This document shows positions 1 to 64,000 of a DNA stretch of 64,000 bases, piece by piece. A program made the position numbers and the translations under genes. Below the pieces are notes generated by a model. It saw only the letters and a program-made list of their open reading frames with translations. It did not search any database and was not told the DNA's origin. The stretch is from Daphnia pulex (Eukaryota > Arthropoda > Branchiopoda > Diplostraca > Daphniidae), in contig NC_060026.1 in the NCBI RefSeq assembly GCF_021134715.1, positions 12,081,001 through 12,145,000 of the forward strand, read 5' to 3'. Position 1 is the stretch's first letter. The number at the start of each line of letters is the position of its first letter.

Positions 1-703
1 CATAGGAAGTCCTAGGATATCTTATGCTAGCAGGGTAGTTGAAATAAAAGATGTTAAGCAATATAAAATGGTAGGAAATCGTTCATTCTATAAGTGCCCA
101 AATTTTGGTGCAGTTATGTAGAGATTTAGTATTTAAACAAAATTAAACGTAAAACCCATTTTTTTCTGCGCTAAAAAGGTTTTCTGTTTTATTACACAGC
201 GGCTTATGGGAAAAATGGGTTTTTTAAAAACATTATTTCCATTACATCTTAGCACATAGAAATCCGCCCTTGGGTTCATTCGATAGCTAAATAATCATTC
301 TATCACTATCATTCGTATTTTCAAAAAGGGGGCATCCCTGGTAGCACACTCACATCCATCGTCTATCATATAGATGTCTTAATGTCTAAATCAAATCTTA
401 TCTAGCTACAACCTAAATTGGATATCACATGGATAATCAATTTACTACGGCCTTATGCTATCTTCGTATAGATGTACTATAGATGTACGTTTATCATACG
501 ATCACGGACATCCATTTGTACTAGAAATCAGACGCTTAACAGACAGACGTAACATGACGTCTGTGAAATGTCCAAATTATCTGTCCACAGGATAGATGAT
601 TTTAACAACGATTTTTCAACACGACAAGGACTTTAAATTTTCATAATTTTAACTGCTAATATTAATTTAGAGCCTTTGAACCAAATACAGTTGAAAGTAT
701 TAG
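1..703. other. AT-rich intergenic sequence, no gene seen
   Basis: No open frame with coding character is visible on either strand. The stretch carries many short AGATGT/ACATCT-like words and one end of a possible inverted-repeat element (see the entry at 334-963). It looks like old repeat sequence. Confidence 0.5.
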
Positions 704-963
704 AATGTGGTGTAGTGGGTAGAGTACTGGAGTACCACTCTAAAGAACGTGGTTTCGCGCCCACCGAGGAACGTTTCTTTTTTTTTCTTTTTGCTTAAAT
801 TTAAGTATTTTGAAGACGGCTGTAAGCCGTACCCATTTGGATGTCTTACAGCGCGACATTAGTATAGACATAGGCAATCCTATGGACGTCGGGTTAAGAT
901 ATCTCACTCGGCTGAAAAGATGGGCGACGTATATCCTATAGATAGAGGCGTGCTACCAGGGAT
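334..963. mobile_element. possible MITE-like element with 14-bp terminal inverted repeats
   Basis: The 14-mer ATCCCTGGTAGCAC at 334-347 is present as an exact reverse complement at 950-963. The 630 bp between them are AT-rich, have no open frame and include a tRNA-like segment. I see no clear target-site duplication, so the transposon reading is an inference from the paired termini alone. Confidence 0.25.
702..790 (+). repeat. tRNA-like segment, probably the head of a tRNA-derived SINE
   Basis: The segment contains an A-box-like TGTAGTGGGTAGAGTAC at 710-726 and, about 25 bases later, a B-box-like GTGGTTTCGCGCCCAC that can form a TpsiC-type stem (GTGG/CCAC). A run of T follows directly, as at the end of a pol III transcript. 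The acceptor stem is not convincing and the B box has an extra T, so this is more likely a tRNA-derived SINE or a decayed tRNA than a working tRNA gene. Confidence 0.35.
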
Positions 964-1107
964 TCGTTTAGAAGTTATAACCGATATTCTAGGCCCAAAT
1001 TTTGCATATTTTCCCAAGTGTTTTGCATTAGTGAGTAACACACCCGCTTGGTGGTGATTAGCACAGCCGCTACCCGCTAGAAGGGGCTAGAAGAGCAGCA
1101 CTCCAAG

Positions 1108-1429
1108 ACGGGACGGGACGGGACGGGACGGGACGGGACGGGACGGGACGGGACGGGACGGGACGGGACGGGACGGGACGGGACGGGACGGGACGGGACG
1201 GGACGGGACGGGACGGGACGGGACGGGACGGGACGGGACGGGACGGGACGGGACGGGACGGGACGGGACGGGACGGGACGGGACGGGACGGGACGGGACG
1301 GGACGGGACGGGACGGGACGGGACGGGACGGGACGGGACGGGACGGGACGGGACGGGACGGGACGGGACGGGACGGGACGGGACGGGACGGGACGGGACG
1401 GGACGGGACGGGACGGGACGGGACGGGAC
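1108..1429. repeat. (GGGAC)n pentanucleotide microsatellite, about 64 copies
   Basis: About 320 bp consist of an uninterrupted head-to-tail 5-mer, without visible substitutions. On the minus strand it translates to an endless Pro-Val-Pro-Ser-Arg repeat, which is a by-product of the 5-mer (15-nt translation period) and not a gene. Such purity implies recent expansion, or collapse/slippage in assembly; the true copy number is uncertain. Confidence 0.95.
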
Positions 1430-1671
1430 TCTTCACCTATCTCGCCGTTTTAAAGCTAGTCGGGTGGGGTTTTTTCATTAGATAATTACTGGAAAACATC
1501 AATAAATGTAGTTTTTTCGCTGATTCCAACTATGTTTACGAATCTAAGTAAAATAAGAAAATTAAGAAGGTATTGTAGTTTTACTTTCGGCAGGAGTGGT
1601 AATAAGTAAAAACACCAGTGCCATCTAGCAACCAAGCACTCTAAGCTCTTAGGAATATACGTTACAAGGTT

Positions 1672-3027
1672 ATAGTATAGTAATTTTAGCCGAAAAAGGG
1701 GGTGTACCTCAAACAATTAGTAATGAGAAGTTTTATTAATGAGCACTATTTCTACATACTTTTTAAGTAAGTGTGTAAAAAAATTCAAAAATCGTACTTA
1801 GGGATCACATATAAATTTTCAATTAAAAATCAGAAAATAAGAAATGGGGGTCTAATTTTAAATATCTTTTTGTTTTTATTACATGTAATCAAACTGTATG
1901 TGTTAATAAACGTGTGTTTCTAATTTAAATGTTTTTTGAGTAGATTTACTATTTTTTTCTTAACTTTAAAGTTACTGAAATTGGTTTCCGCGTCGAAATT
2001 TTTTCGCCGTGTTTAACACGGCGCTTATGGCGCTACGCGTCTTGTTAAAATTGATGCTACATAAAAACTAAATAACCTAAAAATCCCAAAATAGTCTAGT
2101 TTTGTAGCCAATATAACCTAGTTTACTTTGTATTAATTATATCTTATGAATATAGCACAGTAGAAAAGTTATAACCATTACCAAAAAAACTACCCTTTTT
2201 TAGGTTTTTCCAAATTCCGCAAAATTCAAGTTGCTTTTACAACACACCCGCCAGGGTGACATTTTCGGGGGGGGGCGCTGCAGGCTGCAACTTTTAATTG
2301 ACTACAACTCTACAATTGATTGTTATTGTTATTGATATCAAAATGTGTCTGCTAGCATTTTGAATTTTTTGATAACAATAACAATAGGTTTCAATTATAG
2401 AGTTGTAGTCGATTAAAAGTTGCAGCGCCCCCCCCCCAAAAAAAAATGTCACCCTGGCGGGTGTGTTGTAAAAGCAACTTGAATTTTGCGGAATTTGGAA
2501 AAACCTAAAAAAGGGTAGTTTTTTTGGTAATGGTTATAACTTTTCTACTGTGCTATATTCATAAGATATAATTAATACAAAGTAAACTAGGTTATATTGG
2601 CTACAAAACTAGACTATTTTGGGATTTTTAGGTTATTTAGTTTTTATGTAGCATCAATTTTAACAAGACGCGTAGCGCCATAAGCGCCGTGTTAAACACG
2701 GCGAAAAAATTTCGACGCGGAAACCAATTTCAGTAACTTTAAAATTAAGAAGAAAATAGTAAATCTACACAAAAAACATTTAAATTAGAAACACACGTTT
2801 ATTAACACATACAGCTTGATTACATGTAATAAAAAAAAAAAAATATTTAAAATTAGACCCCCATTTCTTATTTTCTAATTTTTAATTGAAAATTTATATG
2901 TGATCCCTACGTACGATTTTTGAATTTTTTTACAAACTTACTTAAAAAGTATGTAGAAATAGTGCTCATTAATAAAACTTCTCATTACTAATTGTTTGAG
3001 GTACAACAGCTATAATGACTATACTAT
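1672..3027. mobile_element. foldback-type palindrome with arms of about 640 bp
   Basis: The sequence from 1703 to about 2350 reappears as a nearly perfect reverse complement from about 2357 to 3005, centred on GCTAGC near 2354. Differences are few single bases and length changes in A, C or G runs. Beyond the arms, 1672-1690 and 3009-3027 are still inverted copies of each other with two mismatches. There is no open frame inside. This fits a foldback/snap-back DNA element or a MITE-like inverted duplication. No clean target-site duplication was found, so the class is undecided. Confidence 0.8.
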
Positions 3028-3513
3028 TAAAGATAGTTAGGCAGCTATGTCAGAAGACTAGAGATAAGAGAGTGGTCTCTCTTACTCTAGGCATGTATCT
3101 GCTTGCAAACTCAAAAAACTTTCGAAAAGATAACATTCTTACAAGAACCAAACCAGGAATGCTGAAGTGGCACAAACACAAGTCCCGGGCTGTCACCAGA
3201 ATCCTATTTAGACTACGAACAAACCAAAACAGGCTCAAAGCCAATCTAGCAAGATTTGACACCGAGATCAACCCCACTTGCCGAGACTGCGACGAAAATG
3301 ACGAGACAACTCAACACATACTACTAGAATGCCCAGCACTAAATTCTGAGAGAGAAGAAATCAGCAATTATCTTGCTTACAGCACACAACTTAGAGCTCA
3401 ACTTACGAAACCTCCTTGGACTCAACCCAAAACTCAACAGCAGCACACAGCATGAAATCCAAAGATGGCTATTAAGATACCTAAAAGAAACGCAGCTCAT
3501 CAGCAAAATGTGA
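3015..3513 (+). pseudogene. 3' end of a non-LTR retrotransposon reverse-transcriptase ORF, truncated and frameshifted
   Basis: The translated frame carries the C-terminal zinc-knuckle-like pattern of jockey/I-type non-LTR elements, CRDC followed by HILLEC (CX2C...HX4C). It is preceded by the usual basic stretch after the RT/RNase H part, with LFRLRTNQNRL. The frame breaks around 3370-3385: the next frame continues plausibly through LELNLRNLLGLN and EIQRWLLRYLKETQ to a TGA at 3511-3513. The body of the element is missing, and the fragment starts right at the edge of the palindrome. About 450 bp after the stop could be its 3' untranslated part. Confidence 0.7.
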
Positions 3514-4178
3514 ACCAAAACAACCAAACCCTACCCACCAATCAGCTTAATAACAGCAAAATAAGCAACACAAGAAAAAAGAAAACCTCCAAGACGCTAA
3601 CACCACGCTTATAGATACCAAACGAAGTAATGAGACGGAAAACAAAAGAATGACGCAAGAACAAAGGGCCAATCCACGCCCATCACCTGGTGACAAATCC
3701 CAAATCTGGCCGCCAGATGTCCTCACCAGTGCCTTATAATCAACAACAAACAAAAAAAATCACATTGCTTCTACTAGTATAGACAACGTTAGGATGCTGA
3801 GTTGCCAGGTCTGGAAAAGGTCGAAAATCTCGATTAGGGACAACATGCCTGAAATTAACGCAGCCCTCTTATGGAGCTTCATTTTCGATTACATAATACA
3901 AAGTGAAAGAACAGGTTGTTTTATTGTTTTATATTCTTAAAGGATTTTTCATCATCTGGCAAGTTACTTATTGTTTTCTGACTTCACTTGACATTGTAGT
4001 TTATTTATTATTAATTTTTTTGTAAACGTTCTAATCGTATTTACAAAAAAATATCGCCATTTCCTGCCCCAAGGGAAGAATGGAAAGAAGAGACGAAGGA
4101 AGAAACTAAGAGGGGACAAAGGGGTGGCGCGGGGTTCTCTTTCCTCGGGGCAGGATATAGTCTTTGATAACAAAATGC
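3514..4178. other. non-coding sequence after the retrotransposon fragment
   Basis: This stretch runs between the broken retrotransposon ORF and the solo LTR. It may include the element's 3' UTR; the end of that element is not marked by a clear poly-A tail. The open frames in it have no coding character. Confidence 0.4.
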
Positions 4179-4182
4179 CTTA

Positions 4183-4574
4183 TGTTGCAATCTGCTCAGC
4201 CGACGAGCGGATTCGACCAATCAGATTGTTTACGTTACACGAATAAGTAACTACACGACAAATAAATTAGGGTGCTTACACGAATATATTACTCACAAGA
4301 AACACGATACACGCGATGGAGCCAGGTATTTAGCCAAAGCTCTCTCTTAAACTTGCTTACGACAGTAAGGCTTACAGAGACACACACTTGTCTCAACTGC
4401 TACACCAGGTCTGACTCACTAGTCACTTTCTCGTGCGCCGGCCGTCTTACATGACAGTCGCGCCCACTGACGGTCACAATCACATTCAGAATGACAAGGG
4501 CCCTCAGGGCACCCAAACAATACAAAAAGGAGCTCATAGGTGGAGTAAGGAGACAGACGGGGCCGTCTGCAACA
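4183..4574. mobile_element. solo LTR of 392 bp with 4-bp target-site duplication
   Basis: The element starts TGTTGCA at 4183 and ends TGCAACA at 4574, a perfect 7-bp terminal inverted repeat with the canonical TG...CA ends. It is flanked by the direct repeat CTTA at 4179-4182 and 4575-4578. An AATAAA lies at 4261-4266, as expected inside an LTR. No gag-pol or second LTR is adjacent, so this is a solo LTR left by recombination between two LTRs. A 4-5 bp duplication suits Gypsy- or BEL-type elements; family assignment is not possible from this alone. Confidence 0.75.
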
Positions 4575-4578
4575 CTTA

Positions 4579-5195
4579 CAAATTATAATAAATTAACTGC
4601 AATGACTATCGAGGTGAAATAAAAATTAAAAGATTACCTGATAACTAAGGAATGTAGTTATCTAATTAAGAATAGCAACTGAAGACGACTGAAATGGGAA
4701 ACATTAAACTAATACTGACACCGGTAAAACTCCATAAGCCGCCATGAAAAAACTGTTACTAGTTCACGTCCAATTTTTTCTTCACAATTTCAGCGAACTG
4801 GCAACTTCGGACGATAGTGCGTTTTAATGAACTAATAAGTTCATTAAAGCTCGTTAGCAAACAAATGTTCTGTCGAAGCAGCCTGATCTAGATGTTTTCC
4901 CCGTTTTCCCAAAGTATTGAAAATTGAAATTCCACGTTGACTACTTCAACGACATAACACATAAGATATCGATGGCATTATTAGCAAAAACGAAAAATCC
5001 GAAAAAATCGAGCAGATGATTCAGTCTATTACACACAACTTCAAGAATCAAACCCAAAAATCTGGACTTTGACATTTTGGTAACTTCGAATTTGTGATTT
5101 TATTTTTTATTTTTGAGTTTTCAATTGTTTTCTTTGATATATATATAAGTAAGTGAATGATTTATATAACTGAACTTTGAATTTATTTTTCAATT
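4579..5195. other. intergenic, nothing recognised
   Basis: AT-rich sequence between the solo LTR and the 3' end of the WH2/coiled-coil gene. It probably includes that gene's 3' UTR. I see no other feature. Confidence 0.4.
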
Positions 5196-8100
5196 TCAAC
5201 CGAGCTCTGCCAGACAGTTGTTGAGTTCGATTTCCAGGGCCGAGTACCGGCTGCGCTCTTTGCGCAACTCCTCCTGAGCCATGTCCACTTTGGATTTGAG
5301 CAAATAGTTGCCCTTTTTCAGTGTATTGAGCGTGTTGTCATGGTGACGTAATCGGTCGTTATACTTGTCCATCCTCGTCTCCATTTCGTCGCTCTCCGTA
5401 TCTTCATCACTTTCTTCTTCTTCCACCTGCCGGTCGAGAAATCAGAGATCAATCAAAAGATAACATTTAAAAGGCTCGACAAATTAACGTACATCTTCGA
5501 TATCGTCGTCGTCGTCGTCCTCTTCTTCTTCATCATCTTCATCTTCTTCCTCTTCTTCTTCGCTGTCCGTCACTTCGACTTCTTCGACGACAAATTCTAC
5601 TTTTTCATCTTCGCCGACTTCGTTCATCATAACGGCCATGCCGTCGACCTCCTTCTTCAACCCGACGTACCTAGGACCAATCGATCATTCATTTGAGTTT
5701 GACGCGTCACACGACATCAAAAGAATTTCAAGATAACAAAACAAAAAATAAAACAAAGAATTCTACCAACTTCTTTTTCTCGTCCTTCAAGTCGATGCGG
5801 AATTTCTTCAACTGGAGATGAAGGGCGATTCGCTCATTCCGCACATTCTTCTCCTTGTCCTTGGTTGAACGCAATCGAGATGCCAACAAGGCCAGTTCTC
5901 GTTTTTGGGCCTTGAGATAAGCGGCCGCTTCGTCCTCTTCTTCTTCTTCCTCTTCCTCTTCTTCACTATCCACTGGATTGTTGTTGGCCGAACTGACGTT
6001 GCTTCCGCGCGAGTCCTGCCGAGACATTTGCTTGCGCAGGTCACGTTTACTATGCGATCGAGATGGCCGGCTCTCGACAACTGGAGGCGGCGGTTCTATC
6101 GGGTCCGTTTGGGTACCGAAATCGCGTAATTCCGCCTCTTCCGGCTCTCCGCCGCCGTTCATTTCCTGGGCTTTGCGGAGTTTCTTCTTTAAAACGGCCA
6201 CTTTCATTTCCAAATCTTCCATCTCGGCCTGAGTCGTCACCAATTGATTGGCCGTTTCCTTGTAACGGTTTTCGAATTCTTCGGCAGTCTTACGGGCCAA
6301 TTCGGCCTGTCCTCTCAGGGCGTTCATTTCTTCTTCTACCGCGTCCAGATCGCCGAAATCCTCGTCTGAATCTTCGTCTTCATCGCTCGAATCCTTTTTG
6401 GCTGATTTTTTATTCTTGTTCATCATCATCATTTTTGAAGTGGATTTCTTCAGTATCGAAGAAGTTTCCGGTGCGAAGTGGTTGGTCGAGGAAGATCTTC
6501 TAGTCGAGCCGTAAGAGGGAGCCACAGAGGATGAAGATTTCAGACCACCACCACCACCACTGGCAAGTTCTTCCTTCAATCGGCGGATCTCTTTCTGTAG
6601 GTTGGCATTTTCTTCGTCGATTTTACGACGATTAACCAACTCAATTTCGAGTAGCTGCTTGGTGGATTGCAAATCGTCCCGGACTTTGTCAATATCGTCG
6701 TAATCGGCCTCTGGTTCAATCAAAGGAGTTGTCGGTTCGGCTGGATCCACTTCCACGGTGCTCACTTGTCTCCGGAACACTCCCAGACCTGATTGATCAA
6801 ACGTAATTTTAATAGTTTGACCTATATAGAATGAAGGGAACAAATTAATAATAGACCGTTTAAAATGGGTCTCGATCGGTCGTTGCATTTTGTCTTCTTC
6901 AGTCGAACACCTTTCTGGATTTCCAACAGGATCTGGTTGGCTACATTATCGCTGGCTGGCTTTTCTGATTCGTAGACGAACTAATTTGTGACAATCCAAA
7001 GTACGGGTTATACTCATTTGTTCAAAATAACATCGTGGAATTCCACCGCAAAAAAAAAGATATTCACACAATTTTTAATTTTTTAGAAGTCAAAGAAGGT
7101 AAATGTACAAAAGTAATTGAAGTGCGATCACGGGATATCATGCGAATATAATTACAGGTGACAGGTGCACTAATCACTAATTAAAAAATGGAAAATGCAT
7201 TCTGCCAGCAGACGATACCAAGCGGTTCAAAATTACCATCTCCGACTGCGCGCGTATACTTGAAACACATTCATGAATTACTCGAAGCTTTACTTAATTT
7301 TTTTTTTATATAGCCAAAGTGAATCAGTTCTAGAAATAATTTCAATTCAGGTGAGAGAGCGGCATTCACAACTAAATGTGGTGCGATTGTGGTTGGTGGA
7401 GGTCTCTCCCTCGATTGTTGCTTTGAAATTTTGTTGCTAATGCTGCTCGGTTATAATTTAATTTGAAAGGATTTTGTCTTTTTTGTGTGTGTTGCATAAA
7501 CGAGCCGAGATTGGTTATTTACCACTTCTTTCGTGTTTGCTTCGTCGTCTGGGCAGGTGATGGGCGTAAACGTTTGACCGGGAAGTACCTTTCCTTTGGC
7601 TTTGGCTTGGGGCAAGATGGGCCGGCTCCGGTCGTTGGTCTGCACCCGTTTCAGTTGTTTACCTACTTCAATCTCTTTCATCATCGACGCCCAATCGGGC
7701 CGTTTCCGAGGCGTCTTCTTGTACTTTTCCAGTTTGACTGCGACATGTTCGGGTACTTCCCGCTCTTGAATTTTTCAAATCCGGCCGGAAGGAAGGCGTG
7801 AAATGTCAAATGTATCAACACCGCACATTTGGATGAAGACAGCAACAACACAAAAAAGGAAGACTTACTCTGAACTGCTGGAGCTGGTGGTGGTGGCGGT
7901 GGAGGAGGTGGTGGCGGAGCCATGGCTGATGGCGGAGGAGGCGGAGGTGGAATTATAAGACGAAGTCTTGTGGAATCCATTGCGTTATTTTCCTGTCGAG
8001 ACACTCTACGCCAAGGCGGAACGACGGGCTCAGTACTGGCCGGCTGCTGCGGTTGACCAACGCCGCTGCCTGTGTTTCGGCTACTGCCGGGCCGAGACAG

Positions 8101-9639
8101 CGATAAGCTCGCAGTGGATGTCGGCATCTGTCCAATTCAGACGAGAAAGCAAAATGAGAAGTTTTCCTTTTTTTTTTTCTTTTGAAAAAAGCTTTGACAT
8201 TTTCTACCCTATGTTTTTCACGACAACAAATCGCAGCTTGGCATTGGCAGAAATTTTTATGAACGACTGCCAGGAAAAATTGTTTTTTGCCCCGTCTACC
8301 CTTTTTCTTTCTGTACTACGGGAGGGAGGTTTGTAGAAGCCAAAATGGTTTGGCCTAACGTCTCAAAATGATAGCCGACCGTTTTTTTTTTCTGTGATGT
8401 CATTGCCGTGTTCTCTGTGATAGGGATGCGCTCAAAATGCAGCGCCGCACAGAAGATGAGTTGCCGGGAGTGGGTGGGGTGGGGCGACGGCCGGTATAGT
8501 GGGGGGAAGCATTCTAAGTTTAGCTCACAGCAAAGCGGGCAGCGAGTTATACTCGTTGGGCATTTTTTGTTTCTTTTTCATTAACTCTTACCTTCTTTTT
8601 TTAAAACTTGGTCTTTTTTTTGGTTTTTTCTTCTTCCGCTGGCCGACTGACTGGCGCTCCACAACAACCTATTTTCTTTTCTTTTTTCCTATTTGCTGGC
8701 TGCCTTCTTATAACTCTCGGCCGCACGTGTTTACAGATGACGTCACCAGCATCGACGGGCGCGGCGCAAACGGCCAGTTGTGTGATTGATGCGAAGTTTA
8801 ATGGCGTCTCGACTTCTCTAGTCACCTACGAAACTACTTTTAACGTCTGCCCCAATCGCAGCCGAATGTTAATGGCGTTAAAATTGTTTTTAAAAGAGTT
8901 AAGAGAATTGAAACTGATTTGTAACTCACGTTGTGTGTTGCTGAGGGAGATTTCGATCATCACAATCAATCCGGCAGCAGGAGAAGGTGATTGGCTAATT
9001 AGCAAAGTAATTAGAGACAACACAGTGGCCCACGCACAATTGTTGGGGCTCCGGTGTTTGTCGTTCTTGGCCGAACAGAAATTTGCGAGACGAATAACTG
9101 GGAACGACGTATACTACGACGAAGGGGAGGAGGATGAAAGTGCAGAACGCTCTGAAAGTGTTGGCCTCGACCTGGAAACTGAGGGAAGCGACGCCTTGAA
9201 AAAGACTCCGGATAACGCACGCTCCCGAAATCTATAAATAAATGGGATCTTCTGAATATTGTCTCGTCGCTCAACACCTCGGCAACTCCTCGCTCTCAAC
9301 CAAGAACTGCTGGTTCTTTTACTTCCATTTTCCTTTCTTTAAAAAAAAAATTTGGTTGCCTCATGTTCTAAACTGCCAACTAGCGTCGACGACGACCTTG
9401 GTGACTTTGAAATATTTGAAAACAATAACACGTAGGCCCGTCTCTTTAATCACCGAGTCATCGTTCAACTTATTAGATTGTTTCGCTGCGCTTGCTCGTG
9501 GCCTAAAGCCAGACAGAATGATTGTTACTACTACGTTCTTTGACTTGTATTTAGTCATGTGGGCTGGTTTTAAACTCACTTTTTTGAAGTTCGTGTTCCC
9601 CGGGGAGAGCGCTGCAGACTCATCCTGGACCGTCACCAT
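5196..9639 (-). CDS. proline-rich, tandem-WH2, coiled-coil protein (espin/Forked-like actin regulator)
   Basis: Exons, 5' to 3' on the minus strand: 9639-9580 (tentative first coding exon, 20 codons, GTGAGT donor, in phase), 8127-7869, 7764-7523, 6980-6857, 6788 to about 5771, 5670-5493, 5426-5196; about 703 aa. Exon 2 has two long proline runs, typical profilin/SH3 ligands. Exons 3 and 4 each carry a WH2-type actin-binding motif: MMKEIEVGKQLKRVQTNDRS and ILLEIQKGVRLKKTKCNDRS, both followed by RPIL. The large exon is Lys/Glu-rich coiled coil (EEMNALRGQAELARKTAEEF, MEDLEMKVAVLKKKLRKAQE) with a Glu run, and the tail is acidic plus a final coiled coil. A proline stretch, WH2 and C-terminal coils match the espin/Forked actin-bundling family, but no ankyrin repeats are present, so this would be a short form. 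The family call is moderate. The donor after the large exon is ambiguous: GTAGAA breaks the frame and a weak GTTGGT keeps it. Confidence 0.7.
8128..9579 (-). other. putative first intron of the WH2/coiled-coil gene
   Basis: No coding exon was recognised in this 1.45-kb stretch on either strand. It begins after a CAG acceptor next to the ATG at 8127, which could itself be an alternative start. If the tentative exon at 9580-9639 is wrong, the upstream promoter and 5' UTR lie somewhere here. Confidence 0.35.
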
Positions 9640-10423
9640 CTCAACAATAATAAACAAATCCGCCTGACGTCGTCACTCAGGAATGGCAGGAATTATTACA
9701 CATCCCCCATAATGCCGTGAAGATGAAGTTGACGTCACCGGGAACGATATGCCTTCGTTGCGCACGAAGCCTGTTTTAACTTGAAGGCTATGCTTAGTAG
9801 CTCGCATGATAGAGGGAACGTTGAGGGCGGCCACTTGAGGTTATCATTCAGAAGTGTGGATTTGATGTTATGTCATGTGGTAATAGGCATTTTTGCATGG
9901 CCACATATTGAAAACCTCCTATTCTGCCAGCTCAAATAACATTTAAGAAATGAGTAAAAAATTGAATTAGTGATATAAAACTAAAATCTACTCACCGGAG
10001 ATGCACACTACTAAAAAGTAAACACACGAACATGATTAAGTAAACAAGCGAATATATGTAAATCAATTAAAAATTTATGCGACTCTTAAAAATCTGTCTC
10101 AACAGCAAGATTTGAATCTTTTGCCATGCTTTGTCCTCTCACATTCTACATGACAGACAGAGAGAAAAGAGAATCGCTCTGGCGGAAGAAAATTTAAAAA
10201 AAAACTTGGAGGGCCCCAAATAAGCACAAGATGGCGTTACGATTGATTAGGACTTGGATTTCGAAGTAAAATTTGGCGACGGAATCGAACAAGTTAATCA
10301 CGCTAAATTTCTGTGCTACACAATAATTGAATTCTTAGATATTATGCCAGTTCAAGTATGCCTGTGCTTGCTGTGTATTGTACCTATCGTATTACATATG
10401 TTTGTTCCACTTGGGATTTACTG
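9640..10423. other. intergenic between the WH2 gene and V-ATPase a
   Basis: It should hold the promoter of the WH2 gene and the 3' UTR of the V-ATPase gene, both on the minus strand. I see no coding sequence and no distinct motif. Confidence 0.4.
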
Positions 10424-13400
10424 TTAGTCATCTTTAACATCGTCAGTAACTCGCTTAAAGTGGAATGCGTGGAACTTGACTCCCTCTCCCTTGTAGAACT
10501 TGCTCTGGAACTCAACCCTGAATGAAGAAAACCATACAGCAATTAACACAATAGTTCTAAAAATAAAATTCATTTGCATACCAGTGAAGACGTAAGGTGT
10601 GTAAGAAGGCCGACATGCCCTCCATGGCGATCAGGATAGACACGGTAGCGCTAGCCCAAAAAGCGAACGTCAAGAAAATCGAAATGCTGCCATAATAACC
10701 TGGAAGGGCCTTGAAACCAATTCTCAATACCATGAACCATAGTACTTCAGACAACTCTGCAATTTAAAAAAATATCACACAAATGTATTCGTAACTTCGA
10801 AACCCGCTGCACAAATAACCGGCTTTACTTACGAGAATGGGCAAGACTGAGGGCCCAAAGACGGAGATATGATGCGGTATGCGAAATACACTCCAAAACA
10901 AATTCAATCGTGTGGATGGACTGTAAGTGATTTGAAATAACAATTGTGCCATGGTTAAATTGGCAGAATGCGCAGGTTATACTAAGACTAATATGTCAGA
11001 CACAGGCTGTTCAGTTAATTAAAATAGAATTTAATTTTCAGTTTAACGAATAACAAACCTGGTAGATCATGACATCTCCGAATGTGTTGTGCTCGTCGTC
11101 GTGACTGCCACCTTGGTTTTGATCGTAATCACCGATGGGTTCCGGGTGTTTCCCGCCAGATTCAACATTCATCGTGGAACTATTTACAATGGGCTCCCTA
11201 TCTTCTGGCTCATTTCCGTCACTTCTGCTGCTTCCACTGTCGTTGCTGTAAGAGGCCTAAAACAGCGTCAAGAACATTGTGTTATAACCAATCAATTTCT
11301 GCAGGTTAGCCTTCTCATCCCGCTATCAAGTGTACTATATTACCCTGGCTTTTTTCATCCTGTTTTCTTTCATTTTAAATTGGAGGGGCGTGCCAAGAAG
11401 CAAAACTGGGACTGAGAGAACAGCAATAATCACGAAGGCTATTTGAATGGTTTTCTGGGGAAAAAAAGAAAAAAATTCAAGTAAAAATGATGAACAAAAT
11501 TTTTTTGAAAACCAACTTATGTACCTGGGTAGTACCTTCGTCGTCACCAAACATGAAAACCGTTTTGCACTCTTCGTTCGGCGGTTTCGTCTTATCTTCG
11601 CCGTAGCTCAAAAGCATCATATTAATGAAAGTGATTAGAATCGATGGGGCACAATCAGATTTCAGCACACCTGTACGGACAAATATCTTTAAAATAAAAC
11701 GTTCTTATTTATCGAAATCAGGGGGAATTTTGAAGTAATTACGATCTTCTTTGTTGGCTCCGTACTTGACCCACTTAAGGAACATAAGCGACATCATGTA
11801 ACCAAAGAGTGGCCAGAAAAAGAGAATTCTCGGCAAGAATTCCACTAGAATGGCTAAACGGCGCTTAAAGTACCTATTCATTCGAAAAGACGCCACATTA
11901 GTTACTTAGTTCGACAAAGAAAATATGAACGTAAACGCTATTACGTAAAGTTCCATAGATTCAAGAAGATGCCGAAACTCATGTGAAAGACACCGAAGAT
12001 GATGGACAATTTCATTTTGTACGAGTTGAGGAAGACGATCTTGTTTTCGGCTATGACCCACACGGGATCCACGCCGAACGGGTAGGGATCCTGCCGATAA
12101 TGTCCGCACGCCTGAAAATCTGTTTCGTTGTCTAAACCGAATACCCTGGTTGTGGTTTTATTCGGACAGACATCGTAATGACGATCGGGTACGAGCATTG
12201 CGCTCTCCATACTGCCCTCGCCAATCAGATATTCACCACCAGGATGTCGTTCACTTGGGTAATTAACGACCCAAGCAGAGCCGAATATGTTGAACGCTTT
12301 GGCGAAGAAGTCGTTGTAGATAAATCCGGTGTAAATTGAAAAGAAGCCCATCAGTAAGATAATGTAACGGCCTCCAAAGATGATGCTAAACACCTGTTGG
12401 TAATATGAGAATTACAATTCGGTTTTTAAAAGAATACCGACTGTCCGTTTTATAATGTACCTCTTCCTTGATTTTAGACAATTTCTCTTCATTCAAACAC
12501 ATCCAGGAGGCAAACATAGTCACGATAAGCGCATGCCCTCCATCGCCAAACATGACAGCGAAGAGAAACGGGAAAGTGATGATGGTGTATAGGCCGGGAT
12601 TGACTTCGCGGTAGTTGGCAATTCCGTACGCATTGACTAGAGCCTGGAAACCGTAAGTGAACTTGTTCGTGCGGAAATACGTTGGCGGTTTGGCGTTGGT
12701 CGGCAACTCGTTCAAAATTGGTGGGAAAACTGAATCACTGGCTTCCTATTTTTATTTTAAATATTTGTATATTATGCTTCCTGTTGCCTCATCAACCTCA
12801 AACGCTGTAATCGAGTTTGATTTTTTATCTAGACTAGCTAATTAATCTCTTTAAATGGTGCTTTAGTGATTAGTTAATGGAACCCCCTCATCATTGAGGT
12901 TTTGGGTTTGCGAAATTACTCGATAATAGACAATTCAGTTAGCGAATAATTTAGCTAATGTGTTCAGACTTAATTTTCCCCGAAAATGAACCCGATTAGC
13001 TGATTAAAGGCAATTGAGTTCGCTAATCCAAAACCTCTGGGGGGAGGGGGTATATTAGCTTACCACACTTTAGTAACATTAAGGAAGATAAATTAGCTAG
13101 CGTAACTGTAGCTAAGCCCCAAACCCCGATGTAATGTAATTCGTATCACTTACACTTGCTTGTTTGAGAGCCAAACGAACTCTCGGCTCATCAGCGTCAG
13201 GAATCCAGCATTCCGCAATCAGTGCCTTAGAAGTGACGTCAACGCTGAGCATGTTCAGCGTATGAAAAATACCCTGCAATCATTACCAGGTATTTATTAG
13301 TTTTATCTGGTTTTATCATAATTAACTGCAATAGACAGGATCAGAAGAGAAATATTGAACCTTGATCTTGCGAACTTTGACGACCCAGGAACGCAAATGC

Positions 13401-14909
13401 TTAGCGGAAGCTTCGAGGACCCGGTGACGATGTTGCTTGGTTTGATCGAGGATGGTTGTCAAGTCTTGAAGGCGTGAAAACACGCCAATGCTGGTCTCCC
13501 GGCGTTGAGCAGCTGATTCCGGACACGGATACAGGGCAGCGTGATAGCCCTCACAAATCTTTTTGACTCGTCCTTTAAGTTGATCGCCTTGATAAAACGC
13601 GATGAATACTGATTTAAGTACGTCATTGCCCTACGAAATATAGTGGTGGATTAGATCAAGAAAATTGTGAGATTATTTGGATTGGTATTACCGTTACTGG
13701 ATCCTTGAGCGGTTCGGGCAAAGGAGCAATGCGCAAGTAGATATTTCCACGACCTTAGTTGGGACCAGTTAAATTTCAGTATTTCACATATTATTCGAAA
13801 CAATTTGACAATAAAAAGGGTATACCAGCTCGCCATAACATGCGTTCAAATCCTGGGGCTCTCTCTTGGCTGATCACGCCCGTGACGAACCTATAATAAA
13901 ATTAATAAATGTGTTACGTAATTTGGATATCTACGATTGTGCATCCGATTTCATCTTTCAACCAGTTAACCGAGTGAAATTGTACCCGTATAACTGAAAA
14001 TCTTACATAGACATCGTTAACCGGTGAAAAGATAAAACCGATGCAACAATGTTTCAAAGGTCGTGTGCTGGAAAGTGAGTGCACAATTTCGGTGTTCGTG
14101 TATTACCTGAAGCGTTGCATGGCCTGCTGCTGGGTCAATCCATCCTCGAGAGTCAAAGCACCGCTCGTATCATTGACACTGGCTGCTCCAAAAATGCTTT
14201 CCCTCTGTTCGTCCCAAACATGCCCGCCAAAAAAAAAGGAGAATGAAGATTTCACTTATTATATTAAAATAGAGAGTCGTTTTTTTTTTCGGGTGTACGT
14301 ACATCACCGAGAAAGTTTTCGGCATTTTGGAGCGTAAATTTCATTTCTGTCAGCGATACAAAGTTTTTATTTAACGCCTTTTAAGGAAACGGAGAAAGAG
14401 AAAATTATTGCAAAGATATTCAATTAATTCACGCGTGATTAACCGATAATGTTACCTCATTGTTAGCGTTGATTTCTCGCAATTCGCTGTCCATCTTATC
14501 CAGTGCTGCTTCAAGATCGACCATTTCCTTTGGCAACGGAGCAAGCGGCATATCATCCAACTCGTCGATTTTGACGCCTTCTTTAATGATTTGCGCTTCC
14601 AGATAGCGCAGCTTTCGCTCCATCTCGTTGCAGCGGGTCACTTCGGCAGAGAAAGTTCGCTGGAACGCCGTGGCTTCCGAATTCAACTACAAATTAGAAT
14701 AATCCAGAAGTAAGAAAAAAAAAATAATTAGCGACGGATTCAAGTTTGTCCACTTATGAAAAGTGGAACAAGTCAAAAAGATGAGAAATACTTACGTCAC
14801 GGAACTCGACGCAACCCAGTTCCCCCAGTTCGGACATGCAGCGATATGCAGATTCGTTCTGCAAAAAGAGCTGGTACAAGCTCATCTTTTCACTCCTGAA
14901 GATCGACAT
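10424..14909 (-). CDS. Vha100: V-type proton ATPase 100/116-kDa subunit a (17 exons, complete)
   Basis: Exons: 14909-14796, 14686-14456, 14377-14303, 14204-14107, 13890-13826, 13753-13692, 13630-13361, 13273-13154, 12745-12461, 12393-11945, 11873-11743, 11670-11525, 11454-11344, 11256-11059, 10920-10833, 10756-10582, 10517-10424. All junctions are in phase; the total is 903 aa. The N-terminus [17 protein letters not shown] and the early [11 protein letters not shown] are diagnostic of subunit a. The N-terminal half is the cytosolic regulatory arm. The membrane half includes [25 protein letters not shown] and, near the end, [20 protein letters not shown], whose arginine corresponds to the residue essential for proton transfer to the c-ring. 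The protein is the stator half-channel of the Vo sector that acidifies endomembrane compartments. It is slightly longer than the usual 830-870 aa, through a Ser/Asn/Gly-rich luminal loop coded by exon 14. I see no frame break. Confidence 0.97.
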
Positions 14910-15347
14910 TTTCTCTTCTTGTTGTTCTTTTCACTTTTTTTTGGGTTGCCTTTTCACCTTTTTTCTTTTGCATAAAAAACTCCAGCCAGGACTGATCCCA
15001 AGTATGGCCGACGGTCTACTAGTCACAAGGTTTTCTTTCTTTTTTTCTGTCTCTCAGTCACGAGTGTTGTTGCAGCAATAATCGTTATCGCAGCTCTAGA
15101 TAACGCGGGCGTAATGTTTACCTTATTGCTTGCCCAGACATTTGAGCCCTCAGTCGCGCAACAGTTTGAAACTATGAACCCGAACCCGACACGAATGTTT
15201 ATCATTTCATCGACGAATAGACAAATGTATTCAACAAAATGGATTGGAGGGACATGTATGAGGAACAGTTAAGTGAAGAATGCCAAGAATGTCAACATCT
15301 TGGTTCACTCGGGTATAATAACAAGAATAACATAAGAAAATGCTAAT
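14910..15347. other. short intergenic region upstream of the V-ATPase a start
   Basis: About 440 bp between the V-ATPase ATG and the stop of the next minus-strand gene. It must carry the V-ATPase promoter and 5' UTR. I see no TATA box in the expected orientation, as is common for housekeeping genes. Confidence 0.35.
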
Positions 15348-16201
15348 TTAGTTCGTTTTTGCAGAAGTTCTCGTTCCACGCTGTCTGTTCGTCGGGAATC
15401 CAGTGAAATACATTACTTTGAGATGACGGGGACCGGCTTCGGCAACCTTATCAATTATATACCCAAACGGTTACATTTAATCTTTTATCGTGATTCAATT
15501 GCAACAATTTTTTTTTTTTAAATCGTACCTGGTAGAAATAAACTTTCGGTGAGTGTTTGACATTAACTACCGCAATAACATCATCTCCGGAGACGTCTTC
15601 TACGGGGGTGCTGTAATTTTATAAATAAAACCGATGAATTCAATTCGAATTTCTGTCAACAAGTGACGTATAAAATAAGCTAGATAAGAAATCATTATAC
15701 CTAAAAGAGTAGCTGTAATATTCGTTTTTCTGGTGAACCCTTTCACCCTGGGAAGTTTTAGAGTCGCCACTTCCCTTGCCACTTTGAGGGGTTTCCGAGT
15801 ATTCAGGGAAATTATTTCCAAAGTCGTCGGGAATTTTGAAATCTTCAAAGTAGTTGCGATTCTTGTTGAAGGGACCGCCGCGATTTTGGATGCTGCGAAC
15901 TTTATTGACATCGGAATTGCCAGTGGCCGAGCGTAAATTTTCGCTGGTAATACTCCGCTGTACCGGAGGGAGGCTGCTGAAATAAGTCTCGAAGGGCTGC
16001 AGGAAATTTGTTGGTGTAGGAGCCGTGATTGCAAGCTGGAGCACGACGGCCAAACTCAGAAAATACTAATATCCATACAACGAAAAGTGAACGAGGAACA
16101 AAAGAAAAAAAAATTAGACGAATCAGTTAATTAAAATAAGTTACAGAAATGTGAGGTTTGTTGGTAAATAAGTAATCCAATTTTACCCTGAGATAATACA
16201 T
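15348..16201 (-). CDS. small secreted protein of unknown function (4 exons)
   Basis: Exons 16201-16187, 16065-15701, 15610-15529 and 15446-15348 join in phase to 186 aa. The N-terminus MYYLRYFLSLAVVLQLAITA is a clear signal peptide, made by joining a 5-codon first exon to the second; a very short first coding exon is typical of arthropod cuticle and other secreted-protein genes. The mature protein has no cysteine in the main exon and is rich in Asn, Ser, Gly, Phe and Tyr. Its last part (VEDVSGDDVIAVVNVKHSPK, then a short basic tail) could be a folded segment. I do not recognise the family. The last exon is the least certain, because its acceptor ATTGATAAG is poor in pyrimidines. A TATA box lies just upstream. 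Confidence 0.6.
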
Positions 16202-16253
16202 CTTGTTGGGTGGTGCGTCGAATGACTGGGGAAACCACGAACGGGTCGGCGTC

Positions 16254-16260
16254 TTTTATA
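16254..16260 (-). promoter_or_regulatory. TATA box of the small secreted-protein gene
   Basis: TATAAAA on the minus strand, about 53 bp upstream of the ATG at 16201. The spacing leaves room for a transcription start near 16225-16230 and a 5' UTR of about 25 bp. This supports the chosen start codon. Confidence 0.6.
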
Positions 16261-18353
16261 CATTTCGGGCCTCAACCGGATCGTGAATCAGTCGGGAAAA
16301 AGAAGGAAAACACTTCGTCGCCAACGGGTTCAAACCATTCACTTGTTGGATTTGAATATAGTCCACTTGAAAACCAGATGACGACGATGGGCGGCGTTTC
16401 CTGGACTTGTTTGTGGAGAAGCTTCATCGGATTGTTTTGGACACGACTGATTTCTCAAAGCACATCAATTTAGGTAAATATCAATTAACCCTTGAAACAA
16501 TGCAGTACCTTAGCGACAGATTTTTACCAGTCATTTATTGGCCTTGATCGCAATCTCAAATTTTAATAACAAACAGCTAGTGTCTGTGCTAACAATTCAT
16601 GGAAACTGAGCGCGGTAGTCAAGGCGGTAGTTTCATTGCGTGATTTCTAGGATTTTTTTTCTCCCTACTGGTTTTCAATGCGAACTAGGTGTTAACGAGT
16701 GTTAGAGGTCGTGTTATTGGAAAAGATATTCGGTATATAGGGACACCTTGAAATGCTGCATACACTTAACCTTATTACCATTTCATGCCCCCTCGCCCTT
16801 TCCCTCGCAACCAAACAGAAAAATATAAAAATAGATAAAGAAAACAATTTCAGAGCATTTGGCAAAAAAAAAAAAAGAAAAAAACTTGGCCTGTTAGCCT
16901 TGGGAAAATTTTTGAAAAGAAAATATTCAAACATCGGTGGTTAAATCAGCCCGCACTATATAGTCTTTTATTTCAAGCGCCGTAAGAAATATGTAACGCG
17001 TGTTTTGAGCAATAACAACAAATAAAATAACGAGGCGGTACAGCAGCAAAAAACAAACAAGCAAAAGTAAATGTTACCATGAAAATGGGATAGAGCCGCC
17101 GAACCAGTTTTTCTCAATAGAATATAAGTATATAACAGATTCAAACGCGCGTTTAAACTTTCTTCGAAGTAAAAAAAGACTGAAACTTAGCCTAGTTTTG
17201 CGGAACGGGTATTTCCACTTGGCGTCTGGATCCGATTGCCACAAGGGAAGTCATCGGGTTGGTTTGACGCAATCATAATTCTCTAATCTCCCCCCCCCCC
17301 TCTCCTTAATCGGAATCGACATGTATGCCATCTCCGGGGAAAGCGCCCAAACTACTTTCTCCATAAATTGCAACTAATTAAGAGATGGTAACGAGCGGCA
17401 GGAGAGGAGGGCAAACTTGTGTCACCCGAGCCGAGAGAAAATAAGAAAAGGCGACGGGTCCAACGAGTTGGCAGCAGCACGACAGACGCAAAGTGAGAGA
17501 AAGCTAATCTAACTGACCTCACTTATTGGCTATATAAGGCACATTAGAGAAGAACTCGATTCCAGGAATTCAAATCACCTACTACTTATTCACTTCACAC
17601 ACAAAAATGCTGAACCAAAAAAATCATCGACTATTACGCGCCAGTCTATATAGTTCACTTTCACGTGCTGCAGACAAAAAAAGAATACGCCTTCCCTAAC
17701 GTAATCCATCAAAATAAATGTAATCAAATCGCACGGAAGGTGGGGGGTTATTTTCTACGGTTGGAAAAAAAAAATAATCGAGGGAGAGAAAGAGAGCGAG
17801 AAAAACAAAAGACAGACTATCTAGACTCTAGAGGTAGGGCCACAAAAAAAATGAAATTCTTGTAGACAATAGAATGACGTCAGGTAGGCAATTATGATCG
17901 GAGGCTGGGTGACATCCGCCACCAGCGCCACCCACGTCTTCTTCACTCGGCAGCGATGGCCCTGTCAATCAGAACAAAGTGAACTTTCGTTGGGAAATGG
18001 TCGACTGAGTATAGGCAATTTTCAGTAAAGATTTCTTGTTATTTTCGGAAAGTAGTGTTGCACACCAATCCATTTGATTGTTCATGTATCACCAGCTGAT
18101 TCTCCATTTAATTCGAGAGCGCGTTATGCTCAAGCATCCGTCTTTCCGACCCAATTCAACTCGCCGTCGCGGCTGCAGCCGCGCCCTATCGCCGTAGATA
18201 ATATCCATTTCCCTCGATATTTTTATTTTGTTCTTGTGTTTTAATTATAAATCGAATTTTGACGGCTGATAATTTTGACGGCACCGCCCAGTCGTTTGAC
18301 AACTTGAATTATTTTATTGACGAGCCTTTGACTCGATTTACTAATTCGACGCC
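16261..18353. other. 2.1-kb intergenic region upstream of Amt
   Basis: No convincing coding sequence. It contains A-rich and C-rich runs (for example poly-C near 17290) and a consensus-like TATATAAG at 17531-17538. The latter has only a 30-codon ORF after it and no recognisable downstream exons. Regulatory sequence for Amt on the plus strand and for the secreted-protein gene on the minus strand must lie here. Confidence 0.4.
17531..17538 (+). promoter_or_regulatory. candidate TATA box without an assigned gene
   Basis: TATATAAG within GGCTATATAAGGCAC resembles a core promoter. An ATG follows at 17605 with only about 30 codons open. It could serve a 5' UTR exon of Amt, 0.8 kb downstream, but no donor/acceptor pair was established. 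Confidence 0.25.
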
Positions 18354-20390
18354 ATGGAAGCTGCCGTTCTCAATAACGACACTGCTTTGCTGATGTTGCT
18401 GGAAGCCAAATTGGCCATCACTCAGAGCAATCTCAACGACTTTTTCATCACCGTCTCGGCCATCTTGGTTTTCGGTAATTATTTTTCAATTGATTCTAAA
18501 TTATTATTCATTGCCTGACTGGCTTTAAGCATGTGATTTGTGTAATAATTTAGCCATGCAAGCCGGATTTTCGCTGATGGAAACCGGATTGGTTCGTTCC
18601 AAGAATGCCACCAACATCTTGATGAAGAGTACTTTAGATGCATGTGAGTTTTTGTTTACATTCGTGAGCTCGTTTTCTCCGGAAGATTAATTCGTTCTTG
18701 TGTTTATTTTGTCTTTAAATAGTTATCGGTGCCACCGTTTATTGGCTGGTTGGCTATGCATTTGCGTACGGTGATGGTAACGAGTTCATTGGCTGGACAG
18801 GCTTTGCTTTGCAGGGAGTTTCACCGAGCAAGCTTTCGTTTTGGTTTTATCAAACTATTTTCGCCAACACTGCTTCCACTATCGTGAGGTATTTGCATTC
18901 CTTTTCGCAACTTGATTGTGCATGACATGAATTCTTCTGGTTTGGTAAATTTTTTGTGTGTAGTGGTGCAACAGCTGAAAGAATCAACTTGCCTGCATTC
19001 TTCATTTACGCCTTTCTACTGACCGGATTCTTTTATCCGGTTGCCAGTCGCTGGGTCTGGCATCCATCCGGATGGCTCAAAATCCGAGGTTTTATTGATT
19101 TTGGCGGCAGCGGTTGCGTCCACATGCTCGGTGGCGTTTGCGCTTTGGTAAATGAATTATTTAATTAATTAAATATAATTAACTGTAATGTGAATTCATT
19201 TTATAGGTGGCATGCGTTATGGTGGGTCCGCGAACTGGACGTTACGAGAATAAAACGAAGAAAAAATTCGCCTTTCGTGGCCATTCAAATACTTTGACGG
19301 GCGTCGGAGCTTTCCTCCTCATGATGGGCATCCTGGGCTACAACATGTCGGCGCAGCTGGACTTGACGCATCATGGGGACGGAGTGACGGTGGCTCTATC
19401 GGCCGTCAACACCATCCTGGCCGGTAGTGCTGGATCGATTGTGGCCACCATTTTGGGCCGGGCTACTCCAACCGGCAGCTACCGTTGGAGTTACAACACG
19501 ATGTTGAATGGTGCCATCGCCGGAATGGTTTCATCCTGCGCTGCCTGCAACGCTATGCCTTACTGGGGCGCTTATCTGACTGGAGCCGGCGCAGGATTTC
19601 TCTTCTTTGTTCTCCGAGCTTTAATCAATCATCTGCATGGTAAGAACCAAAAAATGGGAGAATTAAATCGTGAAAGTATTCACTTTCCAGTTAATCGACA
19701 CGTTTTTCTTTTCTTCTTTTGCTTTTTATAATTCGTAGTTGATGACCCACTTGACGCCTTTGCGGTTCACTTTGGCGGTGGCTTTTTCGGCATGTTATCT
19801 GCTCCAATCCTTGTCAACAGCGGAGTCATTTTGACTGGAGATGAAAGCTCTGCCGAGGTAATTAAGGTTGAATTATGCTTTCAAACTGGGTAATAATTAT
19901 TTGCGTTTCGTCTGTAAAGGTTTTGGGCTGGCAATTAATTGGCATTCTGGTGCTGGTCGCTTGGGGTGTTGGATTTTGCTTGGTGCTGTTCGGATCGCTC
20001 AAGTATTTCAAGATCCTTCGCGTTGACTCTACCGTCGAGGTCCAGGGCATGGATTCGATGAAGCACGGCGAGCCAGCCTATCCGGCGGAATCGTGGGAGG
20101 AGCAGCAGTACTGGGATCACCAGGTGCACCGCTTGATTCACTTGATGAGATCCACTTCGATTGAAAGCCTCTGCGGTAATCAGAAGAATTCCATTGCCAC
20201 TGTCGATTTGGGCGTGAACAACAACTTCCGTTTGACGGGCATGCCGCCTCAAATGAATTTCGCTCACCTGGTGCTGACGGATTACTTTCAAAAGTGCGTT
20301 TTCCCGCTGGATAGTCAGCGCACCTGTGAGAGATTTCGAGCTCAGACTGTCACTGGTGTTAAGGTTCTTAATGCTGAGCCGGCCCCTTAA
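18354..20390 (+). CDS. Amt: AMT-type ammonium transporter (7 exons)
   Basis: Exons 18354-18474, 18554-18643, 18723-18888, 18964-19147, 19207-19639, 19739-19857 and 19920-20390 join in phase to 527 aa. The family signature AMQAGFSLMETGLVRSKN lies in the first pore helix region. GATAERINLPAFF, the acidic IDFGGSGCVHMLGG (first pore histidine) and DAFAVHFGGGFFGML (second pore histidine) follow in the expected order, so both members of the twin-histidine pair and the aspartate ahead of the first are present. About eleven membrane helices are predicted from hydrophobicity. The protein should conduct ammonium/ammonia across the plasma membrane, fitting an aquatic animal that excretes ammonia. The cytosolic tail after the last helix is about 130 aa. 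Its final 20 codons (from 20328) are duplicated 400 bp downstream, suggesting that the C-terminus was altered by a local repeat. Confidence 0.95.
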
Positions 20391-20786
20391 GCGACTCACC
20401 TTAAGGTTTGTGTCTTCCGTGGTGTTTTTCCTTCCTTTTGATCCGCCAGCTTCCGATCGCTGGGATTCGTTCAGAGCCTCAATTTCTGAATCGTCTGAGT
20501 TTTTGGAGTCGCTTGTGATTCGACGACGTGATTTCGATTTAGATTTTCCATCCGATGGGCTTGAACGCTTCTGCTTCTTCTTCTTCTTCTTTTCTTTTTC
20601 GGTTTCTGAAGATGTCCTATCTGAGTTTGATGAAGTGCTCAGCCAATTCTTATTCGTTTCTTATTTGACTTCCTTGCCTTTCTGTGATTTATTCGAGTCA
20701 CATTCGGCACCTGAATCGGAGGATGATAACCATTTGAGAGATTTCGAGCTCAGACTTGTCACTGGTGTTCTCAATGCTGAGCCGGC
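20328..20786. repeat. duplicated segment: last codons of Amt and a copy 400 bp downstream
   Basis: The Amt end at 20328-20383 is repeated at 20736-20786. The first 20 bases are identical, and both copies share TGTCACTGGTGTT and AATGCTGAGCCGGC; they differ by one inserted T and a gap of about 7 bases. In the upstream copy the repeat supplies the Amt stop-proximal codons; in the downstream copy it lies antisense within a Ser/Lys-rich ORF. Confidence 0.85.
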
Positions 20787-21098
20787 AGTGGGGGATGGTG
20801 TATTACGTTCGAGTTGAAATGTGATTGCGGAAAACTCAAAATCGGAATTATTGTCGGGGGATGGTGTATTACGATCGAGTTGAACTGTGATTGCGGAAAA
20901 CTCAAAATCGGAATCATTGTCAGATTTGGTGTTAGCGCAACGCCCAATCTCGGGTGAATGCGAATTTAACTCATTCTTATTCTTTTCTTTATTGGCTTCC
21001 TTGCCTTTCTGTAATTTCTTCGAGTCAGATTCGGCATCTGAATGGGAGGATGGAAGAACATTCCAAGAAGGTAAAAGAAAAAAAGATTTCAGGTGCAC
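20400..21098 (-). pseudogene. antisense Ser/Lys-rich ORF with internal repeats and one in-frame stop
   Basis: One minus-strand frame is open for about 230 codons except for a single TAA at 20658-20660, and it ends at a GTGAGT donor-like site 10 bp after the Amt stop. It encodes a low-complexity acidic/basic protein with two tandem copies of SDFEFSAIT-QL-RNTPSP and two copies of a DAESDSKKLQKGKEANKE-like block. In the first block copy AATAAA reads Asn-Lys, whereas the second has AAATAA, which creates the stop. The repeats resemble nuclear Ser/Lys-rich proteins. I do not recognise the gene, and its expression is doubtful. It could be a recent partial duplicate. Confidence 0.4.
20790..20922. repeat. 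two-copy tandem repeat of about 70 bp
   Basis: The block GGGGGATGGTGTATTACG...GATTGCGGAAAACTCAAAATCGGAAT occurs twice head to tail, with copies starting near 20790 and near 20857 and few differences. It lies within the antisense Ser/Lys-rich ORF. A second, dispersed pair (about 20658-20730 and 20988-21056) shares CTTCCTTGCCTTTCTGT. Confidence 0.8.
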
Positions 21099-21674
21099 AA
21101 ATATTTTTGAAATGTTGTATTCGAATTGACTTGTATGAAAGTGAATGTTTTTATAACTCTTGGAATATTTTTGGACTCGAAACTTTTGAAAGCGATTATT
21201 TTACGAACAAATTCCTAATGTAAATAGAAATGGAAGTTATTTTATATTTTTAAAATACACATAAAATGAGCGACGGCAACCTTGTGTTGCGACTGTCAGT
21301 ATTTTTGAACGAAACGAAAAATTTGTGTCCGTGAAATCTTTATTTAGAATTTGGAACGGGTTAGATTTTCCGTTACCAATTTTGTTTATTTAGAACACCG
21401 GCTGAGTTTTTTTGTCGTCAACAACAAATGAATCCGGTCAAGAGGAAGACGGAACGTAAATTTTTGTAAGTCGATGTAACAATATGACATTATGCAAGGC
21501 TAGCGGAGCAGAGCGACTCCTGACGGCCAGAGTGGCAAACTCTGCGTTCAACGGCACCGAAGGGTCGTGGGGAAAACTCTTGGGGGTTTCAGAGAACGTT
21601 CAGACTCTTCTCTGTATTCACACAACAGTTTTCAATCAAGTTCCCGAATTGTCTGATTTATTGATAGAATAACC
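21099..21674. other. intergenic upstream of the PAN-domain gene
   Basis: No coding sequence recognised. The promoter of the PAN-domain gene should be here; I see no clear TATA box. Confidence 0.4.
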
Positions 21675-24600
21675 ATGTTTAACTTGTTGGCGTTGACATT
21701 CTTGGCCGTCGTTTCTCGCCAATCGTGCGGGTCGGTGCCGCTGCTGGATCAGACCGCTTCATCCGCCCTAAACACATCGACAATTCCAGCTGAATCGCGA
21801 CAAAGTGAGTCAAAATAATTTTTCGTTTCATTTTAAACTTTCGTGATTGTAAAAAAAAGTCATAAATTTATAGACCCACCGAGCTATTAAACAACATTTT
21901 GTGAGTTCCTTGACCTTTTTGAATGGGTTAGCAGAGTCAACCTTAATCGACACGGGTTTATATAGATCCAACGTGAACCGTAAGCCAAAAGTCCAACGCG
22001 GAAGACAATTATCTTTCCATCCAGCAGCAGCGGCATCGGCAATAAAATGCTAATGTTTTTCGGTTTCGACCCCGGTGGCATTTAATTATCCCGCCGTTCT
22101 TTTTCCTCGGTCGTTCAAATGCCAGTTATTTCGAGCTCCATTGATGATGGTTTCGTGCCTTTTGGCGAGAAGATTTTTATTTTCTAAAATAAAAAAGCGG
22201 AGACAAAGCGGAAGCCGAAATTGCCCTTGAAAAGATTTTTTTTTTTTCTTTTCAGAGTCTACTGTATAAATAAAGAATTAAAATAATTTTCGTGTCGGAT
22301 GATTTCCGTGACGATGGCGTCATATGGCGTCGACTTTGCTGACGCACTTTCCGTTTCTTTGTTTGATTCGGCAAAATTGCGTGACCCAGTTCGCGTGTCA
22401 GAACCGGTGCGAATTTCAAAAATTCTCACTTGCCCTTCAAGGACCATAAACAGTTTCAGATGAAGACGTTAAACAAGCGTATAGATAATAACCTGCGGTA
22501 ATGCATAATTCCGAATCAAAAGTATAGACACACCGGATCGAATGGTAAGAAGATAAATCAGGTCTCTTATTTCCACAGTATGTTATCGGAGCAGTATATA
22601 CATGCGGAAACAACCTTCTTTCTTTTATTGTTCGTCAGTATGTAGTGCTCTAGTGGAAAGCCACACGTAATAACGACAATAGAGACACGATGGGAAGAGG
22701 AAGCATCTCGTCATCCATCTTTGTTCCACATTTATTCGATTGTTATCTTTTTCTTTTGAACAACAAAACGTCACTATGTAAAATTCACTTATTTTTGTTT
22801 TGTTACCCCATAAGGTTCGTGTTGGACGCTCATCATCGACGGCCGTCGTCTCGATCCGCAGTTCATCGTCCGCTCCGTTTGGGCGGCCTCCTTGACGGAT
22901 TGCCAACGGGAGTGCGAGGACGTACTTTTCAACTGCGAAACCATCGCTTATGGGTATTACGATTTCAATTGCCTAATCACTGAATTGATATTCATAAAAA
23001 AAAATTTTCTTTGAAAAAGGAAAAGCGCGCTGAGAAACACGACTTGCGATTTGAGCGACTGGGAAGCGGCTTCGCTGAGTTTCCAGTCGTATTCGACGGA
23101 CACGATCGTGGCTCCCAGTTTCAACGTCTACAGCCGCTACGGGCGCTATCCGAACGAGCCGCAGGACCAGCAGCGGGGCTGCAACCAACATTTGAATGCC
23201 GATGCTGACCCCGCCTTTCACGGTGATATCACCCCGTATCACTACCGCCCGACCGAATTGCAAGCGGAGACTCTCTCCGAAGACGGTGAGTTGGCAACAG
23301 GAAGGTTCTTTTGACGAAGCTTTTATGATCCTTTTAGACTTGTGCACGGAGAATGGAGTATAAGAAGATTGTAAAAACCATGTCCGATCTCCCAGTTCAG
23401 TCGTAACAAGGGAGAATATGACAATAGACCGACAATCTGGTTCGTGATAAGTCAATAACAAGATGGCGTCTCACTCTGAAAGACAGTTGTAAAATAAATA
23501 AATAAAAAAATTATAACATAAAAAGGGAAATAAGGGCGTTGACCGTTATGAATAATATCCAATCCACCTGTCCCTCCCAGCACCTGCTGCCCCGGATGGG
23601 ATACTTTTCATTCTTCTTTCAAATGTCTAAAAATATCTCAGTAGATTTGGACGGGAGGAGGAAGTCAAGAAGTAACTATAACAAATAATTTGACAAACAA
23701 AAATTGGCAGTGGTGATATTATATTCTACCGACCGACCGACCTGTCACGCTGATTAGATCACTGGAGCGTTCAGAAGTTGCGGCGGGTCGCTGACTTGAA
23801 TCTGGTCACAAAAGTGAAGGATGCCCTTGGCGGGAGCCAAGTGATTTTGTCATCGTCTTTATTGTTTGACGCTTTTTTGAAATCCTTATTGTCGTCGTCG
23901 TCCGTGTGGAGACCTTGAAACGAGCAGAAAGGACAACGCAATTCGGCAGCCGCACACGACGGGCTGGGGACGGAAAAAAACGTGATGAAGACGGGCCAGT
24001 CAGATCGCATCCCTTTCAATTCCGTGTTGTATCCCTTGGCGAGCGGATGCTTTTCCAGTTGGCTTTATTTTGAATTTTGAGAAAAAAAGTTGTTGAAATC
24101 TCATGAGCGTTATGGGTGTCGGCAGACTGATTGGGCATTTGTTATTCGGTTTGGTTATTTTGATTCAAGTCATTGGCGCTTACCTAACCGCCGATGAAGA
24201 ATTGGTGCTTATCGATGAGGGTCCTGGTAGGTGGTCCGGATCCGATCGTAACAATCTTGAAATTTTGATTCATAAATTACATTTTGATCATTTATTTATT
24301 TATTTTTTTACTTTTTACAGTATGTTATTCAATCATCTTTAATGGTCGAAGATTGAGCCATCGATATATCGAACGCTCTGTGGCCGTCATCAGCCTTGAC
24401 GAGTGCAAATTGCTCTGTACCCGAGAAACTTCTTTTGATTGCAGATCCTTCAATTACAGGTATAAATGTCTGTGATAAATTGGCGCAATAATATTGTTAT
24501 TATTAAATTTTTTTTTTCACGTAAAAGACGAAGATTATCGTCGACCAACTGTGATCTGAGTCGAGAAGACTCGGCCAGTTTGGACGTCACCAGCAGCCGC

Positions 24601-27600
24601 GTTTTCTTTTCAGATTCCGACGTGGATTTCTACCAGCGCGTCGGTCGCGGTCAGAGTTGCTACCGTCCCTATGGCCGCCCGCCCAGCCTATCGCCCACTT
24701 CCTCCTCATCCGGGAGCGAGTATTACTACGGATCCATAAGTAATTCAGGATCGCTCATCCAGCGTCCCAGCTCCTCCGTCCAACCTTCCATTACCAGTTC
24801 ATCCATCAACGGTAATGTTATTATTATCGACATTTGAGCCTTTCATTTCAGCTTTTTATTTGTTGATTTGTGATCAGAATGTTACCGACGCTTGAAATCG
24901 GGTTATCGCCTCGAGCCGAGAATCATTCGTGACTCCCTAAATGTCCGGACCTTGTTCGAGTGCCAAACGGAATGTCACCGCTCCCGCATTTTCGTTTGCC
25001 GATCGTTCAGCTATCGGTAATTTCCTTTCAAAAATCCCGAAAATTTGATTCTTTTAGATTTTTGAAAAACGATACGTGTACATAGTCAAGCGATTAACGG
25101 ATATCATTCGGGAGGAAACAATTGCGAATTGAGCGACTTGGATCCGCGCGAATTCGACCCGGTTAGACACTTGGTAATCGATCGCGACGCCGATATCTAC
25201 GAGCGCAGTTTGGTCGGCCGCAATTGCCGCGACACGCCCGTCACGACCTGGAATAATCGGCCCACCATCAAGCCAACTTCAACATCTCGTGAGTGATTGA
25301 TTACATATAATACTCGGTCATGTTATTCAACTCGATTCTCATTTGGTTATTATTAATTAATCGGAATCGCCTATACAAAAGTCTGTTTCCTGCGCACCAA
25401 AAGCGGAATCCGGCTGGAGCGTCGTTCCATCCGTCATTCGGTGACTGTGAACTCGCCCGTCGAGTGCGAGCAAGAGTGTATCAACTCTCATTCCTTTACC
25501 TGCCGTTCTTTCAGCTACAGGTAAAACCCAAAAAAATAAAACAACAAAAAAGGAATTCAATAATTGATTAGACCCGTTTTGAAACGATAAATCAACCGGG
25601 AAATTTGAACGGCCTGTCACTTTTTGTTTTGTATTTCTTGGCAAGGTTTTCGAGCACGGCTACTCTATCGGATTTGTATCACAAGACTTACGAGAATTGC
25701 GACTTGAGTGACATTGATCTCAACTCGCTGGACCCGTTGCGTGATCTCATCGACGACCGACTCTACGACTCTTGGCAGAGGACCAGCTACAGTCGCGACT
25801 GCGACATTGGCAGCTTTCGACTGCCAGATACCAGCGGTAATAGACCCGAATGGTCACAAGGTTACTTCAGTCTGGGTTAATCCGAATAACTCACAAGCGC
25901 AAACATAATAATTATATCTACAACCAGTTTTTGCTGATATTCTAATTTTTTCGTTACATTTCCGCTTACTAGTTCTAGTTTTATATTCCTGTTAATGCTC
26001 GGATTGGAATATTACCATGTCACATTTTGTATTACCAAAACTTGCTGATTTTTCAGTGGAAAAATTAACCGATTAATCTCTAAGAAATTAATCATGTTAT
26101 TTGACTTATAACAATAATTATTAATACAATTAATTCAACGGAACGTTTGTATCCTCATCCGAAATGCCAAAAAAGGTGACGGTTACATCAACCGCGACGA
26201 CGAAGAAGACCTTCATTTCAGCTCGTTAAACCCTTGGTTTTCCTTCGGCAACAGCAATCAACGCCCTTACCCACTACTAACCAGTACGGCTACGGCCTCA
26301 TCGAGTAAGATAATAACCGCAAGATTAAATCTCTCTCTTTTTTATTTCACCCCTCCTGATTTGATTGCACACCCAGCGCACAATCACCGGATTGATTATA
26401 AAAGAGCACACACCGCACCGATTTTTTGTTTCCGTCTATTATACGTTGTGGTTCACCGACTTTATTTTTTCCCGCGGTTATTTGATTTGACACTCACGCG
26501 CTCTGATCTATATTATATAATATTATTATAGGATGCTACATTTCCTACCGGCTCGGCTTCCGCATGGTGAAGCGTCTGATACGCGAGTCCATCCACGTCC
26601 GCAACTTGGCCGAGTGCGAGTTGGAGTGCAGCCGGACGAGGCCGTTTACCTGCCAGGCGTTCCACTTCAGGTATAAACTAAATTAAAAATGGGTCGATTG
26701 ATTTAATTGAACAAAATTCTTTTCATTTGTACCTTCTTCTGGAATGTCACGACACGTTTTCGATTGTTTTCTTCTGTGTAGATACACGAATCTCGATGGG
26801 GGTTACGACCGTAACCCTTACAATTGTGAGCTAAGCGATTTGTCGGCCAGGGATTTCGATCGATATCGTGACATGGTAGAAGACCGTGACTACGAATTGT
26901 TCACCCGCTCTCAATTCTCTTCTTGCATTCAGAGTTTCAACAACCTCGGTAAGTAGAGTCCTACAATACCAATTTTCTTCTTTGTTTAACAATTAATCTA
27001 CCTTGACTTGGGTAAACACCGTGCAGAAAACCAATTCGATTTGCCGGATTTGGGTAAATATATTTTTCCGCGTGAATAATTTTGTTGCGATTGGATTCGA
27101 GTCGGTCGATCGGTTCTCGGAAATCAAGGTGGGGGGGAGGGGGGGGGGGGGTCCTGCCAGAAGCTGATTCATGGAAATTCTCGTCATCTCTTAATTTGAA
27201 ACTGACCCCACCCTCGTTTAGTTTATTTTGGTTTATGTAATGAAAGCTATGTATTATTGCCAGAGACTTTCCAATTCTAACATCACCTTGGCCTTTTTCT
27301 TTCTTTAAAAATGTCATATTCAAAAATTATATGTATATGGATCAGAAAAGTTGGCAAAAAACAATTGTGTTAACGTTCCATATTACCACAAGTCGAGCAA
27401 CTGGTATAATTACGGAGAAAATTGGTTCATGTTTTTATCAAGATTTTTCTAAGTAGCGGTATGATTGCGGGTCGCCGTCGTATGACAACAGCAGATTGGG
27501 CGTTTAGCGGGGAACTTATTGGACTTAAAAATAATAATAATAATGAATAAAAATGAAAAATGAAATTTGAAATGGCAGCGGATCGAGATATACTCAAAAC

Positions 27601-28424
27601 AAAAGCAAAAGTTGAGCCAACATTAGAGAATAGCCCAAGGACGTGTTTTTTTGTAATTATTATTTCAGATTGAAACTCGATCTCGGTCGCAATTAAATTT
27701 GATCCGCAATTCTCAGTATACCCTAAAGGTCGCCGAGATAAAGATTCAATAAAAATACCAACATTCTAAAAAAGCTTTATTCCTATCTTAAACATATGCA
27801 GCACTTGATATTCTTGCCAAAAAATTTAGCTTACGATTTGAAATTTTATTTCGAAATAAATTGTCAATTGCAATTATTTTTATTGTCTATGCAGAATCGG
27901 GCAGCCAGTTGAGTCCGATCCTGGCCATCAGCAGTTCGGAAGTGACGGTCAGCGGGATTCGTTGCCGGGCCGGTGCAAAATGCCGGCCACACCGTGAGCT
28001 GGGCTATTGGTACTGCAATATAATAAATAAAATTGAATTTTATTTATTTATTACTTTAATTGATTTTATTTTAAGGTACTGCGAGATCGACCAGACCAGC
28101 TACTACAAATTCAACAATAACTGGGATTACTGTTGCCAACCGCAGTCGCGCTGCGGGTATTCAGACGGCTACACCTACCCGTGGTGCATGGTCGGCTCGG
28201 TAGCGTCGGGCCAATGGCGACCTTGCTCCGACCGTTACGCCGAGCGTCCATACGCTTACCTGCACCGTCATTTGCCGCCCAACGCCACCGAACCCACCGG
28301 TGTTTCACCGCCACTCAAGAGCGACGACGACGTCATCCGGCCCATCGACTCCAATTCGGCCGATTACTTGCGAACCGGCTCCCACTTTATCGTCACAACT
28401 AATTGCACCGACGCCGATAAATGA
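21675..28424 (+). CDS. secreted multi-PAN/apple-like domain protein (14 coding exons plus an alternative first exon)
   Basis: Exons 21675-21804, 22815-22953, 23020-23285, 24321-24459, 24528-24811, 24878-25016, 25086-25288, 25382-25520, 25646-25836, 26176-26304, 26532-26670, 26782-26948, 27895-28009 and 28076-28424 join in phase to 842 aa. The N-terminus MFNLLALTFLAVVSRQSCGS is a signal peptide. Five repeats follow, each from a 139-nt exon plus a second exon: the first half has the PAN pattern (CYRRLKSGYRLEPR..., then CQTECHRSRIFVCRSFSYR), and the second half carries NCELSDLDPREFDPVRHLV and a DRD-Y/IYERS motif. Exon 10 (129 nt, phase 1-1) is a linker that could be skipped in frame. The C-terminal domain is different, Cys-rich, with RCRAGAKCRPHRE and YPWCMVGSV...WRPCSDRY. 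There is no ZP domain, unlike NompA, and no membrane anchor. PAN repeats bind proteins or glycans, so an extracellular matrix or cuticle role is likely; I cannot name the orthologue. Confidence 0.85.
24103..24226 (+). CDS. alternative first coding exon with its own signal peptide (PAN gene)
   Basis: An ATG at 24103 opens MSVMGVGRLIGHLLFGLVIL followed by IQVIGAYLTADEELVLIDEG, a good signal peptide, and ends at a GTAGGT donor in phase 1. That is exactly the phase required by the acceptor at 24321, the start of the second PAN repeat. Exon 23020-23285 ends in the same phase, so either can join it. The simplest reading is a second promoter in the 0.8-kb intron that makes a shorter secreted isoform lacking the first repeat. 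A less likely alternative is two adjacent genes, with the upstream one ending early. Confidence 0.6.
26949..27894 (+). other. 946-bp intron of the PAN gene
   Basis: The largest 3' intron of the gene separates the PAN repeats from the distinct C-terminal domain. It includes a G-rich run near 27130-27152 and AT-rich sequence. I see no exon in it. Confidence 0.5.
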
Positions 28425-29632
28425 TTCCACCCATTTGCGCTTTTCCTCGTAAAATAATTCGAATTTTTAAAATTTTTATTGAAGGGCTTTATTTATGATC
28501 AACGCCGTGACGGCCTCGCCCTTTTTTGGGGATGTCATAACTGTGTGGTGGAGGGCTATGATTATTTGAAGTATACTCTGACATGATTGTAATCTTGGAA
28601 TTGTGTATTTTATTTGTTTGTTTCGTATCTTTTTTTAAATATTTTTTATTGTCACTAAACTGGTCGATTTCACAGTTTCCAATTTTGTTTTTATCATCGC
28701 ACCTGTCGGACATACATGGCTCATTCCGATATTTAAAAAAAAACGAAAAAATGATTCAAATGCAAAAAAACCAGGTATCGTCCAGTGAAACATCTCAGCT
28801 GACGGGGAATGGAATATGTGAAAGATTTTCAATTTCTCGAGAGAAAACGTCATTATTTCAAATGAGAGGGATCAAATCAAACACTGGAATATAAAACGAG
28901 ATAGAATGATTGAGAGTTGGACACAAGCAAGACGTCATTTTAAAAAAATCACGCAATCGGACAGGCGGCGTCACAGTTGTAAAAATGGGGTAATATAAGG
29001 CGGACACCGGTGTCTATCTCAAACATGATTGGGGGATAATATTGAGGGATTCGAAGCACCTGATTATTTTTCGAAAAACAAAACAAAAAAGACAATTTTT
29101 AAAAAAGGAAATTAAAAAATAAAAATGGTGGCGCTATTTGCATTCACGTGTTATATCGATGGGATACAAAAAAAATTTAAAGAAAAATAGAATTAAGAGA
29201 AGATTATTATCGAAGAAGAAATGATGAAGTCGTCGACGCCACTTGGGCGGCGTCACGAGATCGCATACGCACACAACAAAAAAAGAGTTCACGCACAAAA
29301 GGGGACGGGATTAAACCCCCCACCCCTAAACTAAAAAAAAAATATTCAAACAGACGAAAATGTACACAATAAAATCACTGCGAAATATAAGCATCATTAT
29401 TAATGTTTGGACGGAACATTATCAAGGGCGTATTTCAAAAACTTGTTCGAAAAGTCATAATTTTGTAATATGGATTATTTTTTTGTTGTTTTTCTTCCAT
29501 CTTGGAATTGTTACATAAGAAAGAAGATTTGGAATTATATAAGAGCGAAGGGAATAATAAGAAACCCGAAACAAAAAATGAAAAATAACCCAAAAGTCGG
29601 AAGGGAGTGATGATTCGTTTCGTCGTTTAATT
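28425..29632. other. 1.2-kb region between two convergent genes
   Basis: It lies between the 3' end of the PAN gene (plus) and the 3' end of the Frizzled/LDLa gene (minus). It is AT-rich and holds their 3' UTRs. No gene or notable motif is seen. Confidence 0.5.
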
Positions 29633-32600
29633 TTATTCCGGGCCGGGTGGTTTGCCACAGTCGGTTTCATCGGCTCCGTCGGCGCAATCTCGCGTGCCGT
29701 CGCAGAGCTGCTCGAAGCGGATGCAAGTCGAGCCGGACATGCACAGCAGTTCGCCCAGCGGACACTTGTCCGGATTGAAAGTCGTGTCGGCGTTGATGGC
29801 GGTCTCATTACCGCCAGCGGCTAGCGGATCTTCCATCTCATCAATCAGAACATCCGATTCAAAGTTAACTGAATTCAATATAAACCAAACAATTAATCAA
29901 TTAATCATTTTCAATTTGATGGCAACATTTGAGAATAGGACTCACGTTCAGCTTCTCTGGCACACTGGGCCTCATCCGATCCGTCCTTGCAATCCACATT
30001 GCCATCACACACCCTATGGGAATAATTAATGAATTCATTAATCATCTATTCTGTCAGATATTGTATACGTCAGAGCGGATATCAAATGCGTACCACTTCC
30101 GGGAGATGCAGACACCCGTGTCGTTGCACTTGAAATCCTCAATTTGGCACGCTGTCATTTACAAACCAAAAAATAGATAACGAGGGTGAGCAATCAAGCG
30201 TTAATTAGAGATTTGTTTTAGAAAGTAGGTGAAATTCAGTCAGGTTTATATTGTTTACGTACCAATGGAGCTGCAATTTGTTTCGTCGGAATTGTCACGA
30301 CAGTGATTGGATCCGTCACAAACTCTGCGCAGGGGAATGCAAGAGAGACCGTCTCCGCACCGAAATTGACCATCTCCGCATTCTGTTAACGAAATAAATG
30401 GAAGAAATGAAAGTTTTGTTCGTTCCAAATGCGGAAGAATCAATAAAACAAAAAAAAAATGGGGTTCATCGAACTGCTGCAATGTCCGGCTGGAAAACCA
30501 ACCAACCGGAAGAGAGCTTTGCTACTGGTGTACAGATTTTTATTTTACAACGCACCTTGAGTGGATGGGCAATCGCGTTCGTCCGACCCGTCGGCGCAAT
30601 CCCGCGATCCATCGCACCTCCATCTTTTGGGCAGGCATCGGTTCTCGTTCTCGCAGCGGAATTCCTCTTCACGGCACCGGGAGCAGGCGAATTCGTCGTC
30701 TCCCAGGCTGCAATCCTGTCGGCCGTCACAGACCCAACGTTCGGGAATGCACGTGTTGTCGCTGTTGCAACGGTACTCGTTGGGCAGGCATTCACCTTCG
30801 GGAGCTGCACACATCCCATTCATGGTTGATTTCCGTTTGAGTGGAGGTTTTTGACAGAAAGTTGGGAGTTTTTCCGAGGAAAACCAGTCGAAAAAGATAA
30901 ATAGAGGATGGCAAACAAAAGAGCAGAAATATATAAGAATCCAGTTTGAGAGAGATTTCCTGTTTGATCATTTCATTTATAATAACGGTTTGTGCCAATA
31001 TTCATACTTGTCGAGGCCAAATTGAGGCAGACGTCCGGGTCGTTGGACTGTGGGAATTGGTCGCAATCCAGGACCGAAGCCAATGTCAGTGCCGATAGAA
31101 CGTAGCTGGAACAATCCTCGGCGATAGCTAAAATACAATGAAATGAATGTAATTGACAATTTCTAATTTGATGATGATTGTCAAATTGCGATTTTTACCT
31201 CGGCAGAATTGACGGCATGGTGGCAAACTGATTCCGCTTCCACGGCATGGAGGTTCCAGAACGGCGCATGCGTACTGTTGCACTCTTGGGTGGCTTGTTT
31301 TTCAAAATTATAATGAAATTAATGATCTGGGAAATTTGAATAGAGATTTAATTATTGATACCATTCTGATTCGGCGATAATTTCAAAGTAAGGCACGCTG
31401 AAATTGCGCTCGGCTTCCGTGTTGTCGCCGACCCAGTTGGGCAGGATCGTCTCCGAGTAAGGCAGGACTCCGCGACAGAAAGGCAACTGGCGGCGGATGC
31501 ACTCCGGTTCGACCGGAATGACGGAAGGCACAGAAACGATGCTGGGGAACTGCTCGGTGGTGGTCGAAGAAGAAATGGGGACGATTCCGCCTGGCTGGCT
31601 GGTGCTGGTGGAAGTGCGGATGCGATCCTCCGGCAGGAGCAGAGCCATGTTACCCAAATCCTGCATCTGGGCGAATTCCGTCGATTCTTCCGGCGTTTCC
31701 CATTTGACAATTTCCACCGGCACTTGGCTGACCTCTTCCGGCAATCGACTGCTTCCGGATGGGCTAGTCACAATCGTCTTGGCAGTCGTGGAAGTGGTTG
31801 TTGTTGTTGTGCTGGAAGTCTTTTGTCCACCTGTTGGCTGGATCTCTTCTTTCTTGTTGACAATGACGGCCGGAATGGCGACAGTGGCGTCGATCGGCTT
31901 CCAGGGCGCCGTGTCAATGGCCGGATCGACCGGTTTGGCGGACAGGATGTCCGGCAGAGCTTCCGTCTGCGAGTCGGTCGACTGTTCCGGATCGAAGTCG
32001 AGATCCTCTTGAACTTTGACGGGAACGAAACCGCTGGTTTCCAGTTCCTGGACGGCGACGACAACAGGATCCGGAAGTGGAACTGGAACAACAGCGGCGG
32101 TGGTTGTGATTTCTTTGGTCCGCTCGGAGCTGCTGACGTCGACGTCGGCCACCGTCGTCGAGATGGTCGACGCGGTTTTGACGGTTGTCGTCGATTCCGG
32201 AAGGAGGACGACCGGTGGCGCCGGATCCGTTTGCAGTTGACCGGAAGTGGAGTCGGTGTTGGCGGCCAACGAAGGCGTCTCGATGATGACGTCGTCGTCG
32301 GGCACAAAGAGCGTCGTCTGATCCTTGCCTTCAATTTCCTGACTGTTGGCTTCAATGTCGATCGGCGGATTCAACTCATCGTCCTTTTTCTCTTCTTCCG
32401 CCGGCTGGATGGGATTCTCGGTCGTGCTGGATGTCTGCTGGCCACCTCCGATCTTGTACGGTGGATAAACGGCCTCGCCTAGAATAAAAGAATCAAAATT
32501 TTGGTATGAACTTTCGACGGTCGATTAGATTATTAACCTTTAGCGTGATATAGAAGGATAAACTAACCTTTGACGTGGAATTCCGGTTCGTGAATGCCGA

Positions 32601-35600
32601 CGTCTGGTAATGAGGTGCTGCTAAGTGACAGCTGATCTTTGGCTTCACTGCTGTCCAATTCGTGACTCTCCTTTAGCGAGTTGATCTTCTTTTCCTCCTC
32701 TGAAACGTGTCGATTTTGTCGGTAGCGCACAAGAGAAAAAGTCATCATCATTAACATCAGTTATAACGACTATAATAATAAAACAAAAAACAGATAACAC
32801 ACACAAAAAAAGAGAAAAGGTCCTCCCCCCCCCCCCAAACCAACGGGTCAAATTGAGACTTTTTCACAGATGCCAAACTTTCCACTCCAAGTCAATATAA
32901 TCAAATCACAGCGCCGAGTTATTTCGAGTTCCAGCTGGAAAGAAAAAAGAGGCGGAACGTCTCAAAAGACGTTCGTGACACACGTCGGGACTTGTACGGA
33001 AAGGGGGAACTGCGATAGTGTCTCTCTTTTTATTTAGGAAAGGAATAGTAGTTTCTTTAGATTATTATATTCACGTGTTTAGATGGTCGACTACGTATAT
33101 AGAGACTAGGTCGATGCCCTGGTGATGGTGCCACCGCAAGGCAGTTAAAAAGGAGAAAGAGAAGAGAAAGAGAGTCCTCCTTTTGTTGTTTTACCTCTAT
33201 CCCGTGTCAGAGGTGAAGAGTCGAGTGTGCCATTTTGCTGGTCGCCATCGGATGCTGAGCTCGGCGGCGCCCGACTGGCTTCGTCCGTCCCTGCTCAACG
33301 TCGAATTTAAATCAATCACGAGATGGAATGAAATTGTATTTTGCATACCGTTGACGACGTAGAAGACGACGAGGAAAATGGCGACGGCAGCGCAGATGAC
33401 GGCCAGGGCGATGAGGACACCGCAGAGGAGATCTTTGCCGACTCGGCCGCTCTTGCAGCAGCCGGGCCGCTTGCCGTTGCCGCCCGCGTACTGCGGCACC
33501 GACTCCACCGACACCGTGTACAACTCCTGCGAACTCTGCAACGACATCCAAAACAAGACAATAGTTGTTAGTTGAATCAAAGTTCATCGGAGAAAATCAA
33601 AAGAGAAAAAAGAAACAAACAATCTGATTATTTAGATAGGAGAGAAGAACAACTTTGGTGTCGACGAGAGTCAACTGGGTCAAAGATCGAATCTTCTCCC
33701 GCGGTCGTTTTCTCTTTGGCTCCTTCTTCTTTTGTTCGGTTGTACAACAACAACAACGACGACGAGGGGGCATATAGGAAAATCGGGGCAACAAACGAGT
33801 CCAGGGGGGAGAAAACGCAATCATTGATGAAGAGAGAAAGAATTAAAGAAAAAGTTTCAACGCAAATTGCTTGTCTGCTGTTCCAAATGCGGAGCAGTTA
33901 ACAATTTTCTCTGACTAACTAACGAACGAATAAACGTTTGCACTAGAAAAATTATTTTACGCCTGTGACACATTCAGACGGTGGTCACATAATATTCTCC
34001 CCCGGAGGTAAATATCCTTCGGGTTCAATTTATAAAAAAACCAATTTTCTTTTCTTTTATACTTTGAAGGGGTGTGTGTTATTTAGCATTTTGATGTTTG
34101 TTACGGTAAAAGAAGATGATGATGGGGCGGCTCTCTGGTGGCGTTGACTCTCAACTGTTTTTTTTTTTTCACGCCGGTCACGAAGAAAAAACAAAACAAA
34201 TGAAAAGAAAAACAAATAATCCGGAAAAGGCAAGAAGAAGAAGATGGGCGTGTTTTTGAAAAAAAAAAAAGCTCCGAAAACGGGCAATCTGTTTTTTTTC
34301 CATTCTCGGGGATCGAGTTGATAAAAGAAAACACACACGCATATTTAAACACACACACAAAAAAGCCCTAATATCTTTTAGTTACAACTAGGTTAGATAT
34401 CTACGTAAGAATTTTTGCATATTGAGTAGGCGTCTCTCGGAGAAATGGATGGAATTCGATTATTGGTGGATCATCCATATTGACCGATGGCTTTTTTTTT
34501 TACCCCATTGATCAATAAACCATATCATCTGTTATTGCATATATCTTCTTTTCCACGTGAATCGAGGAATTTATGATTTCAAAAAGAAAACGGTCACGAA
34601 ATATCCCGCTGATCAATATGTTGTTGGTATATTTTCCTCCTGGTTTCAAAACATTTCTTTTTTTACGACGTCGCATCCCTTTTGGAAAAATGTATCGAAT
34701 GTCGGATCGCTATCGTCTCAAAAGAAGTTTGAATCAAAAATCCACCACATCTCAATAGAAGATCAAGGAATTTTTGGTAGAGAAAAAAATAAATAAACTG
34801 GGAATACTAGGCTAGTGCACCACCAGTTTTGAAACGTCTCTAGCGTGATAACGTGAACGAACGAATCTGCTGCTGCTGACTTTTCTAGATGTTCTGCTGC
34901 CAAAATGTCCTCCAGGCAAGTTTAACCTTGAAGGTTCACTATATTCCTACCTACCATCTTTTTTGAGGGAGGGGGAGATTTTCTACACACTCACGCTCGA
35001 GCACGGAAAGGAAAAACAAAATAACAAAAATCACGGATGGTATATAGAAAAGGAAAGGAAAAAACATTTGCGTCACTTCCTCGTTTTGTGTTCATTCCGG
35101 CAGCACGACAAAACCGTTCCGGTCACTTACTTGACAAAAAAATGTGTATGTGTAAATTGTTGTTGTCTTTGTTGTTGTGTACACGATTTTTCAGAGGTAA
35201 AATGAACGAAAAAAAAAATGTTTTCATCGGGCTGTTGATCCCTTTTTTTTCGTCTTGTCTTGGCTACTTTTCACACGCTATCGTCTGCGGGAATGAACGA
35301 ACGAACCAACGAAATAAAAATTGAGAGCTGGCCATTTTTTCCTTCACCTCCTCGGGTGTTGCGTGAAAAGATTTTTTTTTCTTTTTTTTTTTCTTTTTTT
35401 CTCCAGAATTGCCGTCATCTGCCGACCGTCTCCGCTCCACCTGCTGGCGCCCTTCCCGCACGTTTATACTGAATGGGCGGACATTTTTTGGTTGATGGCG
35501 GGTGTGGGTGCTGGGAGGATGAGGTTGGCTTTATATTTTTCCTTTTTATCTCATCCCCACCCGCTGACTTGTCCGGAATTGTCACGATTTTTTTGGTATA

Positions 35601-38600
35601 CTCACCCTTTCGTTTTTCTTATGGACGACGCTATACACACACATCGTTAGTACGTTACCCTGTCCCTTATTTGTCGTGGGGTAGAGCGGGGGGGGGGGGG
35701 GGGAGGGAGGGAGTCAAATTATTCTGCGGGAGTCGCGTTGTTAACAACAAACGAGGCGGGGATCATCGGCCATGGCACGCTATATCAGTCATATCGGTAC
35801 GTTATTTATCTCTACCGAAAAGAGATCGAGGTAGACTCTATTGAGTCACGATAGCCCAAATTGGTTGGCTCGGCATTACATCTAAAGTTGTGTGTAGTTG
35901 TTACATATATCCAACGTCGTATTTGTCGGATTGGATTTGATGTAACGTGGAAGAGCATCAGAGAGAATAAGACCGGAGGGTCGTCGGTGGTCGCCCCAAC
36001 GAGGAGTTACAAAAGAGACTCCGGAAAAGAATAAAAAGACTGCGGGGTAGGGAGGGGAGAGGTTACGAGGAGGAGGAGGAAAGAGACCGATCGGACACGC
36101 CAAGTCACGAAGGGGGTGAACGAGAAAATGGGAGGTTAGGTTTTAAAAGGAGAGAGAGAGAGGGAGAGAGAGTTTGCATATAGATAGAGAGAGTGAAGTT
36201 TAGCCAGAGGGCTAAGGCTCATATATAATAGGTGTGTAGATACATACTACTAGACCTCGAGGGGGAGAATATCTTACTACCCAGTACTCTTAAGCTACTA
36301 AGACTAACGCACACAAGGCAGAGCCAAACACGCACATTGGAGCTGTGTTATAAGAAAAGAGAAAAAAGAAGATGGAATATCTAACAAAACAAAAAGAAAA
36401 AAAGGGTCTAGCTTCTCTCTTCTTTTTTTGGGAATATCTGCAGCCTGGAATGTCTGTGAGGATGACTCCAGGTGAGATGATGATGCCTCTTTTTTCTTCC
36501 TTATCTTCTCGGCGATGTACATAAGAGTTTAGCTTCTTTTGTTATTCCAAGCAGACCCTATGAGCTTCCTTTCGATTTCAATTTCCCATCCAGTAGGGTC
36601 CGTACAGGACCTTGGTAGATCTATACAAGGTTATACATATGAGATTCATTTTGTTCTTTTTACAAAAGGCCCACCCAAGTGGGTTGTGTCGTACGAGTTG
36701 CGGGACCCCATCAGCAGGAAAAGCGAAAGTTTTATCGTCAATTCGCCATTTTTATATTTTGTCAAAAAGTGTCGTGCAACTTTTTGAGACAATTGCCGAG
36801 ATGGATGGATGGATGGGAAAGAGCGTGATAAGCGAAAGCCACCTGGGAGCAGAGAGAGAGAGAGATGAAGCACTTTGTTTCGTAACGAGAGATTGGCTGG
36901 CTCACGTGTTTGATTCTATCGTGAGCGCAGGAAATGAGGGTTCATCAAATCTGATTGGATACACACGCAATCAAGAAGGAGTATATGGTAGAAACGTCTA
37001 AAACACCGGAATTTTCCAGCAGATTTTTTTAAACGAAAGAGTAGAGAGAAACGCCAACGTGAAAAAGAAATTCTTCCAAGTTGCTCACGATCGGCAGCGT
37101 CAAGGTTAAGGTGTAGATCGTCGACAGCCTTTTCGTCTCTCTCCTTTTATCTCGGTCTATCGTTTTTGTTTTTGTTTTCCACAGGATTTGGTTTGAATTT
37201 TTTGTTTTCCTGGGTATAATTTATTCGTATTTTTGTTTTACCTTTAGGGTATTCCCTTTTAAGGGCGGGGGTCTGAAATCTATTTTATCTGGTGTGTTTT
37301 ATCTATTTAATAATAAGGGAAAACGCCGAGGAGTGGCACTCTTGGAATTTCGCATGACCTAATAGACCATTTACGAAACGTCATTGTCATCTAGATTCCA
37401 AATAGAGTTAGACATCTTTTAGTTTAGAATATAACCTCGACAGCGGGTGACAGTAACACAAAAAAAGCTCGCCAAAATGAATTGCGCAAGGTTAGAAAAA
37501 TCAAATCATTCTTGAATGGATAAGATGAAAATCCGGTCTCACGAACAAGGTCAGCGAAAAATTCTTGAGAAAAATAACTTTCGCAACGCGCATTGTAAAG
37601 CAACTGACGAGTGACGTAAGAAAAATGTGCACACATGCTTTTGTGTGTGTTTACACACACTCTGCATCCATATTTCATCTCTCCCTCGATAATTTTGTTC
37701 TTTTCTCATAAATATTCATGGGATTTTGTGTTTTGTATTTTTCTTTCTTTTCCATTAAGAAAACAAAAAAAAAATGTGGGGAATGGTGATGAGGTCGAGG
37801 CACCCGCCAGACCGGAAGAGAGACCGGACTAAAGCGGGTTGCAACCGAGCGTGACTCATTTGGCATCCAATATATAAACCTGTCTAGCGGCCGCCCAAGG
37901 GGGTTAAAAAACAGAGAAGAGAGGCTAGGCTTGTTCAGCATCTTCTCGACATCAACTACATACGGAATACGAATTTATGATCACTGGGGAGAGTTTGTCT
38001 ACCTTCGGGACTCACGAAGAAAATATAAAAAAATTTTCAAGCTCTAAGAGAAAAGATTTGAACTCGTCGAATTAAAAATTAGAAAAAACGAAAAACGCCA
38101 TGACGAAATAAATAGAGAGAGGAGAAAACTAGCAGCCAGATCGTGCCAGTTTTATTTCTTTTTTTTTTTTCGGGTTGATTAAAGCGAATCGCATCTGTCG
38201 TCGGGCTATTGCGCAATAACGTATAAGGACACGCGCGTACCGGTCGGAGATGTCCCAACTTTTCGACCGGAAGTCCAACTATTTTGCCGGCCCCTTTTTT
38301 TCTTTCCAACCCAATTAGTGCTGTGCAAAGTCACCTATACTACACCGAACTCGTCAAATTATTGCGGTACTTTTTTTTCTCGTCTCTCGATGAGTTGAAA
38401 AAACGAACGGATAATAATAAATAAAAGCAAACAACAAAAGGAAACAGTTCCGTCTCGTTTTTCTTATTTTCTGATGGATGGCCGATGATGGTGCCGGTAC
38501 GTAACAGTTCCGCACACCCGACCGACAGGAAAAAAAAACGTGATGGAACTTTTATTATAGACACGTTAGCACATGTACCGGTTCGTCTTCTATTATATTC

Positions 38601-39257
38601 TTCTTCTTTTTGATAAGCCATTTTGAAGTCAACGTGAAAAGAAGGGCGCGGATTTTTCTCTGTGGTCTCTTGCTTCGAGTGCTGGTTATATTTATATTTT
38701 CTCTTCAGTAGAACAAGTCGATTACACACTGAAGTAGTAGTAGCACCGGTGTACTGTTAATAGTAAATTGCTACTACTGCTCCGGTAGCGCCTTTTTTTG
38801 TTTTTCTTGTTTTGTTTTGTTCTTTATTATACTACATTCTCGTTTCCTATTATTTGTTTTGTTTTTTTTTTCTTTCGGGTTGGCGCATTTCATGTAGAAC
38901 TAGTGGAACGAGTGGTACCACCCCCGGATAAAGTTCAATTCAACTGTGGGCTGGGTTTTTGTTTTTTTCAAGAATAAAGACAACTGGAGCGCGGATATAG
39001 CGAATGTAATAATGTATCCATCCCGACTAATAATAATAACGAATAGACCGCGGGTGAATTCGAAATAATTGTGATTGCGCCCATCGGGAATCAAAGACTC
39101 GGGGCGATTCCATAAGGAAAAAAATAAAAAACAATTCGCACCAATAAATCGAATAATTTTCACATCGAAATGAAGACCAAACAATTAATTGCATAACATT
39201 AAAACAGAAATGAATGAATGAAAATAAACTCACCCCAGGTATTCTGGCTTTGACCAT
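29633..39257 (-). CDS. type II membrane protein with Frizzled domain and five LDLa modules (corin-like, no protease)
   Basis: Exons: 39257-39234 (tentative), 33535-33349, 33290-33195, 32699-32568, 32478-31362, 31293-31199, 31127-31008, 30804-30556, 30382-30263, 30151-30094, 30013-29946, 29868-29633; 833 aa, all in phase. The short cytosolic N-terminus ends in [10 protein letters not shown] and is followed by the membrane helix [20 protein letters not shown]. Next comes a long Ser/Thr/Pro/Glu-rich stalk of about 400 aa, likely O-glycosylated. A Frizzled-type cysteine-rich domain follows, with [45 protein letters not shown] and a last cysteine in PDVCLNLA. Five LDL-receptor class A modules close the protein, with typical [17 protein letters not shown] calcium ligands. 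The stop follows the last module directly. This order matches corin-type proteins, but SRCR and trypsin-like domains are absent and the next gene lies convergent, so no protease can follow. It may be a receptor or co-receptor. An AATAAA overlaps the stop codon. Confidence 0.85.
33536..39233 (-). other. 5.7-kb intron (if the tentative first exon is right) of the Frizzled/LDLa gene
   Basis: No coding exon was recognised on either strand. It is rich in A/T and purine/pyrimidine runs: a G run of about 16 with GGGA repeats near 35690-35712, GA repeats near 36150-36175 and 36858, and several poly-A/T tracts. The many short open frames have no domain, signal peptide or splice logic. If the exon at 39234-39257 is false, this is 5' flanking DNA instead. 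Confidence 0.4.
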
Positions 39258-42200
39258 CTTGTCGAATTCCGCGTTTATATTTATTCAAACCGCACCGATT
39301 CTTGGATCAAAAAATCAGTCGTCGAGTCAACAAAAATCCGAAATTGACTTAATTGTGCTGTCGGATGGACGAAAATGGATCAACTTTTTTTGTGTTTTTA
39401 AAAACTAAAAAAAAAACTTGGAGCGCGGGAGGAAAGATTTTGTGCTGCCGCACGGCCCACAATCACAAATTCGACTGGTTGAGTTTTGCAGGCTCTAATG
39501 CGCTGTTATGGGGCTCGGCTCGGTGGGCTCTCTCTCCTAGCTCTCTACTGAGCGTGCATATGTGTGTATGTCTATCCTCTATCTGGTATTTCGCCCCCCT
39601 CAGAGTTTTTGACTCCTCCTACCCTCCGGTTAGTTCTTTTCTATTTCTTTTCCTTTTCCTTCTTCTTCTTTTTCTTCTTCTTTTCGTTCGCTGTTGTTGT
39701 TGTGTTAGCAACCGACTGAGAATTGAGTGAGGGGAGGAATCGACCTGCGAAGAGGGAACATAGCCAAGGTATATTCACACAGAGGAGCTAGAAGCGCCCG
39801 AGGCAACACACCTCCGCATCTTTTTTAAAAAAGAACTTCGCCCAAAAAAAAAGAGGGAAGGAAGAGGCGCAGGTTGAATAATGGCCTGATATGTACGTAT
39901 AATATTACTGGAACCTGGAGAAAATAAAAAAAAGTATCTTAAGAGTTATAAGATAGAGAAGAAGAAGAGGCTCAACTTCTTTTCGACTGCTACCTCCCCA
40001 GCAGCTCTTTTCCATTGTTTTCTTGAGCGCTATAGCTTCTCCCCTTTCTATTTTCATTTAAATATTCCAATTTGGTTAAATGTTTCCAGGTACATTATTT
40101 CTTTAGTTGGTCAGAGAGAGTTTCTCTTGGCAATTGCAAATAAAGAAGTTGTATAAAATAATGGTGAAGTGATGATGAATTAAGTCAACAAAGAATGAGG
40201 GAAATTTGACTGCGCTGACGTCACACGCAGACTCTCCCCCCGGAAGCTTCCCCCCACTAAAAAAAAAACGTCAGTCATTCTTGTTTCCTTTGTGCATATC
40301 ATAAATTCGAGGGAAAACCTATTCTCTGCGTGTGTCTTATGTAGCCAAACTCGACGACCGCAAAAAAGAAAAAAAAAGTCTCATCTATGCCGCTCATTAT
40401 AAATCTCTCCGTGCAATTATGAGAGTCGGCCACTTATTTGATGTCTTGTCGTGACTGTGTCAGTGTAACAAATTGACCTTTATATCTGTGTGCTTACTTA
40501 ACTTACGAATTTTTTAATAATCGGTTGTGCATAATATCTAGCCCACACGACGAGAGAAGCGCATTCATTTTTCCCAGGAAAAAAGTGTCAAAACACGGAA
40601 GGCCGTGCAAAAGCAACACGGTCTGATTACGCGCGTTCTATCCGCAGATATATACGTATAATCGGCGACTGGATAATCACAATGGTGCAGATAGTACTCA
40701 GCGCGCTTATATTCTTCTCCATCTCAGTCATAGTGTAGATTGTCGTCGTCGTTTTTTGGCGAAGAAAATGTACACAAGGACTCCGCCCGTCATGCGGAAC
40801 AGTTTCGGATGGTAACAGAAGAGCAGCGAGAAGGAAAAAGAAGAGCAAAGAAGCTTCTCTAGCTGCACTATGTCACGATGGATACAAAAGAGACACTTTT
40901 TTTGGGGAAAAAAAAAGATATAAGGAGATATCTCTACCGATCACGACACGATCTCTACAAGGAACTGGAAAGCTTTTAGCCTTTTAAAATCAAATTCTAT
41001 TGCACAGATGCTGGGCCGTCTTCATTTTTTATTTGGTAATATAATGATTGTTTTCCAACTTTTTATTTATAGCACCTAAAAATCGAACAGACATAGTTCC
41101 GAGAATTGGTGTTTGCACCTTTTTCCTTCATCTTATATAGTTTGAATTTTGTTTCTTTGTTTTTTTGGGTCGCTCTTGTTATTTGTTTTAAACGGATGGG
41201 AGGAAAACAGAAACAAGAGTGTCTTCTCTGTTCAAATATGTAAAGTCGTCGCGGAGAAAAGAAGAAATTTTGGGTTGGCTGATTTTGAACGTTATTATTT
41301 CTTTTTTCTTCTCTCTCCCGCACTGACCGCAACCGGGTTTTTTTTTCTTTTCTTTTTGGCTCCTTCTTTTGCTTTGTGACTATCGCCTGGCGTATAAAAT
41401 TCAAGAAATATATATAATGAGTCCGCGTATCCAATTTTCGGTGGAGCCGGGGAGCAGCAGCAGCACAGCTATATAGGGTTGCACACAGGAGAAACAAAAT
41501 TCAAATTTCGAGGAGAAAAGAAGCTCATCAGATTTTTTTTTAAAGAAAAGGACAATAATATAATTGAACACGCGTTTTTTTGGGTGGGTGCTGCGACTTT
41601 CCTTTATATGAACGGATACATGGGCAATCGCCACTTGAAAAAAAGGTCAAGACCCTTGTCGTATATCGCCAGATAATTATCTTTACTTTTTTTTGTTTTT
41701 TGTTTAAATGAGGTTTTATTATTTACTTTTTATAATTACAACTTCAAACTTTCATTTGGATATTCCGTAGAGGGGGTACAACGAACCCGTGAAATGGCGG
41801 GGTTTTTTTTAAACACCACACATATAATGACGTATAAATGAAACCTGAATGAAAAAACAAAGGGCGAACGCGGATCTTTCATTGATAAGAAACGCGGGGG
41901 CTGTCCGACAGTATTACCAAATTGCGTCAGCACACAGCGACATTTTGTGTGTGAAATCCAACCAGGACCTTATTTTCGCTTATTTTTGTCTCCAAACAAA
42001 TATAGTACGTATTATAATAGGGGAAAAGCCGGTTTGAATTTGTACCATTTTCGGAATTGATTTTGGCCGTATTCCAATCCAACGTGTGTATATGTGCGCA
42101 TTCGACCGTGAACCGGCACCGCATCCAGGAAAGCAAATATCACATTTTTTATTTTTGTGTTCAATAGTTTTTAAGAAGAAAATAAAATTTAAAAAAAGGG

Positions 42201-45200
42201 AAAAACCACAGGAAAACTCCGTTTAGGGGGAAATCAGAAATTCTTTTTTTCCGACAGTGTCGACGTCAACCCCATGCTGTGACGGTCGACCAAACCGACA
42301 AAAAAACTAAAGAAACGTAAAAAAAATTTTTCCAGCTGCGACCATATAATCTCCCGCGTGAGTGGTGAAGATCAGGGACACCTGACGGCGTGATGTTACA
42401 CTACTTGAACTCAGGTGCGCCTGCAGAAAAGTGAAAATGAAAGTAGTAGCGCTAGAATAATCAAACTAGGGCTGGAGGTCGAGATCTCACGAGACGGCCT
42501 TCTCTGCTGTCACCCGGTACTGTAGCTCTTTTAGAGGACAACGGGAATTCGATAATTAAAAATCGGGACTTGTAATAACGGAAGGAAATATAAAGAAAGA
42601 AACCAGTTGACAGATAAAAAGACGTCAGCATATTTCAACAACGAGATTCTTTTGAGTTTGTTTCCAGCTATTTGTCCTAAGATCCGGCGCAAAAAATAAA
42701 AAAGACACTCAATTTGGGCGCACAAGGTCTTTTGTGTCGTTTTGGGATGTGGTTATTTTTTTTTTTAGGAGGTGGGTTTTATTTTGGGATTTTATGGCCA
42801 CCGCAAAAAAAAAACAGAGTTGAATGGGGAAGCAGATGGGCGTTGCCCAAATGATGTCCGCAAAACCAATTCGGATGTCATCAACCGAACATTATATCGA
42901 AAATAGACAAAATAATCAAAGAAATTCAAAATTCGAACTGGGGAAATTGCAGAATCACTGGACACTTTCATCACCTACAAGAGTTCGATTAATGTCTTTC
43001 CATTGAAAAATCGCAGACGGATATTTCCGAATCAGGTGAAGGTTTAATATAGATACACGTCCTTGATTGTCTGTCCCCAATTCATTGATAGTCTATCTAT
43101 AGGCTGCGCATGTGCGTATCTATCTCCTTATTGATGTTGGATTGACGCAGGTGAACGAGTCTGATGCCCATAAAAGTTTAGGTGCTTAATTTCGTCAAAT
43201 ATGCGTTCTATTGCTACATGGGTATTTTTTTTGTTATTTTCGTATTCGTGGCGTCTGATGGCCGTCAGTTCGGATGGACGACGGTTGAAAGCCTCCATCA
43301 TCCACAGGCACTTTGCTCTGTCATCCGGTAACGAAGGAAACCACAACGGACGGCATTGTGGACACGAATCCAACGAGACGGGCTCTGCTCTGATGTGACG
43401 GGACCGGTGCTGTGTAGGAGTGTCGGAAGAATTCGGGTTGGGTCATTATATGCAGATGTCGGCGATGCTGAAAGCGAAACTGCTATGTCCAGACGGACAG
43501 ACGTCATTCACGGTAACGATATATGTGGCAACCTACTGATTCTATTATTCCACGTATCGCGTGTACATTAAAAGTTACTTGTATTATGAAAATGTTGAAT
43601 CAAATTCCATCACAATTGACCGTATAAATAGAATTGAATTAGGATTATGTCTTCATTGGTCCATTTTTTGGGGCTGGTCGAAATCACATAGCGGTTCGTC
43701 TATTATCAAGCGGCCCCAAGACCAGCAATATAATTATAGACTGTGGATAGAGCCTTGGCATTTGCGTTTGGGGACGGCCGAGTCATTCCGGTTTGGGTAT
43801 AATCGCCCAATGAATGTAATAAACGGCCGGAGCGCATAGGGAAAATATACACCGTGACCGAAGTTATAGTTATACACAATCCGGAATGTCTGCATTATAT
43901 AGACAGCGCTGGATTTCCAAGAGCTTCAAGAGTCCGAGACGAAAGTGATGACAGCGGCTGGATCACTATAAATAATCAAAATCAAAGGCAGCCTCATTTT
44001 TCCTAGACCGCTAATAACACTCGATCATCAATTTGATGGATGAAGGTTAGTACACATTTTTTGATAAGTAAAAATAGAAATAAAGTTTAAAAATAGCTAA
44101 CACGAAATGTTAAGTTGGTGAGAGTAACAGCTGTTTCTATACTTCATTCACGTAGTTCTGACTTTGTCTACGTCATGGCGGTCGATTCGAAAATGTATTT
44201 TTATAAATAGCAGCTCCGTGATGCTTTGCAAATGGGCATGTAACGGTACAGATCACGACGGAGTTTCGGCTCTCCACAGAATTACGGCACGCGCAGCCAG
44301 TTTCCTTGTAGTATATTAGGCACCGTGTTTAATTAGATCCGGGGCCGAAAAAAGGATATTCAAACAAATAATATTGTTTGAACAAAAGAATTGAAAAGAA
44401 AGAAGTTATTGTTGTATTAAAAAATCCAGCGCGGATTTATTTAGAAAAGCTAGTCAACAACAGCATATAAAATGTGCATTTACCTTTTGAAATTTCAAAT
44501 TTGAATGTACAGCAGTAAATATAATATCCATTTGCGATGCCGTTTTACGAGCAGAGAGTAATAATAAAAGTATTCAATTCCGTTAATTTAATGCGGGGTA
44601 CTCAACAAGTGACTATAGAGCCGCTAAAATTATTCGTGTGATTAATCGCGCAAGCTCGTCTAGCGTTACATGATGGAATCAGCCTTAGTCACTCTAGTCC
44701 GCGTGCCTGTTCATATAATGAGGTGAAAAAATGACGCAGCATAAAGCGTGTGCTGATCGGACTGAACGGAAACGAATATAATACGTAACGAGCTAGGCGA
44801 TCAGCAAATGACCGTATATGGGGAATCTTTCAACTTTTATTGGACGTCAGCAGCGCTCGTCAATATTGTATGCGCAACGATTTTTATTACCCAACAACGA
44901 CCCATATTCCTAGTCCGGACATGACCAGAGAAAAACAAAAGAAGCTGAAATATAATTCCGTATCACATATTAGGCTGGCTGGCTATGTGTCCACATCCGG
45001 CGAGAGAAATGTACGTATAATAAATGCGTTGGCCTTATTTGCTTTATCGGTGGAAAAAGAATTAACGGGCTAGATTTTTAGATCATTTTTTTAACCCCCG
45101 GATTTTGTATGCCAATCTTCACATGGTGAATGGACACACCTAACAGCAAAACGGGTTGGTCATGATAAAAAGGCTGTGCAGCTGGTATCAACTTGTCGAA

Positions 45201-45656
45201 CCGGAAATAAATTTTGGTCCACAATGGTCAGACAGATTTTTAATTGCTGGATGGCCGAGTTCCAGCATGTCCCGTAATACTGCCGGACATATACATTCGT
45301 TGGTTATGCACGAAGCTCTTGCGGTAGTACTACCGCCGGTCGTTCTCAGCTTATATGCCGTGGAAGTCTGGCTTAATTAAAAATACTCTGCGCATCTTAG
45401 GGACGGTTGTTCACATCAAATCAGGTTGTGACTGACAAGCAAAAAACTCCCGGAGCAAATAAATGTAGGACGGTGTCCTGTTGTAAAACAAATAGCAAAT
45501 ACACGTTGGGCATCGGTGAGGGTTTATGCTCAACGTTACCGTCATTTTCAATAACAAAATTTGAATTAAATTATGCGTTTTTTTATTAAATGAAATAACA
45601 GTATATAAATGATGTAGACATGATGAAACGTGTGACACAATTAAATAACTTGCAAA
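39258..45656. other. 6.4-kb gene-poor region
   Basis: No gene is supported on either strand. It contains CTT/TTC tracts near 39655-39690, scattered poly-A/T runs and two TATA-like words, TATAAATA near 43966 and TATAAATAG near 44200, both plus strand. The first is followed 60-80 bp later by a 10-nt ATG-to-GTTAGT stretch that could be a tiny first coding exon, but no later exon was found. 3' flank repeats of the tandem cluster occupy 45111-45500. Confidence 0.4.
45111..45500. repeat. duplicated 3' flank of cluster gene A
   Basis: A block starting TGCCAATCTTCACATGGTGA is shared with 53708-54140 and, in its second half, with 49652-49880 (shared: ATTGCTGGATGGCCGAGTTC). All three lie downstream of a paralog of the Tyr/Arg/Pro-rich secreted family, so the flank was duplicated together with the genes. 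Confidence 0.85.
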
Positions 45657-45697
45657 TTTCTTTTATTAACTATTTGTTGAAAATGTAAGTTATTAGG

Positions 45698-46618
45698 TTA
45701 TGGTCGCCAATAGATACCGCTAGCTGCTAACGTGTTTTGAATTTCTTGATTCAACGCAGCCGTCCATGCCGACCAGTATCCAGTTCCAGCGTGAGTTCCA
45801 GACAGAAAAGCGTTAAGAGGGTCATTAAGAGCTTTAGTGTTATCGGCAATCGATTCGTACGGGTCGCCCACCACGCAAATACAGACATCGCCATCGACGC
45901 ACGTTTTAGCAGTCGACGTCGTTACACCACCCGCTCTGAGATAATCACAATCATCGTCGTCGTATGCTAAATCGCTGGGGGAGGTGACGCACATGACCCC
46001 CACACTGTTGAAGCGTCGACTTTGTTCGCACAATTGCTTCCGATAACTATGCGAATCAAACACATCGGAGTACATATTCATCTTGTGAAACCTGACGAAA
46101 TTCTCAATTGTCAAACTGGGACTGATTTGCAATCGTTGGTTGTCTGCGGCCCAGCAAATTCCGTATTGCTGGTAGCTGTTGGATGAACGGCAACTTGTTC
46201 CAGTGACGGCCGCACTGCTGGGTCTAGCAGTGCTGGTGGTCGGTGCTGGTGCTGGACGGTAGTTGGTGTTGGAAGGAGCTGCTGCTGGCCTCTGAGGACG
46301 CTGGTAATGGTAGTTATTGTACGTAGGACGTCTTACCGGATAGGCTGGACGTCGATTGTAGTTGTAATAAGGACGATAGTACTGAGCGGACGCCTGTTGC
46401 TCTCCAAGTTCGGCGTCTTGACTTGCCACCAAACCGAAGAGGAAGGCACCACAGCAGAGAAATAAAAAGACAGCCTAATCAAATTAACAAATACTTGATT
46501 TTTAATTTAGTTTCTAGCATTGAAGATTGAACTTACAGCAATTCAAAACATACAGTAAAGCTACTATTTTCTGGCATCTTACCGCTAAGATAGCGCCGAC
46601 GAGGTTTTTAAAAGCCAT
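45698..46618 (-). CDS. secreted Tyr/Arg/Pro-rich protein, cysteine-rich C-domain, paralog A
   Basis: Exons 46618-46583 (12 codons, MAFKNLVGAILA) and 46474-45698 give 270 aa. The joined N-terminus, with AVFLFLCCGAFLFGLVA, is a signal peptide. A low-complexity part follows (QYYRPYYNYNRRPAYPVRRP, then Ala/Pro/Ser-rich). The C-terminal domain of about 160 aa holds eight cysteines in the order SC, IC, LC, MC, DC, TC, VC, IC. Its conserved segments are SNSYQQYGICWA, RLQISPSLTIENFVRFHK, LCEQSRRFNSVGVMC and CVVGDPYESIADNT, and the end is ASGIYWRP. I do not recognise the family. The Tyr/Arg/Pro part suggests a structural, mucus or cuticle-like protein, the cysteine part a disulphide-stabilised fold. 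An AATAAA lies about 31 bp past the stop. A TATAAAA is upstream (46753-46747). Confidence 0.85.
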
Positions 46619-46746
46619 ATCTTTAAACTTAATTGTCTTTCGCTGAGGTTTAACGAAAATCTGAAATCGCAGCAGCTTGCTGGTCTTCTTCAACTTCCGT
46701 AGGCAACAGAGCGAGAACTGAAGGTCAGCTCGGTCAAACCAACGAG

Positions 46747-46753
46747 TTTTATA
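46747..46753 (-). promoter_or_regulatory. TATA box of paralog A
   Basis: TATAAAA on the minus strand, 129 bp upstream of the ATG, within a promoter block (about 46680-46830) that recurs upstream of the three other paralogs. Confidence 0.55.
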
Positions 46754-46830
46754 AAGGTAGCTAAACTTCCCTTAAGGCAAGTTTTAGAAAAACGTCTTGC
46801 GCAATGTTGGTTGGTACGGACATCTCCGAA

Positions 46831-47547
46831 GTGATGGGATCGTTTATCGTTTTCTACACTACTTCCTTGCTTGGGCATTCACTTCGTTTGCTTCCGCACA
46901 TCTCTGTAAGGAACGAAATTCCTTGATTTTGCACAAAATAAGTTGAGAATCACGTTTGCTCCGATCGGCTCCGGTTGTTTCCAGCTCCGCGTATAATTCG
47001 CAGTCTCCTGTTTAATAATACTTTACAAAATCAACTTGGCTAATTCTTTAAACAAAATTGCACTCTACCAACATCTACATTCCAAAAAAAAAAAACACAG
47101 AGTAGTAAGGATACCTTTGACAATTAATGGGTACCATGTTTTACATCCTTATTTACTTCATCGTTCATCTATCCAAAAATTATTATTAGATGAAGGCTAT
47201 ATTGCAAACCTATCAAGAGTCTTTTATTGTGTTGTCTTTGTATATTTTGGTTAATATGTTTTTACTATCATATTGCATGTCGGACACAACTCATTGCAAT
47301 ATACCGAAAATGAATTAATACTAGTTAAGAATTATAGAGTCGAAATAATCTGAAGAAAAAATAGGAGAAATATTATTTATTGTAATATAGGCCTATAGAT
47401 GAAAAAAATAACAAAAACAAAAAAACAAACATAATTTCAGGGAAAATTTAGGATTTAAGAAAAAAGAACGAAGAAAAATAAATCCATTTATACGGGTCGA
47501 TTGTCATTCGATGATCGTTCTGCGCATTTATGATGAATACAGTATTT
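46831..47547. other. spacer between paralog A and C1q-like gene 1
   Basis: AT-rich spacer with distal promoter sequence of paralog A and, near 47510, the 3' flank of the C1q-like gene. No gene is seen. Confidence 0.4.
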
Positions 47548-48650
47548 TTAAAGGGAGACGACGATTTCCTCCTCCAGCATGAAACCAAGGAAATTCGCTT
47601 CATACAATTGCACTTCGTTTGATGAATAGGAAACTATCCTCAACAAGACATAATCATCTGTTTTTAACGACAGTATCGACTGGAGGGCCAACGGACTTCT
47701 TTGAAAATCGACAGTGTTTGCCTCACTAACATAACTCTCTTGACTTCCAGACCCAGCAGCGTTCGATTGAAGCGAAATTCCTAATCGAACATCAATAGAT
47801 GATGAAGCTGGAAATTTCGCCAGTCCATTGAATAAAAAGAAATAAATTCCTGGTCGTGGGGCTATGAATACTCCATTCTGAATATTCATGGCACTTCCTA
47901 CGTTCAGTATCTCGGAATTGAATGAAATCTGATAAGGCCAATCAGCGGATAATGGAGAGGTTCTCTGGACGAAGAAATAGACGGGCGTTGATTTGACGTT
48001 GTCGTATCCGATCCATTTCTCGAAACCTTTTCATCACAAGTTATAGAATTAAGTAAAAGATAATAATTGTAATTGAATAACTCGTAAAAACTCATAAAAA
48101 TAAAATTCTTACCCGCATCATCAATGGGTTTTGTGAAATCACAGTAAACGGATTCCATTACTGAAGATCCCATGACGGAATAAAATCCGCTCCAAATGTG
48201 GCCAATCATTTTTAAATCACTGCATGAAGATGGCAGTCCGCTTATGGCCACTGCTGATTGATTAGTGCTAATTGGGACAGAGTCGAAATCGGCGGCTACT
48301 GCGCGATCGTTTTTCTCTCGTAACAAGGAAGTTAAAAGCGAATCTTGTCGTTGAACTTTGGTCTCTAGTTCAGTCACTTTCGACTCCAAACTCTTAACGA
48401 GTTCTTTCATTTGAAACTTTGGCAAATGGAATACAAAACATTAAGCCATCATTTAAAATCGATGAACTGAATTGGCTGGACAAATAAATGAAGTGTGAAA
48501 ACAAAATTCAATTGTTCTTACATAATTCTCCTTAAGTTGTAGGAATTCTTCTTCTAAAGAAAAATCTGCGCCAGTCGACCCAGTCGTCAAACAGATCAAA
48601 ACCAACAACAAACCTATTCCAATGGGTGAGGCAGAAGACAAATTGGCCAT
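47548..48650 (-). CDS. secreted coiled-coil C1q-like domain protein 1 (3 exons)
   Basis: Exons 48650-48522, 48416-48113 and 48026-47548 give 303 aa. MANLSSASPIGIGLLLVLIC starts a signal peptide. A coiled coil follows (ELVKSLESKVTELETKVQRQ), likely for trimerisation. Next comes a short module CSDLKMIGHIWSGFYSVMGS...SVYCDFT, which looks like a remnant of the fibrinogen/contactin-associated-type module seen in the other C1q gene. The last exon encodes a C1q/TNF-like beta-sandwich with the signature FIAPRPGIYFFLFNGLA and the end NFLGFMLEEEIVVSL. C1q-domain proteins of invertebrates often act as soluble pattern-recognition lectins; the role here is inference. Neighbours are paralogs A and B of the unrecognised secreted family. 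Confidence 0.85.
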
Positions 48651-50045
48651 TTTATTGTGACAAACGCGTCTTGCGGATCAACTGTGTTTTCAAACTGGAC
48701 GTGCGTTTCAATTTATTGGACCGGCCATTTGTTTGGTTTAACTCAAAGGTAAATAATAAATCGAGATAAACGAATCTTTGTGTTTAAATTATCTGCCGAA
48801 AGAATAAGATAGTAACTTGAATGTCAGTTGCACAATTATTAGTTTTATACGCGACTATGGGAATTTTTTCATGAGATGAAAGAAGCGAGCTAGCCATTTA
48901 AATTCTGTACGTTTTTTTTTTTACTTTTAGGGGGATTTAGAGGAAATTTCTGTTTTCCCTGTTCTGATAGCATCGCATAACATCAAGTGAATTAATTGTA
49001 CTGACTGTCAGAATTTAAATTTTTAAAATTAAATGAAGATTTTCTCGTTTCGTTAGAGAAAAATTACACAAACGCGGTTTCGTTTGTTTAAGATAATCAA
49101 CGTGCGACAGGCACTCACGCTATTATGTAATAAGCTTCGATCAGCGCCACAATCAGTTTTTCGTTTTTCTACTTCTGTTGGTTTTATTGTCTTTTCTTAC
49201 TCCAAATAGATTTTAGTGTACGGGCTGAAGTTGCTTCTTTTCTTTTTTGACATAAATGCATTTCGCTGCTGTTGCTCCTCTTTTTTTAAATGTAATGCAG
49301 TCACCGGCAAATAAAAATAAATTTCATACATCGATAAAGCTCCAGTATATATTTGATTATACAAATACAAATATTTCACTAGATCGTTTCTGGCGTCATC
49401 TCAAGGCCCCTTGGAAATAGTAGCCTACCGGTAACACAAATTTAATGAGGAAGTAATGAACAGCATGTTTGGCTTTGACTTACAGTAGAGACTAGAACAG
49501 GCAAAAAATTTTTGAAGCAAAGAAATAGAACATGTCCTAGCTGAGATAAATTCGTGTACGCTCAATGTTATACCAGTACGCCACTTCCGACAACCGAAAC
49601 ATGTTCAAATATTTGAATAACCATGTAGGCTAAAAGTATCAATCAATAATGGTCAACAATAGTCAGACAGATTTTTAATTGCTGGATGGCCGAGTTCCAG
49701 CGTGTCCCGTAATACTGCGGACATATATATTCGTTGGTTATGCACGAAGCTCTTGCGGTAGTACCGCCGGTCGCTCTCAACTTTCCGTACAAGTCGGGTT
49801 TATTTAAAAAATACTGTGTGCGCTTCTTAGATAGGGACGGAGTCCTGTTGTTATTGAACCAATGGCAAAATTTACGTTGGGCATCGCGGTGAGAATTATT
49901 GAATGAAATGTAACAACTTCTAATTGACGTACATAATGAAACATGTGACACAAATAAACTTGTGAATTTCTTTGTATTAACTTCTTGTTGAAAATGAGTT
50001 ACCATAAAGGCTAGAGTTTAAAATGGAATAATTAGTTATGATACA
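48651..50045. other. spacer between C1q-like gene 1 and paralog B
   Basis: It holds the promoter of C1q-like gene 1 and, at 49652-49880, a copy of the duplicated 3' flank of the tandem family. No gene is seen in the rest. Confidence 0.45.
49652..49880. repeat. duplicated 3' flank of cluster gene B
   Basis: Shares long near-identical stretches (for example ATTGCTGGATGGCCGAGTTC, GGTTATGCACGAAGCTCTTG) with 45235-45350 downstream of paralog A. It shares the first of these, but not the second, with the block downstream of paralog D. The first part of the block is missing here. Confidence 0.85.
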
Positions 50046-50969
50046 TTATGGTCGCCAGTAGATACCGCTAGCTGCTAGCGTGTTTTGAATATCTTGATTC
50101 AACGCAGTAGTCCATGCCGGCCAGTATCCAGGTTGAAACACAGGAGCGTCAAAAGGGTCATTGGGAGCTTTAGTGTTAGCGGCAATCGATTCGTACGGGT
50201 CGCCCACCACGCAAATGCAGTCGTTATTGATGCACGATTTAGCAGCCGACGTATAAGTACCGCCCGCTCTCTGATAAAAACAATCATCGTCGTCTTCGTG
50301 ATTGCTGGCGCTGGTGATGCACAGAATGCCCACACTATTGAAGCGTCGACTCTGATCGCATAGTTGCTGCCGGTAGCTAGTCGAATACAGGACATTGTCA
50401 TACAAATTAATCTTGTGAAACCTGACGAAATTCTCGATTGTCAAACTGGGACTGATTTGCAATCGCTGGCTGTCCGCGGCCCAGCAAATTCCGTATTGCT
50501 GGTAGCTGTTGGATGAACGGCAACTTGTTCCAGTGACGGCCGCACTGCTGGGTCTAGCAGCAGTGGTCGGTGCTGGTGCTGGTGCTGGACGGTAGTTGGC
50601 GTTCGAAGGAGCTGCTGCCGGTCTCTGAGGACGCTGGGAATGGTAGTTATTGTACGTAGGACGTCTTACCGGATAGGCTGGACGTCGATTGTAGTTGTAA
50701 TAAGGACGATAGTACTGAGCGGACGCCTGTTGCTCTCCAAGTTCGGCGTCTTGACTTGCCACCAAACCGAAGAGGAAGGCACCACAGCAGAGAAATAAAA
50801 ACACACCCTGAAAATCAACAAATTTGTTGTTAATTTGTTGATTTAATAGTAAATAGGCTACATCTTCAGTTTCTATCAGCGAACTTACCAAGTAATTAAA
50901 AATGTGCAAGCTAATTTTCTGGTATCTTAATACCGCTAACATAGCGCCGACGAGGTATTTACAAGCCAT
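50046..50969 (-). CDS. secreted Tyr/Arg/Pro-rich protein, cysteine-rich C-domain, paralog B
   Basis: Exons 50969-50934 (MACKYLVGAMLA) and 50807-50046 give 265 aa. The architecture is that of paralog A, with the signal peptide joined as GVFLFLCCGAFLFGLVA. The Tyr/Arg/Pro region is almost identical to that of A. The cysteine-rich domain differs most between LCDQSRRFNSVGILC and the next cysteine (acidic loop EDDDDCFY). The first-exon donor is GTATTA, not the GTAAGA of the other copies, so splicing may be weaker; the upstream TATA is changed to GGATAAAA. Reading straight through the exon 1 donor also stays open for a while, so an unspliced form would change the signal peptide. The gene is intact in frame. 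Confidence 0.8.
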   Translation of the reverse strand: MACKYLVGAMLAVLRYQKISLHIFNYLVSSLIETEDVAYLLLNQQINNKFVDFQGVFLFLCCGAFLFGLVASQDAELGEQQASAQYYRPYYNYNRRPAYPVRRPTYNNYHSQRPQRPAAAPSNANYRPAPAPAPTTAARPSSAAVTGTSCRSSNSYQQYGICWAADSQRLQISPSLTIENFVRFHKINLYDNVLYSTSYRQQLCDQSRRFNSVGILCITSASNHEDDDDCFYQRAGGTYTSAAKSCINNDCICVVGDPYESIAANTKAPNDPFDAPVFQPGYWPAWTTALNQDIQNTLAASGIYWRP

Positions 50970-51039
50970 ATCTTTAAAGTTAATAGTTCTTCGTTGCTTT
51001 TCGCCGAGGTTAAACAAAGATCCGAAATCGCAGCAGCTG

Positions 51040-51190
51040 GCTGGTCTTCTTCAACTTCCGTAGGCAACAGAGCGAGTACTGAAGGTCAGCTTGGTCAAAC
51101 CAACGAGTTTTATCCAGGTAGCTAAACTACCCTTAAGGCAAGCTTTAGAAAAACTTCTTGCGCAATGTTGGTTTGGTTGGTACGGGCATC
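51040..51190. repeat. duplicated promoter block, paralog B
   Basis: The block with CTTCAACTTCCGTAGGC and GGTCAAACCAACGAGTTTTAT recurs upstream of the other paralogs at about 46680-46830, 52860-53010 and 55300-55460. In this copy the TATA position reads GGATAAAA on the minus strand. Confidence 0.8.
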
Positions 51191-51783
51191 TCCGAAGTGG
51201 GATCGTTGATTGTGTGTTTGTTCCACTTCCTTGCTTGGGCACTCGGTTGTTTCCGTACATCTTATCTCTTATAAATTTCTTATTTTGGAGGCTCAAGAAG
51301 TCATAATTATAAATTAAGGTCAAACCGAATCAGACTAATATGCCAACGTATTTTTGACAGTTTAAAACAGCTGAATAGTGAATACTTTAAATAAGGAAAG
51401 CTAATTACAATTAGTATATATAGTCAATTATACGTCGGTCTACTCTAGGACCTTTCAGTCTTTTTGCTATTGCTTCCAGAACAAGGCATCGTGTTTTCAG
51501 AAATTTTATGTTAATCATTGGAATTTAATTATCCTTGTTTAATTCTCTTGGCTCCAGCTAGCACTTCGTTGCCAAGTCATCTAATATCGCCTGGGAAACA
51601 ATAAATTTGCGAGTCTATGACCTCTAGGATTGTTTTGCGCATTTTGGGCGATTTGTGCGCAATTAATGTTACCAGTTCCAAAAACAATAAAAAATCTCTC
51701 AAAGAAATGAAATACCGGTAATAACCGTGTGTGTGTATTTGGGATCAACCAATAAAGAAACGTGCAATACAACATGTTAAGTT
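51191..51783. other. spacer between paralogs B and C
   Basis: The spacer has sequence shared with 55560-55900 upstream of paralog D (for example GACAGTTTAA/GACAGCTAAT context and TTGTTTTGCGCATTTTGGGC at about 51630). The latter word lies in the 3' flank of C1q-like copies, so this may be the scar of a deleted C1q gene. No intact gene is seen. Confidence 0.45.
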
Positions 51784-52797
51784 CTATTTTCCAGTAAAAT
51801 TTGGACTGATCAAAGAGCTGAAACTAGATGGAAGTTGTAATGGTTTCCAGTTGATACCGTTAGCTGCTAAATGGGTTTGAAGATTTTGATTCAGTTGAGC
51901 ATTAAATGCCTCCCAGTATCCAGGTTGAAATACAGGAGCACTAAAAGGGGAATTGGGTGAATTAGTGTTGGTGGCAATCGATTCGTACGGGTCTCCCACC
52001 ACGCAAATACAGTCGTAATTGATACACGATTTAGCAGCCGACGTTGAAATACCGCCCGCTCTCTTATAAAAGCATTCTTCATGGCCGCTGGAATCGCTGG
52101 TGGAGGTGCACAGAATGCCCACACTGTTAAAGCGTCGGCTCTGCTCGCATAATTGCCGCCGATAGCTAGTCGTGTATACCAGAGGGCCATCAAAATTCAT
52201 CTTGTGAAATCTAACGAAATTTTCAATTGTCAAATTGGGACTGATTTGTAATCGCTGGCCTTCCGGAGCCCAGCAAATTCCGTATTGCTGGTAGCTGTTG
52301 GATGAGCCGCATGATGATCCACTGATAGCCGTACTGGGTCTAGCAGTGGTCGGTGCTGGAGCTGGTGCTGGGACTGCTGGGGCTGGGGCTGGGGCTGGGA
52401 CTGGGGCTGGCGCTGGCGCTGGTGCTGGCCGGTAGTTGGTGCTAGAAGGAGCTGCTACTGGGATCTGAGGCCTCTGGTTGGCGTAGTTATTGTAGGCAGG
52501 ACGTCTCACTGGATAACCTGGTCGTTGATTGTAATTATAATAAGGACGATAATTCTGAGCAGAAGCCTGCTGCTCTCCTGACAAAAGCTCGGCGTCTTGA
52601 CTTGCCACCACACCGAAGAGGAAGGTACCACAACAGAGAAATAAAAACACAACCTGAATATATTTAAACAATAAATTTATTGAATTTAATACACTTCCAG
52701 TTTCTATCAATGAGCTTATGCAGCAATTAACAATGGAAAAGCTAATTTTCTGGCGTCTTACCGCTAAGATAGCGCTGGTGAGGTTTTTATAAGCCAT
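51784..52797 (-). CDS. secreted Tyr/Arg/Pro-rich protein, paralog C, with Ala-Pro repeat and extended C-terminus
   Basis: Exons 52797-52762 (MAYKNLTSAILA) and 52653-51784 give 301 aa, the longest of the four. A run of about 15 Ala-Pro dipeptides is inserted before the cysteine-rich domain. All eight cysteines of the domain are kept, and a ninth is added at the start (GSSCGSSNSYQQYGICWA). The family end IYWRP is replaced here by INWKP followed by 19 more residues, that is, the ancestral stop was lost. It is the most divergent intact copy, mainly in the loop between cysteines 4 and 5 (SDSSGHEECFYKR). A TATAAAA lies upstream at 52937-52931. Function unknown, as for the other copies. Confidence 0.85.
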   Translation of the reverse strand: MAYKNLTSAILAVRRQKISFSIVNCCISSLIETGSVLNSINLLFKYIQVVFLFLCCGTFLFGVVASQDAELLSGEQQASAQNYRPYYNYNQRPGYPVRRPAYNNYANQRPQIPVAAPSSTNYRPAPAPAPAPVPAPAPAPAVPAPAPAPTTARPSTAISGSSCGSSNSYQQYGICWAPEGQRLQISPNLTIENFVRFHKMNFDGPLVYTTSYRRQLCEQSRRFNSVGILCTSTSDSSGHEECFYKRAGGISTSAAKSCINYDCICVVGDPYESIATNTNSPNSPFSAPVFQPGYWEAFNAQLNQNLQTHLAANGINWKPLQLPSSFSSLISPNFTGK

Positions 52798-52930
52798 ATA
52801 TCTTTAAAGTTATAAGTTTCCGTTACTTTCACTAAGGTTAAACGAAGATCCGAAATCGCTGCAGCGCTGGTCTTCTTCGTAGGCTACAGGTCGAGTATTA
52901 CTGGAGGTCAGCTCGGTCAAACCAGCGAGT

Positions 52931-52937
52931 TTTTATA
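52931..52937 (-). promoter_or_regulatory. TATA box of paralog C
   Basis: TATAAAA on the minus strand, 134 bp upstream of the ATG, in the shared promoter block. Same position as in paralog A. Confidence 0.55.
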
Positions 52938-53010
52938 CAGGTAACTGAACTACCCTAAGGCAAACCTTTAGAAAAACGGACGACTTGATGCGCAAGGTTG
53001 GTTGGTTGGT

Positions 53011-53707
53011 ACGGACATCTCCGAAGGGGGGGATCGTTTATTGTTTTTCATACCCTACTTCCTTGATTGGTCATTCACATTCATTTTGTTTCCGCGCATC
53101 CCTTTAAGGAAGGAAATTTCTTTGATTGAGCACAAAATAAGTTGTGAATAAATGTTAGTAATAGCTCCGGTTGTTTCCTGCTCCGCGTACAATAATGACA
53201 AAGTAATAGTATAGTTACCAGCAGTATAACCGATCGTCGATTTTGAAATGTTTTTCTCGTGTAGCCTAAATAGAATGACGACTTTTTATGTTTGACAATG
53301 GGGACCGTTTTCCGCATCTTTAAATTGTACTCATCGTTCATCTTACTTCCGAAAATTTTTAATTGAAAAGCTATTCAAACATCTTCTCTATGTAGTCTAT
53401 TCACTGACCCTTCGCTGTTACAAAGTCTATTCGTATTATATTATTAGCGTTTCGAGAGCCAGCAGGTCAGCACGGGTGAGACAACTCTCTATATATATCT
53501 GTGTCACGTACACCAGCCCTGGAGGCTATATAGGGAATTTTTCGAGGTTTTTTTATTGCGTAGTTTTCAAATGGTACGGAGATCTCCGAACTCGCTGCTT
53601 CCTGAAGATTTACTTTCGTACTCGTCGGCTCATTTAATGCCCACGCTATGAAAAAAAAAATATCCAACGGGCTCGATTTTGAGATCGCTTTTCCTCGGAT
53701 TTTTGTA
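53011..53707. other. spacer upstream of paralog C with a duplicated block
   Basis: The part at about 53390-53630 is repeated at about 56100-56320 (shared CCCTGGAGGCTATATAGGGA and TTTTCAAATGGTACGGAGATC). Each copy contains a CTATATAG word. No gene is seen. Confidence 0.6.
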
Positions 53708-54140
53708 TGCCAATCTTCACATGGTGAATGGACAGACCTAACAGCAAAACTGGCCGGTCATGATAAAAAGGCTGTGCAGCTGGTATCAACTTGTCGAACC
53801 GGAAATAAATTTTGGTCCACAATGGTCAAACAGATTTTAAATTGCTGGATGGCCGAGTTCCACCATCTCCACCATGTTCGTAATACTGCGGACATATATA
53901 TTCGCTGGTTATGCAATTTTCGGGTGTACCGCCGGTCGTTCGCAGCTTTCCGTGCAAATCCGGTTTAATTAAAAATGTGTGTGCGCTTCTAAGATTTGGA
54001 CGGTTGTTCACATCAAATCAAGTTGTGACTGACAAGAAAAAAACTCCCGGGGAGCAAATAAAAATAGGACGCTGTCCTGTTGTACCTGTTGAACCGTTGG
54101 TTGAACCACTGGCCAAATTTACGTTGGGCGTCGCGATGAA
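53708..54140. repeat. duplicated 3' flank of cluster gene D
   Basis: The longest copy of the 3' flank block, nearly collinear with 45111-45500 downstream of paralog A, with small indels. It shows that A and D derive from a duplication that carried the gene plus at least 0.6 kb of 3' flank. Confidence 0.85.
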
Positions 54141-54315
54141 GGTTTAATATGCTCAGCTTAGAAAAATCTAGTTAAATTATTAAATGAAATATGACACCGA
54201 CGTATATAATGAAACATGTGACACAAGTAAACTTGCGAATTTATTTGTATTAACTTCTTGTTGAAAATGAGTTACCATAATGGTTAGAGTTAAAAATGGA
54301 ATAAGTTATTATAGA

Positions 54316-55234
54316 TTATGGTCGCCAGTAGATACCGCTAGCTGCTAACGTGTTTTGAATATCTTGATTCAACGCAGCCGTCCATGCCGGCCAGTTTCCA
54401 GTTCCAGCGTAAGTTCCAGACGAGGTTCCAGACGAGGTTCCAGACAGAATAGCGTCAAAAGGGTCATTGGGAGCTTTAGTATTATCGTCAATTGATTCGT
54501 ATGGGTCGCCCACTGTGCAAATACAGACTTCGCCAGTGATGCATTTTTTAGAAGCAAACGAAGTTACACCGCCCGCTCTCCGATAAACACAATCATCGTC
54601 GTCTTCTTCGAAATTGCTGGGAGGGGTGACGCACATTACCCCCACACTGTTGAAGCGTCGACTCTGTTCGCATATTTGTTGCCGATAGCTAGGCGAATCG
54701 AAAAAACCAACATACAAATTCTTCTTGAAAAACCTGACGAAATTCTCAATTGTCAAACTGGGACTGATTTGCAAGCGCTGGCTGTCTGCGGCCCAGCAAA
54801 TTCCGTATTGCTGGTAGCTGTTGGATGAGCCGCATGATCCACTGATAGCAGTGGTCGGTGCTGGTGCTGGCCGGTAGTTTGTGTTGGAAGGAGCTGCTGC
54901 TGGCCTCTGAGAACGCTGGTAATGGTAGTTATTGTACGTAGGACGTCTTACCGGATAGGCTGGACGTCGATTGTAGTTGTAATAAGGACGATAATACTGA
55001 GCGGACGCCTGTTGCTCTCCAAGTTCGGCGTCTTGACCTGCCACCAAACCGAAGAGGAAGGCACCACAGCAGAGAAATAAAAAGACAGCCTAATCAAATT
55101 AACAAATAATTGTTTTTTAATTCAGTTTCTAGCATTGAACTCCAACAATAAGCAATTCAAAACATACAGTACAAACTACTTATTTTCTGGCATCTTACCG
55201 CTAAGATAGCGCCGACGAGGTTTTTAAAAGCCAT
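54316..55234 (-). CDS. secreted Tyr/Arg/Pro-rich protein, cysteine-rich C-domain, paralog D
   Basis: Exons 55234-55199 and 55089-54316 give 269 aa. It is closest to paralog A: same first-exon peptide MAFKNLVGAILA, same intron ends and the same Tyr/Arg/Pro stretch. It differs by loss of an Ala/Ser segment before the cysteine-rich domain and by a triplicated SGTSSGT-like insertion near the C-terminus (a 15-nt slippage repeat). The acidic loop is FEEDDDDC. Its TATA position reads TATCAAAC, so core-promoter strength may differ from A and C. The frame is intact. Confidence 0.85.
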
Positions 55235-55460
55235 ATCTTTAAAATTAATAGTTTTCGTTGCTTTTCGCTGAGGTTAAACAAAGATATGAAATCACAGCAG
55301 CTGGCTGGTCTTCTTCAACTTCCATAGGCTACAGAGCGAGTACTGAAGGTCAGCTCGGTCAAACCAACGAGTTTGATACAGGTAGCTAAACAACCCTTAA
55401 GGCAACTTTTAGAAAAAGAAAAAAAAACAATGTCTTGCGCAATGCTGGGTTAGTTGGTAC

Positions 55461-56519
55461 GGACATCTCCGAAGTGGGGATCGTTTATTGCCTGTTTGTA
55501 GCTACTACTTCCTTGATATGACAACAACTCAGATGTTTCCGCAAATCTATCTTTTATAATAATTTTTTTTTGTTGCTACAGTTGGACGCTCAAAGAATAA
55601 CTATTAAGGTCAGACCAAGTAGTCAGACTGATTCGCCAACGTCTTTTTGACAGCTAATACTGCTGACTTAACAGGCTTAATAAGTTAATAAGAGAAGCTA
55701 TTTGAAGTCAATAGTATGTCTATGTATGCACTCTGGGACGACCTTACAGTCGTGCGTGTATTCAAGAATTCTATATAGCCTATATTAATGGAATTCAGAT
55801 ATCATTTTCATTCTCTTATCATTTTTTGGCCCCAGCGCATCGTTTTCATATTGCGTTGGAAATAATTACATTTTTTAAGTCGACGATTGTTTTGCGCATT
55901 TTGGGCGACAGAAATTCTAGCTCGAAGGGAGGCGACGATTTCCTTCCTCTACGACACAAAATTTGTGAAATGAGAGTAACATATAGAAGTTATCAAACAA
56001 ACTCACCCCATATCAAACGCTGGCCTAATTAACCTGCCACCGTCTGACACTTGACATTGTCGCCTGATTTCATGCAGTCCCGAGGTAAATTCACTCTATT
56101 CACTGACCCTTCACTGCTACAAAGTCCATAGAATATATTATATCAGCGTGTCTAGAACTAGGTCAGCTCGGTTGAGACAACTCTCTGTATTTCTGTGTCG
56201 CGTACACCATGCAGCCCTGGAGGCTATATAGGGAATTCCAAGAGGCTTCTTATTCCGTGGTTTTCAAATGGTACGGAGATCTCCGAACTTGCCGCCGCTT
56301 GCCGCTTCCTGATGTTACTGGGTATACAGGCTTTTTTTGCAGATGGAATGTATTCGTGTATTCAGTAAGTCAATTTGCATACACATGTTTAAATTTTTTA
56401 GAGAAATTCACCCCTTAAAAAATTAGAAACAAATGCATTATTTCTTCTTCTTCATACACTATAATCTAATTTGTTTAAAATCATTTTCATGTTAGCGGTT
56501 ATTAGTCAAAGATTATGTT
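55461..56519. other. spacer with C1q-gene debris and a duplicated block
   Basis: It contains a C1q 3'-end relic near 55880-55985 and the block at about 56100-56320 shared with 53390-53630. No intact gene is seen. Confidence 0.5.
55880..55985 (-). pseudogene. short relic of a C1q-like gene 3' end
   Basis: GATTGTTTTGCGCATTTTGG followed by GGGAGGCGACGATTTCCTTC and GTGAAATGAG matches the last codons and 3' flank of the C1q-like genes, where the last codons read LEEEIV-SL. Only about 100 bp are left, with a stop-laden frame. Confidence 0.55.
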
Positions 56520-56790
56520 GCGCATTTCGAGTGATATTAGCTAGTTCATAGGGAAGCGACAATCTCCTCCTCCAACATGAAACCGGTGAAATGAGTGTAA
56601 TGGTTACCGTTGTCAAACAAGGTCTCCTTATCTGGTGATATCACAGAAAATCCACCCAGACTTGATCAGCACCTAATTTCAAGTTCAGCGTTGACTGGAC
56701 GGTCAACGGACTCAACTGAACATCAACGGTGCTTATTGGCTCTTCAACATGACTTACATGACCCAAACCGAGTCGACCCTCGCTAAAAAA
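56520..56790 (-). pseudogene. broken last exon of a third C1q-like gene
   Basis: The DNA parallels the final exon of C1q-like gene 2: GGGAAGCGACAATCTCCTCC, AACATGAAACCGGTGAAATG, GTTGACTGGACGGTCAACGG. It has internal deletions and lost reading frame in the middle (the stretch around 56630-56660). The upstream exons are missing. It lies just 3' of the intact gene in the same orientation, so it is a tandem duplicate that died. Confidence 0.75.
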
Positions 56791-57066
56791 AGACCAACTT
56801 GTAAATAAATTACCGGTCTCGATGTCATATTTGAGCTATGTTCGTAATTTGGATATTTTGAAAGTCTATCAATCAAAAATCGTTTTTTACTTTTTGCGTT
56901 TACATATCTGGTAACAGAAAAATTGAACAGAACAAAAATGTGTTCCTTTATTCAGTGAATATATTTTCATTTTAGAATCTAATACCTTATGTTTAGTCAA
57001 ATAAAACTCATGTCTGTTCAGTTTATATTATCATTTGGCGCATTTCGTTTCGAATGATATCAACAC

Positions 57067-58919
57067 TTAAAGGGAAGCAACAATTTCCTCCTCCAACACG
57101 AAACCAGTGAAATGAGTATGATGGCTTACATTGTCAAACAAATCCACCCCTGATGCGGAGAAAATCTCCAGCCAAACTTGATCGCCTTTTTTCAATATCA
57201 GCGTCGATTGGAGGGTCAACATACTATCCTGACCAGTGACGGTGTTAACATCTTCAGCCCAAGCCAACCCCATTGAATTATTGTTCAACTTAAGAAAAAC
57301 TCCTAATTGAACAAAAGATGATGAAGTTGGAAAACTTGCCAGTCCCGAGAAAGAGAAGAAGTAAATTCCCGGTCGTGGTGCCGTGAATATTCCCGTTGCC
57401 AAATCCATGGCATTTCCCTCGTTAAGTAGTGTTGAATCAAACGGAATCGGAATTCCAGTCGAGTTGAACGAAGAACTTCTCTGGACGTAGAAATGGACGG
57501 GCACCGATTTCACGCCGACGTACCCGATCCATTTCTGGAATCCTGTCGATCAATAAAAAAAAATAATACAAATATTTATTGCAATTGAATTATTCGGAAA
57601 AATTTGAAACATTTATACCCGCATCATCAGAGAGTTTCGTGAAATTGCAATAAACGGATTCCATCATCGTAGATCCCATGATGGAATAGAATCCATTTAG
57701 GGTGTGACCAATTAACCAAAGATCCTTACAAGATGTGGGCATTTTTGTCATGGGGACCATTCCAGTACATTCGAATCGACCAAGTGTGTGGATGCCTGAC
57801 GAAGTTTCGAGTTGTGTTCGGCCAAAATTCAACCGAGTGACAGGCAAAACATTTTTATCTGTGATGACACCTGTACGGATTTTAATCCAAAAAGAAATTA
57901 TTGAGTTATTTTGATAATTATCATTACGAGAAATGCTTGCTGCTCGTTTTTACCGTCGTCGACTAACTGAATTGGCGCCGCAGCATCACAGTTGCACTTA
58001 GCAGAAGAATCGACGCAATTGCCATCGATTCCGCACTGGCAGGTGTGAATTCCGTCCGTGTTTTCTCCAGTCCAAAAATATTGCGCATTTCCGTCTCTGT
58101 CATTCCACCAAGCGTAGGGGATAGCAATAAATTCGAAAGGGGCGTAGTAGCAATCGTACTGGAATTATCAGGGAAATTGCAGAAGTTCATTTCACTTTCC
58201 TCAACGAATAATTTACCTTAATCGACTGGTGACATTCTGACGATAATTCGACCAACGCTTCCATCTGCCCGATGGACGCGTTGTAATTGATAGATCGTGA
58301 ATAACATCCAGGATCAGCACAATGACCCACGTCGATAGGGGATTCACTATCGTGTGGAATGGATGTAGATCCTTTTATGGAAACATTATTTAATTATTTT
58401 GAATTCAAAGAAAAGATTAAATTTTGAATCCATTTTACCCGACGTCATGTCGCAGTAAACGTAGATCGGGTTATCGCCGACGCCTTGGCCGTCCGGATCG
58501 ATCCAGTGCATTCCGGACTGAAGAGAAGGATTCGCCATCCAAAGTTCGCGACACGTCCTTGGCATTGCAGCACTCTTTGTAATTGACTGAATTAAATTTG
58601 GGCGATTATTTGAAACTATTTCTGACTCAGTTTGTGGTTTTGGTTGTCCGGATTGAAGCAACAGGGAAGTCAAAATTGTTTCTTGTTTTTGAACTTTTTT
58701 TTCCAGTTGGGCATTTTTGGACTCTAATTGCGTTAGTTTTTCTTCAAGTTGAATATTTTTTTCTTTCAGTTGATAAACTTCCGTCTCCAGCTTGATTTCC
58801 ACTTCTTTTAATCTGCCTTCCAAGGAAACAATGGTTCCAGCGGACGACGTACTGAAACACATCAAAATAAAAAATAGTCCTGTCTTGATAAATAATGGCC
58901 CGGTGTGGAAGTGTACCAT
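57067..58919 (-). CDS. secreted coiled-coil / fibrinogen-contactin-type / C1q-like protein 2 (5 exons)
   Basis: Exons 58919-58439, 58371-58217, 58158-57954, 57870-57619 and 57542-57067 give 522 aa. A signal peptide ending near FILMCFSTSSAG is followed by a coiled coil (LEEKLTQLESKNAQLEKKVQ). Next is TCRELWMANPSLQSGMHWID...VYVYCDM-like, the start of a fibrinogen-type module. Exons 2-3 carry the continuation seen in contactin-associated/neurexin-IV-like proteins (NYNASIGQMEALVELSSEC, YDCYYAPFEF, YAWWNDRDGNAQYFWTGE, CQCGIDGNC, CNCDAAAPI). Exon 4 repeats the short CKDLWLIGHTLNGFYSIMGS...SVYCNFT module found in C1q-like gene 1, and exon 5 is the C1q-like sandwich with FTAPRPGIYFFSFSGLA. It is probably a secreted oligomeric recognition protein; ligand unknown. 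Confidence 0.85.
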
Positions 58920-59330
58920 TTTCGCTTAACTTTTGTTCAACGTTTGAACTGGATTCGTCTAAGCGATGTATTCTCATTTATTGGGCTCACTAATAGCTAC
59001 AGCGTCAATATAATTCAGATACCGAATATCTAAATCTCTTTCACAAGAAGATAACCTCACCTTTTGAAACTTAGGGTTAAAAATAACCTTTCTAGTTTAC
59101 TCTGCCTGCTTTGTTTATTCTTGATAGTCAGTCTCGGCTAAACCAAACGCAAGCGTATGTTGGTTTTACTTTGACCGACCCTTTAAGGCTATATCTTATC
59201 AAGTCTAGTAAGGAGACCTTCGTACTTGTTTTGTCTTGGGTTATTAGTGAAATATTCACCTGCTTTTATTCCAATAAAAACGCAAAGTAAGACTTAACAA
59301 GCGTTGTCAATGATTTATTTTACCGTTGTA
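58920..59330. other. 5' flank of C1q-like gene 2
   Basis: Upstream region of the gene. It includes CGGTCAAACC-like remnants of the cluster promoter block (GGCTAAACCAAACGC on the plus strand). No gene is seen. Confidence 0.35.
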
Positions 59331-59700
59331 CCAACGCACGCAATACGCAAATACAGTTGTCATTGAAACACAACGGGTAAGAAGAAGCTGTGCATCATCG
59401 TCGTTATAGGACTTTTGGATATCTTGTGAAAGATGGTCGATATTTTTTGCGATAATAAAAGCCTTGATATGCTGTCGAACAGCTCGACCATTGTTATAGG
59501 AGAAAAAGTACTGGGCAGATGCTATATAGAAATTTTATTGAAAAAAAAAAAAAAACAACTAATAATCCATGTAGGAAAATGAACCCATCAATAATTAGAC
59601 GTTTAATGTGCATTCAACAAGGCGGTCGATGTAAGTTACGTTATATGTTCGTGGTTTGTGTTTTGAATATTCCTATCCCAGTATCCAGGTTGAATTAAAT
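59330..59700 (-). pseudogene. relics of a fifth copy of the Tyr/Arg/Pro-rich secreted family
   Basis: ATACGCAAATACAGTTGTCATTGAAACAC at 59345-59373 parallels the exon part coding CICVVG, and TTATAGGAGAAAAAGTACTG near 59496-59515 parallels the part coding QYYRPYY. Further on, TGTTTTGAATATTCCTATCC and CCAGTATCCAGGTTGAA at about 59660-59695 match the 3' end of the coding region. The last piece lies on the wrong side of the other two, so the copy was rearranged or two broken copies overlap. Confidence 0.6.
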
Positions 59701-62047
59701 AACAATGTTTGAGTATTTTTAGAAATAAGAAACATTAAGATATAAATGTAATTGAATATCAAATACTTGTTACGGATAATATTGAAATTTGGCAAACATA
59801 AAGCATAGCTCGATTTGGGTAGTTATTCAGGGGGATTGGTGAGGTTGACTTGAGGGCTGTCAAAATAGTGTCAGTGGAGACGAAGCATGGCCAATTCGCC
59901 ATGAGACAAAGAAATATCATATAAAAGTAGTTTGTGAGGATTTAAAAAAAAGATTTATAGACCTCATCTCAACTCTCACTGCTGAAGAACTGCGGTTGCG
60001 TCTCCTATTCCTATGCTCCGATTTTTCTGACAAGGTGTTCGCGGTAACAATAACAAACAATTTTATCTTCTAAGTCTTCTCTTCGCAGTCTATGTTTTTT
60101 TCGTGTTGCCTACTTTTTACTAATCTAAAATGTCTGAAAAATCATTTAAATGTTTTGTGTGCTCAGCTGTAGTTAAAGTCGGTATAGTATGTTTTAAACA
60201 ACAGGTCATTTTCATCTTTTTCATGGATTCCTTAAAACAATTGGGTTTGGCAGGGTTTGGTCTTAGAACTTTATCATGTGGGAATGAGGATTGCAAAGCT
60301 GAGTTCAATAGTTTTTATAGTGAAGATCATGTTCTTAATTTTGCCCATTAAAGAAACCCAGTCAAGAATTAAGCAATAGTTGTGAGCCTTGCAATCTCCT
60401 AACGAGCCATGTATTGTTCATTGTTAATGATATGGGCCTAAACAATCATTTTAGAGTCATACGTTCACTTTTCATAACATATGTCTGAAATAGACAAATC
60501 TGTAACAAATATTGAGCTAGAGCTAAAAACAAAATCAGTCAATCTGCAATTGATTATTCATTGTTTTAATTTATTAGTGGGATATTTAATGGTATTGCTC
60601 AGGTCTGTGATTTAAAAACATGATTGGAAAGTAGGGCTACCAATTGCTAAGGACCACTCAGATTTAATTCTCAAGTGAAAAGGAATTGTTATAAGTCAAT
60701 AAGGCCTTATATCGCCCCAAATTCCCTTTCGCTTTCAAGAAATGGATAGTGGATACAGCTTAATTTTCTTTCCATCAACTTTTTCCTTCGCAAAAATAAT
60801 AAGATTAAAAGAAATGGAGGTGCGAAGGGTGAATTCTCGGGAATCACTTTTGGCATAGAATCAATACAGAAAATACCGAGGGAATAAGTCACGCTTAAAC
60901 GTGACGAGTTTGAACGACAGGCATGATGGGCATCCATCATAGTTATTTTACTGTTACACGTTACAGAATGAAAAAGGCTCACAAAACCTCCATTAATGAC
61001 TCGACAATATTTTCTCTTGTAAATTTCTGTTAGGTTTTTCACTGACCGTGATGTACTTTCACGATTGAACAACTTGTCTGTGGACCTTAATCGTCCAAAC
61101 TCAACAGGTTTTCTCTTGTAACTTATATACATCCCCCAAAAAAGAGTTGTGATTCGGCAGTTTCCGGGAAATAGCCGATTCTGCACAACGTTTTGTATAA
61201 ACTTAATAGACTGTCGGCCTTGTTAATGTATTTATTGCGTATGTACTTTATCTTCTACATAGGTATATATATCTGTTACGCAAGAGCGCAGCATCCCCCG
61301 CTGTTGTTCGTGCCCAAACGGACTCTTGCTTCGGGCATTGAAAGTCGCTGTCCTCTTTTTTATTCCGTAAAGTCGCGCCAAAACCATCCGAAAGCCGGAG
61401 AAAAATCTGCATCGGAACGACGGCTGTTCACGGGAAGGAAGTATTTAGGACGAATGGAAATCAGGTAAGAGCTATAGTGCCGATTGAGATTATTATTGAA
61501 CGCGAACACGACGAGAGATCCAAAGTCTGGCCACACATTAAGACAGGGATATTTTGACTCGACATTTTCCAGTCGTGAGTGTGTAGTACACAATTGCGTG
61601 TTATCCGCCAGGAAAATAGTTTGCCGGGATCATATCGTCACGAGATTAAATAAGTGAGCCACTTAAATTCCGCGCGTCCTTTACCTTGAGGAGGATATAG
61701 GGAAATTACTTTTTCCCTATTCAGATAGGAAACCTTTTTAATAATTTGTTGTTTTGTAAAACAAACATTTTCTCGTTTCGTTTGGGAAAAATTCCACAGA
61801 CGCGGTGCCGTTTGTTTAAGATATTGTCAAATATTCAATGTGTGACAGGCAGCACACTTAGGCTAAAAAACAGAAAAAACTAAGTGGTTGACGAGATATA
61901 CGTTGCAGCAATAGGTCACGTTCCTTTAGAGATACAACAATAATATCAGTTTTATCGCCAAACGAAATGTCAGTCGACGTTTTACTTGACCTGGTACTTA
62001 GAGTTGTTTGCTTTCACGAGCTGAACGCATCACAGTTTTCGAAAATC
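59701..62047. other. 2.3-kb gene-poor stretch
   Basis: No gene is supported. A 73-codon plus-strand ORF at 60130-60351 (cysteine pairs CFVC and CGNEDC) has no signal peptide or known domain and could be part of an old mobile element. The rest is AT-rich. Confidence 0.4.
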
Positions 62048-62054
62048 TATAAAA
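62048..62054 (+). promoter_or_regulatory. TATA box of the chitin-binding protein gene
   Basis: TATAAAA 84 bp upstream of the ATG at 62132. Spacing allows a transcription start near 62078-62082 and a 5' UTR of about 50 bp. Confidence 0.6.
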
Positions 62055-62131
62055 GAAAATCGAATAATCCTCTCCTTTCTCATTTCACATCTCGGTGAGC
62101 AAACGAAATTTGGGGTCGAAAAAACAACAAA

Positions 62132-63760
62132 ATGAAGTGCCCGTCGACATTGGCAACTGTTGCAACTCTATTTCTCTTCCAGGGTGAGTTAATTCTGAAA
62201 ACTCAATTTGATTGTTTGCCAGTGGCTTAACTCTGTTACACTTATTTGATTACAGTGTGCCTAGGGCAGTTGGCGTCAGCAGGCTTGCTGCATGACCGCC
62301 TCCTAGCAAAAGAGGTAAGACTGCGCAGAATTACCATTTCTATTTTAAACCAATTTTGCGATAAAAAAAAGTGCTATATTCGACCAGAACAGCACCGTCG
62401 TACGCATTTTCCTTACCAAAATAATAACAATAATCTAAGTCGTTAGTACTTATACAACATCTAATGGTAATACCTAGTCGTAAGACGTAACTTCCTTATC
62501 TTGTTTGTCAATTTGAGCCGGTGCTTGGTGTTCGTCTCTCGTCATTTTTGACGAGTGACTCCTAATTATCAGCTGATGCATTATGTTTACTCACGCAATT
62601 CTACATGGTGAAATATACACCCGAATTACATCATCTTACTATATTTCAATCTTAATTTAGGATTTCGTGTGCCCTTCAGACGGTTTTTATGCAGTTCCCG
62701 GAACCTGCTCCGGCAATTACTACTCGTGTGTTAATGGATTTCCCTATGAGATGGTAACGTATAATTAGTTAAATGAATTTACAGTTGGAATGCGACGTTA
62801 TTGCGCAATTGCGGAAAGTGACTCAACTTTGATCTAGACATGTCCCGGCAGTGCAGTTTTCGATCCAGCGTTGGGCGCTTGTGTCCCACCGTCCGATGCA
62901 TCATGCAAATGTAGGACGAATTTAATAAATTTAGTCTGATTACATTTTTTTAAATTATTTTTTTTTTTCGCTATGAAATGGGGGTACAGCATTCCAGTGC
63001 CCTGCTCAAGGTGGATTTTACGCCATTCCCGAAACCTGCGGTAGTAGCTACTACTCTTGCGTCAACGGAGTTGCCTATGTGATGGTAACGTCTAGCTATA
63101 GATTAACGACGTCAATCTAATTGGCGCCATAAACAAATCTAATGTTTCTCTATTTTCATGATTCAGAACTGTCCTGGGTCTTCCATTTTTGATCCTGCGG
63201 TGGGCGTTTGCGTCCCAAAAGAAGTTGCGTCATGTTTTGATGGTACGTTCTAAAATAGGAGTGTATTCAATTTAAGAGTTTTAATAACAGTAGTTAACTT
63301 CATATCCATGACTAATGCTAAAAATATATAACCAATATAGTAACAACTGTACCGCCTACCCCTACGCCTACCCCTAACCCAACCCCTACGCCTGTATCGA
63401 CGACGACTACTACTCAATCCCCCGGCACATTTATCTGTCCCAGTGAATTCGGATTCTTCCCCACTGGTATCCCATGCGACGATGATTTCTGGAGATGCTC
63501 CAACGGTCTATCTTATCTCATGGTAAGGTTCTACGAATTAGCAGATTTTTATTGCCCAATAATATAATTTCTTGCTATAAAACTTTTATTCTGTTTATAG
63601 AGCTGTCCACCAACTACCATTTGGTATCAAGACAAGACAGGTAAAGACAAATCACTTTATAAACTACCAAATAACTGGTATCAATTAACGGTGGTGTTAT
63701 ATTTATTTTCTTTCTCTTACAGTCTGTGACTACCCGTACAACGTTCCGGGCTGCGCTTAA
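62132..63760 (+). CDS. secreted peritrophin-like protein with three chitin-binding type 2 (CBM14) domains
   Basis: Exons 62132-62183, 62256-62314, 62661-62753, 62838-62910, 62990-63084, 63167-63242, 63341-63522, 63601-63640 and 63723-63760 join in phase to 235 aa. The signal peptide MKCPSTLATVATLFLFQVCL is split over exons 1-2. Three domains follow with the peritrophin-A cysteine pattern: CPSDGFYAVPGTCSGNYYSC, CPAQGGFYAIPETCGSSYYS and, after a Thr/Pro-rich linker, CPSEFGFFPTGIPCDDDFW. Each ends with a -CP-G/P--FDP or similar half. In all three an intron in phase 0 lies at the same place, directly after the -G-xYxM end of the first half, so the domains arose by exon-pair duplication. The protein should bind chitin of the peritrophic matrix or cuticle outside the cell. 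AATAAA is at 63861-63866. Confidence 0.92.
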
Positions 63761-63860
63761 CCAAAATTGGCACTGGTCGTCGCCATCATATAAGCCCCTA
63801 AAGATTCAATTATAAAAGATTCCAGTACGAAAATAATTCCCAAAAATTCAAACGCCGATC

Positions 63861-63866
63861 AATAAA
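63861..63866 (+). terminator. polyadenylation signal of the chitin-binding protein gene
   Basis: AATAAA about 100 bp after the stop codon, in GATCAATAAAGATT. The remaining sequence to 64000 has no feature that I can support. Confidence 0.65.
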
Positions 63867-64000
63867 GATTTGACATTATAAACATAGTATGCAGAACAAA
63901 AAGAGGATTTTTAAAAAGAAAACATTTATTATTAGATTTGGTGCGAAGCTTTTATAAAATTCTGAATACATGTGAGTCGCTCTTCAAGAGACGCCGAAAC

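Follow-up and report, generated by a model that had tools for sequence, protein, structure and literature searches.

Crustacean penaeidins combine a cationic Pro/Arg-rich arm with the cysteine-rich part that follows it, and arasin 1 is 37 amino acids long. Tyr/Pro-rich matrix proteins of arthropod cuticle or eggshell carry a leader and a Tyr/Pro-rich low-complexity arm. In Daphnia magna, a large Cladoceran-specific family with two types, CS1 and CS2, is found near the Pasteuria resistance loci; these proteins are described as taxon-restricted, duplicated and cysteine-containing, CS1 having a predicted C-terminal transmembrane segment with an intracellular YXXC motif and CS2 being without that motif (PMC9894429). 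COLFI + C1q proteins of Daphnia are exemplified by the D. magna gene 11F-21.35 (PMC11193740), and D. pulex possesses a 'Neurexin/Complement C1q' paralog family (PMC4514973). Here we examine a window of 64,000 nucleotides of the D. pulex genome (contig NC_060026.1; positions below are those of the window), in which an earlier note had described an unrecognised family of secreted, cysteine-rich proteins (the Cys family) alternating with C1q-like genes.

A family of four two-part proteins

The four intact minus-strand paralogs claimed in that note are confirmed as a real family by gene models that have two exons in each case: gene A (270 aa, 45698..46618, exons 46583-46618 and 45698-46474), gene B (265 aa, 50046..50969, exons 50934-50969 and 50046-50807), gene C (301 aa, 51784..52797, exons 52762-52797 and 51784-52653) and gene D (269 aa, 54316..55234, exons 55199-55234 and 54316-55089). 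All four proteins share a single layout in which a hydrophobic leader is followed by a Tyr/Arg/Pro-rich arm with RP motifs and then by a domain with eight cysteines. The signal peptides proposed earlier correspond to this N-terminal leader, which was found in every member by a Kyte-Doolittle scan rather than by SignalP and is the sole strongly hydrophobic stretch, as 19-residue hydropathy elsewhere peaks at 0.60-1.05. The eight conserved cysteines also held up, spanning about 105 residues with a spacing kept in all four proteins (C-x11-C-x41-C-x12-C-x11..13-C-x15-C-x4..5-C-x1-C). In protein A, for which alone charges were computed, the 75-residue arm has a net charge of +6 and contains 10 Tyr, 9 Arg and 11 Pro, and the Cys domain has a net charge of -6. 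Gene C diverges most from the others; its Pro/Ala linker is longer and its C-terminus is extended.

Searches for relatives

A whole-genome search with the Cys family returned four matches, all of them the genes at this locus; it was a loose first look that may miss distant copies. Searching the genome with the arm gave nine matches, namely the four Cys genes and five weak ones. Alignments to four of the latter (L024, L025, L026 and L028) lie within the low-complexity arm or linker, with L024 slightly entering the start of the domain, and inspection of the translations of L024, L025 and L026 by eye found no Cys domain. Arm-like low-complexity composition thus recurs in other genes.

The family looks unrecognised within the Pfam, NCBIfam, PDB, viral, phage and prokaryotic libraries, in agreement with the earlier description, and the profile searches of the Cys domain suggested at that time yielded no clear match to a described family. 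Pfam assigned no family to three of the four whole proteins at E up to 1; in protein C the linker matched DEC-1_N at 14 bits, far under the cut-off of 29.2. With the Cys domains alone and E up to 10, FBPase_C appeared at E 0.13 in one member of four, a chance match. None of the four proteins contains a C1q domain (PF00386), a peritrophin-A, RR-type chitin-binding or cuticle domain by Pfam, and no penaeidin or WAP profile matched either the proteins or the domains at these respective thresholds. Six NCBIfam families, with E values from 0.0017 to 0.76 and each in a single member, were read as low-complexity chance; a cut-off was given for one of the six and was not reached. The one PDB sequence match to protein A (E 0.079) was likewise taken as chance, and a PDB profile search found no match to the family. 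Pattern searches gave 104 matches in viral contigs and 77 in prokaryotic genome contigs, none of which was confirmed, and phage records searched with domain C gave no match. We found no description of the family in the literature, which is not searchable by sequence. Structure prediction, also suggested earlier, could be carried out but returned no confident fold: two AlphaFold models of the Cys domain, built from four-sequence alignments, had mean pLDDT values of 43.1 and 46.0, and none of 172 Foldseek matches of the latter model against PDB reached E <=0.001 (best E 1.2). Given these low values and the lack of a significant Foldseek match, we claim no fold for the modelled domain.

Repeat unit, promoters and decayed copies

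The duplicated unit is about 2 kb long and comprises a Cys gene and its promoter, plus a 3' remnant in units A, B and D, and it includes no C1q gene. Each of these 3' blocks, all on the minus strand, holds what is left, in degenerate form, of the C-terminus of a diverged member: 45064..45485 in unit A (remnant at about 45.2-45.4k), 49641..49840 in unit B, where the frame is open as it stands, and 53666..54084 in unit D, where the remnant is in pieces (about 53.8-54.0k). These are the best-supported broken pieces of the family, the weakest being that of unit D, whose score was reached in 200 shuffles by none against A, by one each against B and C, and by 14 against D. The earlier claim of at least one broken copy is best supported by these three remnants; a further candidate at 59.3-59.7k is weak. 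It consists of two short matches that are out of order, and its score is reached by 3 of 300 shuffles against each of B and C, by 98 against A and by 93 against D. In a profile scan it has 1.5 bits, which is under the chance match of the reversed window; within it, 59345..59371 (minus strand) is a possible, weak remnant of the Cys domain.

The promoters and 5' leaders of genes A to D occupy 46619..46840, 50970..51206, 52798..53035 and 55235..55483 on the minus strand. That of gene A carries the motif TTCGGAGATGTCCGTACCA and, as read by eye, a TATA-like TATAAAA and an initiator-like TCAGT, and gene B has the motif with one mismatch. This 19-base family motif is almost confined to the array and also marks two minus-strand promoter-like stretches that have no gene, 53396..53600 and 56095..56297, which are 82.8% alike. 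Their scores against the live promoters were reached by 0 to 2 of 300 shuffles. Once the motif was removed, 53396-53600 lost its significance, at 45 to 241 of 300, and 56095-56297 was significant against A and D only (0 and 1 of 300, compared with 20 and 19 for B and C). Because an earlier promoter profile had included both stretches, it was circular in their case; one built from the four units gave -0.8 bits for the 53.4k stretch and 5.5 for the 56.1k stretch, as against 5.9 for the reversed-window chance match. The family tie of the former thus comes from the 19-base motif and that of the latter from the motif and a likeness to A and D beyond it, and we regard 56095-56297 as likely to be a dead promoter copy. 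A further promoter element, 18 bases long and sought with up to 3 mismatches, occurs at the four live Cys genes only.

dN/dS among the copies and possible functions

Pairwise dN/dS (NG86, six pairs), given as point values without a significance test, was 0.40-0.54 over whole genes. The arm gave 0.17-0.26, the Cys domain 0.47-0.58 and the leader 1.06-2.82 in five pairs, the sixth being undefined. Promoters are 79-91% identical among copies versus 62-85% for introns, and gene conversion instead of selection could be the cause of arm conservation.

The array shows four intact copies, among which dN is lower than dS, together with several decayed pieces and a unit of about 2 kb that recurs. Our preferred reading, which we hold tentatively, is that a secreted protein of narrow distribution has here, in a chromosome arm rich in C1q, formed an array that evolves by birth and death, the product being a surface-coat protein with a possible part in defence. 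The Cys protein most likely belongs to a surface or matrix, and may be a defence effector. It would be secreted to an epithelial surface, the cuticle, the gut lining or the haemolymph, and the conserved cationic Tyr/Arg/Pro-rich arm may bind polyanions or chitin or cross-link through tyrosine, by which, we propose, the protein would be anchored. The more variable, presumably disulfide-bonded Cys domain would then carry copy-specific binding, and the whole would work as a surface coat with a possible role in host defence. Cuticle and eggshell matrix proteins have the leader and Tyr/Pro-rich arm in common with the Cys proteins; in the latter, however, Pfam finds neither a cuticle nor a chitin-binding domain, and the sub-cut-off DEC-1_N match is the only hint of one. 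Should the Cys family be merely a lineage-specific matrix protein, it would be an ordinary orphan among the many in Daphnia: families peculiar to this genus and without homologs account for about 36% of D. pulex genes (PMC11193740).

Somewhat unlikely, in our estimate, is that the Cys protein is an effector of humoral defence, large and in two parts after the manner of penaeidins or arasins, with a cationic arm that works on microbes and a Cys domain that stabilises or targets it. The arm with its RP motifs, the disulfide-type domain, and the tandem birth and death of copies fit this view. The resemblance to penaeidins and arasins is nonetheless of the works-like sort only, in that a cationic Pro/Arg-rich arm precedes a cysteine-rich part; the mature Cys protein is several times the size of known Pro-rich peptides (sizes partly from general knowledge), its eight cysteines are spread over about 105 residues, its Cys domain is acidic in protein A, it matches no antimicrobial family in Pfam, and dN does not exceed dS over whole genes. 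Further points in favour come from published work: a 2009 immune survey was unable to find antimicrobial peptides in the D. pulex genome (PMC2685406), and a COLFI + C1q gene near the D. magna resistance loci is reported to be under long-term balancing selection (PMC11193740). The bolder proposal, that these genes are an undescribed two-part humoral defence family at one locus of one Daphnia lineage, filling part of the antimicrobial arm that Daphnia is reported to lack and turning over by birth and death next to complement-like C1q genes, strikes us as improbable.

C1q neighbours and Cladoceran-specific proteins

The earlier note had counted two intact and at least two broken C1q-like genes, and both kinds are present. 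C1qa (303 aa, 47548..48650) comprises a leader, a coiled coil and a C1q domain; C1qb (522 aa, 57067..58919) is, as a correction to that account, a composite of leader, coiled coil, COLFI-type segment and C1q domain. Both lie on the minus strand; the gene models, which have GT-AG introns, and the coiled coils were read by eye from the genomic sequence alone. Pfam recognises the C1q domain (PF00386, cut-off 23.7 bits) in each, at 1.3e-08 and 35.5 bits in C1qa and 3.8e-18 and 66.4 bits in C1qb. The domain pair of C1qb is identical to that of the COLFI + C1q proteins of Daphnia (PMC11193740, PMC4514973); this likeness is one of domain pair and concerns the neighbour rather than the Cys family. Broken C1q 3' ends lie at 56549..56754 and, upstream of gene D, at about 55855..56007, both on the minus strand.

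Interleaving of the Cys family with C1q sequence is real. Intact C1qa is followed, about 0.7 kb downstream, by gene A, and the block upstream of gene D extends into a C1q 3' end. The block upstream of gene B (51301..51651, minus strand) is homologous to that of D (alignment score 170 versus a shuffle maximum of 50), and its far end at about 51651 appears C1q 3'-UTR-like through this homology only, so that in unit D, and by homology in B, a C1q 3' end is joined to a Cys gene. The co-duplication proposed earlier survives to this extent, but the 2-kb unit is without a C1q gene, no duplicated block in the array holds both a whole Cys gene and a whole C1q gene, and sequence comparison argues against C1qa and C1qb being sister copies. 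With the C1qb domain as query, C1qa came 136th among 150 scored matches (52% identity), and copies about 0.3 and 1 Mb away reached 68 and 66%; in a search with C1qa, C1qb was third among relatives and others elsewhere were its equal (51-54%).

Improbable, in our view, is a partnership in which the Cys proteins serve the neighbouring secreted C1q proteins as co-factors or ligands and a joint function keeps the two side by side. It would account for the interleaving and for the presence of two listed C1q genes within 14 kb, which is uncommon (at least 2.4% under the null used). However, C1q is large and dispersed in the genome (150 scored matches, 99 of them on the contig of the window) whereas the Cys family was found here only, and at least 18.0% of random 14-kb windows (11-16.34 Mb) contain one or more listed C1q genes, both percentages being lower bounds because the C1q list is incomplete. 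A common promoter was rejected for want of significance: summed over six Cys promoter stretches, the score against the region upstream of C1qb was reached by 18 of 300 shuffles (singly by 11 to 181), and scores against C1qa were reached by 82 to 262 of 300. A shared extracellular task, as suggested in the earlier note, is thus weakly supported, and the C1q neighbours may be there largely by chance. On the surface-coat reading, the two gene sets would have a neighbourhood and some breakpoints, though not demonstrably a task, in common.

Membership of the Cys proteins in the Cladoceran-specific family of D. magna is very improbable: the two are alike, by description, in being taxon-restricted and duplicated, in length (239-365 aa for the D. 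magna family), in cysteines and in lying in a region with a COLFI + C1q gene (PMC9894429, PMC11193740), yet that family is reported to have >100 members (PMC11193740) against the four Cys genes found, and the Cys proteins have no C-terminal transmembrane segment by hydropathy and no YXXC behind a membrane segment, a mismatch with CS1 that spares CS2, which is described without the motif (PMC9894429). All four Cys proteins do contain YGIC, but inside the Cys domain, where only the leader precedes it. Fucosyltransferase, considered for synteny with the D. magna resistance region, gave 135 exon-level matches spread over C1, C2, C3, C5 and C7 to C10.

Architecture and divergence of the Cys family

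The four intact genes of the cysteine-rich (Cys) family lie on the minus strand (A, 45698..46618; B, 50046..50969; C, 51784..52797; D, 54316..55234) and share one structure, in which a first exon of 36 bases is followed by a GT...AG intron of 108-126 bases and a long second exon (4/4), encoding proteins of 270, 265, 301 and 269 residues, respectively. Each protein opens with a strongly hydrophobic, secretion-type leader (19-residue hydropathy 2.52-2.79), and none of the four has a second hydrophobic stretch (0.60-1.05 elsewhere). The leader precedes a Tyr/Arg/Pro-rich arm (75 residues and net charge +6 in protein A), which leads into a ~160-residue acidic domain (net charge -6 in protein A), with eight cysteines common to all four at spacings of 11, 41, 12, 11-13, 15, 4-5 and 1. 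An earlier note, made from the sequence alone, had described intact paralogs of these lengths, a signal peptide on each and this two-part plan, and all three descriptions hold. Gene C is the most diverged, with a longer Pro/Ala linker and an added C-terminal extension.

The likeness of the copies exceeds chance: exon 2 of B, C and D aligns to that of A at 83%, 70% and 84% identity, and DNA similarity among the units reaches into promoters and 3' flanks. Pairwise NG86 estimates (six pairs each) gave dN/dS of 0.40-0.54 for whole genes, 0.17-0.26 for the arm and 0.47-0.58 for the Cys domain. For the leader, which is short and yields small counts, values were 1.06-2.82 in five pairs and undefined in the sixth, indicating no constraint by this measure. 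Among the copies, identity is 79-91% across the 260 bases preceding each start codon and 62-85% across introns, a pattern that either constraint or gene conversion could account for.

Extent of the family and its decayed copies

Whole-genome searches (133.2 Mb, 13 contigs) with the domain of A (E up to 1) and of C (E up to 10) each returned four matches, the same A, B, C and D, although these searches begin with a loose first look that distant relatives may escape. The promoter motif TTCGGAGATSTCCGTACCA, allowing up to two mismatches, has seven genomic sites, six of them inside the array, and four of these are the promoters of A-D; run backward as a control, it has none. No credible relative was found by sequence and profile searches of Pfam, NCBIfam and PDB sequences, and the family remains unrecognised, as first proposed, after profile searches of the Cys domain against Pfam and PDB. 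The four proteins gave no match to the C1q domain. Secreted cysteine-rich families restricted to one lineage are known as a class, and as far as our searches reach this one appears to be new.

No gene follows the remaining two array sites of the motif (~53.58k and ~56.28k). The surrounding promoter-like stretches are 82.8% identical to each other over 203 columns and match live promoters with scores reached by 0 to 2 of 300 shuffles. Without the motif, the ~53.58k stretch is significant against no live promoter (45 to 241 of 300) and the ~56.28k stretch against A and D only (0 and 1 of 300; B and C, 20 and 19). Both are probably dead copies. On the 3' side of A, B and D lie remnants (~45.2-45.4k, 49.64-49.84k and 53.8-54.0k) that each encode the degenerate C-terminus of a diverged family member; when the genome was searched with one such remnant, all five matches fell inside these three. 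Compared with the live genes, DNA of the first two scored above all 200 shuffles in 4/4 comparisons each, and that of the third in 1/4 (others 1, 1 and 14 of 200). The expectation of at least one broken copy is supported by three remnants, but the piece at 59345-59371 is a doubtful family member, with scores reached by 3 of 300 shuffles for B and for C, by 98 for A and by 93 for D.

The C1q neighbours and the question of co-duplication

Two C1q genes on the minus strand, C1qa (48650-47548, 303 aa) and C1qb (58919-57067, 522 aa), have intact frames, GT-AG introns and C1q domains above the Pfam cut-off, and two C1q 3' ends on the same strand (56549-56754 and ~55855-56007) have no gene attached, in agreement with the two intact and at least two broken C1q-like genes originally reported. 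C1qb also carries a COLFI segment (44.1 bits; Pfam cut-off 26.2), a domain pair common to it and a D. magna gene described near Pasteuria resistance loci (PMC11193740). One InterPro-based count puts D. pulex at 172 C1q genes (PMC4514973); our genome search with PF00386 gave at least 150 scored matches among 242 candidates, 99 of the 150 on C10, the contig whose positions 12081001-12145000 make up the window. When 14-kb windows are placed at random from 11 to 16.34 Mb, at least one listed C1q falls in 18.0% of them and at least two in 2.4%, true figures being higher because C1qa is absent from the list; the colocation is therefore uncommon, yet unremarkable after the fact. Elsewhere on C10, three C1q matches of identical score lie ~10 kb apart (620699-641144), with further pairs at 360458/373673 and 357089/370304, which are either tandem copies of very recent origin or assembly duplicates.

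The block common to the Cys units contains no C1q gene. B and D share an upstream block (51651-51301 / 55908-55590; score 170, shuffle maximum 50) that on the D side runs into a recognisable C1q 3' end, with scores of 67 for the C1qa end, 78 for the C1qb end and 100 for the broken C1q end at 56.5k (0/200 shuffles each). The B-side block alone does not match these ends significantly (130, 35 and 7 of 200), and its C1q origin therefore rests on D. A second upstream block is common to A and C (47209-46887 / 53380-53085; score 145, maximum 46), and A begins ~0.7 kb downstream of C1qa. Taken together, these blocks and the adjacency of A to C1qa suggest that one duplication probably took a C1q tail with it. 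Co-duplication of whole C1q genes was not seen in unit alignments or genome searches with C1q domains: in the C1qb-domain search C1qa ranked 136th among 150 scored matches of 283 candidates (52% identity), and the scored matches include genes ~0.3 and ~1 Mb distant at 68 and 66%. The best relatives of C1qa stand at 51-54%; C1qb (52%) takes third place by score once the self match is set aside.

Likely role

We tentatively favour a surface-coat or matrix protein above three other readings, drawing on the leader, the lack of a second membrane segment, the conserved arm and cysteines, the nearly array-confined motif and the decayed copies. The protein would be extracellular, with the cationic arm serving as an anchor and the disulfide domain carrying a more variable function; no Pfam match to cuticle domains was obtained. 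A defence effector is rather unlikely. The proteins resemble penaeidins and arasins in plan only, and crustin/penaeidin profiles do not match them. Antimicrobial peptides were not recovered from the D. pulex genome in the 2009 immune survey (PMC2685406), which makes the defence reading of interest but is no evidence for it. That the proteins act as partners of C1q is improbable. Membership of a Cladoceran-specific family is more improbable still, the tested features of type 1 Cladoceran-specific proteins being absent.

Other features of the window and genome

Alpha-1,3-fucosyltransferases (PF00852) have 135 exon-level genome matches, mostly on contigs C7, C8, C9 and C10; in D. magna one fucosyltransferase has been reported as a candidate for resistance (PMC9894429). 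A 1.3-kb near-perfect inverted repeat at 1703-3005, 95% identical to its own reverse complement, is of the fold-back mobile element type, and one of its arms has 42 genome-wide matches, several as inverted pairs. Positions 19207-19731 hold an ammonium transporter exon (PF00909, E 2.4e-21). At 20646-21052, long open frames overlap on the two strands and enclose short direct repeats; one of these frames matches DUF7371 weakly, below cut-off. Finally, a 60-base direct repeat (49036-49095 / 61764-61823, 88% identity) is apparently unrelated to the Cys array.
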